This document shows positions 1 to 64,000 of a stretch of 64,000 bases of DNA, in pieces. The position numbers and the translations under genes were made by a program. The first letter of the stretch is position 1. Each line of letters starts with the position of its first letter. This DNA comes from Anagrus nilaparvatae (lineage: Eukaryota > Arthropoda > Insecta > Hymenoptera > Mymaridae), in contig JAKSXM010000007.1 in assembly GCA_022575985.1 (NCBI GenBank), positions 9,798,501-9,862,500 of the forward strand, read 5' to 3'. Below the pieces are notes generated by a model. It did no database searches. It had not been told where the DNA came from and was given only the letters and a program-made list of their open reading frames with translations.

Positions 1-190
1 AGCGACCAAAAAACCCCCTATGGACCATCTCTGACCGCCCAAAATTTGAATACATCAAAAATACCCCTTTTTGGGGCAGTTTTTGCAAATTTAAGAGTGA
101 TCCACCCATTTCTCATAGAAAATACTCCAATTTTCGTGAGTGATCAACGACCCAAAAAACCTAGAGTAGATCAAATCTGGTGGTGGAAGG
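1..190 (-). repeat. Fragment of dispersed repeat
   Basis: Read on the minus strand, this resembles the unit at about 39990-40150: a GATTTG..CT start, a 'ggttttttgggtcgttgatca'-like segment, then TTAAATTTGCAAAAACT and a run of C or G. It is a detached copy of sequence that forms one arm of the large palindrome at 39.1-41.8 kb. No coding is seen. Confidence 0.55.
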
Positions 191-589
191 AAAGAATACT
201 CCCAAAATCGCATATTGACTAGAGTATCAGTGAAATTATTTTTTATCTTCTAATTGTTTTTTTTTACCACGAGTTTCCAATAGCCATAGCCTTAAAATTT
301 TTTTTCATAAATTTTTGATTACACTTTTGAAAAAATTCTCTGTATAATCCCAATATCATTTGTGCATACAATCATCTTGATCTCTTCATCTTTAACAATT
401 TTTTCATTTAAAATTCATCTTTATGTTTTTACTATTCCTTATCTTCTAAATTTTCTTGTAGCAATTTTTTAAGGCATCATTTTTATCAGAAAATTTTCAT
501 TACTCTTGTTAAAATTTTTAATTAACAAATAAAACTTATGCAAAAATCATTTCGGTTATCGAGGTTAAAAAAATTATTTAAAACTATTT
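191..589. other. Intergenic, nothing recognised
   Basis: AT-rich sequence with T-runs. No gene, repeat family or regulatory site could be supported. Confidence 0.5.
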
Positions 590-828
590 GAAAACGAGCA
601 GCCAGTTTGGCTTGACGCGATTAACTAATTACTTTATTTTTTATTTGACAATTGTTATAGCAACGCAATAAAAATCAACAAGCAATGAAATAAATTTATA
701 TTATTTATTGCTTTGTTTTTCTTAATTAAATCGTTCCATGTTTGATTTTTATTGCGTCGCTATAACAATTGTCAAATAAAAAAAAATAATCAGTTGATCG
801 CGGCAAGCTAAACTGACAGCTCGTTTTC
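590..828. mobile_element. Foldback MITE-like element
   Basis: The ends are near-perfect inverted repeats. GAAAACGAGC at 590-599 pairs with GCTCGTTTTC at 819-828, and the arms run inward for about 90 bp, including TTATTTGACAATTGTTATAG on the left and its complement on the right. The element is about 239 bp with a short AT-rich loop and no coding capacity. The superfamily is not clear because no convincing target duplication is visible. Confidence 0.75.
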
Positions 829-1791
829 TTAAGTAATTTTTTTAAATTCCAGGGATATTTTTATTTTATTTTTCTCTTTTTATAAATTTTCTAATTCTCA
901 TTCATCAAATCTGCTTGGATTGTATTCAATTAACAAATTTTATGCAGTTATTTTTGTATACTTTTTTTTTGTTTACAATCCTTCATACATATTGTAGATT
1001 CTTTGTATCATTTTTTTATACAGAGATTTCTAAAACGCTGTAGGGTAGAGGAAAGGGTTTTTGCCATCGTATATAGTTTTTTCCACCTTCGTTTTTTCAA
1101 CTTAAACCCTTTAAAATGTGGTGCTAATTGTCTTATACTCGTATTATCCATCCAAAAGAATATTGATCTATTTCTCTAATATGCTTGGTGACAAGAACCC
1201 CGATTTTTTAAGGGCTTGGACCTTAATGGTTAGATTTTACAAAAAATAAGTTTTGGAATTACCAGGTTCGGTATTATATTAGTAAATTATTATAGGTACC
1301 TTTCTCACAAAAATTTGAAAACTTTTTATCTATACACATACATAATATTTTAAAATATTAATAGTTTAATTACGAATTTCCTTAAAGGTGTACAAAACCA
1401 TTCCTTCTGCCCTACAGAGAAAAAAACACAAGACAAATTTCATAAAATTAAAAAAATAATGGTAAAAAAAAATTAGCCAATAATTTTTATATTTATTATT
1501 TATGCTAATTTTTTGCTAATGTGCGTTTCAGATTATCTAAAATTTATCCAAAAAATAATTTTACAGGATACCAAAGTATTCCAAATTTTTTAAATGTTGT
1601 TATTTTTATGTTATTTTTTTTTTTAGGGTAACAAGAAAATATTTTTTTTATATATACTTTTTTTTTATATATATTTTTTAAATTTATTTTATTATGAATA
1701 AGCTATATAGAAAACTTTATTTACAAATATTTATATGAATAATTGAAAAAAGCTAATATTTACACATGTATAAAAAATCTTTCTACTCAAG
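829..1791. other. Intergenic, nothing recognised
   Basis: AT-rich sequence downstream of the minus-strand cuticle gene. It has homopolymer runs but no ORF of note, tRNA or clear repeat. Any 3' UTR of the neighbouring gene would lie at its right edge. Confidence 0.5.
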
Positions 1792-2515
1792 TTACTTTAA
1801 AGTATAAGTATAAGTAACAGGAGCAGCAAATCTAGTAGCAACAGCTCTAGGTAAATTATAAGCAACTGGTGCAGAAAAAACAGTTTCAGAAACAAATGGT
1901 GTTGCAGCAGATACTGTTCTAGCTAAAGTAGCTGGTAAATGATGATCATGTACAACAGTAGAAGTTTTAGTAACAAGAGCAGGTGCTGCTATTGCTGCTG
2001 TTTTAGCAACAGCAACTGGTTGTGGTACTACTACTGGTTCTGGTGCAACTTGTTGTATAACAGCTGGTTCTCTATTAACAACAGCATTAAAACCATTAAC
2101 TGGATCTGCTGTATAATCAACAATTCTTCTTGTACCATCGGCTTCTATAAAAGAATAACTACCTTGAACAACATCACCATTACGTGTTTCAAAATGAGCC
2201 TTCGAATCGCCGGTCAATGAATCTTTTACATCGTAACCAAAACTATATTGTGGTACTGTATCGATACTTTCAATTTTGGCAAGGACAGGTGCAACTCCTG
2301 GTACTATTGCTGAATGAATTAAACCAAAGAAACCGCCAAGGTAGATCATTATTACAGTCTGGAATATACACATTTTTTAAATTATTACTTTTTCTTTCTT
2401 TTATCTTTACTTATTTTTAAATATTTTTCTTTTAAACAATATTCAAACAAATTTCTTATAAACTCAAATTACATATTATTTATAATGCTAAAAAAAATTG
2501 TACCTTGAGAATCAT
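1792..2515 (-). CDS. RR-2 cuticular protein, 192 aa, two exons
   Basis: Secreted structural protein of the cuticle, predicted to bind chitin through an RR-2 (chitin_bind_4) domain. Exon 1 is 2504-2515 (M-I-L-K, donor GTACAA). Exon 2 is 1792-2358 (acceptor TTCCAG), giving a phase-0 intron of 145 bp. The alternative ATG just upstream of the acceptor is rejected because the 4-codon exon is conserved in every cuticle gene of the cluster and restores a good signal peptide (about residues 1-21). The RR-2 core is about residues 42-102: [47 protein letters not shown]. The tail is rich in Ala/Val/Pro with AVAK and PVAY motifs, usual for this family. The first domain part contains [10 protein letters not shown] where neighbours have KHQEE. 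Stop is TAA at 1792-1794. Confidence 0.93.
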
Positions 2516-2604
2516 TTTTAAAATAAATTTTCTTTAAAACAATAGGTATGTTACTTTAAGTTAAACAAAAATGAAACTAATAATAAATAATAAAATTCAC
2601 TGCG

Positions 2605-2612
2605 CTTTTATT
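2605..2612 (-). promoter_or_regulatory. Possible TATA box of the first cuticle gene
   Basis: AATAAAAG on the minus strand lies about 90 bp upstream of the ATG, the same spacing as the TATA boxes of the other cuticle genes here (TATAAAAG at 29042 and 52483). It is a weaker match than those. Confidence 0.4.
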
Positions 2613-3180
2613 CTATTTGATGTCTCAATAAATATTATATGTAATGCAATGTAATGCAATTTTATTTTTGACTAATACATGTACATTAATTTATTTTCTA
2701 TTTATTAATAATTCATTACATGATTTTAAAAGGGTAAAAGCGTTTAAGAAAGAAAAATTTATTACAATCATTTAGTAGATAGTATTGCGTATTAATTATT
2801 TTTGATTATGTAAAAAATCAAGGTCAAGTTTTTCTATATTTAATTTTGTCATACTTTTAATTGTAAAATTTATTAAATAATATTATTACATAATTTAGTC
2901 TGGTTGTTGTTTTAAATAGTTTTTTCGACTTTAAAAATTTTTTTTGTTAATGGTCAATTTTGGAATGTGAAGTTTTCTGATTTGTTATTGAGGTAACAGT
3001 AAGATATCTGTTTTATTTATAATAAATGGGTTTTATTGATCAATTTTAAAAAAAATTTTCAAAAATAAATAAAATGTTTTTTTATTTATCTGTCAGATAC
3101 GAAGTCGTGTTAAACCCTTGCAACTATTCAATTTAATATAGAACCACGATTTTTCAGACCACTATTATACATATTTTGGA
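2613..3180. other. Intergenic, nothing recognised
   Basis: AT-rich DNA upstream of the first cuticle gene. No shared upstream block like that of the 29, 52 and 55 kb genes was found here. Confidence 0.45.
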
Positions 3181-3434
3181 TTAACACACATACAGCACAA
3201 AACGTTTCTGAAACGTTTCTACAACGTTTAAGAAACGTTTTTTAGGTCCGCTTTTTCTTGGAAGCTAAACGTTTTAAAAAGGTTTCTAAAAAAAAAAATT
3301 TTTTTGGTCCGAAAAATTATTTTTTTTTGCTAAGTGATGTATAAAAAAAAATGTGGAAAAAATCTTAAATGTAAACAAAATTATTTTACATGAAAACGTT
3401 TTTAAAACGTTTTGTGCTGTATGTGTATGTTTAA
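3181..3434. mobile_element. Foldback element flanked by TTAA
   Basis: Left end TTAACACACATACAGCAC and right end GTGCTGTATGTGTATGTTTAA are inverted copies. The arms continue with tandem AACGTTT-like units. TTAA at both outer edges (3181-3184 and 3431-3434) fits a piggyBac-type TTAA target. No transposase is present, so it would be non-autonomous. Confidence 0.7.
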
Positions 3435-6400
3435 CTAGTTTCATAAATTAATCTAATGCTCACGTAAAAATTATGTTTAATACCTATTGTTTTTATATGA
3501 TTTTATGCCTTAAATGCCAAATAAGCTTTTAATCATTCTAACAAACTTTTTTATCTTTTTATGAGTACTTATTCATATCTCTATACATTAACTGGATTTT
3601 TAGATATCTGGATCGAGGATTAGATATTTTTATTTATTTTTAGATATCTTGAAATCGATCTTATCTGGATAACCGAGATTTCAGTGTAATTTTTAGCTAT
3701 GAAAAGCCTCAGTGTATTTACTGTCACAAAAATTTTTACGTTAGAAACATTTAGAGGGAATAAAAAAAATCTAAATAAACTAAAAAAAAACCATTTACAC
3801 CTAATTTTTTATCGAATTTGTTACTTATTGTGTAGTTTAAATAATACAATATAACAGGTTCTTACATTAGCAACCATATTCTTAAAATCAAACCTGCAAA
3901 CAAACAAGCAAATTTACATTCATTTTGATTAATTTATTTTAATTCAAAAAATAATGTAATTATTATTATTATATATGCACAACAACAAATGCAATTTGTT
4001 CTTTCAATAAATCATAAAATGTACATTAAAATGAAATACCCATTTTTTTTAATAACACCCTTTGAATGTAAATATTTAATATTACAAGATAATTAAATTG
4101 AAAAAAAAAACTGAAAATGTATTAATAATAACCAATATAAATAAAGGGATATAAAAAAATTTTTTTTTACATAATTAACTTTAGGCATCAAAAAAGACCT
4201 TGTTGCTGTTATTTCTTTGTTCTCAAACATATATAAAATATAAATATATTCCATTTTAAACAAAAAGAGAGAGAAAAAGAGATAGAAATAAGTAATCAGA
4301 CTTAGACCTTGAGGAAGTACAAGTAAAATCCATATTGAAAAACTTGAATATATATAATATGTGATCTTATCCAAACCCTTTTTCCTTGACACGTTATAAG
4401 AAGGTACCTTTTTTTTTTTTTTTTTTCCTTCATTATTTTTCGTTACATACCTTTAAGTATACTTAAAAATAAAACATTTTCTCATGACTATTTCATGTTA
4501 TAGAGTCAGTCTGATAAATTGAGTGAAGACACTTATTTAACTAAAGGTTTTTAAAATTTATAGTTTCCGGTAGTTTTTAATCTTTTTACATACTGGACTC
4601 TTATTTTTAATATGGATTTTTATGCATTTTTTTAAATATTATTACGTTTGTATTTTATAAATAAAATTTTATGTCTATTTTTCAAATAAATAATAAGTGA
4701 TTGTTTGTTACAAATTAACTAAATGTCAATTATACTCAATGTCTTTTTGAGAATATAATAGAGTTTATTGAAAGGATTGTTAATGACAAATTTATTATTA
4801 TTGATCATTATTTCATTTAAACTAGATTTTTTCTAAGTTATAAATTAAAGCTTTCAGTTAATAAAGAATTTTTCAATTTTTTTTTCTAAACTTTTTGATT
4901 CATCATATATGAAGGATTCCACACGAACTGGGTCTTAGTTGGAATGAGGAACCCTGAAAATCGGTGTTAATTATGCTGAAAAACAAATCCACTTGTGGCA
5001 AGTGGAATTCGGCTTGTAATAAGCAGTACTTTTTCATCTTAAAATGGTTGCGAATCACCTTAAATGCAAAATAAATTTAAAAAAATTACAATTACCTCTG
5101 TGTTTTTATTTCTTTAAAAGAATTATAAAAAGTTAACTAACTTATTTTAACACTACTGCACTGCTGTAATCCAACCTGTAATTATTGCATATTTGCAAAA
5201 AGGCAATAAGGGAGTTAATCACAATTTAAAAGTAAAGATGTTAAGAGAGAAAGTGTGGGCCAAGTGGCTCTCCTGAAATTAAAACCTTATTAGAAATAGC
5301 ATTATTCTTAGCCTTAGTTTCAATAAATTTTAATTATTTGTTATCAAATATAACTAAATAAATTAAAATATAAGAAACAATTAAATTTTGATTGTTAATA
5401 AAAAAATTTAGACCATAATTATTATTATTAGGTTCTGCCCCTCCCCCCTTCCTAATTTCTGGATACGTGATGCCTGTTAATGTGTCATAATCATTAACCT
5501 AAAAAAAAAATTTCTAACCCAAATTTTTTTTGTCTAAATAGCTTAGATCAACTCATATATAATAGTATTACTTTACAAATTTCAATCTTCTAAATAAAGT
5601 CATTAAACAAAATCTATATATAAATTTAATCTTCTCATAAAATAATTTAAAAAATTTCAATATTTATAGGTTATAAAAATAAGGTTAGTTTATAGGTTAT
5701 GTTACAAAAAATATGAAATTTTCAGTAAGAAAAAGAAAAAATAATTACGAAAGTTTGAGTGTTATCTAATTTGTAATATGACTAAAATGACCTTCTATAT
5801 AAACGTAAATTGAATTTTTTTAATGTTAAGAGAATAAAAAGAAAAATGACAATATAACGATGTAAGTAAAATATTAAGTAACTATACACATTGAAAGATT
5901 TATTAGTATTTCAGATTTTTTTTTCTTTTGCTGATTTAATTAATAGTGAAAAAAGCAATTTAAAATATATATTACTATAAATAATTTAAATTAATATTTA
6001 GATTTAATAATAGGTGATAAATTTTTAAAAATAAGTTAGTTAAGTATTAATCTGGGTTCAAAATATAATTTTAGATGAAATATTTGTACATTTTTTTAAA
6101 AAATTAATAGGTATAAGTATTAAAGTAAATTTTTTTATTAATACTTCTAATATTAGTTTCTAATGATTCATGCCACAAGTTAATTAAAAATTTATTTCAC
6201 GTTAGTTTAATTACACGTTAATACGTGTTTAGTTTTTTGTTAAATTATTATTAATAGTTTTTTACTGTGCAACAATGAAATTCTTAATAAGTTTATGTTT
6301 TAAACATGCTGGGATAAGATTTATTAAATTTTATATAATTTATATGCTTATTAAAAGGTGTTAAGTTGATAGGTATTAGCATGAAAATTCAATTTTACGA

Positions 6401-6972
6401 ACAGACGTAATAAAAAATAAAGAAAATATTAGATTATTTAACGAATTTTGAAAGTAGTTCAATAGTATCAAAGTATACCTAAAAAAAGTGAAATTTTTAA
6501 AATTGGAAAAAAATCAAGAAAATTCTAGTTTTATTTGGTACTTTCAAAAATTCTTCAAATTTATATTATTTTCAAAAGGAACTAAAAATTAGTAAAGAGG
6601 AGATTGCTGTCTTTGGAAACTAAATTGCAATTTATCCTTACTGAAAAAAGAATCCACGAAAATGAAGGTATTAAATATTTATTATTTATTAAATATTCAG
6701 CTTGTGGCTAGTGGAATTTTTTTCTTGCTCAAACAATTGAAATAACTTCTCTTGCTTTTTAAGAATTTTTTTGTTGGCTCATTATAGCGCTGCGTGCATA
6801 TCTTAAGTGAGCGAAAAATTTTTTTTTGCCCACCCGGGCGTCAAATTTTTTGTGGAATTTCAGCACGCGTTTTAAGCTCATTAGGGCAAAAAATAATATC
6901 AAATGAAACACCAAGTGTTTCGGTTAACTTGCGAGGTTGGATTGTTATATTGAAAATTACCAAAAAATCCTA
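3435..6972. other. Long AT-rich intergenic stretch
   Basis: About 3.5 kb with no supported gene. A 99-codon minus-strand open frame at 4093-4392 is Phe/Tyr/Ile-rich and matches no family I recognise, so it is treated as chance. Slightly more GC-rich patches at 4910-5060 and 6780-6960 may be old transposon fragments but could not be assigned. Confidence 0.5.
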
Positions 6973-7311
6973 CACTGTAAAAAATAACTTTCTTAGATTA
7001 ACAAAAAAAATAAAATGCTTTCAAAAAAATTTGTAAATATTCAAAAAAAATCGTAAATTTACTAAATTTATTATATTACCAAAAAATTCGAGTATTCTCG
7101 ATTTTTTTTGTGAATTCGCAAGAAAAACTTATAATTTACAATTTTTTTCTCAAAAATTTACAAAAAATTGTTGTAAATTTACGAAAAATAGTTGTGAATT
7201 TACAACTTTTTTCGTAAATTCACAAAAAAAAATAGAGAATTCTCGAATTTTTTGGTAATATACTAAATGTTGTAGATTTACGATTTTTTTCGAAAACATT
7301 CTATTTTTTTT
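6973..7311. mobile_element. CACTG-ended foldback element, right end missing
   Basis: Starts CACTGTAAAAAATAACTT, the same terminus as the element at 41938-45204. Inside are several GTAAATTTAC-type palindromic units, with 'gagtattctcgatttttttt' mirrored by AGAGAATTCTCGAATTTTTT. No matching TTACAGTG end is found on the right, where the LINE tail at 7312 begins, so this copy is truncated. Confidence 0.6.
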
Positions 7312-8640
7312 TTAAATTTCTTTATTTCTTTATTTCTTTATTTCTTTATTATATATAAATAACGGGCTAAAACCCAATACATGCTTTTTTAAAAATAAAT
7401 TGTACATATAAAAAACAATTTATACATTGTCATGAAAATTAATTACTCTGATTAAGAAAATTTAACTAACTTGCAATTTTAAAATATTTAATTTTACATT
7501 AAATAATATAAGTCCTAAAAATAATATGCATTAATAATCAAATATAATTCGGATACAATAATTAAGATACCATTAGTCTAAATGTCTAATCTTAATTTAA
7601 TTTTTGCCTATATGACTAGAATAAATGACCATAGCAGGCAACCAAAACCAAGCCAACCCAATAGAGACCAAAGTGAATTACACAAAGTATACTTCTTTTA
7701 TTAAAATAATAATCATAATGTAAAAAGACTAATTTGAGTCAAAATAATTTAAGCAGAACCTATATACATTAGTTTTAAAACAGTCTTGACCTAATAAATT
7801 TTTAAGACTCTGTGGCAAAGAGTTCCACTGCCTTTTTAACCTGAGGTAAGGGGAATGATATAACAAATCACTTTTAGCACTAGCTTCTTTTAAAATTCTA
7901 GGTTGGCGTAAATTGTATTCCAGTGATCTAATCTCGAACACGTTCCTCAAATTTTCAGGAAAACATGGATCTGATAATGCCTTATTCATAAACATTAGAT
8001 CATATGCATTATGCAATGATTTGATGGAAGAAATATTAGCTAATTTAGAAATATTTGAGAAATCGTGCTCGAGAGGAGACATTGGAGAATTTGTTTTATA
8101 TGAAACATAACGAAGACCCTTATGGATGATGCCTTCCAGAGAACTGTAGTCCACACTGGTCCAAGGCCTCCAGATTACAGATCCGTATGTTAAATGCGGA
8201 ATCACAAATACTTTAATAAGGTTAGCTACAATAAATGGAGATCTGAAGTCCAAAGTACTTCTTTTTATGAAACCAAGGATCTGGAGAGCCTTAGACAGTA
8301 TAAACCCCCTGTGCTCCGAAAAGCACCACTTGTCATCAATAATGATGCCAAGATCTCTAATACGCGATACTTTAGCTAAATCCGAACCATTAACCGTATA
8401 ATTAGTACCGATGGGGAATTTAGACCTAGAAATGGAAATAAAATTAGATTTACTAAGATTAATAGGCATGCCATTAAATCTAAGAAAATAACTTTTTTCA
8501 GTGTATTTAATAACATTAAGCCCTGTGTTTCAAAGTCCATAAGGCCCAATATAATAAGCGAAGGGTATTTGGAGTCAAAATAATAAAATCAACTTTCCTA
8601 AAGGTAGTGGTCTCCCTCTGCAAGATAAAATTTTTCGCGG
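7312..8640 (-). mobile_element. 5'-truncated LINE (RT C-terminal part, 3' UTR, tail)
   Basis: Non-LTR retrotransposon remnant on the minus strand. The coding part at 7729-8469 (246 codons) is open and continues in frame upstream to about 8600 (R-F-N-G-M-P-I-N-L-S-K). It matches the region after the RT catalytic block of Jockey-type LINEs: NGMPINLSKSNF, RDLGIIIDDKWCFSEH, then LIKVFVIPHLTYGSVIW and a C-terminal WNSLPQSL. The catalytic YADD part is absent, so the copy is dead. The 3' UTR is 7349-7728. The element ends in a GAAATAAA tandem tail (plus-strand TTTATTTC units, 7316-7350). Confidence 0.8.
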
Positions 8641-10401
8641 AATCCGAATTTTTGTTCTTAGATATTCTTAGGTATATAAGAAATCAAAGACAACTCAAGC
8701 TGAGTTTTGGTATATAAGAAAAATACATTGAGTTTCTTACTGATGATCTCGCTCAATGTATTCGAGTGAAATACCATTTATGTACTATGTAGGAAATAAG
8801 AAATTTTATTTCTTAATAATTTCTATATTCTTATGAATCTAGTACATGGAATCAAAATCTAATATATATTTATATATATTTTGTTTTATTTTATATTAGA
8901 TATTCATTGGATCAAGTGGCTTGATAAAAAATTCAAAAGGAATATTAAATTACCTATTTTTTTGGATCCACGAGGACTAATTAAAATAACTTTTATTAAT
9001 AAACTTTTGTGGATTTCTCAAGCCTGGGCAATACAAATTAATTTTTAGGTCCGAACTCATATTTGATTGAAATTGCCAAGGATTGACTAATTAGCTGCTA
9101 TTTTAAAAAATAGCAAAAAAAATAAGAATAAAGAAAAAAATAAAAACTTACCATAGAAGCTAAAAATTGGAGAAGAAGCTTATTTTCAGTTTCAACTAGT
9201 AAAAACTAAGTTATTTGGTTAACTTACAAGGTGGCAGCGTCTTTTTCTTATGTCATAACATGGACCCCAGTATTTTTATAGGCCCATTGAAATAAAAGGA
9301 GGATGTCAAGGTTTTATTTTCAACTTCCATAACCTGTCCTATACGTCGACACACTTCCCTTATCAAAGATTTTCATCCATAAAAACTCAAGGTTCAAGTA
9401 TACAATTATTAACATAAAATTTAAGTTATTTTAGTAAAATTCCACTTACAAAAAACAAAACATTCCTTTACATATATTACAATGGACATTATTTATTACA
9501 AAAAAAAAAAATGTTATACAATAAAGCTTATTAAAACCCAAAAGAAGCAAAAAAAAAAATCTTTAAAAAAATCTTTTTTTACAAAATAATTCACAAAGAA
9601 AAACAATAATTTACGAGCAAAAAAGAAAAATATTTTTTCTTTATAGTGTATTTATAATAAGATTTATTTATGTTTTCATATCTTTCAACATGTATATTAT
9701 AAAAAGCTATACATATAAATGAGATGTCAAAAAAAAGTACTAAATCTCCATTAAAGATTGAACAAGTATAAAATGCTTTTTATTTATAAGACTTATATAT
9801 AGATAAAATTAAATAAATATTTTAAATATTATATGTTACCTTGCTGTTTGTTGTACGTAGGTACCAACATATTTATATTTTATCACAATTTTTTAATCTT
9901 ATTCAGAGTTTGGGCGTAGGAATTTAAAATAATGAAAATTGTTGTTTTTTAATGTTTGTAAAAATAAATGAAGTTTATCTTGTAATTTTGATAAAATAAA
10001 TATAAATTTAGTAGATAAATTTTTTTAAGAGCGGATGCCTGATCATATCTACAGAGACGTGTCGTCTCGGGACGCAAGTTTGAACGACACCTAGATATAC
10101 GAGAATATTCTCTTCCGTTTCACAGACTGGCACTCTAATGTAGTCTTTTAAGAGAATGCTTCGACCCTTCGAGTTTCGAGAAATTCGATTGGGAGCAACG
10201 GCGGTATTTTCAAAAATAATATAGTATTAAGTTGAACGAAAGGAAGAAGTATAGCACATAGAGAGCTAAGAAAACATAATAATAATAATAATTAATAGTA
10301 GGAAGGGGTATTATATTATATTATACATAGCTTTATATTGTAGAAAAAACTCCAATTTGACTGTGTAATAGTTTAATATACTTTAATGAAATGAATGAGA
10401 T
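8641..10401. other. Intergenic with minor hairpin and GC-richer island
   Basis: No gene. A 10-bp stem (ATACATTGAG with CTCAATGTAT) lies at about 8722-8762. At 10030-10205 a stretch is clearly more GC-rich than its surroundings (for example GACGTGTCGTCTCGGGACG) but shows no ORF, tRNA fold or recognisable family. The rest is AT-rich filler. Confidence 0.45.
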
Positions 10402-11012
10402 CTTACAACAACAAAAACATTTACATGTAAAAATTACGCAAGTTTTCTATGTGTGCTTGTATTTTGGCTTTTGTTTTTAGCTGTAAAAATTTTTCACTGC
10501 TAAAGTTTTTAGATCTGAAAAACTTTACGCAAGTTTTAAATATTAAAATACATATTAATATCTAAATTTGCTATATTGAAAATTACCAATTATTATTTGA
10601 AGCAAATTTACTCATAATTAATCCAACTTACAATTATTAAAAATTATTTTAAAAAACTTGTCAGGCCGTTAATTAATTATGAAAAATCGATATATTTATT
10701 TTGCAAATTTTACAAATTAAGTTTCAAATTTTCAATTTTTTTTTACTTGGCGGCCTAACAAGTTTTTTAAAATAATTTTTAATAATTGTAAGTTGGATTA
10801 ATTATGAGTAAATTTGCTTCAAATAATAATTGGTAATTTTCAATATAGCAAATTTAGATAATATGTATTTTAATATTTAAAACTTGCGTAAAGTTTTTCA
10901 GATCTAAAAACTTTAGCAGTGAAAAATTTTTACAGCTAAAAACAAAAGCCAAAATACAAGCACACATAGAAAACTTGCGTAATTTTTACATGTAAATGTT
11001 TTTGTTGTTAAG
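10402..11012. mobile_element. Long foldback element, 611 bp
   Basis: Two arms of about 260-270 bp that are nearly identical when one is inverted. The left arm runs about 10402-10664 from CTTACAACAACAAAAACAT. The right arm runs about 10745-11012, ending ATGTTTTTGTTGTTAAG. The loop is about 80 bp of AT-rich sequence. There is no coding capacity. Arm identity is high, so the insertion is young or the arms were recently homogenised. Confidence 0.85.
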
Positions 11013-12000
11013 ATATATACTACTAGTTCTAATCTCTTATAATGCATGTATTATAAGACCTTTGAAAGAGATGAGAGAATACAAAATAGTGTAAGAAGGA
11101 AAAGTTAGTGTAATAATATCTTTATTTAATTTTTGGAATTGTTTTTTGGTTATTTTAAATATTTTTGAAATTTTTTTTTTTTAATTTTGATAAATTTTAA
11201 AATAAAGTTTTATAGATAGAGCTAATATTCATTCGATTGGTTACATGAGTATTAATTATTAACTATAATTATTAGTGAAACTACTTAGTCAAAAAAAGGT
11301 AAATGCTGAAAAAATATTTTTAGAGATTTTAGAACTTGCAAAAAATATTTCAGAAAAACAAAAATTTGAAGACAAATAAAAAAAAAAATTCCGCTTTTAA
11401 AAAAAAAGATTTTCTGTCAGTTTTTCCTTTTCAAGGCTATTCCAAAAAACTAATAATATAATTGAAGGAAGCAGAAAATTTTATTTATTTTCTACAGTTT
11501 CAGTATCAAAGGCATAAAAGTTTTGGTACTAACGTGATCAATAGCACAATTAGAAAAGTTAGATTAGATTTCTCTTAAAAATTTGAAAATATGATGTTTC
11601 TTGAAAATAAACAAATGTCTATCAAGCAAAAATAATTTTGAAAAACGATCGTCTACAAAACTTTTAAATTTATAAAACAATTATATAACACTTAAAAGAA
11701 AATCTAAAAACAAATAAAAACTACCCACGTAAATATAAAGTATTTTATTTGATAAGTAGTAAAAAATCCTTTATTACCTAACGTACAAAGAATGTTACTT
11801 TTAAAAAAATATTTTTTTGTCAATTCAAAATAAATAAAACCTATACTATTATAGTACACCAAAAACTAAAACGATTAACTTTATCAAAAAGTTGTTTAAG
11901 CAAATTCACATTATATTTTATTGATTGAATAATAAATTGATAAAATACCTTTTCTATTGGATATTATTTTCTTTTTTTTTTGGGACAGGATATATTTTTG
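11013..12000. other. Intergenic, nothing recognised
   Basis: AT-rich upstream region of the cuticle gene at 12066. No repeat or ORF could be supported. Confidence 0.45.
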
Positions 12001-12037
12001 TATAAATTCAAGTGTTTCCTGACTAATGGATTCAGTC
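12001..12037 (+). promoter_or_regulatory. TATA box and initiator of the 12-kb cuticle gene
   Basis: TATAAATT at 12001-12008 is followed by an arthropod-type initiator TCAGTC at 12032-12037, placing the TATA box at about -33 and transcription start near 12034. The ATG follows 32 bp later, so the 5' UTR would be short. Confidence 0.65.
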
Positions 12038-12065
12038 TTATTTGAAAATAGAAACATAAACAAAC

Positions 12066-13510
12066 ATGGATTTTAGGGTAAGTTGAAAGATTTTTTTTTA
12101 ATGTGTTCTATAAAAAAAATTTTACTTGTACTAAAAGCAATATTCAACTAGACTTATTTAAGTAAAGTTCAATTTTTAGGTTAATTTGTATTATATACTT
12201 CCTAAGGGTGTAATTTCATCCAAGGGTTTAACGTTTATACTCTTTAAAAATTTGTTAAATTTTTACTTTTTGTAAGTCATTTCTCTATTCTCACTTGTAT
12301 TTTAAGGATACTTTCTCCACCACTGGGTATTTTCACGCAGCACATTTTGAAATTAAGATATTAAATTACATATTTATTTATAATAATTTTTTGATAAAAG
12401 ATCCAATGCTTTTTAGTATTTGGTACAAGAATATAAAAAGAAATTGAAAACGTTTATTTGTTTTAACAAACTCAACATGTTAAATTTTTGAAATTTTTGA
12501 GGCATAAAAGCCCTAGATCCAGATTTAGGCAACTTGGATCAAAATTCTGCTTGTCTCACGTTGAAAAGCATTGAATTTTAAAAGGAGGTATAAGCATGGA
12601 AATTTTTTGTTTTCAGTAATAATTTATAGTTAATTATTTATAAATTTTAGAGAATTTTGAACTTTCTTATTAAGGGTGTTATAATTATCGTTTAAGATTT
12701 TAATGTTCCTTATCGAAAATGTTATTAAAAAAATAGCCATAAATTATTACTGTGAAGGTTTAGCGAAAAATTTTCCTCGTTTCCTCCCCCTAAATTGAAT
12801 GCTTTTCAACATGAGCCAAGCAGAAGTTTGATCCAAGTTTCCTAGATCTAGGAAAAGGTACATTTATGACCCAAAAAATTAACAAAATTCAATAAATCGT
12901 ATTTGTTTAAATAAATAAATTTATAACTTTTTTTTCATTTCCTGATAAAAAATTACACAAAGCATCGCCTCTTTTTTTAAAAAATTATTATAAGTAAATA
13001 TTATTAATAAATTTCATTTTTAAAATATGTTAACGACTGACCACACTGATCAAAAAACAGTCTCAAAATTGACTTTACTTACAAAATCCCTTAAAAAATT
13101 TTCAGTTACTCAGTGAAAGTATAAGATAATTAATTAATTTTTATTTACAGTTTATAATAATCGCTGGAATCTTAACAATAACACACGGAAGCGTAATACC
13201 CTACGATGAAAACTACAAACCAGCAGAATACAGTTTTTCATACGGTGTACACGACAGCATAACTGGTGATATAAAAAACCAATACGAAACACGTATCGGT
13301 GATACTGTACATGGAAGTTATTCATTAATCGAACCAGATGGTACTAAAAGAATCGTTGATTATTCAGCTGATGATTTAAATGGCTTTAAAGCCAATGTAC
13401 GTAAAGAACCGTTATTTAATCATCATGACTTAACACCAATTATTAAAACATCGTATCAACAACAAAATTCAAATTTATTAAATCCACTTAATTTATTTTA
13501 TTCGTATTAA
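12066..13510 (+). CDS. RR-2 cuticular protein, 123 aa, two exons
   Basis: Short secreted chitin-binding cuticle protein. Exon 1 is 12066-12077 (M-D-F-R, donor GTAAGT). Exon 2 is 13151-13510 (acceptor TTACAG, stop TAA), phase-0 intron of 1073 bp. The exon 2 frame has no early Met, which is why it is easy to miss. The signal peptide covers about residues 1-17 ([13 protein letters not shown]). RR-2 is about residues 31-91: [43 protein letters not shown]. It differs from the other copies in having Ser and Gly in YSFSYGV where they have YSFGYDV, and in a short Asn/Gln/Leu-rich tail lacking the AAPAPV repeats. The large intron is mostly one foldback element. Confidence 0.92.
12344..13033. mobile_element. 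Foldback element inside intron 1
   Basis: Imperfect inverted repeat filling most of the intron. The best-matching core is AACTTGGATCAAAATTCTGC on the left (about 12530) and the inverse of GCAGAAGTTTGATCCAAGTT on the right (about 12820), with TTGAAAAGCATT inverted as AATGCTTTTCAA. Outer arms are more diverged. It explains the unusual intron length compared with 128-223 bp introns in cluster members at 52 and 29 kb. Confidence 0.65.
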
Positions 13511-13989
13511 TATTTATTTTTTTATTTTATTGATAAATATTTTTGTAAAAAATTTTTTTCTTTTTTAAATAATTGGGTAGGCACTTTATTTTATGTAATT
13601 ACGATTTTATCTCATTTTTTAGTGTTAAATTTAATAAGCACTTTTTATTTTTCAAGGTTGTAAGAAAAAAATTTTTTTATTATGTAATTTCGTAATAATG
13701 TAAAAAAAATTATTTTAATTTCATTTATTATAATAAGTGATATAATTAATTTACATAATATTAACAATGTAACGTATAATTTGTAAAAGGTGTAGAAAAA
13801 AAATGTAAAAAAATAAAAAAAATGTAAAAAAATTAACATAAAAATTTATTTAAATTTCTTTTACAATTTAATAATAATATTTTTGGTATTTTATACATTT
13901 ATATTATCGATGCATCAAAAATATAATTATAACGTAATTCAGTATATCTTAAAATTATAATATTTACAAGAAATTTATGTGGTATTTGG
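13511..13989. other. 3' flank, nothing recognised
   Basis: AT-rich, with long T runs; probably holds the 3' UTR of the 12-kb cuticle gene, but no clear poly(A) site could be chosen. Confidence 0.4.
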
Positions 13990-14258
13990 GAGAGGTGAAA
14001 TATGAGTTTGGAAAAAGTTGCAGAAAAAAAAACCTTGATTTAAGCCTTTAAAATAATGTCGTTTTTAGCCTTCAATTTTAAATAACTTTTTTTTTAGTCG
14101 TACAAAAGTAAAAAAAAATTTAAACAATTTTTGACGAAAAATTTTTTTTTTAGTTTTTGTAAAACTTTTGATTATGGCTAAAAATATTTGGATACTAAAA
14201 ATACTAAAAGTAAGCTGATAAGGTTGCAACTTTCAAAAATTATCTCATATTTCTACTC
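13990..14258. mobile_element. Degenerate foldback element
   Basis: GAGAGGTGAAATATGAG at the left and CTCATATTTCTACTC at the right are imperfect inverted copies. The inner parts (TTTTAGCC and GGCTAAAA, ACAAAAGT and ACTTTTG) also pair. Small, noncoding and old. Confidence 0.45.
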
Positions 14259-14279
14259 ATACAATTACAAAATATTTAT

Positions 14280-17092
14280 TTATGATTGAGTATTCGTATT
14301 ACTTGAATATGGCAAATTTTCAAATTCAGGTTCATTTTTTTCATCCTTAATCGAATTATTAGGCCTAATTTGTGAATTATATGAATATCTAACGGAACCT
14401 CTGTTAGCTGGATAATTTTTATTGTAATTTGTTTGTTTAACTGGCGAGTCATATTTAAGACTATAATTATTTACATTTTTTATTGGCTGATATCTGTTAA
14501 CTCCTCTGAATGGTTTATTTGAATTTGAATTTAAATTAACATCTTTTATGTAATTTGTTGTTACAATTTCTTTTGGTTTTTCTCTTCTTGAGATTTCGTA
14601 ATTAAATGCAGATTTTAATTTTTCGATTGTTTTTGCTCTTTGATTAAGTTCAGAATTTTGTTTTTCTTTTATTGACGTATTTTCTTCGGTTTCACGATTA
14701 GGAATTTCTGTTACTGTTATTTGTTGATCATTTTCAGGTTTTTGGGCCTCTGTTACTATTGTTTTTTGAATTATTTCTGAATTCGTTTCTTCTGTTATTG
14801 CTTTTTGTTCTTCGTATTCAGAAACAGGACTTAATGTTGTTTCTGCACTTTGATAGTATTCTGAATTTTGACTTTCTTTTATGGTTATCTGATGTTCGTA
14901 TTCAGATTTTTCGTTTTCTGTTATTTTTTTCTCTTGGTTATTTTCAGTATTTTGATTTTCTGTTACTATATTTTGCTGATTGTATGCAGGCTGTGCTTCT
15001 ACTATTATTACTTTTTGATTGTTAATTTCAGGTTTTGGGTTCTCTATTTCTTTTAAATTTTGATAAAATCCAGAATTTATATTTTTCCTAAATTCTTTTT
15101 GAACGCTATTTTCAAGTTTTGGACTGTCTGTTCCTCTTAAATTTTGATAAAATCCAGAATTTACATGTCCTGCAAATGTCTTTTGAGGATTATATTCTGG
15201 AATTAATTCTTCTGTTATAGTTTTTTGATTATGGTATTCAATTCTAGGTATTTCTACTGTTTTAATATTTTGTTGAAATCCAGAATTTTTTTGGAATCTT
15301 CTTTGATGATTAAATCCAGAATGTCTATTTGCTACTGGTCGTAAATTTTGATACTGCACATAATGTTTGTTATTAAATCTTCTTTGATGGTTGTGTTCAG
15401 GATAATTTGCTTGTTTTGTTGTTTTATAAGGATTGTATTCAGGTTTTTGATTTTCTAGTTCTGTCGTTTGTTTATTAAATTCAGGTTTTGAGTTTTCTGC
15501 TATTGCTGTTTGATGTTCATATTGAGGAATTGGATTTTCTACTATTATTCCTTGTTGGTGGTTTTCATAATTTTGGTTTTCAGTTAATGATTTTTGTTTG
15601 TTGATGTATTCAGGGTAAGCTTGTTGAATTATTATTTTTTGATTGTTATTTTCTAGATTTTGGCCTCCTGAAATTGTTGACTGCTGTCTGTATTCAGGAT
15701 TTGTATTTACAGCTGTTTGGTAATTGAATTTAGGATTGGTTTCCTGAATTATAGATGTATGGTAAACATGTTGAGGATTTTGGTTTTCTATTCCTGTTGT
15801 CTGCTGATTGTATTTAGGATTAGTTTCCTCAGTTATAGATGTGTGGTAAACATGTTGAGGATTTTGGTTTTCTATTCCTGTTGTCTGTTGATTGTATTTA
15901 GGATTGGTTTCCTCAGTTATAGATGTGTGGTAAAAATGTTGAGGATTTTGGTTTTCTATTCCTGTTGCCTGCTGTTTGTATTCAAGATTTGAGTTTTCTA
16001 TACTTGCTTTTTGATAGTACTCAGGATTTGAATTATCTATTGCTGTTGACTGATGATTATATTGAAAATTTTCAGATTCACTATCAGGCAAAGTCTTAAC
16101 ACTAAACTCAGAAACTGAATTTTGATTTTCATTTTCTTCAGCTTGTAAAATATTAACATTATTGTTTGATTTAGACAAATATTGTGTCAAATGTATTCCT
16201 TTGAATGGATTTGCACATTTATATTGTGGTGGATAAGTATCAACTGTAACTAAAATTTCTGGCTCAATGCATTTTAAATTCGGTCTGAATAAATGTGGAT
16301 GTGGTTGTGGATATGGAAGATTATAAATTAATGGTGGCTTTTGTTCAATTTTGTTAATTTCTTGTACTGTGTCATATTTTAAAGCTGAAAAATCATTTGG
16401 CACTTTTGTTATTGCTGGTGGAACATAAGTTACTCTTGGTTCAATAGTATCAGTGGATGGAATTGTATTTTTTAAAGTATCTTTTTCTTCATTATGTTTA
16501 ACCAAAGTATTTAAATTTGAATTCTGAAATTCATAATTTGGAATTTCTGGTGACTGAATATCAGTTTTAGTTAGAGGAATTTGAATTTTAACTTTTTTAA
16601 CAACTGGTAAAAATGTCCCAGTATTATTATTAAATTTAGAAGATAACTGTTCTTGATAATCATCAAATGTTTTTTTAACAACTGAATCAGTTTCAGTTCT
16701 GACAACAGCATTAAAACCACTTATTTCATCAGCTGAATAATCAACAATTCTACGTGTCCCATCAGGTTGAATCAACGAATAACTACCTTTAACTCTATGT
16801 CCATCTCTTGTTTCTTCTTGATTTTTAATATCACCAGTTTTATAATCAGCAACTTGATATGAAAAATGATAACGTGGACGTGGATTTATTGTATCTTCAC
16901 TATTTTTTATTATTATTTCTTTATCATTATTATTTGATGTTTGATATATATTTTCTGGTACAACATTTAAATCAATTGCGTAGGCTGTACTTAAGATACC
17001 TATAAGTATGTACTATAAAAAGAAACAGGAAATAAATTTAATTTAAATTCTGTATTTTATAAATAAAATATTATATATACCTTAATAATCAT
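14280..17092 (-). CDS. Very long RR-2 cuticular protein with Q/N-rich repeats, about 914 aa
   Basis: Secreted protein with an N-terminal chitin-binding RR-2 domain and an extreme low-complexity tail. Exon 1 is 17081-17092 (M-I-I-K, donor GTATAT). Exon 2 is 14280-17012 (acceptor TTATAG), 68-bp phase-0 intron. Signal peptide about residues 1-16 ([12 protein letters not shown]). RR-2 is about residues 52-115: [42 protein letters not shown]. Typical RR-2 proteins are 100-250 residues; here about 800 residues follow, rich in Gln, Asn, Glu, Ser and Tyr. They include near-exact 28-residue repeats ([20 protein letters not shown] type) and looser units with F-Y-Q-N-L or N-H-Q-R-R-F. The frame is open throughout despite the repeats, so it is probably functional. 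The tail may cross-link or phase-separate in the cuticle matrix; that is inference. Confidence 0.9.
15690..15985 (-). repeat. 84-bp tandem repeat in the long cuticle gene
   Basis: Units of 84 bp (28 codons) start at about 15778, 15862 and 15946, each beginning TTTTGGTTTTCTATTCCTGT on the plus strand. They are almost identical, with more diverged units on both sides. The period is a multiple of three, so copy-number change would keep the frame. Confidence 0.85.
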
Positions 17093-17182
17093 GATTTTCT
17101 TAAAAAAATAAGCAAAAAAAAAATTTTTTTTAATGGAACCTTATTATAAAAGTATCTTCTTCATGAAGTATATTAAGAATAC

Positions 17183-17218
17183 TGAATCTGTCTTAAGGTA
17201 TTTCATGTTGTATTTATA
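17183..17218 (-). promoter_or_regulatory. TATA box and initiator of the long cuticle gene
   Basis: On the minus strand TATAAATA (17211-17218) precedes ATTCAGTATT, whose TCAGT initiator places the start near 17183. The ATG at 17092 follows about 90 bp later. Confidence 0.6.
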
Positions 17219-17280
17219 TGAAAACTGAGAGACAAGTGCATCCCAAGTACATCATCTTCCTTTTTTTTGCCCTCCTGTGT

Positions 17281-17284
<4 letters not shown>

Positions 17285-17324
<40 letters not shown>
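17285..17324. repeat. (TA)n microsatellite
   Basis: About 20 uninterrupted TA dinucleotides upstream of the long cuticle gene's promoter. Confidence 0.95.
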
Positions 17325-17328
<4 letters not shown>

Positions 17329-17329
17329 G

Positions 17330-18808
17330 TTACTTGCTTGCACTTTTACACACACATTATTTGTCTGTATGTATTATCAAGAGTTATGCAATACTTATTA
17401 TATTTCCAAAAAAATTTATATTACATCCAAAGTGCATATAACTTAACCTTCGTATAATAAGATATATATAAAATTAAAGAAAAGATGCAACCTGTTCAAA
17501 AAATACTTTCACTGTGTAAAAATAAAAACGAGTTTTTGTAATTAATAAGGCTAAAAATAAATTATTTAAAGAAGATTTAATTTTATTAGGATATAAGATA
17601 AATGATTTATCTAATTTGTGTTTATAATTGGTTTATTAAAATATAATAAACATGATATAAAAAATAAGGTGTTGGACAAATCAAGAGTGATTTATTGTAT
17701 TTTGTGTGGTGTATGATAAATTACTTATTTTTATATATTTTGTATAAATTATTTTAATTATATGATGCTGAATTAAAAAATTTTTTTTAAGAGTTGTATA
17801 AAACAGATATTTATATTTTAATATTGTTCTTTAAATTAGGTCTTAATTATTCAATATGAAAGAAGAATTGAGTATAAATTCTTATCGAGATCCTTACATT
17901 GCCTGAGTAGTTAATCATCATTTTTTCTTTTCCATAATGAAGTGTTGTACTTTAAATTATTAGTAAAATCCATTTTTAAACAAAACTTTTTTATTAAAAT
18001 TTTTCTCGCAATTGAAATGCCTTTTTAGGATTATAAAAGTGTTAGAAATATGAGTTTTTTCTTGATTTATTTTTCATTCAATAATATAAGAAATACACGA
18101 TTTATATCTTTATTATTTTTATTGTTTTTGTTATCATTATTGAACTCCACAGACTGTTCTTTGCCGTCTATTAAAATTAACAATGTTGGTTGTATAATTT
18201 TTGTATTCTTGTGGCTCTTGAAGGCGATGGTTCAAAGGTGGCAAGCCATTTACTGTTTCTATCGGGATCTAAATTGCACGTAAATTACCTTCCAAAATGA
18301 AGTCAAGGGTGGTAAAGTTCAATTTGGGGCATGCTTTCAAGCTGCTGTCCAGAAAAATGATTTATACCGAAGCCTACAAAGATTTCAATACAACAATAAG
18401 AATTAGTTTGTAAACTTTTATTTTTTCACTCTAATGGAAACCTGCTACTTCGACTGTTTACTATTTAGATTCGTCCCTTACATATTGACATATTTACAAA
18501 AATTGCAAAATTTAAAAATAAAAAAGACCTTATTTATGGACATTAATGCCTGTTCCCTGAGTCAAAGAATACAAATTTCGATAAACAACAGGATAGTGTA
18601 CACAAAGAATTTAAAAAAATAAATGGGTGAATATATAAAAGTTTACGAAGTCAGCAGATTTTTGATTAATTGGAACACTGTGTGGAGTTTGTAATTTTTT
18701 GCTATCACATCACAGTTTCAAGATATTCTAATATGAAACTTCAAAAACTGTTATTTTTTTGTATTTTTACAGTAAAAAATATATCTTTCTAGTCAAAGTT
18801 ATGTCATC
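17330..18808. other. Intergenic with an unassigned GC-richer patch
   Basis: Mostly AT-rich. At 18140-18400 base composition rises and short open frames occur on both strands, but none matches a family I know and none has a credible start, so no gene is called. It may be an old pseudogene or transposon fragment. Confidence 0.4.
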
Positions 18809-19200
18809 CGAAGGATTTTTTTATGCTGAACACGATGCCGTAAACCGTCAGAGTATCAAGATATTTTAATTAAAAAATACAAAAGTAATTATTATTAAGT
18901 ATTCTTATAGTATTATATTATCTTCAAATAATATCTTGAATATCCTCAACCCGATATTCGAAAACTGTTTACGACATCTTAACCCCTATAAAAAAAAATT
19001 CTTTGAAAACATCATATTAACCAGAAAGCCAAACAAAGTTTTCGACTTATTTTACCATACATTTTACACTGAAAATACTGAAAACTGATTGCTTTTTACT
19101 TTTAAGTTGACACCCATATTTCAATAAACCCTTACATAATAGCTAAAAACGATTTGCATCATCACGTTCAGCATAAAATAATCGTTCAGATGACATAAAT
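18809..19200. mobile_element. Degenerate foldback element
   Basis: GTCATCCGAAGGATTTTTTT at 18809 is mirrored by an inverted copy ending near 19196 (TTCAGATGAC), and both contain TATGCTGAAC (left) or GTTCAGCATA (right). Around 50-60 bp pair well; the rest is diverged. Confidence 0.5.
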
Positions 19201-19420
19201 TTTCACTACACTCGACAGTAATATTACCAAATAATGGCTGTTTTTACTTTTTACTTTTATGTTAAAATATCTCGACAACCTGATGTAATGACCAAAAAAG
19301 GGCTTTGACGACGTCTATAGCATGAAAAAATACTTTGAAAAAATGCTTATACTCGTCCATGAAATTATAAAATCCTTCCAGTAAAAATGTTTGTATTGTC
19401 CTTTATTATTTTTTACCTTT

Positions 19421-19604
19421 AAAATTTATAAAAATATGAGTGTATTTTTTCAGTTGATAAGAAACACATAATTTATTTATTATTAAACTATTTTTATTGT
19501 CAGTAATTAAAACGACAAAATTAGTATTATAATAAAAATAGTTTAACTAGAAATAAATTGTTTGCTCCTTATTGACTGAAAAATACTCCTCTTTTTTATA
19601 ATTT
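19421..19604. mobile_element. Short foldback MITE-like element
   Basis: Left arm TGTATTTTTTCAGTTGATAA and right arm ending in 'ttattgactgaaaaatactc' are inverted copies. AAACTATTTTTATT on the left pairs with AATAAAAATAGTTT on the right. Total about 180 bp, no coding. Confidence 0.65.
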
Positions 19605-19731
19605 TCAAATGAACAAAACAATCTATAAAAAATAGTACTGAAACTAAAAATTTTCAAATTATGGAAAATAAGGAATTTTTAAAAAACATTATGTTTTATT
19701 GGTGTCCAAGTCACAGATTATAAATTAAAAA

Positions 19732-19749
19732 ACGCGTTTCGAAACGCGT
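19732..19749. repeat. 18-bp perfect palindrome
   Basis: ACGCGTTTCGAAACGCGT reads the same on both strands and contains two CGCG cores in an AT-rich context. Function unknown; it may be an element terminus. Confidence 0.8.
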
Positions 19750-22738
19750 CGGCAATGACGAACTAACGAAGTCACTGACGGATTACAATTAAAGGTAATT
19801 TATATATTAAATAAGGAATTCCAATTCAAGACCAAATTAATTTTTAATTTTTTTTTTCAATAATTTTATTTCAATAGACCTCTTGAGCCATTATAGAAAA
19901 ATAAGATTCAATATCATCAGACAGAATGTCTGTAAAATATCGTCTTATTCCGTATTTAAAGAGTATAATATCTTATAAACGATTCAAAGGAAAGGGGCAA
20001 ACAAATAATTTTTTATTAAATGCGTTCAAAAATACAGGTTTTTGACCCCAAAACCGTTCATTTTATCATAGGTGTACAGTCAAATTTATTTTAATAAAAA
20101 ATTATTATTTGAACCCCCTTCGGCCACAATTTTTGAAAAATTAAAATAATATACGTATACTTTGTAGGTTTAGAAGTATTTGACGAATAAATATTGTAAA
20201 TGTATTTGTATGTGTAAAGTTATAATTTTTCATTTTTTAAAAAAAGAGACAATAAATTTAAATACTTTATATTAATTTTTCCTTCATTATTATGACCTTG
20301 AATTGAAATTTAAAACGAAAATAAATAAATAAATAATTTATGAGGGCGAACGTGATGAATGGTTAAACTTTTTGTTTATAAAAAGAAGTCGTTTTTATAA
20401 TCTTAGTAAAAAATTTAAACGAAGCAATACACATTGAAAAAATTTTCTTCTTGCTGTAATCGAATTTCCAATAACTGCAATCGAAATTTTGCTTAGGAGA
20501 AATGATTTTCTGTGTATCAATTGGTTCTAACTTAAGGTTCAAGTTTCTCTAGTCTTTCTTTACATGAAATTAAATTTACGCATATTTTAAATTATTTTCT
20601 TAAAAATATTTTAAATTGACCACAGTATTGCTTTTAGGAGAAATTGTGATAATCTTTTTTGTCAAAATTTTCTAGATCCTCAACGATCATTGTTTGATGA
20701 AAAATTGTTAGACAAATTTTTTTAACGACTGGTTTAACGAATTATTTGATAATTTTTTTAAACCTTTTTTTTCCATAAACTAAAAAAAAATCTTAAGTAA
20801 GAAGAAAGGAGCAGATCAATAATTTAAATATTTTTTATTTTATTTTCTGAAATTGTTAATTCTTAATTTTTCTTTCACATTATAAAAATAAAAACTAAAG
20901 TTCATTAAGTATTCTAAAACATAAAAAATACTAATTCATTGACTAGTCTTGAATAACAAATAAATTTCTATCGATTAAGAATAATAATTAAGAGAAAATT
21001 TTTTTAATTAGTCATTTTTATATTTATGTAATAAAAATTTAATGACTTATCACTTTTTAAAATTTTTTAAATAAATTTTTAATTATGAATACTGGGGGGT
21101 CCAAGTATTCAGTTTAATTTAATTTCTCTACAGCTAATAAATCATTTTTTTTTTAAATAACTTACAATAAATTTTCGTTTGAATTCGGTTTCAAGGTGAA
21201 AAAAGTTTATTAAAGCTGAGCATCCAAGAAAAATCTAAAGGTATATGTTTTATTTTTAGTTATTTATTGGTTTGTTAAATAGACAAAAAATGCCTGCTAA
21301 AAATCAAGAATTGAAAGAATTTTTTTTGGGGGGGGGTTGTTTTAAGCCTCTTTACCCCCTTTGAAATAAAAGCCCTATTTAGAGCTGTTTAGCCATTTTA
21401 ACTCAATTTTGGTATGTTATAATTAAATAAAATTATTTATATCCAATTTATTTTAAATTATTTTTGAAAAAATGGCATTTCGGACAATTCGGAAATTTTT
21501 GACATTACAATACATGAAAATTATTTAAATATTTCCTGAGACATTCAATATTTTTTTTATTTTTGCTCAAATAATTTTTTTAACAATGAACTAAGCGTTT
21601 AAATAATATGGGCCAATTCCTCCTACTCGAAGTTGTTTAAACTTGTACTGAACACCTTTCTTGCAAAAAGTTTCAATTAGATTTTATTAGTTAAAAATTT
21701 CTACTGTATGATTTCACATCTTTTCCTGTACTCTAATTAAGTTAACTCGCTTATTTTAAACAAAAAATACGAAAAAGGTTTATTTTTTAAAAGCCAAAAT
21801 ATTTTGTTTGGTTATATAAAAAAGGTAAATAAATTTTATAAAATACTTCAATAGATTGAACACTCGATTAAAATAAAAAATTTACAAAAATTCAATAGTC
21901 ATTCTTTAAATTTCTCCTCAAGTATAAAAAAATTACAATAAATATTGAATTCTCCTTAAAAAAGAAAATTTTTTTTTCAATACCCAAGCGCATGAAAAAG
22001 AAAGACGTAATAATTCGCCTATTTAAAAAACAGGGTACACATAACACAATACAAGGATGCAAGTCAAGTTAAAAATTTTTTTCAAGGACGACGACGCATT
22101 CTCTTAAAAAAGAAAACACATACATAAAAATGCAACAGGTAGAAATAAATTAAGAGTAAAAATAAAATTTTTCATTGAACAAAATAAAATTTTTTTTAGT
22201 ACATTTCTTTTAGTACTTTTTAATTCACTAATTATGTCATGAATTAAATTTCCTATATTTTTGTATATACTAATGACCTTGAAATGAAATTTTTTTGAAA
22301 GTACGTGTTACCATAATTTAATATATAAAACAGACATTTCCGGTTTTTTTTACAATTTTTTTTCTATATTTGTGTGTTTATTTCTTTTTAATCAATTTTA
22401 TTGACAATTATTTAATATTTTATTGCAATTATGTATTTTTATGTATTTTAAAAAAAAGTTTTCATGTAAAAACTTGTTCTCAAATTTTACACTCAAATTG
22501 AAATTTATTTATTTTTTAACTGAACTAATAAATTAAATTTAAGTGGTATTAAAAAAAGCTTTAAGATTCAGTAAAAGCATAAGTAAACAAGGTGAAATAA
22601 ATCAAACCAATTTTAAATATTTGCAAAATTATTTTTTTTATTCTTATAAAAAATATTTCAATTAACAAACTTTTTAAAATTTTACATTTATCTATAAAAT
22701 TATAAAATATTTAATAAAAATAAAACAATGAAAAAAAA
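19750..22738. other. Intergenic, nothing recognised
   Basis: About 3 kb of AT-rich DNA. There is a G-run at 21328-21337 and scattered short repeats but no ORF, RNA gene or inverted repeat that I can support. Confidence 0.45.
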
Positions 22739-24444
22739 TTAATGATGGTAAAATGTAGGATGTACATTGTATGGATAATAATTTGTATAAGTTGGTACTG
22801 CTGCATATGGTACAGGGGCAGGAAAACCTTCTTTACGTACAACAGCATTAAACCCATTTATTGAATCAGCAGTATAATCAACGATTCTTTTAGTGCCATC
22901 AGATTCTAATAATGAATAACTTCCATGTACAACGTCACCATCGCGTGATTCTTGTTGATGTTTGAAATCACCAGTTATTGAATCTTGTACGTCGTAGCCA
23001 AAACTGTATTGTGGATATGCTGAGGGGTATCCATCATAATCTGTGTCGTATGTTTTGACTAATGCTGCTGCTGGTGAGTAAGCTAATGGTCTTGCTAAGT
23101 AACCAGCATTGGCTGCAGCTATGAAAGCTGCGAGAAGGAATATCTGAAAATTTAATGAATATTAATTTTTAAATGAGCTTTTATTGTAAGCATTTTCATT
23201 TGTCGAGTTAATTCTAACCAATTTGAGTTTCTAAAAGTTCAAAAAGTTTCAAAGGACCTCATGATTTTTAAATATCTTTCAAAATACCTTGGTAAAAAAA
23301 GTTACATAAAAACAACAGAATTTCTGGGATATGGGCAGATTAGTCCTGGATATCTTCGGATGAAAATTCTGGAAAATTCTGATTATGTTTTCGGATACCT
23401 CTACAAATTCATTAGTTTTTCTTCGAGTCAGAATTTTTCCAAATTTTCATTCCATGACGAAAATGAGATCTCTTTGAAATTCTATCCAGAATCTGCCTAT
23501 ATTTCAGAAATTCTACTGCTTTTGTGTTACTTTTTTACCAGGCTATTTACTTTCAAATTTCGTATAACTCACTAAAAGTTTTTGAAACTCTTATTCTCTT
23601 GGATATTTTTGTTAACAGTTTTCCTACTACGCAAGAAGAAACTCCGATTGCGTTATACGACAATACGATTGTATCAAGCGATTTTCATTTTTTGTATATA
23701 ATGATTGAAAATAATTTAAAACTTAGTTTAAAAAAAAAAATATTGTTTTGTTCCTAAAATTTATTTGAGTCATCATGTCATGGGACTCTCATTCTATACG
23801 TTTTAAATCATTTGTAATTGTTTGAATGAATAAAAAAAAATCAATCAGATTTCTTTTTATATAACAGTTCTGCAATCCAAATTCTAAAAATGAATGATCA
23901 AGTCAAAGTAAATTAATTTTTTTTTCATGCAAATGACACTATCAGATTTTTTTCCTTTAAAATTATCGAAATAATTTTCCCAAACTTTAGTGCTTTAATT
24001 TGACTAAAAACAGTCTAAAAATCCAAAAAAAGACTTGAATATATAAAAAATTACTTAAAAATTAAATTAAGAAAAATAAAAACCAAAATCTTTCTAAAAT
24101 TTTAATTTTATTTTTTATGAAATTTATATTTTCTAAAAGTTTAGCAAAAAAACTTAAAATATAAATTTGAGTATCCTAATAAAGCTTAAAAAATTTTTGA
24201 AATCATTTTTTCAAAACCATAATTTATTACTAAAATTTCCCTAAATTAAAAATCAGAAAACTATGATTAACTTTCAAGCACAAAAACCTAAAAAAAATTT
24301 TTTATATAAATAACACTTTAAAAAAAAAAAATCAAAACACAATTTCACCTAAATAAATCACTAAAATAATCAATAAAAACCACAATAAAACTAACCTAAA
24401 AAAAAAATAGTATATTACATAATATAATTTACCTTAAACGCCAT
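22739..24444 (-). CDS. RR-2 cuticular protein, 138 aa, two exons
   Basis: Secreted chitin-binding cuticle protein. Exon 1 is 24433-24444 (M-A-F-K, donor GTAAAT). Exon 2 is 22739-23143 (acceptor TTTCAG, stop TAA at 22739-22741). The intron is phase 0 and 1289 bp long. Signal peptide about residues 1-17 ([13 protein letters not shown]). RR-2 is about residues 50-110: [48 protein letters not shown]. The short tail is Pro/Tyr/His-rich ([17 protein letters not shown]), unlike the AAPAPV tails of the 29, 52 and 55 kb copies. The exon 2 frame has no early Met, so the start depends on the spliced micro-exon. The intron hosts a foldback sequence. Confidence 0.93.
23289..23560. mobile_element. Foldback element in intron 1
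   Basis: GGTAAAAAAAGT and CAGAATTTCTGGGATATGGG on the left are inverted on the right as 'cctatatttcagaaattct' and ACTTTTTTACC. Symmetry is centred near 23417. It creates open frames of 104 and 77 codons that are palindrome artefacts, not genes. Confidence 0.65.
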
Positions 24445-24514
24445 ATTACAAAACTATATAATTATAGAAGAGAGTTAAGTACGTTGAATAAACAGGGTTA
24501 AAAAATATGCAAAC

Positions 24515-24522
24515 CTTATATA
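24515..24522 (-). promoter_or_regulatory. TATA box of the 24-kb cuticle gene
   Basis: TATATAAG on the minus strand, about 70 bp upstream of the ATG at 24444. A hairpin-forming ACTATAC..GTATAGT pair lies further upstream at 24620-24642. Confidence 0.55.
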
Positions 24523-24529
24523 CCCTTTT

Positions 24530-26904
24530 ACAAACTATTTCCCTCTCTCTAACATATTTAAAAATTTTTTTATAAAAAAAAAAAAAAATTGAAAAATATT
24601 ATTATTACAATATTATGAACTATACCCATACGTGTATAGTATGGTACAGGAAATCATGCTCTTGAACTTGCCTTGACACTCCCAAGTTATAGTACCAGTT
24701 CTAGGAAAAAAAAAAAAGAAAAGAAATCTTACATTACACTATACTCTCATTTAAAAAAGTTTTATCTTCTTTCATAAAAGGGAATGTTTAAAATATAGGC
24801 GGCTCTTTTTATTTATATACTTAAAAAAGCATTGTTTAAATTTACTTAATGAAGCCTTTTATTTTTAGACTTAAACCTTGATTAAAACATTTTTTTTTTA
24901 CTTTATTTATTTAGCGATGTAGGATAAGCTTCTGTATTAAGTATTTAAATTAACTTTTTTCCTTTTTACATTGTAACAATATACACCAAAAACACCCACA
25001 CGTTGTATACTATAAAATTACAAGTATGTAATTGCGTTAAGCCCGTAAGTTAGCATTTATAAATAATACAGGTGATTATAAGAGAAAATAAGATTATGTT
25101 CACGCAGTAATTTTAGAAAAAACTCAAAATCAACACCTTAGGTAATAACGGATATGCTAAGTAATAATTTAAATTTATAAATAGTAAGAAAAATTCTAGA
25201 CGATAATGGGAACCTACAGTATATAATAATGGGCTGTTATGGTAATATTGAATACTAAAGGTGTGCGGTTACCCGAATTTCGGGTATTTAAGCCGAAATT
25301 TCAGATTTTTTGCTTTGAGTTGGTTCGAGTTTATTATAGCCAAGGAAACTTCAAAACTGTAACTGTAGATCTTTTTGAGGAATTTCGGGCGTTAACCGAA
25401 ATCTAATGTGACAAAAAAGGCCGAAATTTCGGGTACCTAACCCAAATTTCTAACTCCTATTGGACACCCAAGGTAATGAACATTTATTCAAAAATTTTTC
25501 CATTTTATTGAGAATTGAAGTGATAATTATCCAATGAATCATCGTTTATATATCATTAAATATTTAATAAAAATTATGGATCAAAAAGATGATTTTGTAT
25601 AAAAAAATATTGTAATGGACCAACTTTATTTATTAAACATAAAAATGTCCTAAACCTTAATATTAAGATTTATGTAATAATTTATTTAAGTAATAATGGG
25701 GGTATATTTAAAGCATATTGCAAAAAATTAAATATGAATATAGCTCTTGAAAGAGATAGATACAAAAATAGTCACAAAATAGGTGTTGAAAAGAACAGAC
25801 TTTAAAGTAGGATGGTCCATAAAGAGCAGGTAAGATCTAAAAATAGGTAGCACTAAAAATTTTGGAGGTTATTATTACATATATCATATATTATTATTAT
25901 GGCCCATAGTTCACTAAATAAAAATCTTAAAGTTCTTATTTTATCGTCGATCAATACTAGTTTAAAATAATATTTTTATGATAAAAGCAATTAATGTTAA
26001 AACAGCCTTACATTATGCAAGAAAATATGTATATACTTTCTTCATTGGAACTTATTAAAGCATAATGAGCTTTCGAAAAACTGAATACAAAAGTTCTGTT
26101 AAGTATTTAGTGAAGCACTCTGTGAAATATTTGATGTTCAAATAAGCAGTTAACCCAGATAAGAAAGTTGATTATTCATACAAAAGATTCTATTTGTTAA
26201 AGGTTGTGAACTTGCATACATTTGGCCCAATAAATAAAGAGAACCATAAACAGTAGTAACATTATCAATAACTCGACTAAATCACGATTCATCTGACATT
26301 CAACATGAGTAATAATTTTTAAAGCAAACGATGAAATTTTGATTTTATATATTAGATACATATTATGTAAGATAATGTAAGATGTAAATATATCTATCTG
26401 GGCTATTCTTTATTTTTCTGTCAATGGGTGGTTAAACTTTTGTATATCAAAACCATTTTAAAATTATTTCAAGTAAAAATATTATTATTTTTATTGTATT
26501 AATTATATTTCATTGTATTAATTTCATGTTATTCAATGAAAAATTGGCTTTTAAGACTATCAAAGTTTTATTCGCATTTAGCTCTGAACCTAAAAAGTAA
26601 GTATTTGGTTTTAATTAATGTAATTAATTTTCTGTACTGCAAGTATTTAATTTCTTTTCTTTGATTTTGGTTAAGAATCTTAAAATCTTGTCAGCATTTT
26701 ATTTAGATGATAAGAAAACATGACAAATGGAAAAATTCTCCAACTTATTTCGAATGTAATATACATTTTATTATCTAACAAGAAATTTTCACGCTGAATT
26801 TAAATTAAAATTTTCAAACAATTAATTTTTCTTGTCAGCGGCCAGAAAGCACGTATTTCCCAGACGCTGCACGATCAGCTGAAGAGGAAAAATCGTATAC
26901 GACC
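24530..26904. other. Intergenic; short CCGAAATTTCGG cluster
   Basis: No gene. At 25270-25445 several CCGAAATTTCGG/CCCGAATTTCGGG palindromic motifs occur as an imperfect inverted pair. The remainder is AT-rich with no feature. Confidence 0.45.
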
Positions 26905-26975
26905 CTTGTCCATAAATAAAGAATGACCCAAATCGCAGATTACCAATCTCGGCTTCGCCTCGGATGCTAATTTCA
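26905..26975. repeat. Dispersed repeat copy
   Basis: AAAGAATGACCCAAATCGCA followed by a CTCGGCTTCGCCTCGGATGC segment. The same blocks occur at 53348-53425 (partly inverted order) and a shorter version at 46617-46668, so this is a small dispersed family. Confidence 0.6.
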
Positions 26976-27954
26976 TTACTTTTTTAGATACAGGCTCGTA
27001 ATATACTATTTGCAATTATAGTTCTGACTTAGAGCCCTGTTTTGTAATGATTTTTTAACCCTTGCAGGTCTGTAACATTTTCAAAACAATCTGTTTTTAC
27101 CTAAAATGCTCTAGTTGTCCTATAATAAAATATCTAAGAATCTGCAGAAATACTAAAGTTATTTATTGTACGTAACTGATATATTTCAAGTAAAATAGGA
27201 TTTCATATTTGTATTCTGCGACCCGAAAAATACAAGTGACCAATAAAAATCTTAAAATATTTCGAAAAACATAACCTGTATATTCCTATTGTAAGCCTCT
27301 GAACCATTTTCGGTAAAAAGAGTGAAGAAATTTGTCCAGTGAAAAATTCCAAAGACCTGTGCAAGATAAAAAGTGTATACGAAACAGGGATCCATATCTA
27401 GATAAAAGTTAAAAAAAAATTAGAAAGAAAATAAGAAAGAAAGAAAGAGGGTTGGTGGGGCTCGGTCTTTCACCCCGAGCAGTGAGGACCTGTTTTAAAT
27501 TAAATTATAAAAAGAAAAGGATTAAAAATATTTAATAATTTTGTACTTCTGTTAAATAAATTTTAACACAGAGCTTCTGTCGAAGATGAAGGTTCAGTTT
27601 CAAAATCTAAGAGAATTGCATCATAAAAGAAAAAAAACTTGTAAGAAACTCAATTCATAAATTTATACGCAAAATAAACATTTTAATAATAACATTATTA
27701 ATACTTCAGGAAAAATCAGAACTCTTGTACTCGTAGGTTGAAAAATCGACTACTGTACCTGGTACCATCTTTTCATATTTAATAAAGAACTTAATATAAT
27801 AAATCAAAATTAATTTTGTAAAAACGTGAAAATAATAATAAGATTTCCTTTCTTCTTTATATAACCTCTAGAATTAATTTCAGTAATAAATAATTTTACC
27901 TAATTTATCACTAATAAGACTTATATATCGATGTGGTTATTTTATTATTCTGTT
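26976..27954. other. Intergenic, minor features
   Basis: No gene. A GAAA microsatellite lies at about 27422-27446, followed by a 6-bp stem hairpin GCTCGG..CCGAGC at 27459-27479. Confidence 0.45.
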
Positions 27955-28468
27955 TATTTGCCTGGCAAAATATGGTACACTCTTTTACATATAAGTAGTA
28001 AATTAATTAAAATATAATATATATAAAATATACAATAAATAAATAATTTATGATTTATAAAACATTTAGTAAAAATATCAATAGCACATAGCATTCAATC
28101 AAAGTAATAAATCTAATAACTCAATACATTTTTTCAATAAAATAAGATAAAATAAGAGAGTTTTTGTTAAATATCATCGGTCCTATGTAAATACTGCTTT
28201 ATGCTTTTCTTAAACCGTAAATATGAATGAATGTCACGTATCCAGGGAGGGATGTTATTCCAAAAGTGGGCATATTTAACTTGGAATGAATTAAAACCCC
28301 TGTCAGTTTTTATATTAGTGGAGATCTCTAAATCCTTACGAGGACCACGTTGAAGCTTGTCCGTAGATATGTTATAAATAAAAGCTCGAATCAAGGTCGT
28401 TTGTATAGAAAGCTCTCTAATATTAAATCCAATTTCATTAACTTGTTTCCTAACTTTTGGTCCCACCT
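27955..28468 (-). mobile_element. Truncated LINE fragment (RT C-terminus)
   Basis: A 99-codon minus-strand open stretch (28167-28466) ends with the typical C-terminal region of LINE reverse transcriptase proteins: F-W-N-N-I-P-P-W-I-R-D followed by YLRFKKSIKQYL. Sequence from 27955 to 28166 is the likely 3' UTR. Endonuclease and RT catalytic parts are missing. Confidence 0.65.
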
Positions 28469-28469
28469 T

Positions 28470-28886
28470 AATTTATCAAAATCTGTAAAAATTTACAATT
28501 AATAAATTAAAATCAAAATTTTTCAAAATTTAAATTAAGTCATCTCAAAAAACCCTCATTAAATTATAATTAAAATCAACATTTTTATTTTATATGAATG
28601 AACATTTGATCAAACAAGTTAACCGCATAAATGCATCAACTATTTTTCTCATGCATTTATAATTTAAAAAGTATGCATATAAAAGAAAAAATGTAAGCAT
28701 AATATGAAAAACACATGATTATTAATAATGATATCTTAAAGTCATGAAAAGTATAAGTACACTTATAAAACAATTTTTTTTTAAATAATAATTTCAAATA
28801 CACTAATAATAATTTACTATATTATATATAGAATTTACTTGTAGAAAGACAGACAATTGGATAAAAAAATAAGCGAAGAATAACAC
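28470..28886. other. Upstream flank, nothing recognised
   Basis: AT-rich sequence before the shared regulatory block; no feature supported. Confidence 0.4.
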
Positions 28887-28962
28887 GAAAGGGTCAGTAA
28901 AACTTAAAAAAAGGAGAAGAGGAAAAAAAAGTCATGATAGGTACAAGGTGGAGGTTATATCC
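28887..28962 (+). promoter_or_regulatory. Upstream block shared by three cuticle genes
   Basis: GAAAGGGTCAG at 28887-28896 and GTCATGATAGG, TACAAGGTGGAGGTTATATCC at 28931-28962. The same two motifs in the same order precede the cuticle genes at 52 kb (minus) and 55 kb (plus). Position is about 170-250 bp upstream of the ATG. AGGGTCA and CAAGGTG resemble nuclear-receptor half-sites (EcR or FTZ-F1 type), fitting moult-timed cuticle genes; that assignment is inference. Confidence 0.6.
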
Positions 28963-29041
28963 TGGTATATAAGAAATTATATCGTTCCTTTTTTTCTTAT
29001 TCTTCGTGTTTTTATTTTTTTTTTTTAAGGGAATGAATAAG

Positions 29042-29049
29042 TATAAAAG
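29042..29049 (+). promoter_or_regulatory. TATA box of the 29-kb cuticle gene
   Basis: TATAAAAG followed by a possible initiator (ACATCATTCG) about 31 bp downstream. The stretch from here to the ATG closely resembles the corresponding region at 55095-55160, indicating a recent duplication. Confidence 0.7.
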
Positions 29050-29132
29050 AACTGAAGTACACTAGTAAAAACATCATTCGCAACAAATACTTCGTTTAAG
29101 TATTATCCATTTGTTTGCTAAATTCTTGAAAA

Positions 29133-30033
29133 ATGGCCTTCAAGGTAAATAATTTATTGTTATTTCTTATTTTAACACTTTTTCTTTACTATTTTATGAT
29201 TTTGTTTTGTAAAAGAAAATTTATTAAACATTCAATAAATTTAAAATTTTTTTAAAGAAAGCAATAATTTTTCATATTTTATAATTCAAAAAAAGCTCAT
29301 TTTTTATAAAATAGGATTATAAGTATAACTCAAAACTTTTGTTTAAATAAATTATTTTATTTTTCAGTTCATTGCCATTGCTTCTTTCGTTGCCATAGCC
29401 AATGCTGGTTTCATCCCTTACGCTCCAGCGGTTCCTGCTTTAGCAGTCAAAACTGTAGATCCAGAATATAATTATAATCCTCAGTACTCATTTGGTTACG
29501 ATGTTCAAGACAGTATAACTGGTGATATTAAACACCAAGAAGAAACTCGCGATGGAGATGTTGTACGAGGAAGCTACTCACTTTATGAACCAGATGGTAC
29601 AAGACGATATGTTGACTACTCTTCTGATGGAATTAATGGATTCAACGCCGTTGTTCGCAAAGAACCAGCAACAGTAGCTGCTGCTCCAGTAGCGGTTGCT
29701 CCAGCTCCAGTTCCAGTAGCTAAAGTAGCTCCAGTTACTTATACCAGATACGCCACACCATTAGCAGTTGCTCCAGCTCCAGTTGCTTTAGCACCAGCAC
29801 CAGTCGCTGTTGCACACGCACCAGTTGCTGTTGCACCCGCGCCAGTCGCTGTTGCACCAGCGCCAGTTGCCGTAGCACCAGCTCCAGTTGCGGTAGCACC
29901 AGCTGCAGTAGTTGCACCAGCACCACATTTCACATACACTAAAATCGCGCCTCCACTCCCTCAATCATTTGGATTTGCCAGCAGGTCAGTTCATGCGGCT
30001 GCTCCATTAGCTGGTTATGCTCACTATTATTAA
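29133..30033 (+). CDS. RR-2 cuticular protein with AAPAPV repeats, 225 aa
   Basis: Secreted chitin-binding cuticle protein. Exon 1 is 29133-29144 (M-A-F-K, donor GTAAAT). Exon 2 is 29368-30033 (acceptor TTTCAG, stop TAA), 223-bp phase-0 intron. Signal peptide about residues 1-17 ([13 protein letters not shown]). RR-2 is about residues 44-104: [50 protein letters not shown]. The tail has about ten Ala-Pro-Val-Ala-Val units and ends [13 protein letters not shown], a C-terminus shared with the 52-kb copy (AAPLAHRYY). It has a good TATA box, a shared upstream block and a clear poly(A) signal, so it is probably the best-expressed canonical member here. Confidence 0.96.
29650..29935 (+). repeat. 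Coding microrepeats (Ala-Pro-Val)
   Basis: Degenerate 12-24 bp units of GCTCCAGTTGC type encode the APVAVA tail. They create spurious long open frames on the opposite strand. Confidence 0.85.
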
Positions 30034-30157
30034 TTTTAAATGTGCAAGTGGTTATGTTTTCCTTTTTTTTTTTATTAAAATGAAGCTTTCATTTATATTT
30101 ATTATGATCAAAGTGTGTAAATTATAGAAATTGACATCTTTATGCTTTGTTCGAAAA

Positions 30158-30163
30158 AATAAA
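30158..30163 (+). terminator. Poly(A) signal
   Basis: AATAAA about 125 bp after the stop of the 29-kb cuticle gene, followed by T-rich sequence. Confidence 0.6.
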
Positions 30164-30179
30164 GTTTTATTTTCAAAAT

Positions 30180-31650
30180 AGTGTTTCTTAAGTTTTAAAA
30201 AATTCCTTTTTATCCGATCTTTCATAATTTTTCCATTTTTTATAATTATTCATGTTAAAATATTCACATTATTTAAAATTTCAAAGTATAAAAAGTTTTA
30301 TAAAAAGCTCTTCACAGGTAAAGATATAAAGTGATATAAAAGTAAAGGTAAGAAATGAAATATAATAAAAATTAGAATTTAAAAATTAAAAAAAGAAAAT
30401 TTTATAATTTTTTAACAAATAAAATTTATATATATTTGTAGTAAAATTGTCACAATTTTTCATAAATTTATTACAATTGTAGTAATATTAATACAGAATC
30501 GTATAACTACACTGTATAAAAACATAGCTTTTGAAAATTCAAACAGGCATTAAAGCAGTTGATCAAAACTTCGTCCTGCTGTAATATGGCCAAACATTAA
30601 TTAAAATTTTAAAAATGTATAATTTTTCATGATATGAATTTTCAAGCAATATATTTTTGCAGTATAATAACCTTTAGTAATATTGAAAGCTTTATATTTT
30701 ACTGTGTTCTTAATAAATTGTTAAAAACTACATATTTAGTAAATTAACTGGGAAAATTATAATTGTTTAAAAATTCAAGCAAATTCTTGGAAATTACAAA
30801 TTTTAGCACAGTTCAAGCAAACCAATCTGGCAGTGTTATTTTTCTTCTTTGGCAGTTTTAAGAAATTCGTTATTACTTAACCCTTTCTAACCCTTTCTTA
30901 TTAAATATACTTAAATATTATTAGTAATAGACCAAATGTCAAAATAATTTTAATTGTATCAAAGTTTATACCGTTAAAAAAAATTTTTTTTTTTTTTTTT
31001 TTAAACAGTCGCCATAAATGACTCGGTAATTTTCAACCATTTTTTTTTTTAATCGTGTATTAATATTCTCAAAAAATATGTGATTAATGTAATTCTATAT
31101 ATAAAATTCCTTGGATTCTTATAAAAACTCAAAGCGTTGGGAACAATATTTGTTATAAACCTTAAGTAATGTTTTCAGATCTGAAATTATCTTAGTTACA
31201 CGATGGTAAATTCCTTTTCAGTTAACTGTAAAATGCAAAATGTTTAAAAACAATTTTTTCAATTTTTATCCATGAAGTTATATTATTTTTACAAAGAAAA
31301 ACATTTTTAGACATTTTTTGGCTCATTTTGGGCTAATAAAAAAATTTAAATACAAACAGGTTAAATTTACAGAAGTAAAACCTAAAAAAAAGTAAAACCA
31401 AAATAGTTTGATTTTAGCACCTGATTATCTGTGCTAATCTTACTAGCAGTTTTCTCTGTAATAGTTTTTTAAAAAACTATCTGTTACAGAGTAATTACCT
31501 AGTAGAATTATAAGTTGGTACCTGATCATCGATATTTTGGAAAAATAAAATTTTTGATTACTTTAGGAATAAAAATGGTTTTTCTGCTGGTAAAATATGA
31601 ATGCTAAAAAATAATCAAATAGCCAAGGAAATTTCCTATTCGGACCAATA
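30180..31650. other. Intergenic, nothing recognised
   Basis: AT-rich; includes a run of about 20 T at 30980-31003. No gene or repeat family was supported. Confidence 0.45.
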
Positions 31651-32035
31651 TTTATTTATTTATTTATTTATTAAACCAATATAAAATACAGAAAATTGTA
31701 CATAAACAAGTATAATATGTGTAGTATACAAAACATTTCTGTATCCTCAGAGTCAAATCAAAGTTTGACTGTGCGAGGATTGGTAAATATCAATTAAATT
31801 AGATTAATTAAAGTAAAAAAATGATAATATAAAATTTAAACATAAAAATAAAATTAAAAAATTTAGTATTTATATAAAACAATAGTTAAAATGACTAGTG
31901 GTCTTTACATACATAATTATAATTATAAATAATAAATTTAAATACAAAAGATAAAAAATAACAAAAATTCACTAATTACAAATTAATATATTGCAAGTAT
32001 ATTTTTAATAATAATTATATTATACATATCATTAA

Positions 32036-34987
32036 TTAATTATTAAATTGATTCAAATTGCGCAAAGGCTCTAAAAGTCTGCTTTTTAAAGTTTTAGAAT
32101 TAGGTAAATTAAGAAGTTTAGAGTTTTTAGGGAGTAAATTGTATAGTTTTAAGGATACAATGTAAGGGCTTTTTTTGTACACAGATTTGTTTATAGTAGG
32201 TAACTTGATGTGATCTTTTCTGGTACTGAAAGTAGAATTTTTATATAAGTTGGTAAGATCATAGTAATAATGTGTTAAAGCATTGAGCTTGAAAAGCTGT
32301 TTTAAATCCAAGAATTGCGAAGGATCAATTTTCATAATTTGTATAATTTTTTTTTGAAAGCTCTGCAAAATTTTTAGTCTATTATCATATGCACATCCCC
32401 AGATGGAAATAGCATATGACACTACACCAAGAAACAAAGAATAATACATAATCTTTAGTACTTTTTTGTTAATGTGCCTTAACTTATAGAAAATAAATAG
32501 TAGATATTTAATTCGTTTTAGTAAGTTTTGTGTATGAGTGTCCCAACGCATATGTTGGTCAAAATATATACCCAAATACTTACAAGACGAGACTCTAGTT
32601 AACTTATAATCTGAGATTGTGATAGAATAATTATTTTTTGGTAAGCTATTTGCATAGTTACCAAAAGTGATAAACATGGACTTATCTAGGTTAAGTGTTA
32701 ATTTGTTGTACATAAACCATTTATTAATCAATCCAAGCGAATCCATCATTGCCGAATTAGCCAAGTTCCAATTTTTCTCAACGGTGAAGACTGCTGTATC
32801 ATCAGCATAAGAAAAGACTCTAGGGACAAGACTAAGTAAATCATTAATGTATATGAGAAACAAGTAAGGTCCTAAAATAGAACCTTGAGGTACTCCAACA
32901 TTAGTGATTACATAATCGCTTCTTGTATCCCCAAGTCTAACAGCATGCTGACGATTTAACAAGTAATTTTTAAAAAGGTTTAATGGCGTACCCCTGACTC
33001 CATATCTTTCCATTTTTTTTAACAATATATGATGGTCAACCGTATCGAAAGCTTTTGACAGGTCTAAGAACGTCCCAAGCACTGCTTGTTTCTCATTTAG
33101 TCCATTATAGATTAAATCAGTAACTTTATGCAGCGCCTGTTTAGTTCCTATACCAGCCAGAAAGCCAAATTGATTTTTAGAAATTATTTTATTTTTGTTA
33201 AAAAAGGAAGATAATCTAATAAAAATAACTTTTTCAAAGATCTTAGCAATATTGGATATAAGCGATATTGGCCTATAGTTTACCATGGAATTTTTATCAC
33301 CAGACTTAAATACAGGAATAATGTCTGCTTTTTTAAGATCAGTAGGCCAGATACCTCTGGCTATACAAGTATTAAAAATGAAAGTTAGTGGTTTTATTAT
33401 GAAAGGAGAGAGTATTTTAAGCATTTTTACATTAATGTTATCAACACCACCACATTTATCATTCAAATTTTTGATGAGATTTGATATTTCATTTGGATTT
33501 GTAGCTTTCAAAAATAATGAATTCAAGTTATTGTTGATATTAGATAAATTGATAATTGAGTCAGGGATTTTTTTAGCTAGTTTTAAACCAACAGTGTTGT
33601 AGTGATTATTGAAACTGGAAGCTATTTGGCTTTTATTAGTAAGAATATCATTATTAATATTAATTGATTTAATTTCAGTAGATTTGGAATTATTTTTACC
33701 AAGTTTTTTATTTATAAAATTCCATATTTTTTTTGAATTATTTAAATTTTTACTAGCATTGATAGAATCGTTTAGATTTTTAGCATTGATGATGACTTTT
33801 CTCAAGATTTTACAGAATTTGTTGAAATATTTTCTTAGATAGAGGCTTTTATTATTTTTTTTAACTAGATTATATAATTGGTCTTTATGATTGATGGAGA
33901 TTAACAAACCCTTAGTCATCCATTCTTTTCTTTTCTTATCAAATTTTTTATTAGAGGTCTTGTTATTTTTTTTGTTAGTAGCAGTTAGTATAGATTTATT
34001 AATGTAAGACTTGAGCTCAGTTAGAGCAATATTAGGATCATTAAAGTTTAGTATATTTTCCCAGTTTATTAATGAGGCTGCTGTAAAGAGTTTTTTATAA
34101 TTAATATAATTATACTCGTTAGAGTCATTGTTGGTAAAATATTTATTAATATCTACTATTGCAAAAATTGGATAGTGATCAGAAAATAGTTGATTATGTA
34201 CTATGGATTTGCAGGTAAAAGTAGTTTTTGCAAATATGTTATCAATACACGTGCCTTTTGAAATTTGATTATTGGGTCTAGTAACTGAATTAATTAAAGG
34301 TATGAACCCATTAGATAACATGTGACCAAGAAAAGTATTATTCTCATAATCATTATTAATAATATTCATATTAAAATCACCTATTATGAAATGATTAATT
34401 AAATTATTAGACTTGTTTAGATAGGTTTCAATTAATTCATTAAATTTTATTTTATTAATATCATGTGAACGATATGCAGCAGAGATATTCAATTCAAGAT
34501 CATTGATTTTAATTTTAACTTTTAATAATTTTAATACATCAATTGTTTCAATATTAACAGTGTGTTCTAATTTTTTTGATACGTAGACAACTACTCCATC
34601 ACATATATTAATTTTGCTGTCATTGTAATAATGTGAGTAATTATCTAAGGAAAAATAATTTATAAATTCTATTATTCTAGTTTCAGTACAGATAATTATA
34701 TGAGGTTTTTGATTTAGGGATGAGATAAAGGATTCTAGAAGTTCAAATTTTGAATTCAGACTTTGTACATTAAAATGAGCTATGATTAATTGAGTATTAA
34801 TAACAGGAGAAAAAAGTTCATTATTTAAATCAGCTAAATTGTGAGTAAGAACTTCAGGAAAAAAATTTAAATTTGAAATATCATTACTAGTATCAAAGTT
34901 AAAGCTCTCATCAATCATATTGAATAGAGTTGATTTTATTGCGTTTAAGTTTATTATATGTGTGACAGTTAATATTATCATGTGCAT
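32036..34987 (-). CDS. LINE ORF2: endonuclease and reverse transcriptase
   Basis: Protein of up to 983 residues that nicks target DNA and reverse-transcribes the element RNA in place (target-primed reverse transcription). The endonuclease is about residues 65-280, with motifs IAHFNVQSLNSKFELL, CTETRI, AAYRSHD, IIGDFNMN and SDHYPI. RT is about residues 500-770: ADIIPVFKSGDK, YRPISLISNIAKIFEKV, FLDLSKAFDTVDHHILL, VPQGSILGPYLFLIYINDLL and catalytic F-S-Y-A-D-D (YADD at 32798-32809, Tyr about residue 727). A Cys/Trp-containing C-terminal domain follows; the fragment at 54.3-54.8 kb is homologous to it. The chosen start is the first ATG, which overlaps the ORF1 end by 77 nt; translation may begin nearby. 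All key residues look intact. Confidence 0.92.
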   Translation of the reverse strand: MHMIILTVTHIINLNAIKSTLFNMIDESFNFDTSNDISNLNFFPEVLTHNLADLNNELFSPVINTQLIIAHFNVQSLNSKFELLESFISSLNQKPHIIICTETRIIEFINYFSLDNYSHYYNDSKINICDGVVVYVSKKLEHTVNIETIDVLKLLKVKIKINDLELNISAAYRSHDINKIKFNELIETYLNKSNNLINHFIIGDFNMNIINNDYENNTFLGHMLSNGFIPLINSVTRPNNQISKGTCIDNIFAKTTFTCKSIVHNQLFSDHYPIFAIVDINKYFTNNDSNEYNYINYKKLFTAASLINWENILNFNDPNIALTELKSYINKSILTATNKKNNKTSNKKFDKKRKEWMTKGLLISINHKDQLYNLVKKNNKSLYLRKYFNKFCKILRKVIINAKNLNDSINASKNLNNSKKIWNFINKKLGKNNSKSTEIKSININNDILTNKSQIASSFNNHYNTVGLKLAKKIPDSIINLSNINNNLNSLFLKATNPNEISNLIKNLNDKCGGVDNINVKMLKILSPFIIKPLTFIFNTCIARGIWPTDLKKADIIPVFKSGDKNSMVNYRPISLISNIAKIFEKVIFIRLSSFFNKNKIISKNQFGFLAGIGTKQALHKVTDLIYNGLNEKQAVLGTFLDLSKAFDTVDHHILLKKMERYGVRGTPLNLFKNYLLNRQHAVRLGDTRSDYVITNVGVPQGSILGPYLFLIYINDLLSLVPRVFSYADDTAVFTVEKNWNLANSAMMDSLGLINKWFMYNKLTLNLDKSMFITFGNYANSLPKNNYSITISDYKLTRVSSCKYLGIYFDQHMRWDTHTQNLLKRIKYLLFIFYKLRHINKKVLKIMYYSLFLGVVSYAISIWGCAYDNRLKILQSFQKKIIQIMKIDPSQFLDLKQLFKLNALTHYYYDLTNLYKNSTFSTRKDHIKLPTINKSVYKKSPYIVSLKLYNLLPKNSKLLNLPNSKTLKSRLLEPLRNLNQFNN

Positions 34988-36414
34988 AATGATTTGTATT
35001 TAAGTTACTTTTATTTTTAATATTATAACTAAGACAATTTGTACATTTTTTATATTTTTTATACTTGCAATTATTACTGCTATGTTCACCTGCGCAATAG
35101 GTACAGATATGTTCATTAAGGCATTTATTCATTGAGTGACCATAGGCACAACACTTGGAACATCTTCCAAGTCCATAATCTTCATAGAGTCTGTAGGATC
35201 CCCATTCTAAGTAGATTCTGCCCATAGTTATAAGATGTTTAAAGATTTCACCACTGCAATTAGCATAAATAGTCTTATAATTAGTTTTTTTGTTATTGTA
35301 TAAATACTGTATTTTAAAGACTCCATTAAGATTTTCAAAATTATTTTTTTTTTTATATAATTTTCTAAAGTACTATAATCTTCTAAAAAAAGTTGTTCAC
35401 CAATTCCAATTATTTTAACTGAAGGCATTTTTTTAATATTTTCTATTAGCTGAAATTTGTTAAATTGAGTGTTTATACTATTAATTATTTTTTGTTTAGC
35501 TTCTTCACTGTCACAATTGATAAGAACATTTCCATTTTTTTGTTCTTTAATATAGTTTAGTTTAATATTGAGTTCAGCTGGTGAAATTATAGTTTTAAAA
35601 TCTTGGATAGCAGTATTGATATTATTAGGGTTTAAACATAAAATGGAGTTTTTTTTATTTTCAGATATGAATGCTTCACTGTAGGATTTATTTACACTAT
35701 TTATGTTAATATTATTGTTATTGTTAGCAATAACAGGTTGTTTATTGATGTTAGATTTTAATAAATTAATGTTTTCTTTTAGGATTACAGATTTTTCCTC
35801 TAATTCACTATTTAATTTAAACAATAATTTATTTTCTCTTAGTAAAAATTTGTGACTATCGTTGAATTTCAAATCATTTTCTATTATTTCATTAATATCA
35901 TAAAGGTTGTATTTTTTTAAAGAATTTTCATTTAACTGTTTATTTTCTTCCATAAGGTTTTGACATTTTTTTCTAACTCTTCGCGTTTATTTTTTAAGTT
36001 TTTAACAATATTATCAGAGAGAGAAGCATTATTTGATAAATTATTTTTTAATTTAATATTATTTAGTTCTTCATTTAAAGTTGTGTTGTTTTGTATATAT
36101 ATATTATTTTCAGCTTTAAGTTTATTAATTATTTCATCTCTCGCAATTAAACAATCATTTAGTTCTTGAATTTGGTTAAGCAAGGAATCAGAATTAGTAA
36201 TCTTAATAGAATTGGTTCTACAGCATTTTATCAAATAACCTTTAATATAAACAAAATTTTTACTTTTCTTTGCACAACTAATATGGTAAGCATTGCCACA
36301 ATTAATACACACTAACGTTTTTGGTGTGTTAACAGCATTACATTTTTTAAGCGGTGGTTCAGAACATTTATAAAGTATATCTATTGTCTCCGGAACAGCT
36401 GTCATTGTAAACAA
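34911..36414 (-). pseudogene. LINE ORF1, broken by two frameshifts
   Basis: RNA-binding (gag-like) ORF1 spread over three frames: 36414-35932, 35953-35228 and 35225-34911. The N-terminus has a PHD-like Cys/His finger (C-I-N-C-G-N-A-Y-H-I-S-C and flanking Cys pairs), then a Leu/Asn/Lys coiled-coil region, then two zinc knuckles near the C-terminus (C-S-K-C-C-A-Y-G-H-S-M-N-K-C and C-T-Y-C-A-G-E-H-S-S-N-N-C). The first break is at about 35945, where the coiled coil continues in the next frame. The second is in the A-run at about 35341-35352, after which the frame leading to the knuckles is open. One of the breaks could be a sequencing error because it sits in a homopolymer. Confidence 0.8.
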
Positions 36415-36500
36415 AAATCTTCTTTACCAACACTTATACATTTAAGATCTAAACGTATATTTTCCCGCTCATCAACCAGTAGGTGTTGTCTAGGTTGTAA

Positions 36501-37361
36501 GAGGTTATGACTATTCAGATATAATGGAAACACTATTTATAACATAAGGACTGAATACCACTTAGATTATATGTATAAATACCATAAAATTCTTGCTTGT
36601 TAATTCACACACAAAACTCACCAGCTTTATAGATTTTAAGTTTAACTTTTATGAATTTTTATTTAGAGGCACTGGTAACGCATGTTTATCATGCGACGCC
36701 ATCGTTAGAACTTCTCTTCAATTGAATAATTGTAATAAACTTCACTATGGAAAAAATTTTTTTACAATAGAAATAAACGTTTGAAGGAATTTATAATAAT
36801 ATTTGTGCTCTAAAAAATGAAATAAATGTAAAATATAAAAAAATACTAAAATGGCTATAAAAAATCAAGGACAAGACTTACGAGGATAAAAATCAAGCTG
36901 ATAACTTATTTACGATAGTTGAGGAAAAAATATTTTGTTACCGATTTAAAGACCCGACAATTAGTTTCACATGCAATTGAGGAATCGACTCATATACTTA
37001 TTTAAATAATATTGTGAATATAAAATTTAATCTTAACATTTGTTTCCTGCCCGCCTTCTTTTCCGGTACTACGTAAAAAGAAAAAAAAGTTTTAAAATAT
37101 CATAAGTAAGTATCTCTTGGTTATTACCTGGTTAATTAGTCATTAATTTTAATGATAATTATTATAATTCGCTAGTGCTATTTGTTTTTAGATAAATAAC
37201 ATTGATTTAACAGCTAATAAAAAAGAAGACTCAAAACGTCTATAAACAAAAAAACATTATTAAATTAGCTTTCATACCTTTTACAGCGTTTCTCGAACAT
37301 TACCAAAATACAATTTTTTAATAGTTCATTACAATAATAACAATCTTTTGTGTATATAATT
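36501..37361. other. Intergenic, nothing recognised
   Basis: AT-rich; the first part may still be LINE 5' UTR. No other feature supported. Confidence 0.4.
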
Positions 37362-37502
37362 AAAAAGGGAAACGATCATATAAAAAATTCCAATCGCACC
37401 AACGTAGTCTATAAAATATACTCTGCGGATTGTGAGGTGTCATATTATATTGGCGATACTAAACGTAGAATTTGTAAACGGATGGAGGGCCATAAAAAAG
37501 AC
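37362..37502 (+). pseudogene. Penelope-like GIY-YIG endonuclease remnant
   Basis: An open stretch encodes NRTNVVYKIYSADC followed by Y-Y-I-G-D-T-K-R-R-I and KRMEGHKKD. The order VVYKI - C - YIG-T-R - R-xx-H is characteristic of the GIY-YIG domain at the C-terminus of Penelope-like retroelements. The zinc-finger-like Cys after YKI is kept, and one Y is doubled before IG. No RT is found upstream, so this is a 5'-truncated fossil. Confidence 0.7.
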
Positions 37503-38414
37503 TTTTTTTTTCGTCTTCTCCTGGACTAACAAATTTCTTCTGTCTTTTTTATCTTTTAATTTTTAAAAAATTTTTGCAAATTTAGGAATTAATGCAATTT
37601 TTTACACTTTATCGGATTCTACTTTTTAACCTGATTTAAATGGAGTTTGAATCGCAAAAATGCGTTAAGAAATGAAGTCAGTATTAAGTTTTTTAAAAAG
37701 AAGACCTTTTTATGATCACCTCTTTATTTTTGCCAAATCCCGGTGGATTTTTGCAGTTCAAACTTTGTTTTGATCGGGTTGAAGAATGGATTAAATAAAT
37801 GCGATAAAATTCACCATTATTTTACTATTGCAAATTTTTTTTTTTTTATTTATTAGACATGTGTTAGAATTATTCATTTTTCCTGAGATTTTTTTTTTTT
37901 TTTAAACAAAGCGATTATAGCTGGTATAGCCAATAATGATCGCGACTGTACCTAATTTATTTCTATGAGAGTACTAATTTTAAAAAGTTCATTTATAGTC
38001 ATTTTTTGGATATGATACCGAATTTTTTCAAAATTTTTTTCTCAAAATTAAAAAAACAATTGATTAAAAAACCTGCAATATTTTTTTTTTTTTTTATGTA
38101 ATACCTCATTTAATTACATGAAAGTACTAATATCTGAAAATATTGTAACTGGTGATATTTCAGAATGTATGATTGCATGGTTGTAATCGTAAATATCAGT
38201 GGCATATTGATGTATTAAGCAAATTGTTTGAGGAACCTTAGTGCCAGCCAGTTGGCAGCGTATTTTTATACGCATGAAATCATTAGTTATATAACTTTAG
38301 AAACTCAATTTAATTACGAGAAAATTTTTTAATTAAGATAAATTTATTACGAGTAGTTCACTCATCATAATGACTCTTATTAAGATCTCCAAACTACAAA
38401 GCTGTTCATTATCT
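37503..38414. other. Intergenic, nothing recognised
   Basis: AT-rich with several long T runs (37836-37850, 37890-37903, 38080-38095). No feature supported. Confidence 0.45.
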
Positions 38415-38505
38415 TTAACACATTCGCTGCGGCAGGTCACGTGACTCCATTTGAAATACATGGGATCATGGGCGCATTTCGCCCATGCCGCAGCGAATGT
38501 GTTAA
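38415..38505. mobile_element. 91-bp MITE with 20-bp perfect TIRs and TTAA ends
   Basis: TTAACACATTCGCTGCGGCA at 38415-38434 is exactly inverted at 38486-38505. An inner pair GGGCGCATTTCGCCC forms a second small hairpin. TTAA at both ends fits a piggyBac-type target. The GC-rich termini stand out from the AT-rich context. Confidence 0.8.
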
Positions 38506-39112
38506 TGATTGGTAAACACAAATTTATCATAATAAATCTTCAAATTTTTTAACGTTCCTTACTTAAAATTTAATATTTCTTTGGGATTTTATTGATCAAT
38601 AATGGAACCAAATTTTTAATTATTTAATAGAAAACAATTTTTATTGCATCAACGTTTCGATTCCATTAAGTAATCCGTATCAAGATTCAAAAAATTTATT
38701 TTTTAAAACATAACCTCAAATTAACAATTGCTTTACATAATAAAATTTACATAAATTTTTAACTTTTTTTAACAATAAATTCATTAAATATTTTTTAATT
38801 TTTGTTTTTAATTTTACTTTCTTTTTGTGCTTGACTATTAAATTTAATTCATTTAACATTTATTTTGTAGTAAAAAATTTTAAATGAATTAAATTTAATA
38901 GTCACACACAAAAAGAAAGTAAAATTAAAAACAAAAATTAAAAAAATATTTAATGAGGAAGTCATTAAAGTCATTAAAATAACATTCTTAAATATTTAAT
39001 GAATTTATTCACTGTAAAAAATTGGTAAATTTACAAAAATTTAGTAAATTTTCGAAAAAATTCGCAATTTTTCGACAAAAATCGGAAATTTACTAATATT
39101 TGTAAATTTGCG

Positions 39113-41757
39113 AAAAAATAGTAAAGGGGGGGGTGAATATTCGGCGAAAACTGCTCTGGAGAGGAGCAACTTGAGATTCTCAGGAAATGGTGCTTTTATG
39201 GTGACAAAAAACCTCCCGAAGTCGGTTTTCAATTTTGATAACCGGTTTTGACGATATTGGCCAAAATTTGCTCCATTTAAATAACATTGGAAACGTGGTT
39301 TTTTGAAAATAGCGCGAAAATTTGGGGGGGCTACACTTTTCTAACATATACTAATCGACTCGAATATCAATTACCTTCAATCGCCATATGATAAATTGAG
39401 GGGCAATTCATGTGCTCATAATTTTTAAAGCTGTTTTCTGAGCGGAATTTTTAGTTTTTAATTTTTAAAAATTCATCACACCAAATAGAAACAATCGATT
39501 TGGACATGCAAGGTCTCAAAAATTTTGTCAAAGGGTCTACTTTTTTATGGTTAGTTTATTTTTGACTCACCTCTGCATAACATAACCTAAAATTGCAAAA
39601 AACGACGAACAACCTTAAAAAATGGCAGTTTTGCCATTAAAATTTTTTGAAAAAACAGAAAAAACTACACGCAAAATCACAATTTTTTAGAAAAAGATTT
39701 TCTTATTTTTTGCTTAAAATTACTGCTTTATCTACAGCGCAAAGTAAAAAATTTTCCTTTTTCTAACTTTGGGCTTACGCAGCTAAAAATTTTTAAATGG
39801 GACCCCCAATTTTTTTTTTCTAGAAGTTACACATTTTTCATGTACTATCACGTGAAAAAAGTTTTTTTTTGATTTGGGACATCCTAAACCTCCAAAACTT
39901 TAATTTTCGATAAAAATAAATGTTTTTTTTCGAGTTTTACTCCAGCCAAAATACGGGATTGGTTGTATTTTCACTGGCGAACACGAGATTTGCTCTATTA
40001 TAGGTTTTTTGAATCGCTAAAGATCAAAATCGGGGTTATTTCGTAAACAAAGTGGGGGCTTCACCCTTAAATTTGCAAAAACTACCCCCAATAGGGGGTT
40101 TTTTTAAACATATTTGCATTTTGAGCACTCAGATTTGCACCACACGGCTTTTGTGAGTCACTGATTAAGAATTTCGACTTCTTTTTCATAAATAATCAAT
40201 ATTTCACCCTTAAAACCCCTAAAATAGCTAAAACTACCTTTAAAAGGGGTATTTTTCCTTTTTTCGAATTTTTAGCATCCGGGATATGCCCATATAGGTT
40301 TTTTGTGTCGCTAATCAAGAATTTTGACTTCTTTTTCATTAATAATGAAGATTTCACCCCTAAACTGGCTAAAATTACCCTAAAAAATGCTTTTTTTGTA
40401 CTTTGAGCGTCCCGGATATGCCCATATAGGCTTTTTGGGTCGCTAATCACGAATTTTGACTCCTTTTTTGTGATTAAATATTAATAATTTATGAAAAAGA
40501 AGTTAAAATTCTTGACTTGTGACCCAAATAACCCATATGGGCATATCCTGGATTCTAAAATTACGAAAATAGTAAAAACACCCATTTTAGGGGTAGTTTT
40601 AGCTATTTTAGTGGTAGTTTTAGCTACTTTAAGGGTAAAATATTGATTATTTATGAAAAAGAAGTCGAAATTCTTAATCAGTGACTCACAAATACCGTAT
40701 GGTGCAAATCTAAGTGCTCAAAATGCAAATATGTTTTATTGGGGGTAGTTTTTGCAAATTTAAGGGTGAAGCCCCCACTTTGTTTACGAAATGACCCCGA
40801 TTTTGGTCTTTAGCGATCCAAAAAACCTATAATAGAGCAAATCTCGTGTTCGCCAGTAAAAATACAACCAAACCCGTATTTTGGCTGGAGTAAAACTCGA
40901 AAAAAAACATTTATTTTTAACGAAAATTAAAGTTTTGGAGTTTAGGATGTCCCAAATCAAAAAAAACTTTTTTCACGTGAAAGTACATGAAAAATGTGTA
41001 ACTTCTAGAAAAAAAAAATTGGGGGTCCCATTTAAAAATTTTTAGCTGCATAAGCCCAAAGTTAGAAAGAGGAAGATTTTTTACTTTGCGCTGTCGATAA
41101 AGCAGTAATTTTTAGCAAAAAATAGAAAAAACTTTTTCTAAAAAATTGTGATTTTGCATGTAGTTTTTTCCTGTTTTTTTAAAACATTTATATCTACTGT
41201 TCATAAAAAAATTTTAATGGAAAAACTGCCATTTTTTAAGGTTTTTCGTCGTTTTTTGCAATTTTAGGTTATGTTATGCATAGGTGAGTCAAAAATAAAC
41301 TAACCACAAAAAAGTACACCCTTTGACAAAATTTGTGAGACCTTGCACGTCCAAATCGGTTGTTTCTATTTGGCGTGATGAATTTTTAAAAATTAAAAAC
41401 TAAAAATTCCGCTCAGAAAACAGCTTTAAAAAGTATGAGCACACGAATTGCCCCTCAATTTATCACATGGAGATTGAAGATAATTGATATTCGAGTCGAT
41501 TAGTATATGTTAGAAAAGTGTAACCCCCCCAAATTTCGCGCTATTTTCAAAAAACCACGTTTCCAATGTTATTTAAATGGAGCACATTTTGGCCAATATC
41601 GTCAAAACCGGTTATCAAAATTAAAAACCGACTTCGGGAGGTTTTGTGTAACCAAAAAAGCACCATTTCCTGAGAATCTCAAGTCGATCCTCTCCAGAGC
41701 AGATTTCGCCGAATATTCACCCCCCCCCCCCCTTTACGATTTACTATTTTTTTACTA
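39113..41757. repeat. Palindrome A within the complex
   Basis: Arms of about 1.3 kb mirrored around about 40470. Left GAATATTCGGCGAAAACTGC pairs with the inverse at the right (GCCGAATATTC near 41710). Both contain AAAACCGGTTATCAAAATT-type sequence and end in G- or C-runs. Within each arm a unit of about 160-190 bp (CCCATATAGG, then GACTTCTTTTTCAT) is duplicated. Short open frames here (84-89 codons) are mirror artefacts. Confidence 0.8.
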
Positions 41758-41937
41758 CAAAATAAATGTTAAATGAATTAAATTTATAATACAAATTATT
41801 TTTCTAAACAATAGAAGCATGAAAAATTTTAACATTTATTTTGTAGTAAAAAATGTTAAATGAATTAAATTTAATAGTCCCACACAAAAAGAAAGTAAAA
41901 TTAAAAACAAAAATTAAAAAATATTTAATGAATTTAT

Positions 41938-44900
41938 TCACTGTAAAAAATAACTTCGGTGATTTCACGACAAAATTGGTAAATTTACAAAAATTTAGTA
42001 AATTTGCGAAAAAATAGTAAATTTACGATTTACTTTTTCGTAAACTTTCGACAAAATCGTTAATTTACAACTAAGTCGTAATTTTACGATTTTCGTCGAA
42101 AAATTGCGAATTTTAATCGAAAATTTGCCATAAACTGTTGTGAAATTACAAGATATATTTTTGCGCATAAAAACGCATAGTAATGTCCACATTACCCTTT
42201 TTTTACATAATTATAAACATTTTTTATTCTTGAATTATTAATAATTATACCGTATTGGAGCCAATTTTCGAAAGTATTGGCTTTCGATCAAATACACACA
42301 AATTAGCTTTTATATAAAAAAGTATGCATCATTTATCTAAAACCGAGTTTTATTATGAAACTATAAGCCCTAAGGAACTTATTTCTACCTTTCCGATGTT
42401 AAAAAACAATTTAAATTAATAAAAAAAACAAGAAAAATGTTCTCTTGTACAACCTTTCTCATCGTTTTCACAAAATCTCGTGTGTTATTAAAATCGAGTT
42501 TTAGGGATACCTACTCTATGCCGAATACTAAAAATGATTTTAATTACGTTGTGATGCTTTAATAAATCAAGGGAAAGGGTTATATTCACTTATTTATTGC
42601 AAATTTATTTTAAATAGGTATATCGATAATCGATTCCAAACTTTTTTACACAAAACAGGTTTTCGATATTTTTAATAATATTACACTTTTTTTAATTTAA
42701 ACGATATTTATTTAATAATAATACATTAAATTTGTCATAATTACATTATTTAAACTATATTTTATAATAATTAGTAGAATATTTAATAAACTAACACACA
42801 TAAACACAATTTAAAGTACTTATATACTTATGTATCACTTTGTTTATAACACAATAAATGCTCGTAAATGCTTTGATTTTAATATAAAATACGTACACAC
42901 GCTTTGAAATGAAAAAAATCCTTTATTTTAATATTAAAAATACATAAAAACTATATTCTAACACTTATTTCATATTATTTATGTCATTTTTACCTTTGAA
43001 TACACAAATAATTAAAAAGGTAAATAAACGCGTGCACTTTTCACTCATCGCGCGCAAACTGAATATAGGTTATTGACACTGTATACGGCACGTCTATTTT
43101 AATTTATTGTGTTCTTAAATCATTATATCAACTATATTATTTTTTTTTTAATTAATAATAAAAAACAAATTTTAATAAATAAATATTTAAAATACTTAAT
43201 TATACAAGTGTGTAGTTTATCTCTATTTTGCTATATTTTATTGTAAAAATAGGTATACTAATAAAAAAAGAAAAAAATCGAGAGAAAGAGGAAGAAGAAA
43301 GAGGTATAGGTATACCTATAATAATAAAATATGAATTTCTAATAAAACGCGCGTGATTTAAACTTTTATTTAGCAATTTTTCAATGATCGAAAATTAAAT
43401 TGATCAAAACTGATACTATTATCAAAAACAGAATTCGCATGATCTAAATTACCTAACCTTTTACACATATAATAAATGTAAATTATTAATTATCTATCAA
43501 TAAATTTGATAATTTTTTTATTGGGATAATAAAATATAGGGTTTCTGTAATCAAATAGAACAATATTTAACACCAATTATCAATTTCAAATTATATTTTT
43601 GAAGCAAAAAGGTACAGATATGTGTAAAAACGTGACTTTTGAACGAAAACCGGCTCCTATACGGTATGTGCATTTCAATGAGAAAATACGTTTTATGAGT
43701 ACCAAAAATGAAAAAAAGAAATTAACGAGGCCGCGACCACCTTCTTTTTCTGGTAGTTTGGACCCTATAGAATGCAAAAAAAAAAACGTGAACATGAAAT
43801 CGGCCCTGGATGCTAAAAAGATTTTGCCACTTTTAAATGAAAACCCATATTTTTCGTATCTGAGCTACCCCAAATTTTCAAAATAACCTTTTAGGTAAAT
43901 AAAATTAAAAAAAAATAGATGAAAAAATCTAATTACCAGGGAAAAACCACTCTAGAAGAAAAAAAATCTTTTCTTTCTACGACGAAATTTAGCCAAGTTA
44001 TCCTCAATTTAAGATTTTAGTCAAATTTGTCTAAAAAAAGATTGAAGCCCTTTATTGAAAAAAGCCCACGGCTAGCTTGAAAGATCGGATTATACAAGAG
44101 TCGGGCACTTCGGATTAAAATATATGGAAAAAGTTTTCCTTATTTTGCTTCACAATTTTAGTTTAAATTAAAAAAAACTTTTCTCTTTGGGGTGGTGCTT
44201 GGTCAAACTAAAATTGTGAAGCAAAATAAGGAAAACCGCTACTAAATGGCTCTTTCCATAAATTTTAAATGAGAGACATATTAATAAATATCTCGAAGAG
44301 GATGATTGATTTTGAAAAACGAGTTTGATCATGTTTCTGGGGAACAAAAAAGCAACCATTCCTGAAATTTTGGCTTATTTTCAACTCCCCCGAGAGACAC
44401 GCTTTATCAAATAACTCGAAAGAAGCTAGATGAAAGTCGAAAGATTTAAATCCAAAAAAGTACGACCTTCTTATAGGTTGAAAACTCAATTTTCGCTATA
44501 AAATCCAAAGTGCTCGACTTTTGTATAATTCGATCTTTCAGGCTAGCCGTGGGCTTTTTTCAATAAGGAGCTTCAATCTTTTTTTAGACAAATTTGAGTA
44601 AAATCTTAAATTGTAAAATCTTATTTTAAAAATTTAAGGTAGCTCAGATACGAAAAACACGGGTTTTCACATAAAAGTGACAAAATCTTTTTGCATCCAT
44701 GGCCGATTTCATGTTCACGTTTTTTTTTGCATTCTATAGGGTCCAAACTACCAGAAAATCAAGGTGGTCGCGGCCTCCTCAATTTTTTTTTTCATTTTTG
44801 GTACTCATAAAACGTATTTTCTCGTAGAAATGCACATATAATTATTAATATTTCAAGAATAAAAAATGTTTTCGATTATGTAAAAAAAGGGTAATTTGGA

Positions 44901-45204
44901 CATTACTATGCGTTTTTAGGGGCAAAAATATATCTTGTAATTTTACAATAGTTTATGGCAAATTTTCATTAAAATTCGCAATTTATCGACGAAAATCGTA
45001 AAATTACGACTTAGTTGTAAATTAACGATTTTGTCAAAAATTTACGAAAAAATAAATCGTAAATTTACTATTTTTTCGCAAATTTACAAATATTAGTAAA
45101 TTTCCGATTTTTTTCGAAAAATTGCGAATTTTTTCGAAAATTTACTAAATTTTCGTAAATTTACCAATTTTGTCGTAAAATCACCGGAGTTGTTTTTTAC
45201 AGTG
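41938..45204. mobile_element. CACTG-ended foldback element with inner palindrome
   Basis: Begins CACTGTAAAAAATAACTT and ends GTTGTTTTTTACAGTG. Terminal arms of about 310-370 bp are packed with GTAAATTTAC, ACGATTT and TTTTCGTCG-like palindromic units. The interior from about 42260 to 43600 is unique AT-rich DNA; a further inverted pair spans about 43610-44840 (AAACGTATTTTCTC-type mirrored blocks, innermost TTTTGCTTCACAATTTTAG at about 44148 and 44212). No ORF above about 95 codons, so it would be non-autonomous. Confidence 0.75.
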
Positions 45205-45417
45205 TTGTTAAAAAAAGTTAAAAATTTATGTAAATGTTATTATGTTAAGGAATTGTTAATTTGAGGTTATGTTTTAAAAAATAAATTTTTTGAATCTTGA
45301 TAAGGATTACTTGTAATCGAAACGTTGATACAATAAAAATTGTTTTTTATTAAATAATTAAAAATTTGGTTCCATTATTGATCAATAAAATCCCAAAGAA
45401 ATACACAAATTTATCAG

Positions 45418-45759
45418 TTTGTTTAACTCCGCCTTAATAAAAATCTCGTAAAAATTGACGTATCATAAAGGTAATAGATAAAGATTAACATGAAAGACCC
45501 AGAGAATTTAGTTTACGTGTTGAATAAACTTCTAAGAGAATTCCTTGATTAAATTTTAGCAGAATACAAATATACTATTTCGAAAAAATTTTCTTATCTA
45601 ATTTTTTGCTCTCTTATTGTCTTTTCAGAGAGAAAACTAAAAAAATGAAATTGTAATAAATTTATTGTTTTAAAATTTGAATTAAAAAATTATCGACAGC
45701 TTAAGTAGTTTTCCGGTTTTTTTTGGATTTTCCTTTATTATTATTAAAATATATTTATA
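45418..45759. other. Intergenic, nothing recognised
   Basis: AT-rich with no supported feature. Confidence 0.4.
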
Positions 45760-45981
45760 AAATTTTATCTTTTTAATACAAAGTTGTAATAATTTGAATT
45801 ATTTACAATCCATTTTATCCTTAATAATTATTCATTCCTTATCAATAAAAGTAACAAAAATTATTTCCTTGTATTATGAAAAAATAAAATAATATTTTTC
45901 TTACATTATATTAATTTAGTTGTTAATTTCATTTTTATAAAAAAAAATATGTGTGTTTTATTAAAAATGAAATTCTTATAT
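45760..45981 (+). pseudogene. Decayed copy of the Kazal gene promoter and start
   Basis: This block aligns over about 220 bp with 46956-47199, the 5' flank and first codons of the Kazal gene: AATTTTATCTTTTTAATA.AAAGTTGTAAT at the left end and ATGAAATTCTTATAT at the right end. After the shared five codons the frame closes 8 codons later. It is a partial tandem duplication that lost the coding part. Confidence 0.65.
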
Positions 45982-46955
45982 GCTGCCAAAATTTTTTTTG
46001 TCTTTTAAATGGTTGCAAATGACATAAAACCTAAAGAAAACTTAAAAAAAAAATTTTGTTTTTTGGTCCAAAAACTTTTTTTTAAGTCCCACCATACCAC
46101 GCTATTTTTTAATGCGTGAAACTTATTTTTTTTTAATTTCTTAACATTTCAACATATTTTCAATCATTTTAAACAAAAAACAAAATTCCGGCTGCTCCAA
46201 CCAGAATTTTTTTTCAGTGTACATGCAGAATAATATTAACTAATGTAACCCATAACTGACTTAAAATACTATAATTTTCAACTTAATCAATAATTTCAAT
46301 AATCAATTAATAAAAAAAAAAAAAAAATTTCTACTTAAGCATGACTGTATTCTTCAATTTGTTCTATTTATTTTATAAAACCAGTAAATAGATGTTTCTT
46401 ATTCTTGAAACCTCAGAAAGGAAGCATTATAAAAATTTTTATGAATTACAGACTTGTTCTTATCAGCTCATATTTTGTATTTAAGAAAATATTATTTTTG
46501 AAATATTTGGTAAAATTAGTTGTACCAACGGAAAAATTAGGATAAATTAGGTAAAGGGGTTCAAAATAGAGTTGTAAAATAATAGTATATTTACGGCTCG
46601 TAGCCAGAAAAAAAATATGGCCCAGATCACACGTCGAAGATAATTTATGTGACATTTGGGCCATTCTTTATATTATATATATTTTTCTTATAACTTTTGG
46701 CTGCAAAAATAAAGGCGAAGCCAAACAGTTTCATAGAAGTAAGTAGAAAAATTAATAACAAATTTACACAGGATAATAAAAAATAGATGTGACTCTTATG
46801 GATTTAGAAGAAAGAAGATTTCAAAATTTAAGATTTTTGGATGACATTTATGAATGGTTCATTTAATATTAGATGATAATATTAATTTTATATTAAATGG
46901 TTCATGTAAGGGTTCCTTAGTAACTAATTCCTTGTTATCATTAAAAGTTATTTTT
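45982..46955. other. Intergenic between the two Kazal-type starts
   Basis: AT-rich, no gene. At 46617-46668 a short inverted pair (GGCCCAGATCACACG and CATTTGGGCC) is related to the dispersed repeat at 26905 and 53348. Confidence 0.45.
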
Positions 46956-47184
46956 AAATTTTATCTTTTTAATATAAAGTTGTAATTACTTGAGTTTATA
47001 TGTAAAGTGAAATTCATTTTTGTAATAAATATTCATTACTTATCAACAAAAGTAAAAGAAATTTTTTCCTTGTTTTATGAAAATATAGTTAAGTCTTTCC
47101 TACATGATATTAATTTAGTTCTTAAAGTTACTTCAAGACAGCAGAAAATTTTGTTTATTTAAAACAAATTGTAATTTAATAATA

Positions 47185-48194
47185 ATGAAATTCTTATATT
47201 TCATCTTTTTTTTAGCAGTGATATTTGTATCAGCCGATAGTCAAAGTAATTTTGATAAAAAATAAAGTTAATTAATTTTTATAGGTATCTAAATAATTTT
47301 TTTTTATTTTTCCAGGATCAGAACCAAATTGGACATGCGTAAATCAATGCCAAGAAGTATTTATGTTTTTTGTATTAAATTCTCTTTTTAAAACTATATA
47401 TCTTAAAAATAATATTTTTCAAACAACTTAGTCAACGCGAAAAGGTTTTCAAATTTGTGGAACTGATGGCAAAACTTATAGCAGCATTAAAAATTTAGGA
47501 TGTAATAAGAGATGCGGAGGTACTTATATCAACAAATGATAAAATTAAGAATAAAAAAATTTTAATTTTAATAATAATTTTAAAATAAATCAAAAATTGA
47601 TTTCATGGTTTGGTTAATCATCGTTGAAGTCTTAAAATTAATTACTTTCATCAATTCGAACGTTAAGTGCATAAAAATAATTATAATTTCAGCTTGCATG
47701 TGTAACAGCTGTATTTGAGATAACAAAGCGTTCCTGGGGGCTGAGAATCTTCAGTGCCCCTGATAGTCTAGTTGGTTAAAACACCAATGTACAGAACTGG
47801 AAATCGTGGGTTCAAATTCCTCCTAGGGCCCGTTTTTTTATCTCAAATAAAAAGTTCAATCTAAGATCTTTCTATAAATTAAAAATTTAATTTCTTTTAA
47901 ATTAAAATTTTTTAAAAATTAATATTTTATATAATGATTTGAAAAAATTATTAACTAAAATGAGACGATTCATTCGTACACCTATCAGTGTTGAGTTAAA
48001 TAAATCAAAAATTGATTTCATTGTTCGGTTAATCATCGTTAAAATCTTAAAATTAATTAATTTCATCAATGCGAACTTAACGTTCGATATGAATTTAACA
48101 TTCATAAAAATAATAATAAAAATTTTACTTTTATATTGCAGTTGATGTTGGCTTTGAATATGTAGGTGAATGCAAATATAGTATTGAAGACTAA
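47185..48194 (+). CDS. Kazal-type serine protease inhibitor, 80 aa, four exons
   Basis: Small secreted inhibitor expected to block serine proteases by presenting a canonical loop. Exons are 47185-47245, 47316-47356, 47432-47519 and 48142-48194, with GT..AG introns of 70, 75 and 622 bp; the joined frame is open to TAA. Residues 1-18 or so form a signal peptide (MKFLYFIFFLAVIFVSA). The mature part contains six Cys: W-T-C-V-N-Q-C, then Q-I-C-G-T-D-G-K-T-Y-S-S (the Kazal signature C-G-T-D-G-x-T-Y), then N-L-G-C-N-K-R-C and V-G-E-C. The Cys usually found just after TYSN is shifted, so it is a non-classical Kazal domain. The P1 region is probably between the second and third Cys. Short exons explain why no long ORF marks it. 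Confidence 0.75.
47693..47718 (+). other. Possible alternative terminal exon of the Kazal gene
   Basis: AATTTCAG precedes CTTGCATGTGTAACAGC. Read in the phase set by exon 3 this gives A-C-M-C-N-S-C-I-stop, a short Cys-rich end. It follows the first copy of the intron duplication, so it may be a diverged copy of exon 4 or a decoy. Confidence 0.3.
47756..47829 (+). ncRNA. tRNA-like sequence (pseudo-tRNA or SINE head)
   Basis: A 74-nt stretch with a box A match (TAGTCTAGTTGG) and a box B match (GGTTCAAATTCC) at tRNA spacing. A 5-bp anticodon stem (one mismatch) closes a 7-nt loop. The acceptor ends GCCCCTG/CTAGGGC pair only partly, the D stem does not pair and the anticodon would be ACA, so it is unlikely to be a working tRNA. 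It sits in intron 3 of the Kazal gene. Confidence 0.5.
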
Positions 48195-49029
48195 AAAAAT
48201 ATTAACTTTTTCACGATGGACTAAAATATCAATTAATCAAAAAATTTGTTATATTTTACCCATTTAAATAAAAAATTTATAACACGATGAGTTATTTATT
48301 GAAAGAAAAATTACACAAACGTATAACTAAAATTATCTTAGAAATCAAATCTTGCTTTACTGAAAATAAAAATTTCGAATAGCTATATTGGTTTCGGGTA
48401 TTGAAAATATATTATCATCAAAAAATTAATTTTACCTTCGGGAAAAAATTGAGCTTTCTACTGCTGAGGAATTAACCAACCTATATAATATATGCATACG
48501 GAAAATGTTTAATAAATCGAAGTGCTAGAATATAAGTATTATATATTTACGTAGTATATAATATACTCTTTGATAAATCGTACCCAACATTACAACATTT
48601 AATTTTATAATTAGAATAATCCACCCTTACTAAATGTGAAGCCTCTTAACCCAAATAATAATTAGTCCCTGAATGCGAATTATTTTAAGTCCCTAAATTA
48701 AAATTATTCTAAGTCTCTAAATTGAAGTCCCATTTGACTCCTCTTTAAATGGAAAATGTTTGAACTTTACCTTCGATTTTCAAGTTCCCCAAGTACCCTT
48801 CCCTCTAAACATCTTCCATGTTGAAATTTTTTTTCATGTCCGTTTTTAACCCTCGGTTAATTTATGTATAAAAAATTATTCTAATTTAACCCTTTAATAG
48901 TGAAAGATCTCATTTATAGAGTGAGTAACTTTGTCGTACATGAAAGCGTTTACATGAATCTCCTCTGACTATCATGGATTAGGGAGACTTCGCTGTAAGA
49001 GGATTGACCAAATTTTAACTGCAGAATTC
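48195..49029. other. Intergenic, nothing recognised
   Basis: 3' flank of the Kazal gene (AATAAA at 48269-48274 may be its poly(A) signal), then AT-rich DNA without features. Confidence 0.45.
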
Positions 49030-50883
49030 TTAACCTACACGGCCAGGCTGCTTTGCTTGAAAATTCAAGCAAACAATTGAAAATTAAAGCAAATTGCTTG
49101 AATATTCAAGCAAATGCTTGGAATTTCAAGCAATCAATTAAATCAAATAAAAAAGACTGTAGGAAAGCTTACATTTTGTTGCCCTCCCTTTTTTTTAAGA
49201 GTTATTTGAAGAAAAAAAATTTTAATTAACTGCTGCTATTCCTAATTGTCTATTTCTTTCATTTTTTAATTATATAAATTTCTGGTTTGTTACTGCTTTT
49301 ATTTTATCCAAAGGTAATGGGGGGTAGGTAAATTAAGATGAAACAGAGTAATGTTTAAAAAAAATTCAATTATGATTTTTAGATTAAAACTAGATTTTCC
49401 AAGCATATATAGAATAAATAAATTGTCAAAAAACTATGTTAAAAAAAATAAAACTTTAAGTTAACAGTTACAGGAAAGTTAAATTATAATATTTCTTTTC
49501 ATTTTTAAACTTTATGACAATTAATTTTCTGAAATATATTTACCTGAGTCTTACTTGACATATTTCTGACAAAAAAACTTACCAGTGAGATTTAAACATT
49601 AGTTCAAGTTAGGTAATAAGTAAATGTAAATAGATTTAAGATGAAATTTTGGTAATTTTGAATGCTTATTTTTTAATAATTAAACTAATTAGAATTTTAA
49701 TTAGTATAAAAAAAATTAATTAGTTACAAATATATTATTTTTTTTAATTATTTAATTTTTATATATAATTATTTAAAAATTTAGTTTTCATCTACAAATC
49801 AATATTGAATTTTTTTTTAACATGACTCTGTTTCATCTTAATTTACCTACCCCTCATTCTCTCTGAATAACATAAAAGCAGTAACAAACCAGAAAGGACC
49901 CCGCACAAAAGGATAGGAAATGGAGTTTCGGTCAAATTGGCTGAATTTTTGATATGTTGTAGGTTTCATCATTCTGAACAAAAGTCTCACTGAGCACAAA
50001 GCTCAAAAGTCCCAACTTTGGCTGCTACGGAGCTTGAAAGCTCCAAAGCTCCATCATAACAAAGTTGCTTAAAAACCTATTTTCTTTTATTTTTAACGTA
50101 TATCATTATGTTTTTGAGGTCGCTGATTTCGAATCCGATGTCAGATTAACGAAATTGTCAATTGGCAGCTGTCAATTAGCTGTCAAGACTCTAAAATATC
50201 GTAGAAAACTTTAAAATTTAGCTGGGATACACGTTATTGAGGTCACTGACTTTGAATTCGATGTCAGATTTATTATATTGTCAATTGACAGATGTCAATT
50301 AGCTGCCAAAAATATAAAATATTGTAAATAACTATTTTATAGTCTTGACAGCTAATTATCAGCTGCCAATTGACAATTTCGTTAAACTGACATCGGATTC
50401 GAAATTAGCGACCTCAAAAACATAAAGATATGTTTTAAAAATAAAAGAAAAAAGGTTTTTAAGCAACTTTGTTATGATGGAGCTTTGGAGCTTTCAAGCT
50501 CCGTAGCAGCCAAAGTTGGGACTTTTGAGTTTTGCGCCCATTGAGAGTTTTGCTCAGAATGATGAAACCTACAACATATCAAAAATTCAGACAAATCGAC
50601 CGAAACTTCATTTCCTATCCTTTTGTGCGGGGTCCTTTATATAACTAAAAAATGAAAGAAATAGGCAATTAGGAATAACAGCAGGTAATTAAAATTTTTT
50701 TTCTTCAATAACCTCTTAAAAAAAGGTAGGGCAACAAAATTTAAGTTTTCCTACAGTATTTTTTATTTGATTTAATTGATTGCTTGAAATTCCAAGCATT
50801 TGCTTGAATATTCAAGCAATTTGCTTTAATTTTCAAGCGTTTGCTTGAATTTTCAAGCTAAGCAGCCTGGTCGTGTATATTAA
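49030..50883. mobile_element. Foldback element with GCTTGAA repeats, host of a nested element
   Basis: Outer termini TACACGGCCAGGCTGCTTTG (49035) and its inverse ending near 50878 (CAGCCTGGTCGTGTA) are flanked by TTAA at 49030-49033 and 50880-50883. Next come tandem palindromic GCTTGAATATTCAAGC units. Arms run at least 340 bp (to GGGGTAGGTAAATTAAGATG on the left, inverted at about 49835). The right arm is interrupted by the insertion at 49896-50635. No ORF. Confidence 0.8.
49896..50635. mobile_element. Spy-like element inserted between AAA and TTT
   Basis: Inverted ends GGACCCCGCACAAAAGGATA (49896) and its inverse ending GCGGGGTCC (50635). The arms match for about 350 bp and include CTTTGGAGCTTTC and TGACAATTTCGTTAA. 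It lies between AAA (49893-49895) and TTT (50636-50638). The other arm of the host element gives the empty site AAATTT at 49276-49281, so there is no target duplication and no base change. That is the hallmark of Spy transposons. Non-autonomous: no transposase. Confidence 0.7.
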
Positions 50884-51157
50884 CTTTACATGATCGTTGG
50901 ATTTTTCAAAAAATGCTAATTAATAGTTTTAAACAATTTTCGCTAAAATGGCTTTTAAGTATCGTAAAAAAGTAATCTTTTTTTAAATTACAGTTAATTG
51001 TAATTGTTTTTTCTATTTTGCATTGCTAAAACTTGTCTGATTTTCGCAAGTCAAGATTTTTTTTGGTTCCTCAATGAGGAACCATTTTTTTTATAATAAT
51101 AATAAAACAAAACTAAATTATCAATTAATTAATTATATAATATTTTTAAATTTATGC
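50884..51157. other. Intergenic, nothing recognised
   Basis: AT-rich spacer between two foldback elements. Confidence 0.4.
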
Positions 51158-51362
51158 ACCCACGTAAAAGGATTAAGCTTAATTTTGGTTAAGCTTAATG
51201 AATTAAGCTTACGGACTAACCTAAAAAAGCTTAATTTTAAAAATTAAGTCTTTTTAGGTTAGTACGTAAGCTTACTGAAGTAAGCTTAATCCAGTAAGCT
51301 TACTCCAATAAGCTTAATTCATTAAGCTTAACCAAAATTAAGCTTAATCCTTTTACGTGGGT
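51158..51362. mobile_element. 205-bp foldback element built of AAGCTTA units
   Basis: Ends ACCCACGTAAAAGGATTAAG and its inverse (TTACGTGGGT) bracket a dense series of TAAGCTTA/TTAAGCTT units, with ten AAGCTT sites in about 205 bp. The whole folds on itself around TTAATTTTAAAAATTAAG. Confidence 0.8.
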
Positions 51363-51797
51363 TTGTATTTCTTTCTATTGATATATAAATTAACTAGTTT
51401 TCTTCTATTTGAAAATCTCCAGTCAATGTACGGTTTCATAGGTTTTCTTTACAGGATAATAATTCTCCTACTGTTTTACTGTGGGTTTTTTGACTTATAT
51501 ATACCAATTCCCAAGTGAATATTTAGAGTGGTTTTCAAAATAAGATGACTGTTTTATTTTTTTTTAAGTATTTGCAACAGATCTTAAGATCTTGGGAAAC
51601 AGGTATTAGGTATTTGAACAAAGTAAATATTTTTTTGAAACTAAGAATTAATTTTTAGATTTTAAATGTTATAATAACAAATTTTGATAACAAATTTTGA
51701 ATTCCACAAAATTACTAATTAAATTAAGAAAAGTTCATTAAAATAACATATAAACAAAATATTAAACAAAAAAGTATAATTCATTTCTCGAAAAAAA
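51363..51797. other. 3' flank of the 52-kb cuticle gene
   Basis: AT-rich; no repeat or ORF supported. Confidence 0.4.
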
Positions 51798-52399
51798 TTA
51801 ATAATAACGATGAGCTAATGGTGCTGCAGATTGCAGAGATATGAAACCTGAACGAATTGGTGAAGCGATCTTGGGGTATTTTGGATATGCAAACTGTGTT
51901 GGAGCTACTGGAGCAGGTGCAACTGCAACTGGAGCGGGTGCTACGGCGACTGGTTCTCTGTGTACAACAGCAATAAATCCATGCAAGTCATCAGCGGTGT
52001 ATTCAACGAATCTTCTGGTACCATCTGGTTCATAGAGTGAGTAACTTCCACGAACAACGTCTCCATTACGACTTTCTTCGTGGTGTTTAAAGTCACCAGT
52101 TAAAGCATCTTGGACATCGTAACCAAAACTGTATTGAGGATATGCATTATAATTCAAATCTACGGTATTGAATGCTAAATCCGGAATGGCTGGTGAATAA
52201 TGGATGACACTAGCATTGGCTATGGCAGCAAAGGCAGCAAAGGCAGCAATAAAGAGGAGCTAGAAATAGATTTTTTTTTTAATTATCTTTATGCACATCA
52301 ATTTATATTTGCTATAAATAGTGTAAAGTACTAATAAATATTAATATTAATTACTAATAAATGAAATAAGTAGTGAAAAATTTTTACCTTGAAGACCAT
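51798..52399 (-). CDS. RR-2 cuticular protein, 157 aa, two exons
   Basis: Secreted chitin-binding cuticle protein. Exon 1 is 52388-52399 (M-V-F-K, donor GTAAAA). Exon 2 is 51798-52259 (acceptor TTCTAG), 128-bp phase-0 intron. Using the spliced start rather than the internal Met at 52157 adds the signal peptide ([16 protein letters not shown], about residues 1-20). RR-2 is about residues 47-107: [50 protein letters not shown]. The tail has two [14 protein letters not shown] units, then [13 protein letters not shown] and AAPLAHRYY. It has I in HGFIAVV where other members have N-A. Upstream block and TATA are shared with the 29-kb gene. Confidence 0.95.
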
Positions 52400-52482
52400 T
52401 TTTGAATATTTTTTCAATCAATTGGATTGTACTTTTACCAAGTTTGCGTAAGAAATGATCTCTATACGAGAACACCACGGTT

Positions 52483-52490
52483 CTTTTATA
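52483..52490 (-). promoter_or_regulatory. TATA box of the 52-kb cuticle gene
   Basis: TATAAAAG on the minus strand, 84 bp upstream of the ATG; identical to the 29-kb gene's TATA box. Confidence 0.7.
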
Positions 52491-52550
52491 CTTGCGTTCC
52501 CTTAAAAAAATAATGTGTGAAAATAAAAAAAAGTAATAATTTATAATACA

Positions 52551-52609
52551 GGATATAACTTCCACCTTGCATTATGATTTTTATTTTCCTTAATATAACT
52601 GACCCTTTC
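52551..52609 (-). promoter_or_regulatory. Upstream block shared by three cuticle genes
   Basis: On the minus strand GAAAGGGTCAG (52600-52609) then CAAGGTGGAAGTTATATCC (52551-52570), same order and similar spacing as at 28887-28962 and 54985-55033. Confidence 0.6.
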
Positions 52610-53032
52610 TATATTTATTTTTAAATACAAATGATTAGTACAGGTTCAGTTAATTTAACAGCTAATTAAATTTAACATATAATACAATTCATTTTGATTT
52701 AAATTTTTTTTAATACGTTTTTCTAAATAAATTTTTTGTGAAATGCCAATTAAATTAAAATTTTTCGATGTTGCAATTTCGAATTTAAAAAATAATATAA
52801 GAGATTTGTTAAGGGGTTTTTTAGCCAGTCAGTAACAATTAAATCTATTTATTTAAACATATTTATTTCTTATAACTACTGATCTTTTTCTCAAACCAAA
52901 AAAATTATTTAGCTAGGCATATAAAAAAAAATATATAAACTTGCTTAAAAATATTTGCCAATTTGAATTCTTGTTTTTTCAACTTACCCTCTTACGCTAT
53001 CACATTAATGTGATCTTAAAATTTGTATCAAA
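52610..53032. other. Intergenic, nothing recognised
   Basis: AT-rich sequence ending at the CAAA duplicated by the following element. Confidence 0.4.
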
Positions 53033-53981
53033 GGGGGCGTTCAATAATTACGCAACGCTGTATGGGGATCGACCGTTTTGTTGTAACCGTTACTGGGCGT
53101 TGCGTTAGGGTAGATTCACGATAAAAAAATGTTGCGCAACGAAAATCATTTTTAAATACAGTAAATTAAATTTTTTTCAATTAAAAAAAAAATGCAAAGC
53201 CGAAACCAATAGTTTATCCTTTGTTTAATAAGTAGCTTTTCTTCCTAGCGGGCTGAAAACACTTTTTTCGTCCCGCAACGAGATCGAAAAAAACGCTTTT
53301 TCACCCAGTGAGAAAGAAAAATTTCGTTTTGTCCATGGGAATAAAAAAAAATACCCCAGATCGCAATTTACCATCCTCGGCTTTACCTCGGATGCTAATT
53401 AACATGCGATCTGGGTCATTCTTTTTTTTTGCTCCCTTGGTTAAAAATGTACTAATTTTTTCCATCTCGTTGTGGGTCGAAAAAAGTGTTTTCGGCCCGC
53501 TAGGAAGAAAAATTAATAAATCGTAGAGAGAAGCTAGGGATAAAAATAAAAAATTTGAATAATTAGAAAAGAATATTAGTCATATTATAAGTGAAATATG
53601 AAGTATTTGCAGTCCAAGGCATCTAATATTTGTCGTTTGTTAAAGCTGGGAAAATTTATTTACTTTTAAGATAATATAATATTAAATTAAAATATATCAT
53701 AATTTATAAAAATAGTTATTGGGTTTTTATATTGACTTCCCATAAATAAAATAATACATATTTTTTAAGAGAACTAAAAACATAGTTTTGCAAACAATAA
53801 TAACATCAATATTTAATTTTATTATTTTTTGTGAAAAAAGGCCCTTTACTAAAAAAAAAATAGTTGCGCAACGTTTTAGTAGGGTGGGTGGACTGAACTC
53901 TAAGCGTTGCACAGCGTTGCAGGGGGGTGAACTGATACGAAATTTCCCAAAATTAGCGTTGCGTAATTATTGAACGCCCCC
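53033..53981. mobile_element. 949-bp non-autonomous DNA transposon with 26-bp TIRs
   Basis: Starts GGGGGCGTTCAATAATTACG and ends with its exact inverse (CGTAATTATTGAACGCCCCC); the match extends to at least 26 bp. Both sides carry CAAA (53029-53032 and 53982-53985), a likely 4-bp target duplication. Inside, a second inverted pair (53231-53516: TTCTTCCTAGCGGGCTGAAA and its mirror GGCCCGCTAGGAAGAA) contains a copy of the dispersed CCTCGGATGCTAATT repeat. No transposase; the superfamily is not assigned. Confidence 0.8.
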
Positions 53982-54342
53982 CAAAATGTAAAAAATTGTG
54001 CAAATTTAACTGGTTAAGATTTTTTCTCATATTTTCAAATTTTTTTTTAAAAGTTACGTAGAAAAAAATATATATTAAAAAATATAATAAAAATGTATAG
54101 ATATATTAATCATAAAATGTGTTAAATAAAATAATAAATAAAATATTTTTTTTTTACAGTGCATTAGAAACAATTTTTTTTTGAAAAGATAAGGCCGACC
54201 TTAACTTCAATCACTTGAAGTAAAAATTTTTTCTTGCCGATATAATAAAAGTTGTTTAAGATAATTTTAATCGACAATGTCGAAGTTTATTGTTTCTAAG
54301 AGTATGGTGAAAGTAGGTGAAATTGGTCCTTAATTTTAATTT
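53982..54342. other. Intergenic, nothing recognised
   Basis: AT-rich; no feature supported. Confidence 0.4.
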
Positions 54343-54844
54343 TTTTAACTAACCTTCGACTACAGCCTAAAATGGGACTCACATATTAAGAATATATTCA
54401 AAAGGCTGCGATATTTCCTATTTTTATTATACAAATTGAACCACATAGACTCAAAAATTAAGAATTAATATTAAATATGTGAGAGGATTGGTTTTTTTTG
54501 ATTAAGAATTAATAATTATGTATTATGCTCTATGTCAGAGTATCTGGACATACGGTATAACAGCTTGGGGTGGTGCCTATAGTAAAGAAACCAACCCTTT
54601 GCAAAATTTTTTAAACAGAATACTAAAAAGAATCCCAGAACTTAAAGCAGAAGTACTTGATGTCAAAAATACTTTTAAATTGCATTCACTTCTACGCCAC
54701 TATGTCAAGTTCTCCCAAACATACAACAAATCAACTAGTAAAACAAGAAATAAAAGCCTAAAATTTCCCGGTATTAATAAAGAAATATTTAAAAAAAGCT
54801 CTAAATCAGATTATTTAGAAAATATTATTGTTCAAGGTGAATAA
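54343..54844 (+). pseudogene. LINE RT C-terminal fragment, interrupted
   Basis: Plus-strand remnant homologous to the C-terminal part of the 32-35 kb LINE ORF2. Part one encodes FDYSLKWDSHIKNIFKRL and YKLNHIDSK (matching its RWDTHTQNLLKRI and YKLRHINKK). Then come a stop and about 50 bp of extra sequence with a duplicated TTAAGAATTAATA. Part two (54518-54844) continues with MYYALCQSIWTYGITAWGGA and a C-terminal tail. It is in the same family but diverged, and dead. Confidence 0.8.
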
Positions 54845-54984
54845 AGCGATAAATATTTGTATTATAATTTGTTTTATAAATGTGTGTAAAACCATTAAAA
54901 ATATTTTTTTATTATATAAATGCAATTCACTATAAATAAACGGTAACGTAGAACAGACAATTGCATTGAAAAGAAAAATTATTT

Positions 54985-55033
54985 GAAAGGGTCGCAAGTT
55001 TAAAAGAAAAAGTCATGGTACAAGGTGGAGGTT
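54985..55033 (+). promoter_or_regulatory. Upstream block shared by three cuticle genes
   Basis: GAAAGGGTCGC at 54985-54995 and AGTCATGGTACAAGGTGGAGG at 55011-55031, as at 28887-28962 but with a 4-bp deletion in the second motif. Confidence 0.6.
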
Positions 55034-55094
55034 GCATTTTTATTAAGAAATCATATCTTTCTTTTTCTTTTTTCTTTATGGGTCTGCAAGTCAG

Positions 55095-55102
55095 TATATA
55101 AG
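55095..55102 (+). promoter_or_regulatory. TATA box of the 55-kb cuticle gene
   Basis: TATATAAG, 90 bp upstream of the ATG at 55185. The stretch to the ATG is closely similar to 29042-29132 (both contain AAGAACTGAA and ATACTTCG.TTAAGTA). Confidence 0.65.
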
Positions 55103-55282
55103 AACTGAAATTTTTTGGTAAAAATATCAATCGCTAAAAATACTTCGATTAAGTACAAGCGAGCTAATCGTTGAATTCATAAAAATGGGTTTTAGGTAAA
55201 TATTTTTGTGTGTCTTACATTGGTTAATTTTTATTTTAAATAAAATTGTTATTTCTTTTTGAATTTTCTTTTCGTAAATAAA

Positions 55283-55286
55283 AGAC
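55283..55286. repeat. Target site duplication AGAC (left)
   Basis: AGAC immediately before the 5' LTR; the matching copy is at 63251-63254. Confidence 0.8.
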
Positions 55287-56001
55287 TGTAACGTCAGGTC
55301 AAAACGACCCTAAATAAAAGGGTTATTATTTAATGTAGCCAAGGTCAACAGTTGCTTCATATCAAACATGACTTGGTAAAATATACCAAGCGTTATTAAC
55401 GTAACACCTGAGCAAACATACATAAATATTTCGAGCACTTATCAGCTCAGCGGGCGTTGGCCCACGTAATCGAGACCTTGACGTAGAACTTCCCCCATAA
55501 TTAAAAATAGCAATAGATTTGGTGACTAGACAAAACGCTCTTATCACTATATATAGAGGTAAAATCCGAGGGGTCGCTCTCGCTTTTTAGCCGTGAATCC
55601 GTTTAGCTTCACGTTTCTGGTTGTGCCGTCCCGGTCTTCAGCTAGACATGGCTCTCTTTTATCTGCCAGCAATTACGCGATTAGTTCCGTTACAAATTCA
55701 GTGCCAGACGCTCGAAGTATACTTACCAATCCAAGTGATCTCAGTAGTTGGACTTTAAAATAATTAGGACTTCCAGTTGGACTTTAATTAGTAATAGTAA
55801 GCAAGTTGTAAGTTATTATAAGACATTTTATAACTATAAGTAAATAATAGAAATAAAAGTAGTTATTAATTAATTATCTTAAATTGATTTGAACCTAATC
55901 CTTTCCCGCCGTTAGTGTCACGTAGACGCAAGGCTAAAAGGTATCCATTTGCATTAGCAATATTCTTTACAGGTTACAATAAAGTAAGTTTAGACGTAAC
56001 A
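55287..56001 (+). repeat. 5' LTR, 715 bp
   Basis: Begins TGTAACGTCAGG and ends AGACGTAACA, so the ends form a 9-bp imperfect inverted repeat (TGTAACGTC with GACGTAACA) with TG..CA borders. It contains a TATATATAG box at 55548-55556, a likely promoter, and AATAAA at 55852-55857, a likely poly(A) signal. A 61-codon minus-strand open frame in both LTRs is considered chance. Confidence 0.97.
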
Positions 56002-56005
56002 AGTT

Positions 56006-56023
56006 TGGGGTCTCGTCCGCGAT
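56006..56023 (+). promoter_or_regulatory. Primer-binding site
   Basis: TGGGGTCTCGTCCGCGAT, starting 4 nt after the LTR. It begins TGG, as complementary to a tRNA CCA end, and differs at 2 of 18 positions from the known tRNA-Pro primer site sequence as I recall it, so tRNA-Pro is the likely primer. Confidence 0.7.
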
Positions 56024-56649
56024 TAATTTTGTGGTTCAAATCAAAGTTTTTAAATTTTTCAAGTTGTTTTTTATTTAATGATTTAACTACCTTTATTATT
56101 ATTATTTACAGATTGGTTTACAAATAATAAAGTAAAAAAAAAAAAGTAGTAAAAAATTAAATTACAGTAAATTTATTTGTCATTTTTTTTTTTAAGAAGG
56201 TAAAAATCCAAAATTTAAAAATTTTTTTTTTTTATAATTTATATTAAATGATGCTTGTATAATTAAAATATAGAATAAATTTAATTATACGTGTCATTTT
56301 TGTTAAGAGATAATTCATACAGTAATTTAATTTAAATATTATTCAAAAAGATTAATATATAAAAATTTTTTTTTTATCAGTGATAAAATATTTTTATTAA
56401 TAGAAATTGATTGAGTAAACCTTAATACTTATCTAATTCAAAGTCAGTATTAACAAATTTAGTAATTTTGTTTAAAAAAAAAAAAATAAAATTTTTTTGT
56501 TTTTTAAATTTGATTTTTCAGTAAAAGTGTAATTTATTAAATAATTTTTTTGTTAGTATCAGTCATTTTATCTGAAATATATTAAATAAATTTTTTTTTC
56601 TTCTCATATTTAAAATCTTTTTTTTGTTTAAAAAAAAAAAATTTACAAA
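56024..56649 (+). other. 5' leader of the LTR element
   Basis: About 620 bp of noncoding, T- and A-run-rich leader between primer site and gag. A packaging signal is expected here but none can be named. Confidence 0.6.
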
Positions 56650-58668
56650 ATGGCAAACACACAAATTGCATATTTAGAAAAACAACTGCTGGCTAAAGAG
56701 CCTTCAGTAACTAAATCGTTTGAAATTATAAAAGAGCACGCGGAAGGTAAATTCGAAATACCAAGCGATTCGGATATAAAAGTAGTTTTAGAAGCGTATC
56801 AAAATTATTACGAACAAAACACGAAAGTGTTAAAAGAGGAACTTGACGAGGAGGCGCGTGATCTTATTAAGGATCTTGCACATTTTATTCCAATACCAAA
56901 AATGAATGTATTATTTAAAGATAAATTTTTCGTCGAATTGTTTACAAAATTAAAAGATGCAAAAATAGAGCCATCAGTTTTAGCGGATATAATTATAGCA
57001 AAATCAGAAGAAGTTACTCAATATTCAATTTATACAGATTTTAGAGTAACTGAAATTCTTAAAAACTTTATAAAAGTAGATTCAGGTAAATTGTGCTCTA
57101 CAACTTATGATTACATTACATATATTTATGAAAAATTGCAATCTTTTAGTGGTAATTCGATCCCAAATGAATTCAAAAAGTTGTATAATAAATTAAAATA
57201 TTCCGTAGAAAATAAAGAACTACTGGAAAAATCTATGCAAGATCCTGAAATTTGTTTAGTGTTAAATGAGTTAAATCAAAAAGGTTTAGGTCCGGAGCAT
57301 ATAATAACGGCCTTGAGTTTGCATGAAACAGTTAAGATGGCGGAAACATTAAATATTGAAAAAAGCATTAGAAAAGATTATGAAACTCCTTTAACTTCAG
57401 GAAATACTAGAACTATAAGCTTTAATCTAAATGAGGAAATAATTAAGAATAGTTTGCATGGCAACCAAAATACTCCTCAAAATTATAACAAGTACGATAT
57501 TGAAAGCGAAAGTCTTAATTATGGTCAGAGTACCCAAAATCAAACACAGCATAGAGTCAGTGAAAATTGGCCTTCAACAATGTACCACACCCTTCCTAAC
57601 GAGAGCATTCCTTCTCCGTTTTTAAAAGTTCAAGTGGGGGGAAGTCAACAAAATTCAAAGCCCTCCACGTTTCCTCATTCTCAACAGCAAAATTTTCTAA
57701 ACCCATTGCATAATAGAAATACAGGTATAGAGCCCGACCCGAGTTCAATTTTTAAAAGAAATTATGAGTTGACAAAAATTAGGGCTTTGTCAATTAAAGA
57801 CGCCCTTGATTATATCCCAAAGTTTGATGGAAACAGAAATGAGCTGTCAAATTTCTTACGAGGGTGTAATTTAGCTCGTAAATCCATCCCCCCAGAGTTT
57901 GAGTCTCAACTTACAAAATTAATAGCAACTAGGATATCGGGGGCGGCAGCCGAGGCTATGGGAGAGAGGGTTTTCAGTAACATGCAGGAGGTTACAAGTT
58001 TTTTCGAGTTCATGTTTGGGAATTTGAAAACAGTTCATGAGCTATATGGCGAACTAGCACAAATTAGGCAGAAAGCAAGCGAAGATACCGTTTTATATTC
58101 GAATAGAGTCAAAATTTTAGGTCGGAATATTTTAAAAGCTGCAATAAATGACACAAATGTAAATTTTAAAGAAACCGAGATAGGATTAGATCGCGTTTTG
58201 CTGAAATATTTTCTACGAGGTATAAAACCAGAAATAAGAGTACGGTTAATACCTTGTGCAAACTTTGATGATACAATCAAAGAGGCTGTTGTAGTAGAGA
58301 AAGAAGTGGGAGTTTATGCGCAAGGCAACTCTTACGCAGGTGCGGCAGCAAATATCAGGTTAGTCACGAATAGCAATAATGACGGGGAGAAATGTGATAT
58401 TTGCGGTGGTGATAATTTAACCACGTCATGTGAAATTTTTAAGAAAGCATTAAATGATTATAATAAAAAAGCAATTGAAGTTAACGCGGTAAATAATAAT
58501 CAAAATCTTCAAACAAGAGTCAGTAGTGATTCTGAGGAAAGGCCAATTTGCTTTTATTGTCGAAAGAGGGGTCATTTAATTCGTGAATGCAGGAAACGTA
58601 TGTTTGATGAGCAAAGACGAAAAGATCGGAAATTGAAATCCGAAACTCAAAATTTAATAAATATTTAA
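56650..58668 (+). CDS. gag: Gag polyprotein, 672 aa, intact
   Basis: Structural protein that should assemble particles and bind the element RNA. The N-terminal about 300 residues are helical and charged (MANTQIAYLEKQLLAKEP, repeated Lys/Glu), followed by a Gln/Asn/Ser/Pro-rich linker (about 280-370). Residues about 375-560 match the Ty3/Gypsy capsid region: IPKFDGNRNELSNFLRGCNL, RISGAAAEAMGERVFSN, LYGELAQIRQKASEDT and YFLRGIKPEIRVRL. A C-x2-C-x8-C stretch (CDICGGDNLTTSC) precedes a true CCHC knuckle at about 634-647 (C-F-Y-C-R-K-R-G-H-L-I-R-E-C). It ends with a basic tail and stop; no pol frame overlaps or follows. The frame is undisturbed, fitting recent activity. Confidence 0.93.
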   Translation: MANTQIAYLEKQLLAKEPSVTKSFEIIKEHAEGKFEIPSDSDIKVVLEAYQNYYEQNTKVLKEELDEEARDLIKDLAHFIPIPKMNVLFKDKFFVELFTKLKDAKIEPSVLADIIIAKSEEVTQYSIYTDFRVTEILKNFIKVDSGKLCSTTYDYITYIYEKLQSFSGNSIPNEFKKLYNKLKYSVENKELLEKSMQDPEICLVLNELNQKGLGPEHIITALSLHETVKMAETLNIEKSIRKDYETPLTSGNTRTISFNLNEEIIKNSLHGNQNTPQNYNKYDIESESLNYGQSTQNQTQHRVSENWPSTMYHTLPNESIPSPFLKVQVGGSQQNSKPSTFPHSQQQNFLNPLHNRNTGIEPDPSSIFKRNYELTKIRALSIKDALDYIPKFDGNRNELSNFLRGCNLARKSIPPEFESQLTKLIATRISGAAAEAMGERVFSNMQEVTSFFEFMFGNLKTVHELYGELAQIRQKASEDTVLYSNRVKILGRNILKAAINDTNVNFKETEIGLDRVLLKYFLRGIKPEIRVRLIPCANFDDTIKEAVVVEKEVGVYAQGNSYAGAAANIRLVTNSNNDGEKCDICGGDNLTTSCEIFKKALNDYNKKAIEVNAVNNNQNLQTRVSSDSEERPICFYCRKRGHLIRECRKRMFDEQRRKDRKLKSETQNLINI

Positions 58669-58767
58669 AGAGTAAATTTAGGTATGGAATTAGTAAATAG
58701 TAATCAGAGTTAAGTAGAGAAGTTAGTAAATTTATTTAGTGGTTATTGAAAGTTATTCGTTTTACAG

Positions 58768-59295
58768 TAAAGGTCAGGAAACTGACTGGCCGTCCTAAAA
58801 TCAAGACTTAGCTCTTGAGTCGTTTTTCTTAAAGGTCAGGAAACTGGCTGGTCGTTTTAATTTTAAGATAAAGCTTATAATTCGTTTTACAGTAAAGGTC
58901 AGGAAACTGACTGGTCGTCCTAAAATCAAAACTTAGCTTTTGAGTCGTTTTACAGTAAAGGTCAGGAAACTGACTGGTAGTCCTAAAATCAAGACTTAGC
59001 TCTTGAGTCGTTTTTCTTAAAGGTCAGGAAACTGGCTGGTCTTTTTAATTTTAAGAGAAAGTTTATAAATCGTTTTACAGTAAAGGTCAGGAAACTGACT
59101 GGTCGTCCTAAAATCAAAACTTAGCTTTTGAGTCGTTTTACAGTAAAGGTCAGGAAACTGACTGGTAGTCCTAAAATCAAGACTTAGCTCTTGAGTCGTT
59201 TTCCTTAAAGGTCAGGAAACTGGCTGGTCGTTTTAATTTTAAGAGAGTTTATGAATTGTTTTTTAGTAAAGGTCAGAAAACTGGCTGGTCGTTTT
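58768..59295 (+). repeat. Nine-copy GAAA-tetraloop hairpin array
   Basis: GTCAG-GAAA-CTGAC or GTCAG-GAAA-CTGGC begins at 58773, 58835, 58898, 58961, 59023, 59086, 59149, 59211 and (as GTCAG-AAAA-CTGGC) 59272, a period of 62-63 nt. Five-base stems close a GNRA loop; the A-to-G change keeps a G-U pair. A second stem, TCAAGA..TCTTGA or TCAAAA..TTTTGA around loop CTTAGC, lies between them. The variants alternate in a three-monomer higher-order unit of about 188 bp. Confidence 0.9.
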
Positions 59296-59878
59296 AGTTT
59301 GTAAATAAAGCTCTTGATCGATTTATTATGTTTTAAATTGAATAAGTACTTATATTAGAAATAAAATTATTGATGAAGTTGTTAATCATTTGGTCATTAT
59401 GGTTATTGTTATATTGCTATTAAATCTGGTAAAGGACATGAATTATTTGTTTTTAGGATTAAGGAAAACTAATATTTGATGTTTAGCATTTTTCAGAAAA
59501 AAATTTTATGTCAGAAAATAATTACAAAATTAATAATGCTGTTAAGGTTATAATCTTTATTCGTAAGGCAGGTTATTACAATATATTAATCAGGTTCAGT
59601 AGTGGGAGTTTAATGAAGGATGCATGTTTTCCGTGACATCGGCCAATTTCCAAATCTTGTGAAAAATAGAGTTATCAGCTACTGGCATGAAGAGTACCAT
59701 CCTAAAAGAAATAAAATATGAATTAAAGGAGTTCTGAAATAAATATATTGATGCATTCGCTTTATCATAAAAGTTGGTTAAAGTAGCTAACAAGGAAGGC
59801 TAATCATTTTAGAAATTTAAGGTCAAGAAATGATTTCATGAGTTCAAAAAAAAAATATATTTTTTGTTTAAGAAAATT

Positions 59879-59902
59879 TCAGCATATCAGAGGATATGCT
59901 GA
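59879..59902 (+). repeat. Bracket hairpin, left copy
   Basis: TCAGCATATC-AGAG-GATATGCTGA: a 10-bp perfect stem with a 4-nt loop. An identical copy at 60898-60921 brackets the middle hairpin arrays. Confidence 0.9.
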
Positions 59903-59964
59903 GATTTTGGTAAAACATTTTTGTAAAAAAAAAAAAAAAAAAAAATTACATGTTCTTAAAAATG

Positions 59965-60101
59965 CAGAGCACATAAGAGATGGCTCTGTGATTTTAAGAA
60001 ATAAAGTTCAAAAAGATACCGAGCACATAAGAGGGCTCGGAGATTTTTTCTAAAAAATAAAATGTTCGAAAAAATGCCGAGCACATAAGAGAAGGCTCGG
60101 C
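59965..60101 (+). repeat. Three covarying GAGC/GCTC hairpins
   Basis: Stems CAGAGC/GCTCTG (59965-59988), CCGAGC/GCTCGG (60019-60040) and GCCGAGC/GCTCGGC (60076-60101) share the loop start ACATAAGAG. The stem bases change together on both sides, keeping pairing. Confidence 0.88.
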
Positions 60102-60146
60102 GATTTTCCTAAAATGTATATGTTCAAAAAAAAAAAAAAAAAAAAA

Positions 60147-60867
60147 TGCCGAGCACAGCACGAATATACGGCGTTTTTGATAAAATTTTTTTTTCTAAGT
60201 TTAAAAAAATTATTTTTTAACTAAGAGATTCGCCGTATACAACGAATATGCGGCGTATTTTAAAAAAAAATTTTTCTAAGTTAAGCTAAAAAATAATGTT
60301 ATTTTTTCTAAGTTAAGTTAAAAAAATAATGTTATTTTTCTAAGTTCAATTTTTTTTTACTAAGAGATTCGCCGTATACAACGAATATACGGCGTATTTT
60401 TTATAAAAATTTTTCTAAGTTAAGTAAAAAAAAAAAAAATAATGTTATTTTTCTAAGTTCAAAAAAATTATTTTTTTAACTAAGAGATTCGACGTATACA
60501 ACGAATATACGGCGTATTTTTTATAAAAATTTTTCTAAGTTAAGTAAAAAAATAATGTTATTTTTCTAAGTTCAAAAAAAAAAAAAAAAAAAAATTATTT
60601 TTTAACTAAGGGATTCGCCGTATACAACGAATATACGGCGTATTTTTGAAAAAAAAATTTTTTTAAGTTAAGTTAAAAAATAATGTTATTTTTCTAAGTT
60701 CGAAAAATTATTTTTTAACTAAGAGATTCGCCGTATACAACGGATATACGGCGTTTTCGATAAAAATTTTATTTTTCTAAGTTAAGTTAAAAAATAATGT
60801 TATTTTTCTAAGTTCAAAAAATTATTTTTAACTAAGAAATTCGCCGTATGCACACGAATATACGGCG
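60147..60867 (+). repeat. Six CGCCGTATA hairpins plus one hybrid
   Basis: CGCCGTATA-CAACGAA-TATACGGCG type 9-bp stems at 60231-60255, 60370-60394, 60490-60514, 60616-60640, 60729-60753 and 60842-60867, spaced about 113-139 nt, each preceded by CTAAG.GATT. The first has a G-U compatible change and the third one mismatch (GACG). At 60147-60173 a hybrid joins the GCCGAGC left arm to an ATATACGGC right arm. Confidence 0.9.
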
Positions 60868-60897
60868 TGTTTGATAAAAATTTTTTTTTAGTAAATG

Positions 60898-60921
60898 TCA
60901 GCATATCAGAGGATATGCTGA
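60898..60921 (+). repeat. Bracket hairpin, right copy
   Basis: Exact repeat of the 24-nt hairpin at 59879-59902, about 1 kb away in the same orientation. Confidence 0.9.
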
Positions 60922-60990
60922 GAATTTGAAAAATTAATTTTAAGTTTCGTTTGAAAATTTTCTAAGTTCAAAAAATATTTTTTTTAGAAA

Positions 60991-61228
60991 GCAGATCGCA
61001 TATTGATCGATCTGCGCGCGATAAAAATAATTATTTGTTTCAAAAGATTTTTTTTTAGAGAGCAGATCGCATATTGATCGATCTGCGAGCGGTAAAAATA
61101 ATTATTTTTTCAAAAGATTTTTTTAGAGAGCAGATCGCATATTGATCGATCTGCGCGCGGTAAAAATAATTAATTTTTTTTCGTTGTCAAAAGATTCTTA
61201 GAGAACAGATCGTATATGGAACGATCTG
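60991..61228 (+). repeat. Four GCAGATCG hairpins
   Basis: GCAGATCG-CATATTGAT-CGATCTGC at 60991-61015, 61062-61086 and 61130-61154, and a variant CAGATCGT/ACGATCTG at 61206-61228. Period 68-76 nt. Each is followed by GCGCGCG, GAGCGG or similar, making GC-rich islands in AT-rich DNA. Confidence 0.9.
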
Positions 61229-62088
61229 CGCGCGTGATAAAAGTATTTTTCAAAGATATAATAATTTTTTTTTTGGTTTTGATTATTCTACGATTCAAAT
61301 TTTTGACAAAGTCTTTAGTCAGAGTTACTCAAATTTTTTTTATAAATACTAGAACTTTGACAAAAATTTGGATAATTTAAAAGAAAATAGGTTTCAGTGC
61401 GAGTCAAGATACCTAAGACGGCATGGTACTATGAAGAAAAGTAACCTGTGTGTCCTCCACCGTGCCATAAGAAAAATCGTATAAGCCAAAGACGGCAAAG
61501 AAATTTGATAATCAAAAAGACATTAGAGGAAAAGAGACAGAAGATATAGAAGCAGACGTTAAAAATTTTAAAATATTATGATGTGCAGTAATATAAGAGA
61601 AAAATGTAAAGATTTAAGTCATAAATTTTAAATTAAAGGAATTGTTGTAATAAGTTTAGTTAGAAAAGTTAATGGGAAATCAAAATTTTTTTTTTGTAAA
61701 CATTAACCTAGAAATATAAACAGTACTTACTTCGCCGCTAGCTGCCTCCATAATTATTGTCAATTTTCAGAAATGGTAAAATAAAGAGATAAATTCTGTT
61801 AGCTTTTTCAATACACATTAATTTTAATAACAAATATTATTAAACACCTTGTATTTAACTCCAAAAGATATCACAATTTATGTTACACCACATGGGAGTA
61901 CATGTATACAATAAAAAAAAATATGGAGCGCTAAATTTAAATTTAAATTTTAAGATATTTGTTTATTTTGTTCTTATTTGTTTTAGGCTAAATGTAAATT
62001 TTTGTTTGTCAATTTTCGTTTATACATGTTATTTTATAAAAAATTTTGTTACAAATTAGTGCTAAATTACTTAAAGATCATTTTTAGA

Positions 62089-62118
62089 GAGCAGATTCCA
62101 CGTTGAGGAAATCTGCTC
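62089..62118 (+). repeat. Isolated hairpin related to the GCAGATCG family
   Basis: GAGCAGATT/AATCTGCTC, a 9-bp stem around a 12-nt loop. It keeps the AGAGAGCAGAT left flank of the family at 60991-61228 but has a different stem bottom on both sides. Confidence 0.85.
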
Positions 62119-62152
62119 CAGGATAAAATAATTAATTTTAATAAAATTTTTT

Positions 62153-62318
62153 GTGAAAGCACCTAGTGCTTTAGTTTTAAGGAGTGGAGAGAAAGATAGT
62201 TAACGTAAAATTAGGATAATTTTACTTTTTATTAATTGTGAAAGCACCTAGTGCTTTAGTTTTAAGGAGTGGAGAGAAGGATAGTTAACGTAAAATTAGG
62301 AAAATTTTACTTTTTAGA
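62153..62318 (+). repeat. Two 85-bp units with AAAGCAC/GTGCTTT hairpins
   Basis: AAAGCAC-CTA-GTGCTTT at 62156-62172 and 62241-62257, each followed by AGTTTTAAGGAGTGGAGAGA and then a GTAAAATT/AATTTTAC inverted pair. The two units are nearly identical. Confidence 0.88.
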
Positions 62319-62524
62319 TGAAAAATATTCAGTTAACCCCTAGAACTGAGCCAATTCAAATTTTTTTTCATCTAAATTAAATTTAAAGTGCTTGGAAGTC
62401 AAATTAATTTAACGTTTAGATTTTATTAGTAAATTTGAATTCGTATTAACTTTGATAAATTATACTTCGGATCTTGCCTACTATAAAATCTAAACAAAAA
62501 TTTGTTTTACAAATTTTTTCCATT

Positions 62525-62535
62525 AAGGAGGGAAG
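62525..62535 (+). promoter_or_regulatory. Polypurine tract
   Basis: AAGGAGGGAAG directly before the 3' LTR, the expected plus-strand primer. Confidence 0.9.
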
Positions 62536-63250
62536 TGTAACGTCAGGTCAAAACGACCCTAAATAAAAGGGTTATTATTTAATGTAGCCAAGGTCAACAG
62601 TTGCTTCATATCAAACATGACTTGGTAAAATATACCAAGCGTTATTAACGTAACACCTGAGCAAACATACATAAATATTTCGAGCACTTATCAGCTCAGC
62701 GGGCGTTGGCCCACGTAATCGAGACCTTGACGTAGAACTTCCCCCATAATTAAAAATAGCAATAGATTTGGTGACTAGACAAAACGCTCTTATCACTATA
62801 TATAGAGGTAAAATCCGAGGGGTCGCTCTCGCTTTTTAGCCGTGAATCCGTTTAGCTTCACGTTTCTGGTTGTGCCGTCCCGGTCTTCAGCTAGACATGG
62901 CTCTCTTTTATCTGCCAGCAATTACGCGATTAGTTCCGTTACAAATTCAGTGCCAGACGCTCGAAGTATACTTACCAATCCAAGTGATCTCAGTAGTTGG
63001 ACTTTAAAATAATTAGGACTTCCAGTTGGACTTTAATTAGTAATAGTAAGCAAGTTGTAAGTTATTATAAGACATTTTATAACTATAAGTAAATAATAGA
63101 AATAAAAGTAGTTATTAATTAATTATCTTAAATTGATTTGAACCTAATCCTTTCCCGCCGTTAGTGTCACGTAGACGCAAGGCTAAAAGGTATCCATTCG
63201 CATTAGCAATATTCTTTACAGGTTACAATAAAGTAAGTTTAGACGTAACA
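62536..63250 (+). repeat. 3' LTR, 715 bp
   Basis: Identical to the 5' LTR except C at 63199 (T at 55950). Confidence 0.97.
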
Positions 63251-63254
63251 AGAC
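63251..63254. repeat. Target site duplication AGAC (right)
   Basis: AGAC directly after the 3' LTR, followed by the rest of the host intron and its TTTTTCAG acceptor. Confidence 0.8.
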
Positions 63255-64000
63255 TAAGATTTTAAACTATTTTTCAGCTTCTTCTTATTGCAGCCTTCGT
63301 CGCTTTAGTCAACTCTAGTTATATCCCATCTGCTCCAGCTTTATCTGCTGCTGTAGCTGTAAATCCAGAATACAAAGCTAATCCCTCGTACAGCTTCGTC
63401 TATGATGTTGAAGATTCTTTAACCGGTGATGTAAAGCATCAAGAAGAAACGCGTGATGGAGACGTTGTACGTGGAAGTTACTCGCTCTATGAATCAGATG
63501 GTACTCGACGAGTTGTTGAATACACTGCTGATGGTATTAATGGATTTAATGCTGTTATACATAAGGAACCAGCTTCAGTTACTGTAGCTAGAGCTGCCCC
63601 AGCTCCAGTTGCAGTAGCTCCTGCTCCTGTTGCAGTGGCACCAGCACCAGTTGCAAGGATTGCTACCCCCATTACACATTCTTATCCTGTTCAATATCCT
63701 ACCAGATCTGTACATGCAGCTGCTCCAGTAGCTGTTGCTCCTGGTCCAGTAGCCCCTGCACCAGTCGCAGTCGCTCGAGCGCCAATAAACTTTGCCGCCA
63801 GATCTGTACATCCTGCTCCATTACCAGTTGCACCAGCCCCAGTCCCAGTGGCTCAAGTACCAAATAAATTTGCCGCAAGAACCGTTCATTCAAGCTCAGT
63901 ACCTATTCAGTTTGCGGCGAAGTCTATACAGCCTGCTCCATTAGCAGTCGCTCCAGCTCCAGTTGCTTATGAAACAAGATTCGCAACTCCAATTTTACGA

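Follow-up and report, generated by a model that had tools for sequence, protein, structure and literature searches.

Long terminal repeat (LTR) retrotransposons that encode only Gag are, to our knowledge, known mainly from plants, and our literature search found none in insects. The Drosophila telomeric element HeT-A is likewise gag-only, with a long 3' noncoding region and reverse transcriptase (RT) supplied by other elements; it is a non-LTR element, with no LTRs and no integrase route. Transposition has been shown for the Copia-type plant TR-GAG AT5TE33540 in ddm1 Arabidopsis (PMC8704663). The plan described there, LTRs with a single gag ORF and a related autonomous element in the genome, is also that of the element reported here, which differs from AT5TE33540 in being Ty3/gypsy, in its insect host, and in its hairpin-rich 3' region and mosaic gag. 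Plant Ty3/gypsy elements of the Retand type are described as having a long region between pol and the 3' LTR, with antisense ORFs and, in about half, tandem arrays, and some are non-autonomous (PMC11963269). The Gypsy-like Burro elements of planarians reach 30 kb and more, with tandem repeats and extra domains, and their env region matches the fusion glycoproteins of mononegaviruses from arthropods and fish; a mononegavirus-like env in a Ty3-type element thus has a precedent (PMC6431247). In mosquitoes the BEL/Pao element Anakin has captured a chuvirus glycoprotein, and Gypsy fragments lie beside such glycoproteins in several insect orders, with no clear Gypsy capture reported (PMC10084718).

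Here we analyse a stretch of 64,000 nucleotides from Anagrus nilaparvatae (the window, within which positions are numbered). It contains a gag-only element that, judged from its sequence, appears to rely on larger relatives for the enzymes that copy it, and a hairpin-packed stretch is common to it and them.

Results

A gag-only element in a cuticle-protein gene

In the window, positions 55287-63250 form a young LTR element that encodes an intact Gag of 672 aa but lacks pol; it is located in intron 1 of a cuticle-protein gene. Its LTRs (55287-56001 and 62536-63250), each of 715 bp, differ by a single mismatch (T at 55950, C at 63199). At the left border AAAAGAC is followed by TG, and at the right CA is followed by AGACTAAG, which gives the target site duplication (TSD) AGAC; downstream of the 5' LTR stands AG TTTGGGGTCTCGTCCGCGATTA, resembling a primer site. 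Paired TG...CA LTRs, a short TSD, a primer-binding site and a polypurine tract are features of Ty3/gypsy (Metaviridae) LTR elements, and the single gag ORF between LTRs, with pol absent, is the arrangement of TR-GAG-like elements. The same evidence had led an earlier note on this DNA to describe a young gag-only element, and that description stands. The features are as follows.

55283..55286, no strand: left TSD, AGAC
55287..56001, plus: 5' LTR, TG...CA, 715 bp; TATATA at 55548, AATAAA at 55313, 55852 and 55978
56002..56649, plus: A+T-rich leader, 15% G+C; first 158 nt retained even in the gagless copy L015
56004..56023, plus: primer-binding-like site TTTGGGGTCTCGTCCGCGAT; identical in pol-bearing L033 and L020, one base different in L026
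56650..58668, plus: gag ORF, 672 codons; N part aa 1-310, capsid-like part aa 311-545, C part with CCHC aa 546-672
58757..59292, plus: 63-bp tandem array, 8.6 units, ordinary folding energy
59596..59701, minus: candidate last exon of an antisense unit, 35-aa frame, preceded by acceptor TTTCTTTTAG
59841..61255, plus: hairpin region, four sequence types
59879 and 60898, plus: TCAGCATATC-type hairpins
about 59960-60105, plus: GCCGAGC-type hairpins, 7-bp stems
60231-60867, plus: CGCCGTATA-type hairpins, 113- to 139-bp units
60991-61228, plus: GCAGATCG-type hairpins
61731..61751, minus: candidate antisense first exon (frame MEAASGE; ATGGAGGCAGCTAGCGGCGAA), then donor GTAAGT
62089..62118, plus: isolated hairpin, diverged relative of the GCAGATCG type
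62146..62315, plus: 85-bp direct repeat, two copies
62525..62535, plus: polypurine tract AAGGAGGGAAG, directly before the 3' LTR
62536..63250, plus: 3' LTR, one mismatch to the 5' LTR
63251..63254, no strand: right TSD, AGAC

The best PDB match of Gag was Ty3-I Gag-Pol (E 0.0012), and its CCHC motif matched PF00098 weakly (633-649; 17.6 bits, below the cut-off of 20.8). Structure prediction from a five-sequence alignment gave a mean pLDDT of 40 and a pTM of 0.19. Protein searches, in which the best 7995 candidates were scored each time, returned at least two proteins with gag and at least five with the gag alignment; none of these has the window-type C end, and in one, P0008, the C end is of the pol-bearing type. 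Scanning viral contigs with the gag alignment yielded 271 pattern matches and no relatives.

The region downstream of gag

Of 33 ORFs in 58669-62530, counted from stop to stop and with 40 aa as the minimum, the longest has 88 aa. About 3.9 kb of structured repeats had been claimed for this region, but only 59841-61255 is rich in hairpins. Perfect hairpins (stem of at least 8, loop of 3-14, at least three G/C in the stem) number 10 in that interval, whereas 30 first-order shuffles gave 0.17 on average; 12 occur across the first 54 kb of the window. Folding within the element is strongest at about 59801-60960, where z falls to -6.5 and some windows are near zero; single windows elsewhere in the element reach -3.7 (in gag, 57761) and -3.6 (62401), and z reaches -5.4 in the cuticle gene outside it. 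The idea of special folding in the 63-bp array was rejected (z +0.05 to -1.8). Rfam returned 11 matches with E up to 1 for positions 50000-64000, none at the gathering score.

Relatives in the same genome

The earlier note had looked to the rest of the genome both for further gag-only copies and for a pol-bearing relative with the same LTR ends, and both exist. Three other gag-only copies were found among those read (L011, TSD ATTT; L012, TCAT; L024/L030, TCAA). All four gag-only insertions have 4-bp TSDs and a common junction between the gag stop and the repeats, and their flanks differ; gag is intact in the window element and L011 (670 aa) and frameshifted in L012 and L024. The gagless copy L015, with identical LTRs (719/719), TSD ATTT and eight hairpins kept, has also inserted.

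Among the pol-bearing relatives, the C342 element (L033 and L031) is 11.6 kb long and carries a gag ORF, protease, RT, RNase H and integrase. Its LTR pair is 99.74% identical over 769 bp, and only the ends and about 80 bp are common to its LTR and that of the window. The C171 element (L026, L029 and L027; C171:142308-169286, 26,979 bp, TSD CAAC) encodes RVP, RT, RNase H and integrase and, in addition, a Monjiviricetes-type fusion glycoprotein (PF24664, Monjiviricetes_fusion), a second membrane-like protein and an antisense JmjC gene. The Jingchuvirales belong to Monjiviricetes. In both L026 and L031 the pol order is RT-RNase H-integrase, an order that concerns the relatives only, the window having no pol, and the L026 RT matches PDB entries 7q5b (Ty3-G; E 1.3e-82) and 4ol8 (RT/RNase H, which we take to be Ty3; 9.6e-83). 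The LTR ends of these relatives are those of the window element, and the primer site is identical in C342 and L020 and changed at one base in C171. As in TR-GAG-like systems, the genome thus holds several copies of the same structure and a related autonomous element, and a pol-bearing relative is the putative partner of the gag-only copies.

A mosaic gag

The N part of the window gag is of a type common to L024, the capsid-like part is near identical in L026 and L011, and the C part with its CCHC occurs, among the copies read, only in gag-only copies. For aa 1-310, 311-545 and 546-672, dS is 1.09, 0.05 and 1.29 against L026 (1.39 for the last part on another alignment), 1.27, 0.32 and 1.38 against L033, and 0.35, 0.35 and 0.57 between L026 and L033; the capsid closeness therefore applies to L026 and not to L033. 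Omega in the diverged parts, against L026 or L033, is 0.13-0.28. The window gag is, by these comparisons, a mosaic of old N and C parts with a capsid part near identical to that of L026, and this mosaic suggests co-packaging and trans-mobilisation of the element. The old parts could stem from a pol-bearing lineage outside the copies read.

Hairpins across the family

Hairpins had been thought to stand in place of pol; in each of the three pol-bearing copies read, pol is present and the hairpins follow downstream. Some hairpins occur in 15 of 15 insertions examined (12 chosen regardless of hairpins, two found by hairpin search), with 2 to 74 perfect hairpins per element against 0-2 in four coding stretches taken from these elements. 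The copies whose interiors were read were mostly those with two LTR matches within about 30 kb, or with the shorter LTR type; L031-L033 were fetched owing to hairpin matches and so are no evidence that hairpins are always kept. Left out before counting were unfetched LTR matches and LTR loci without a readable interior (L003/L028, L005, L008, L025), and the counts also exclude L017 (a duplicate of L016), L022/L023 (whose left flank is that of L026, taken as allelic or duplicate) and L001/L002/L004/L006/L007 (parts of other rows); L019, a continuation of L018, was omitted from the 15. In L010 the 5' end is rearranged and the TSD ambiguous, and the TSD of L013 is unreadable.

Module order is hpC-post-hpB in L013 and L030 and hpB-hpC-post in the window. 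Covariation is weak: among distinct CGCCGTATA-type sequences, 194 pair cells were unchanged, 17 broken, 5 G-U and 0 compensatory (both strands scanned, strand-symmetric rows counted twice), and compensatory changes numbered 0 in the two larger hairpin families, while two smaller ones had three and two two-sided paired cells. The earlier proposal that the 3' half works as RNA is thus only suggested, by the presence of hairpins in all insertions examined; compensatory changes are few, and the hairpins may instead lie in an antisense intron.

A candidate antisense unit

The candidate last exon recurs at 86% identity in L009, L010, L011, L012 and L024 with its frame kept, by reading, and its copy in L018 has a 1-nt deletion. 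The first-exon segment was found in 10 insertions, all of them with the donor and nine with the start codon; the L021 version has substitutions and a frame-keeping 3-nt indel. In C171, an antisense exon with donor (L027:7836-7816, ATGAACCGAATTACCAAACAA followed by GTAAGT) and further predicted exons (L029 5974-4412) are separated by 9.95 kb made up almost entirely of the 113-bp hairpin unit, and the L029 antisense exon matches JmjC (PF02373, E 2.7e-14). In a second insertion, L032, exons 2-4 are present at 87-95% aa identity (omega 0.21-0.23), and hairpins adjoin them. Searching proteins with the JmjC exon returned four, from short ENA contigs. A literature search of open-licence papers turned up no LTR element with an antisense JmjC gene that contains introns.

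Discussion

We consider it probable that the window element represents a persistent, non-autonomous gag-only lineage of an insect Ty3/gypsy (Metaviridae) family, which is mobilised in trans and whose hairpin region is an inherited 3' module. The element would be transcribed from its own LTR and make its own Gag, and its RNA would be packaged together with that of pol-bearing relatives, whose RT and integrase may copy and insert it via the common primer site and LTR ends. Recombination during co-packaging could have brought the L026-type capsid segment into the window copy; the mosaic is observed, the route presumed. The earlier claim of mobilisation in trans thereby gains candidate pol-bearing partners and a gag mosaic that fits co-packaging, the action of the partners being still presumptive. 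The frameshifted gag of L012 and L024, the altered base in the C171 primer site and the limited LTR similarity of C342 count against this reading. The hairpin region would be the family's inherited 3' module, found downstream of pol in complete elements, and pol would have been lost, or never have been there, upstream of it. The module most likely acts in cis, through RNA folding or packaging or through the surrounding antisense transcription unit, because copies without gag and pol still keep it, although shared ancestry and proximity to the 3' LTR, and not any need for it, might explain its presence.

The stretch is rich in repeats and homopolymers, as an assembly join might be, but the same module order in insertions on other contigs (L011 and L012) makes such an artefact scarcely credible. 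The LTR ends, leader and capsid segment in common with pol-bearing copies would also fit a one-off internal deletion of a pol-bearing element; the junction, however, is common to three other gag-only insertions with different flanks, and the gag N and C parts stand at dS 1.1-1.4 from L026 and L033, so that we regard this origin as very improbable. Indeed, the earlier note had asked whether all other copies might carry pol, with hairpins absent elsewhere; we found three further gag-only copies, and hairpins in every insertion examined. It could be argued that the gag mosaic arose by DNA gene conversion between integrated copies, and is thus uninformative on co-packaging. Several copies do share contigs, but the blocks are also combined differently with LTR types and with orders of the 3' modules, a pattern that template switching would give; while this is not decisive, we think gene conversion unlikely.

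The hairpins themselves may be selfish or neutral tandem repeats, expanded by slippage and template switching, with palindromes arising from replication errors and no role for the host element. Their variable number, the shifting module order and the scarcity of compensatory changes are what such repeats would show, whereas the coexistence of four sequence types, the retention of some hairpins in every insertion and their near absence from four coding stretches of the same elements are not; we rate this a serious possibility that falls somewhat short of even. More tentatively, the hairpin region may be mainly the intron of an antisense transcription unit, in which a promoter in the family's 3' region and a short first exon precede an intron occupied by hairpins; the JmjC-domain protein would be encoded in the 27-kb relative, with only first and last exons remaining in gag-only copies. 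This would account for the donor exon and JmjC exons flanking the hairpin stretch in C171, for exons 2-4 beside hairpins in L032, and for the conserved first-exon donor and start codon. The two candidate exons of the window, however, give no long joined frame, hairpins occur without any JmjC match in the part of the compact C342 element that was read, and the L018 last exon carries a 1-nt deletion. An inherited 3' module in a trans-mobilised gag-only lineage is the reading that we favour.

The C171 relative resembles Retand, in plan only, in that its pol and 3' LTR are separated by tandem arrays and an antisense coding region. Retand antisense proteins are mostly TRP28-type, and the main text of that report mentions neither introns nor hairpins (PMC11963269); the family described here differs in its JmjC gene with predicted introns, its env-like genes and its insect host. 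Membership of Retand was rejected on antisense TRP28, which neither of the two scanned C171 antisense exons matched; one of them matched JmjC and the other gave no match. In Burro, extra domains and env are described within the sense polyprotein, with some accessory ORFs (PMC6431247), whereas C171 owes its extra length to an env ORF that stands by itself, an antisense gene and arrays of hairpins. Like Anakin, the 27-kb relative is an LTR element with a Jingchuvirales-type glycoprotein (PF24664), the carrier here being Ty3/gypsy and not BEL/Pao.

It is conceivable, although we think it unlikely, that a long-lived lineage of Gag donors and the giant relatives with an envelope gene belong to one recombining population, united by a 3' module of hairpin-filled antisense-gene introns, in which the JmjC protein of the giant form could counter silencing of the family. 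If so, helper, shell donor and parasite would share packaging and chromatin protection. In this one genome the members of a single family range from gag-only and gagless copies to gag-pro-pol and giant env-bearing ones, with a sequence record of recombination between them, so that it becomes testable whether gag-only elements are parasites of their helpers or suppliers of Gag.

Structure of the gag-only element and its setting

The element at 55287-63250 has 715-bp LTRs with one mismatch, an AGAC target-site duplication, primer-site-like and polypurine sequences, and a single long ORF encoding a 672-aa Gag, as the earlier note had described. Its claim that pol is missing also holds, the longest stop-to-stop ORF from gag to the 3' LTR being 88 aa. 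The Gag matches Ty3 Gag weakly, and its CCHC match is likewise weak, under its cut-off. The proposed 3.9 kb or so of structured sequence, however, stood only in part. Folding is strongest, relative to shuffles, at about 59801-60960 (z down to -6.5, though windows near zero occur there too), and 59841-61255 holds 10 perfect hairpins where shuffles average 0.17. Less of the sequence is structured than was claimed, and the 63-bp array 3' of gag folds about as its own shuffles do; elsewhere single windows reach z -3.7 (in gag) and -3.6 (at 62401).

A cuticle-protein gene, with Chitin_bind_4 in the downstream exon (E 1.1e-16), carries the insertion in its first intron; by reading of the sequence, the splice acceptor is about 27 bp past the LTR, near 63278. 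Compared with its neighbour near 52390 (minus), the presumed first exon at 55186-55197 (ATGGGTTTTAG) seems to lack one base; either this exon was misread or the gene could be off frame. Also in the window, at 32036-34987 (minus), is a non-LTR-like reverse transcriptase ORF of 983 codons (RVT_1, E 4.9e-34).

Classes and ages of the insertions

An LTR search across the 488.7-Mb genome, in which the window is G000:C62:9798501-9862500, gave at least 51 matches, with the best 40 of 241 candidates scored, and eight loci. The relatives read comprised 20 stretches and five more, onto which the modules of the window element were mapped. Four insertions are gag-only, and pol-bearing relatives occur within the same genome.

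Classes of insertion (L numbers are stretches of the same genome; joined numbers are one insertion)
Gag-only, by module mapping: window element, L011, L012, L024/L030
Gag and protease: L009, with pol-start matches to about residue 227 in more than one frame, then the 63-bp array
Shortened gag: L010, L013, L018/L019, with the pol end as in L009
Gag reduced to 279 nt: L014, L016 (L017 is a duplicate of L016)
Gagless, by module mapping: L015
Pol-bearing, by module mapping: L020/L021, L026/L029/L027, L031/L033

Four-base target-site duplications, read by eye from the flanks, border 11 insertions (window, L009, L011, L012, L014, L015, L016, L018/L019, L020/L021, L026/L027 and L024/L030), and AAAA fits L031/L033 once the boundary is moved 3 bases. 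LTR mismatches number 0/719 in L015, 0/684 in L014, 1/715 in the window element, 1/648 in L024/L030, three each in L011, L012, L016 and L020/L021, 4 in L009, 5 in L026/L027 and 10 in L018/L019. In L020/L021 an insert splits gag; module mapping gave a partial match to env2 and none to envA or envB.

Pol-bearing relatives

The giant Ty3/gypsy element on C171 (G000:C171:142308-169286; L026/L029/L027) is 26,979 bp long and carries gag, RVP, RT, RNase H and integrase domains, the integrase match (rve, 32.1 bits) being slightly under its cut-off of 32.6. Against solved structures its RT, in L026, matches Ty3-G at E 1.3e-82, with only 4ol8 better among the chains listed. One ORF matches PF24664 Monjiviricetes_fusion in two pieces (E 1.7e-70 and 2.9e-104); a second, membrane-like ORF of 476 codons has, by reading, a hydrophobic stretch close to each end and zero Pfam matches over cut-off. 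At 646 bp its LTRs belong to the shorter type, and the primer site of this element has one base changed. A near-identical second giant lies at C1:9228836 (L022), the left flank CTCGCAAC being common to both; nested in it at L022:4540-7359 (minus) is a non-LTR element whose 939-codon ORF matches RVT_1 and, under cut-off, Exo_endo_phos_2.

The compact C342 element (L031/L033) is about 11.6 kb long, with an LTR pair 99.74% identical over 769 bp. Its gag ORF, protease, RT, RNase H and integrase are followed by ten hairpins and then by 3' modules as in the window. In its LTR ends (TGTAACG...GACGTAACA) and its primer site it agrees with the window element, and beyond the ends only about 80 bp of the LTRs match. 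Protein tandem repeats of variable number lie between protease and RT in L009, L010, L013, L018, L020, L026 and L033, mostly of the QTSKPNLAQTSTPKLA type and of the SRTSAEPQENI type in L033.

Antisense units

In the C171 element an antisense exon encodes a JmjC domain (E 2.7e-14), with C2H2 matches slightly under their cut-offs (best 26.6 bits versus 27). Between the JmjC exons and another antisense exon, which has a GTAAGT donor, stand arrays of the 113-bp hairpin unit; they fill what is predicted to be a first intron of about 9.95 kb. Splicing of the antisense units is predicted from sequence in all copies.

61751-61731 of the window, minus: predicted antisense first exon, differing from the C171 exon but with the same GTAAGT donor
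L029:3842-3160, minus: second small antisense gene-like unit; by reading, its frames start MARELYLNHHPGAH and its last exon ends ...PPPPEDDGPVNEMDQVE

The donor of the window-type exon is present in 10 of the 10 insertions in which the segment was found, and the start codon in nine (lost in L019). The predicted intron of the L029 unit contains GCAGATCG-type hairpins, and a copy of its last exon stands in L021 near 3870-3780. A second insertion with antisense exons 2-4 of the JmjC gene, L032, has 87-95% aa identity; omega is 0.21 for exon 3 and 0.23 for the later piece of exon 4. This copy is probably broken, because the match to exon 4 is split into two overlapping pieces whose frames differ.

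Hairpins across the classes

Perfect hairpins were counted in the 3' noncoding part of 15 insertions, with 15 shuffles per stretch, and are present across the classes read.

Perfect hairpins per insertion
Gag-only: window 11; L011 17; L012 12; L024+L030 5
Gag and protease or shortened gag: L009 11; L010 8; L013 7; L018 (part) 5
Gag of 279 nt or none: L014 10; L016 9; L015 8
Pol-bearing: L021 2; L029+L027 74; L031 10
Second insertion with antisense exons 2-4: L032 4

Shuffle means ranged from 0 to 0.6 and maxima from 0 to 4; the L024 stretch by itself has 1 hairpin, as many as the highest count among its shuffles. In four coding stretches from these elements the number is 0-2. As the earlier note had picked out the window element by its hairpins, and a hairpin search had led to L031 and L032, the unbiased count is 12 of 12. 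Most changes within hairpin families are one-sided, and many of them disrupt pairing, which counts against function as RNA. GCAGATCG-type arrays, mostly at 77-80% identity, also occur at several further loci of the genome (for example C62:62638789-62639375, C35:26690-27224 and C281:168075-168331), which are perhaps more C342-type members.

A mosaic gag

The gag of the window element is mosaic. Over its first 900 nt it is 97-100% identical to L024 and 69-79% identical to L011, L012, L026, L009 and L022 (89-91% within nt 1-150); at about nt 1050-1650 the latter five reach 97-100% identity and L024 78-94%; and at the 3' end identity is 98-100% to L011/L012, 92-100% to L024 and 48-75% to L026, L009 and L022. 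The frame is open in the window element and L011 and shifted in L012 and L024. Omega in the diverged parts is 0.13-0.28.

Gag dS at aa 1-310, 311-545 and 546-672
Window versus L026: 1.09, 0.05, 1.29
Window versus L033: 1.27, 0.32, 1.38
L026 versus L033: 0.35, 0.35, 0.57

We read the mosaic, from these sequence comparisons, as the product of recombination in which L026-type pol-bearing elements exchanged sequence with a diverged gag-only lineage. The simplest route would be template switching between two RNAs sharing one particle. The exchange may instead have occurred by gene conversion of DNA, and the old parts of gag may derive from an unsampled pol-bearing source.

Discussion

The wider family is alike in plan to Retand, a plant Ty3/gypsy lineage with tandem arrays and antisense genes between pol and the 3' LTR (PMC11963269), but is not a member of it; in size and in its mononegavirus-like env it is alike to the giant planarian Burro elements (PMC6431247). 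The window element would work as the TR-GAG elements of plants do. We infer that gag-only and pol-bearing RNAs are co-packaged, that the gag-only element is mobilised in trans, and that the hairpin module, shared across the classes, may have a role in cis.
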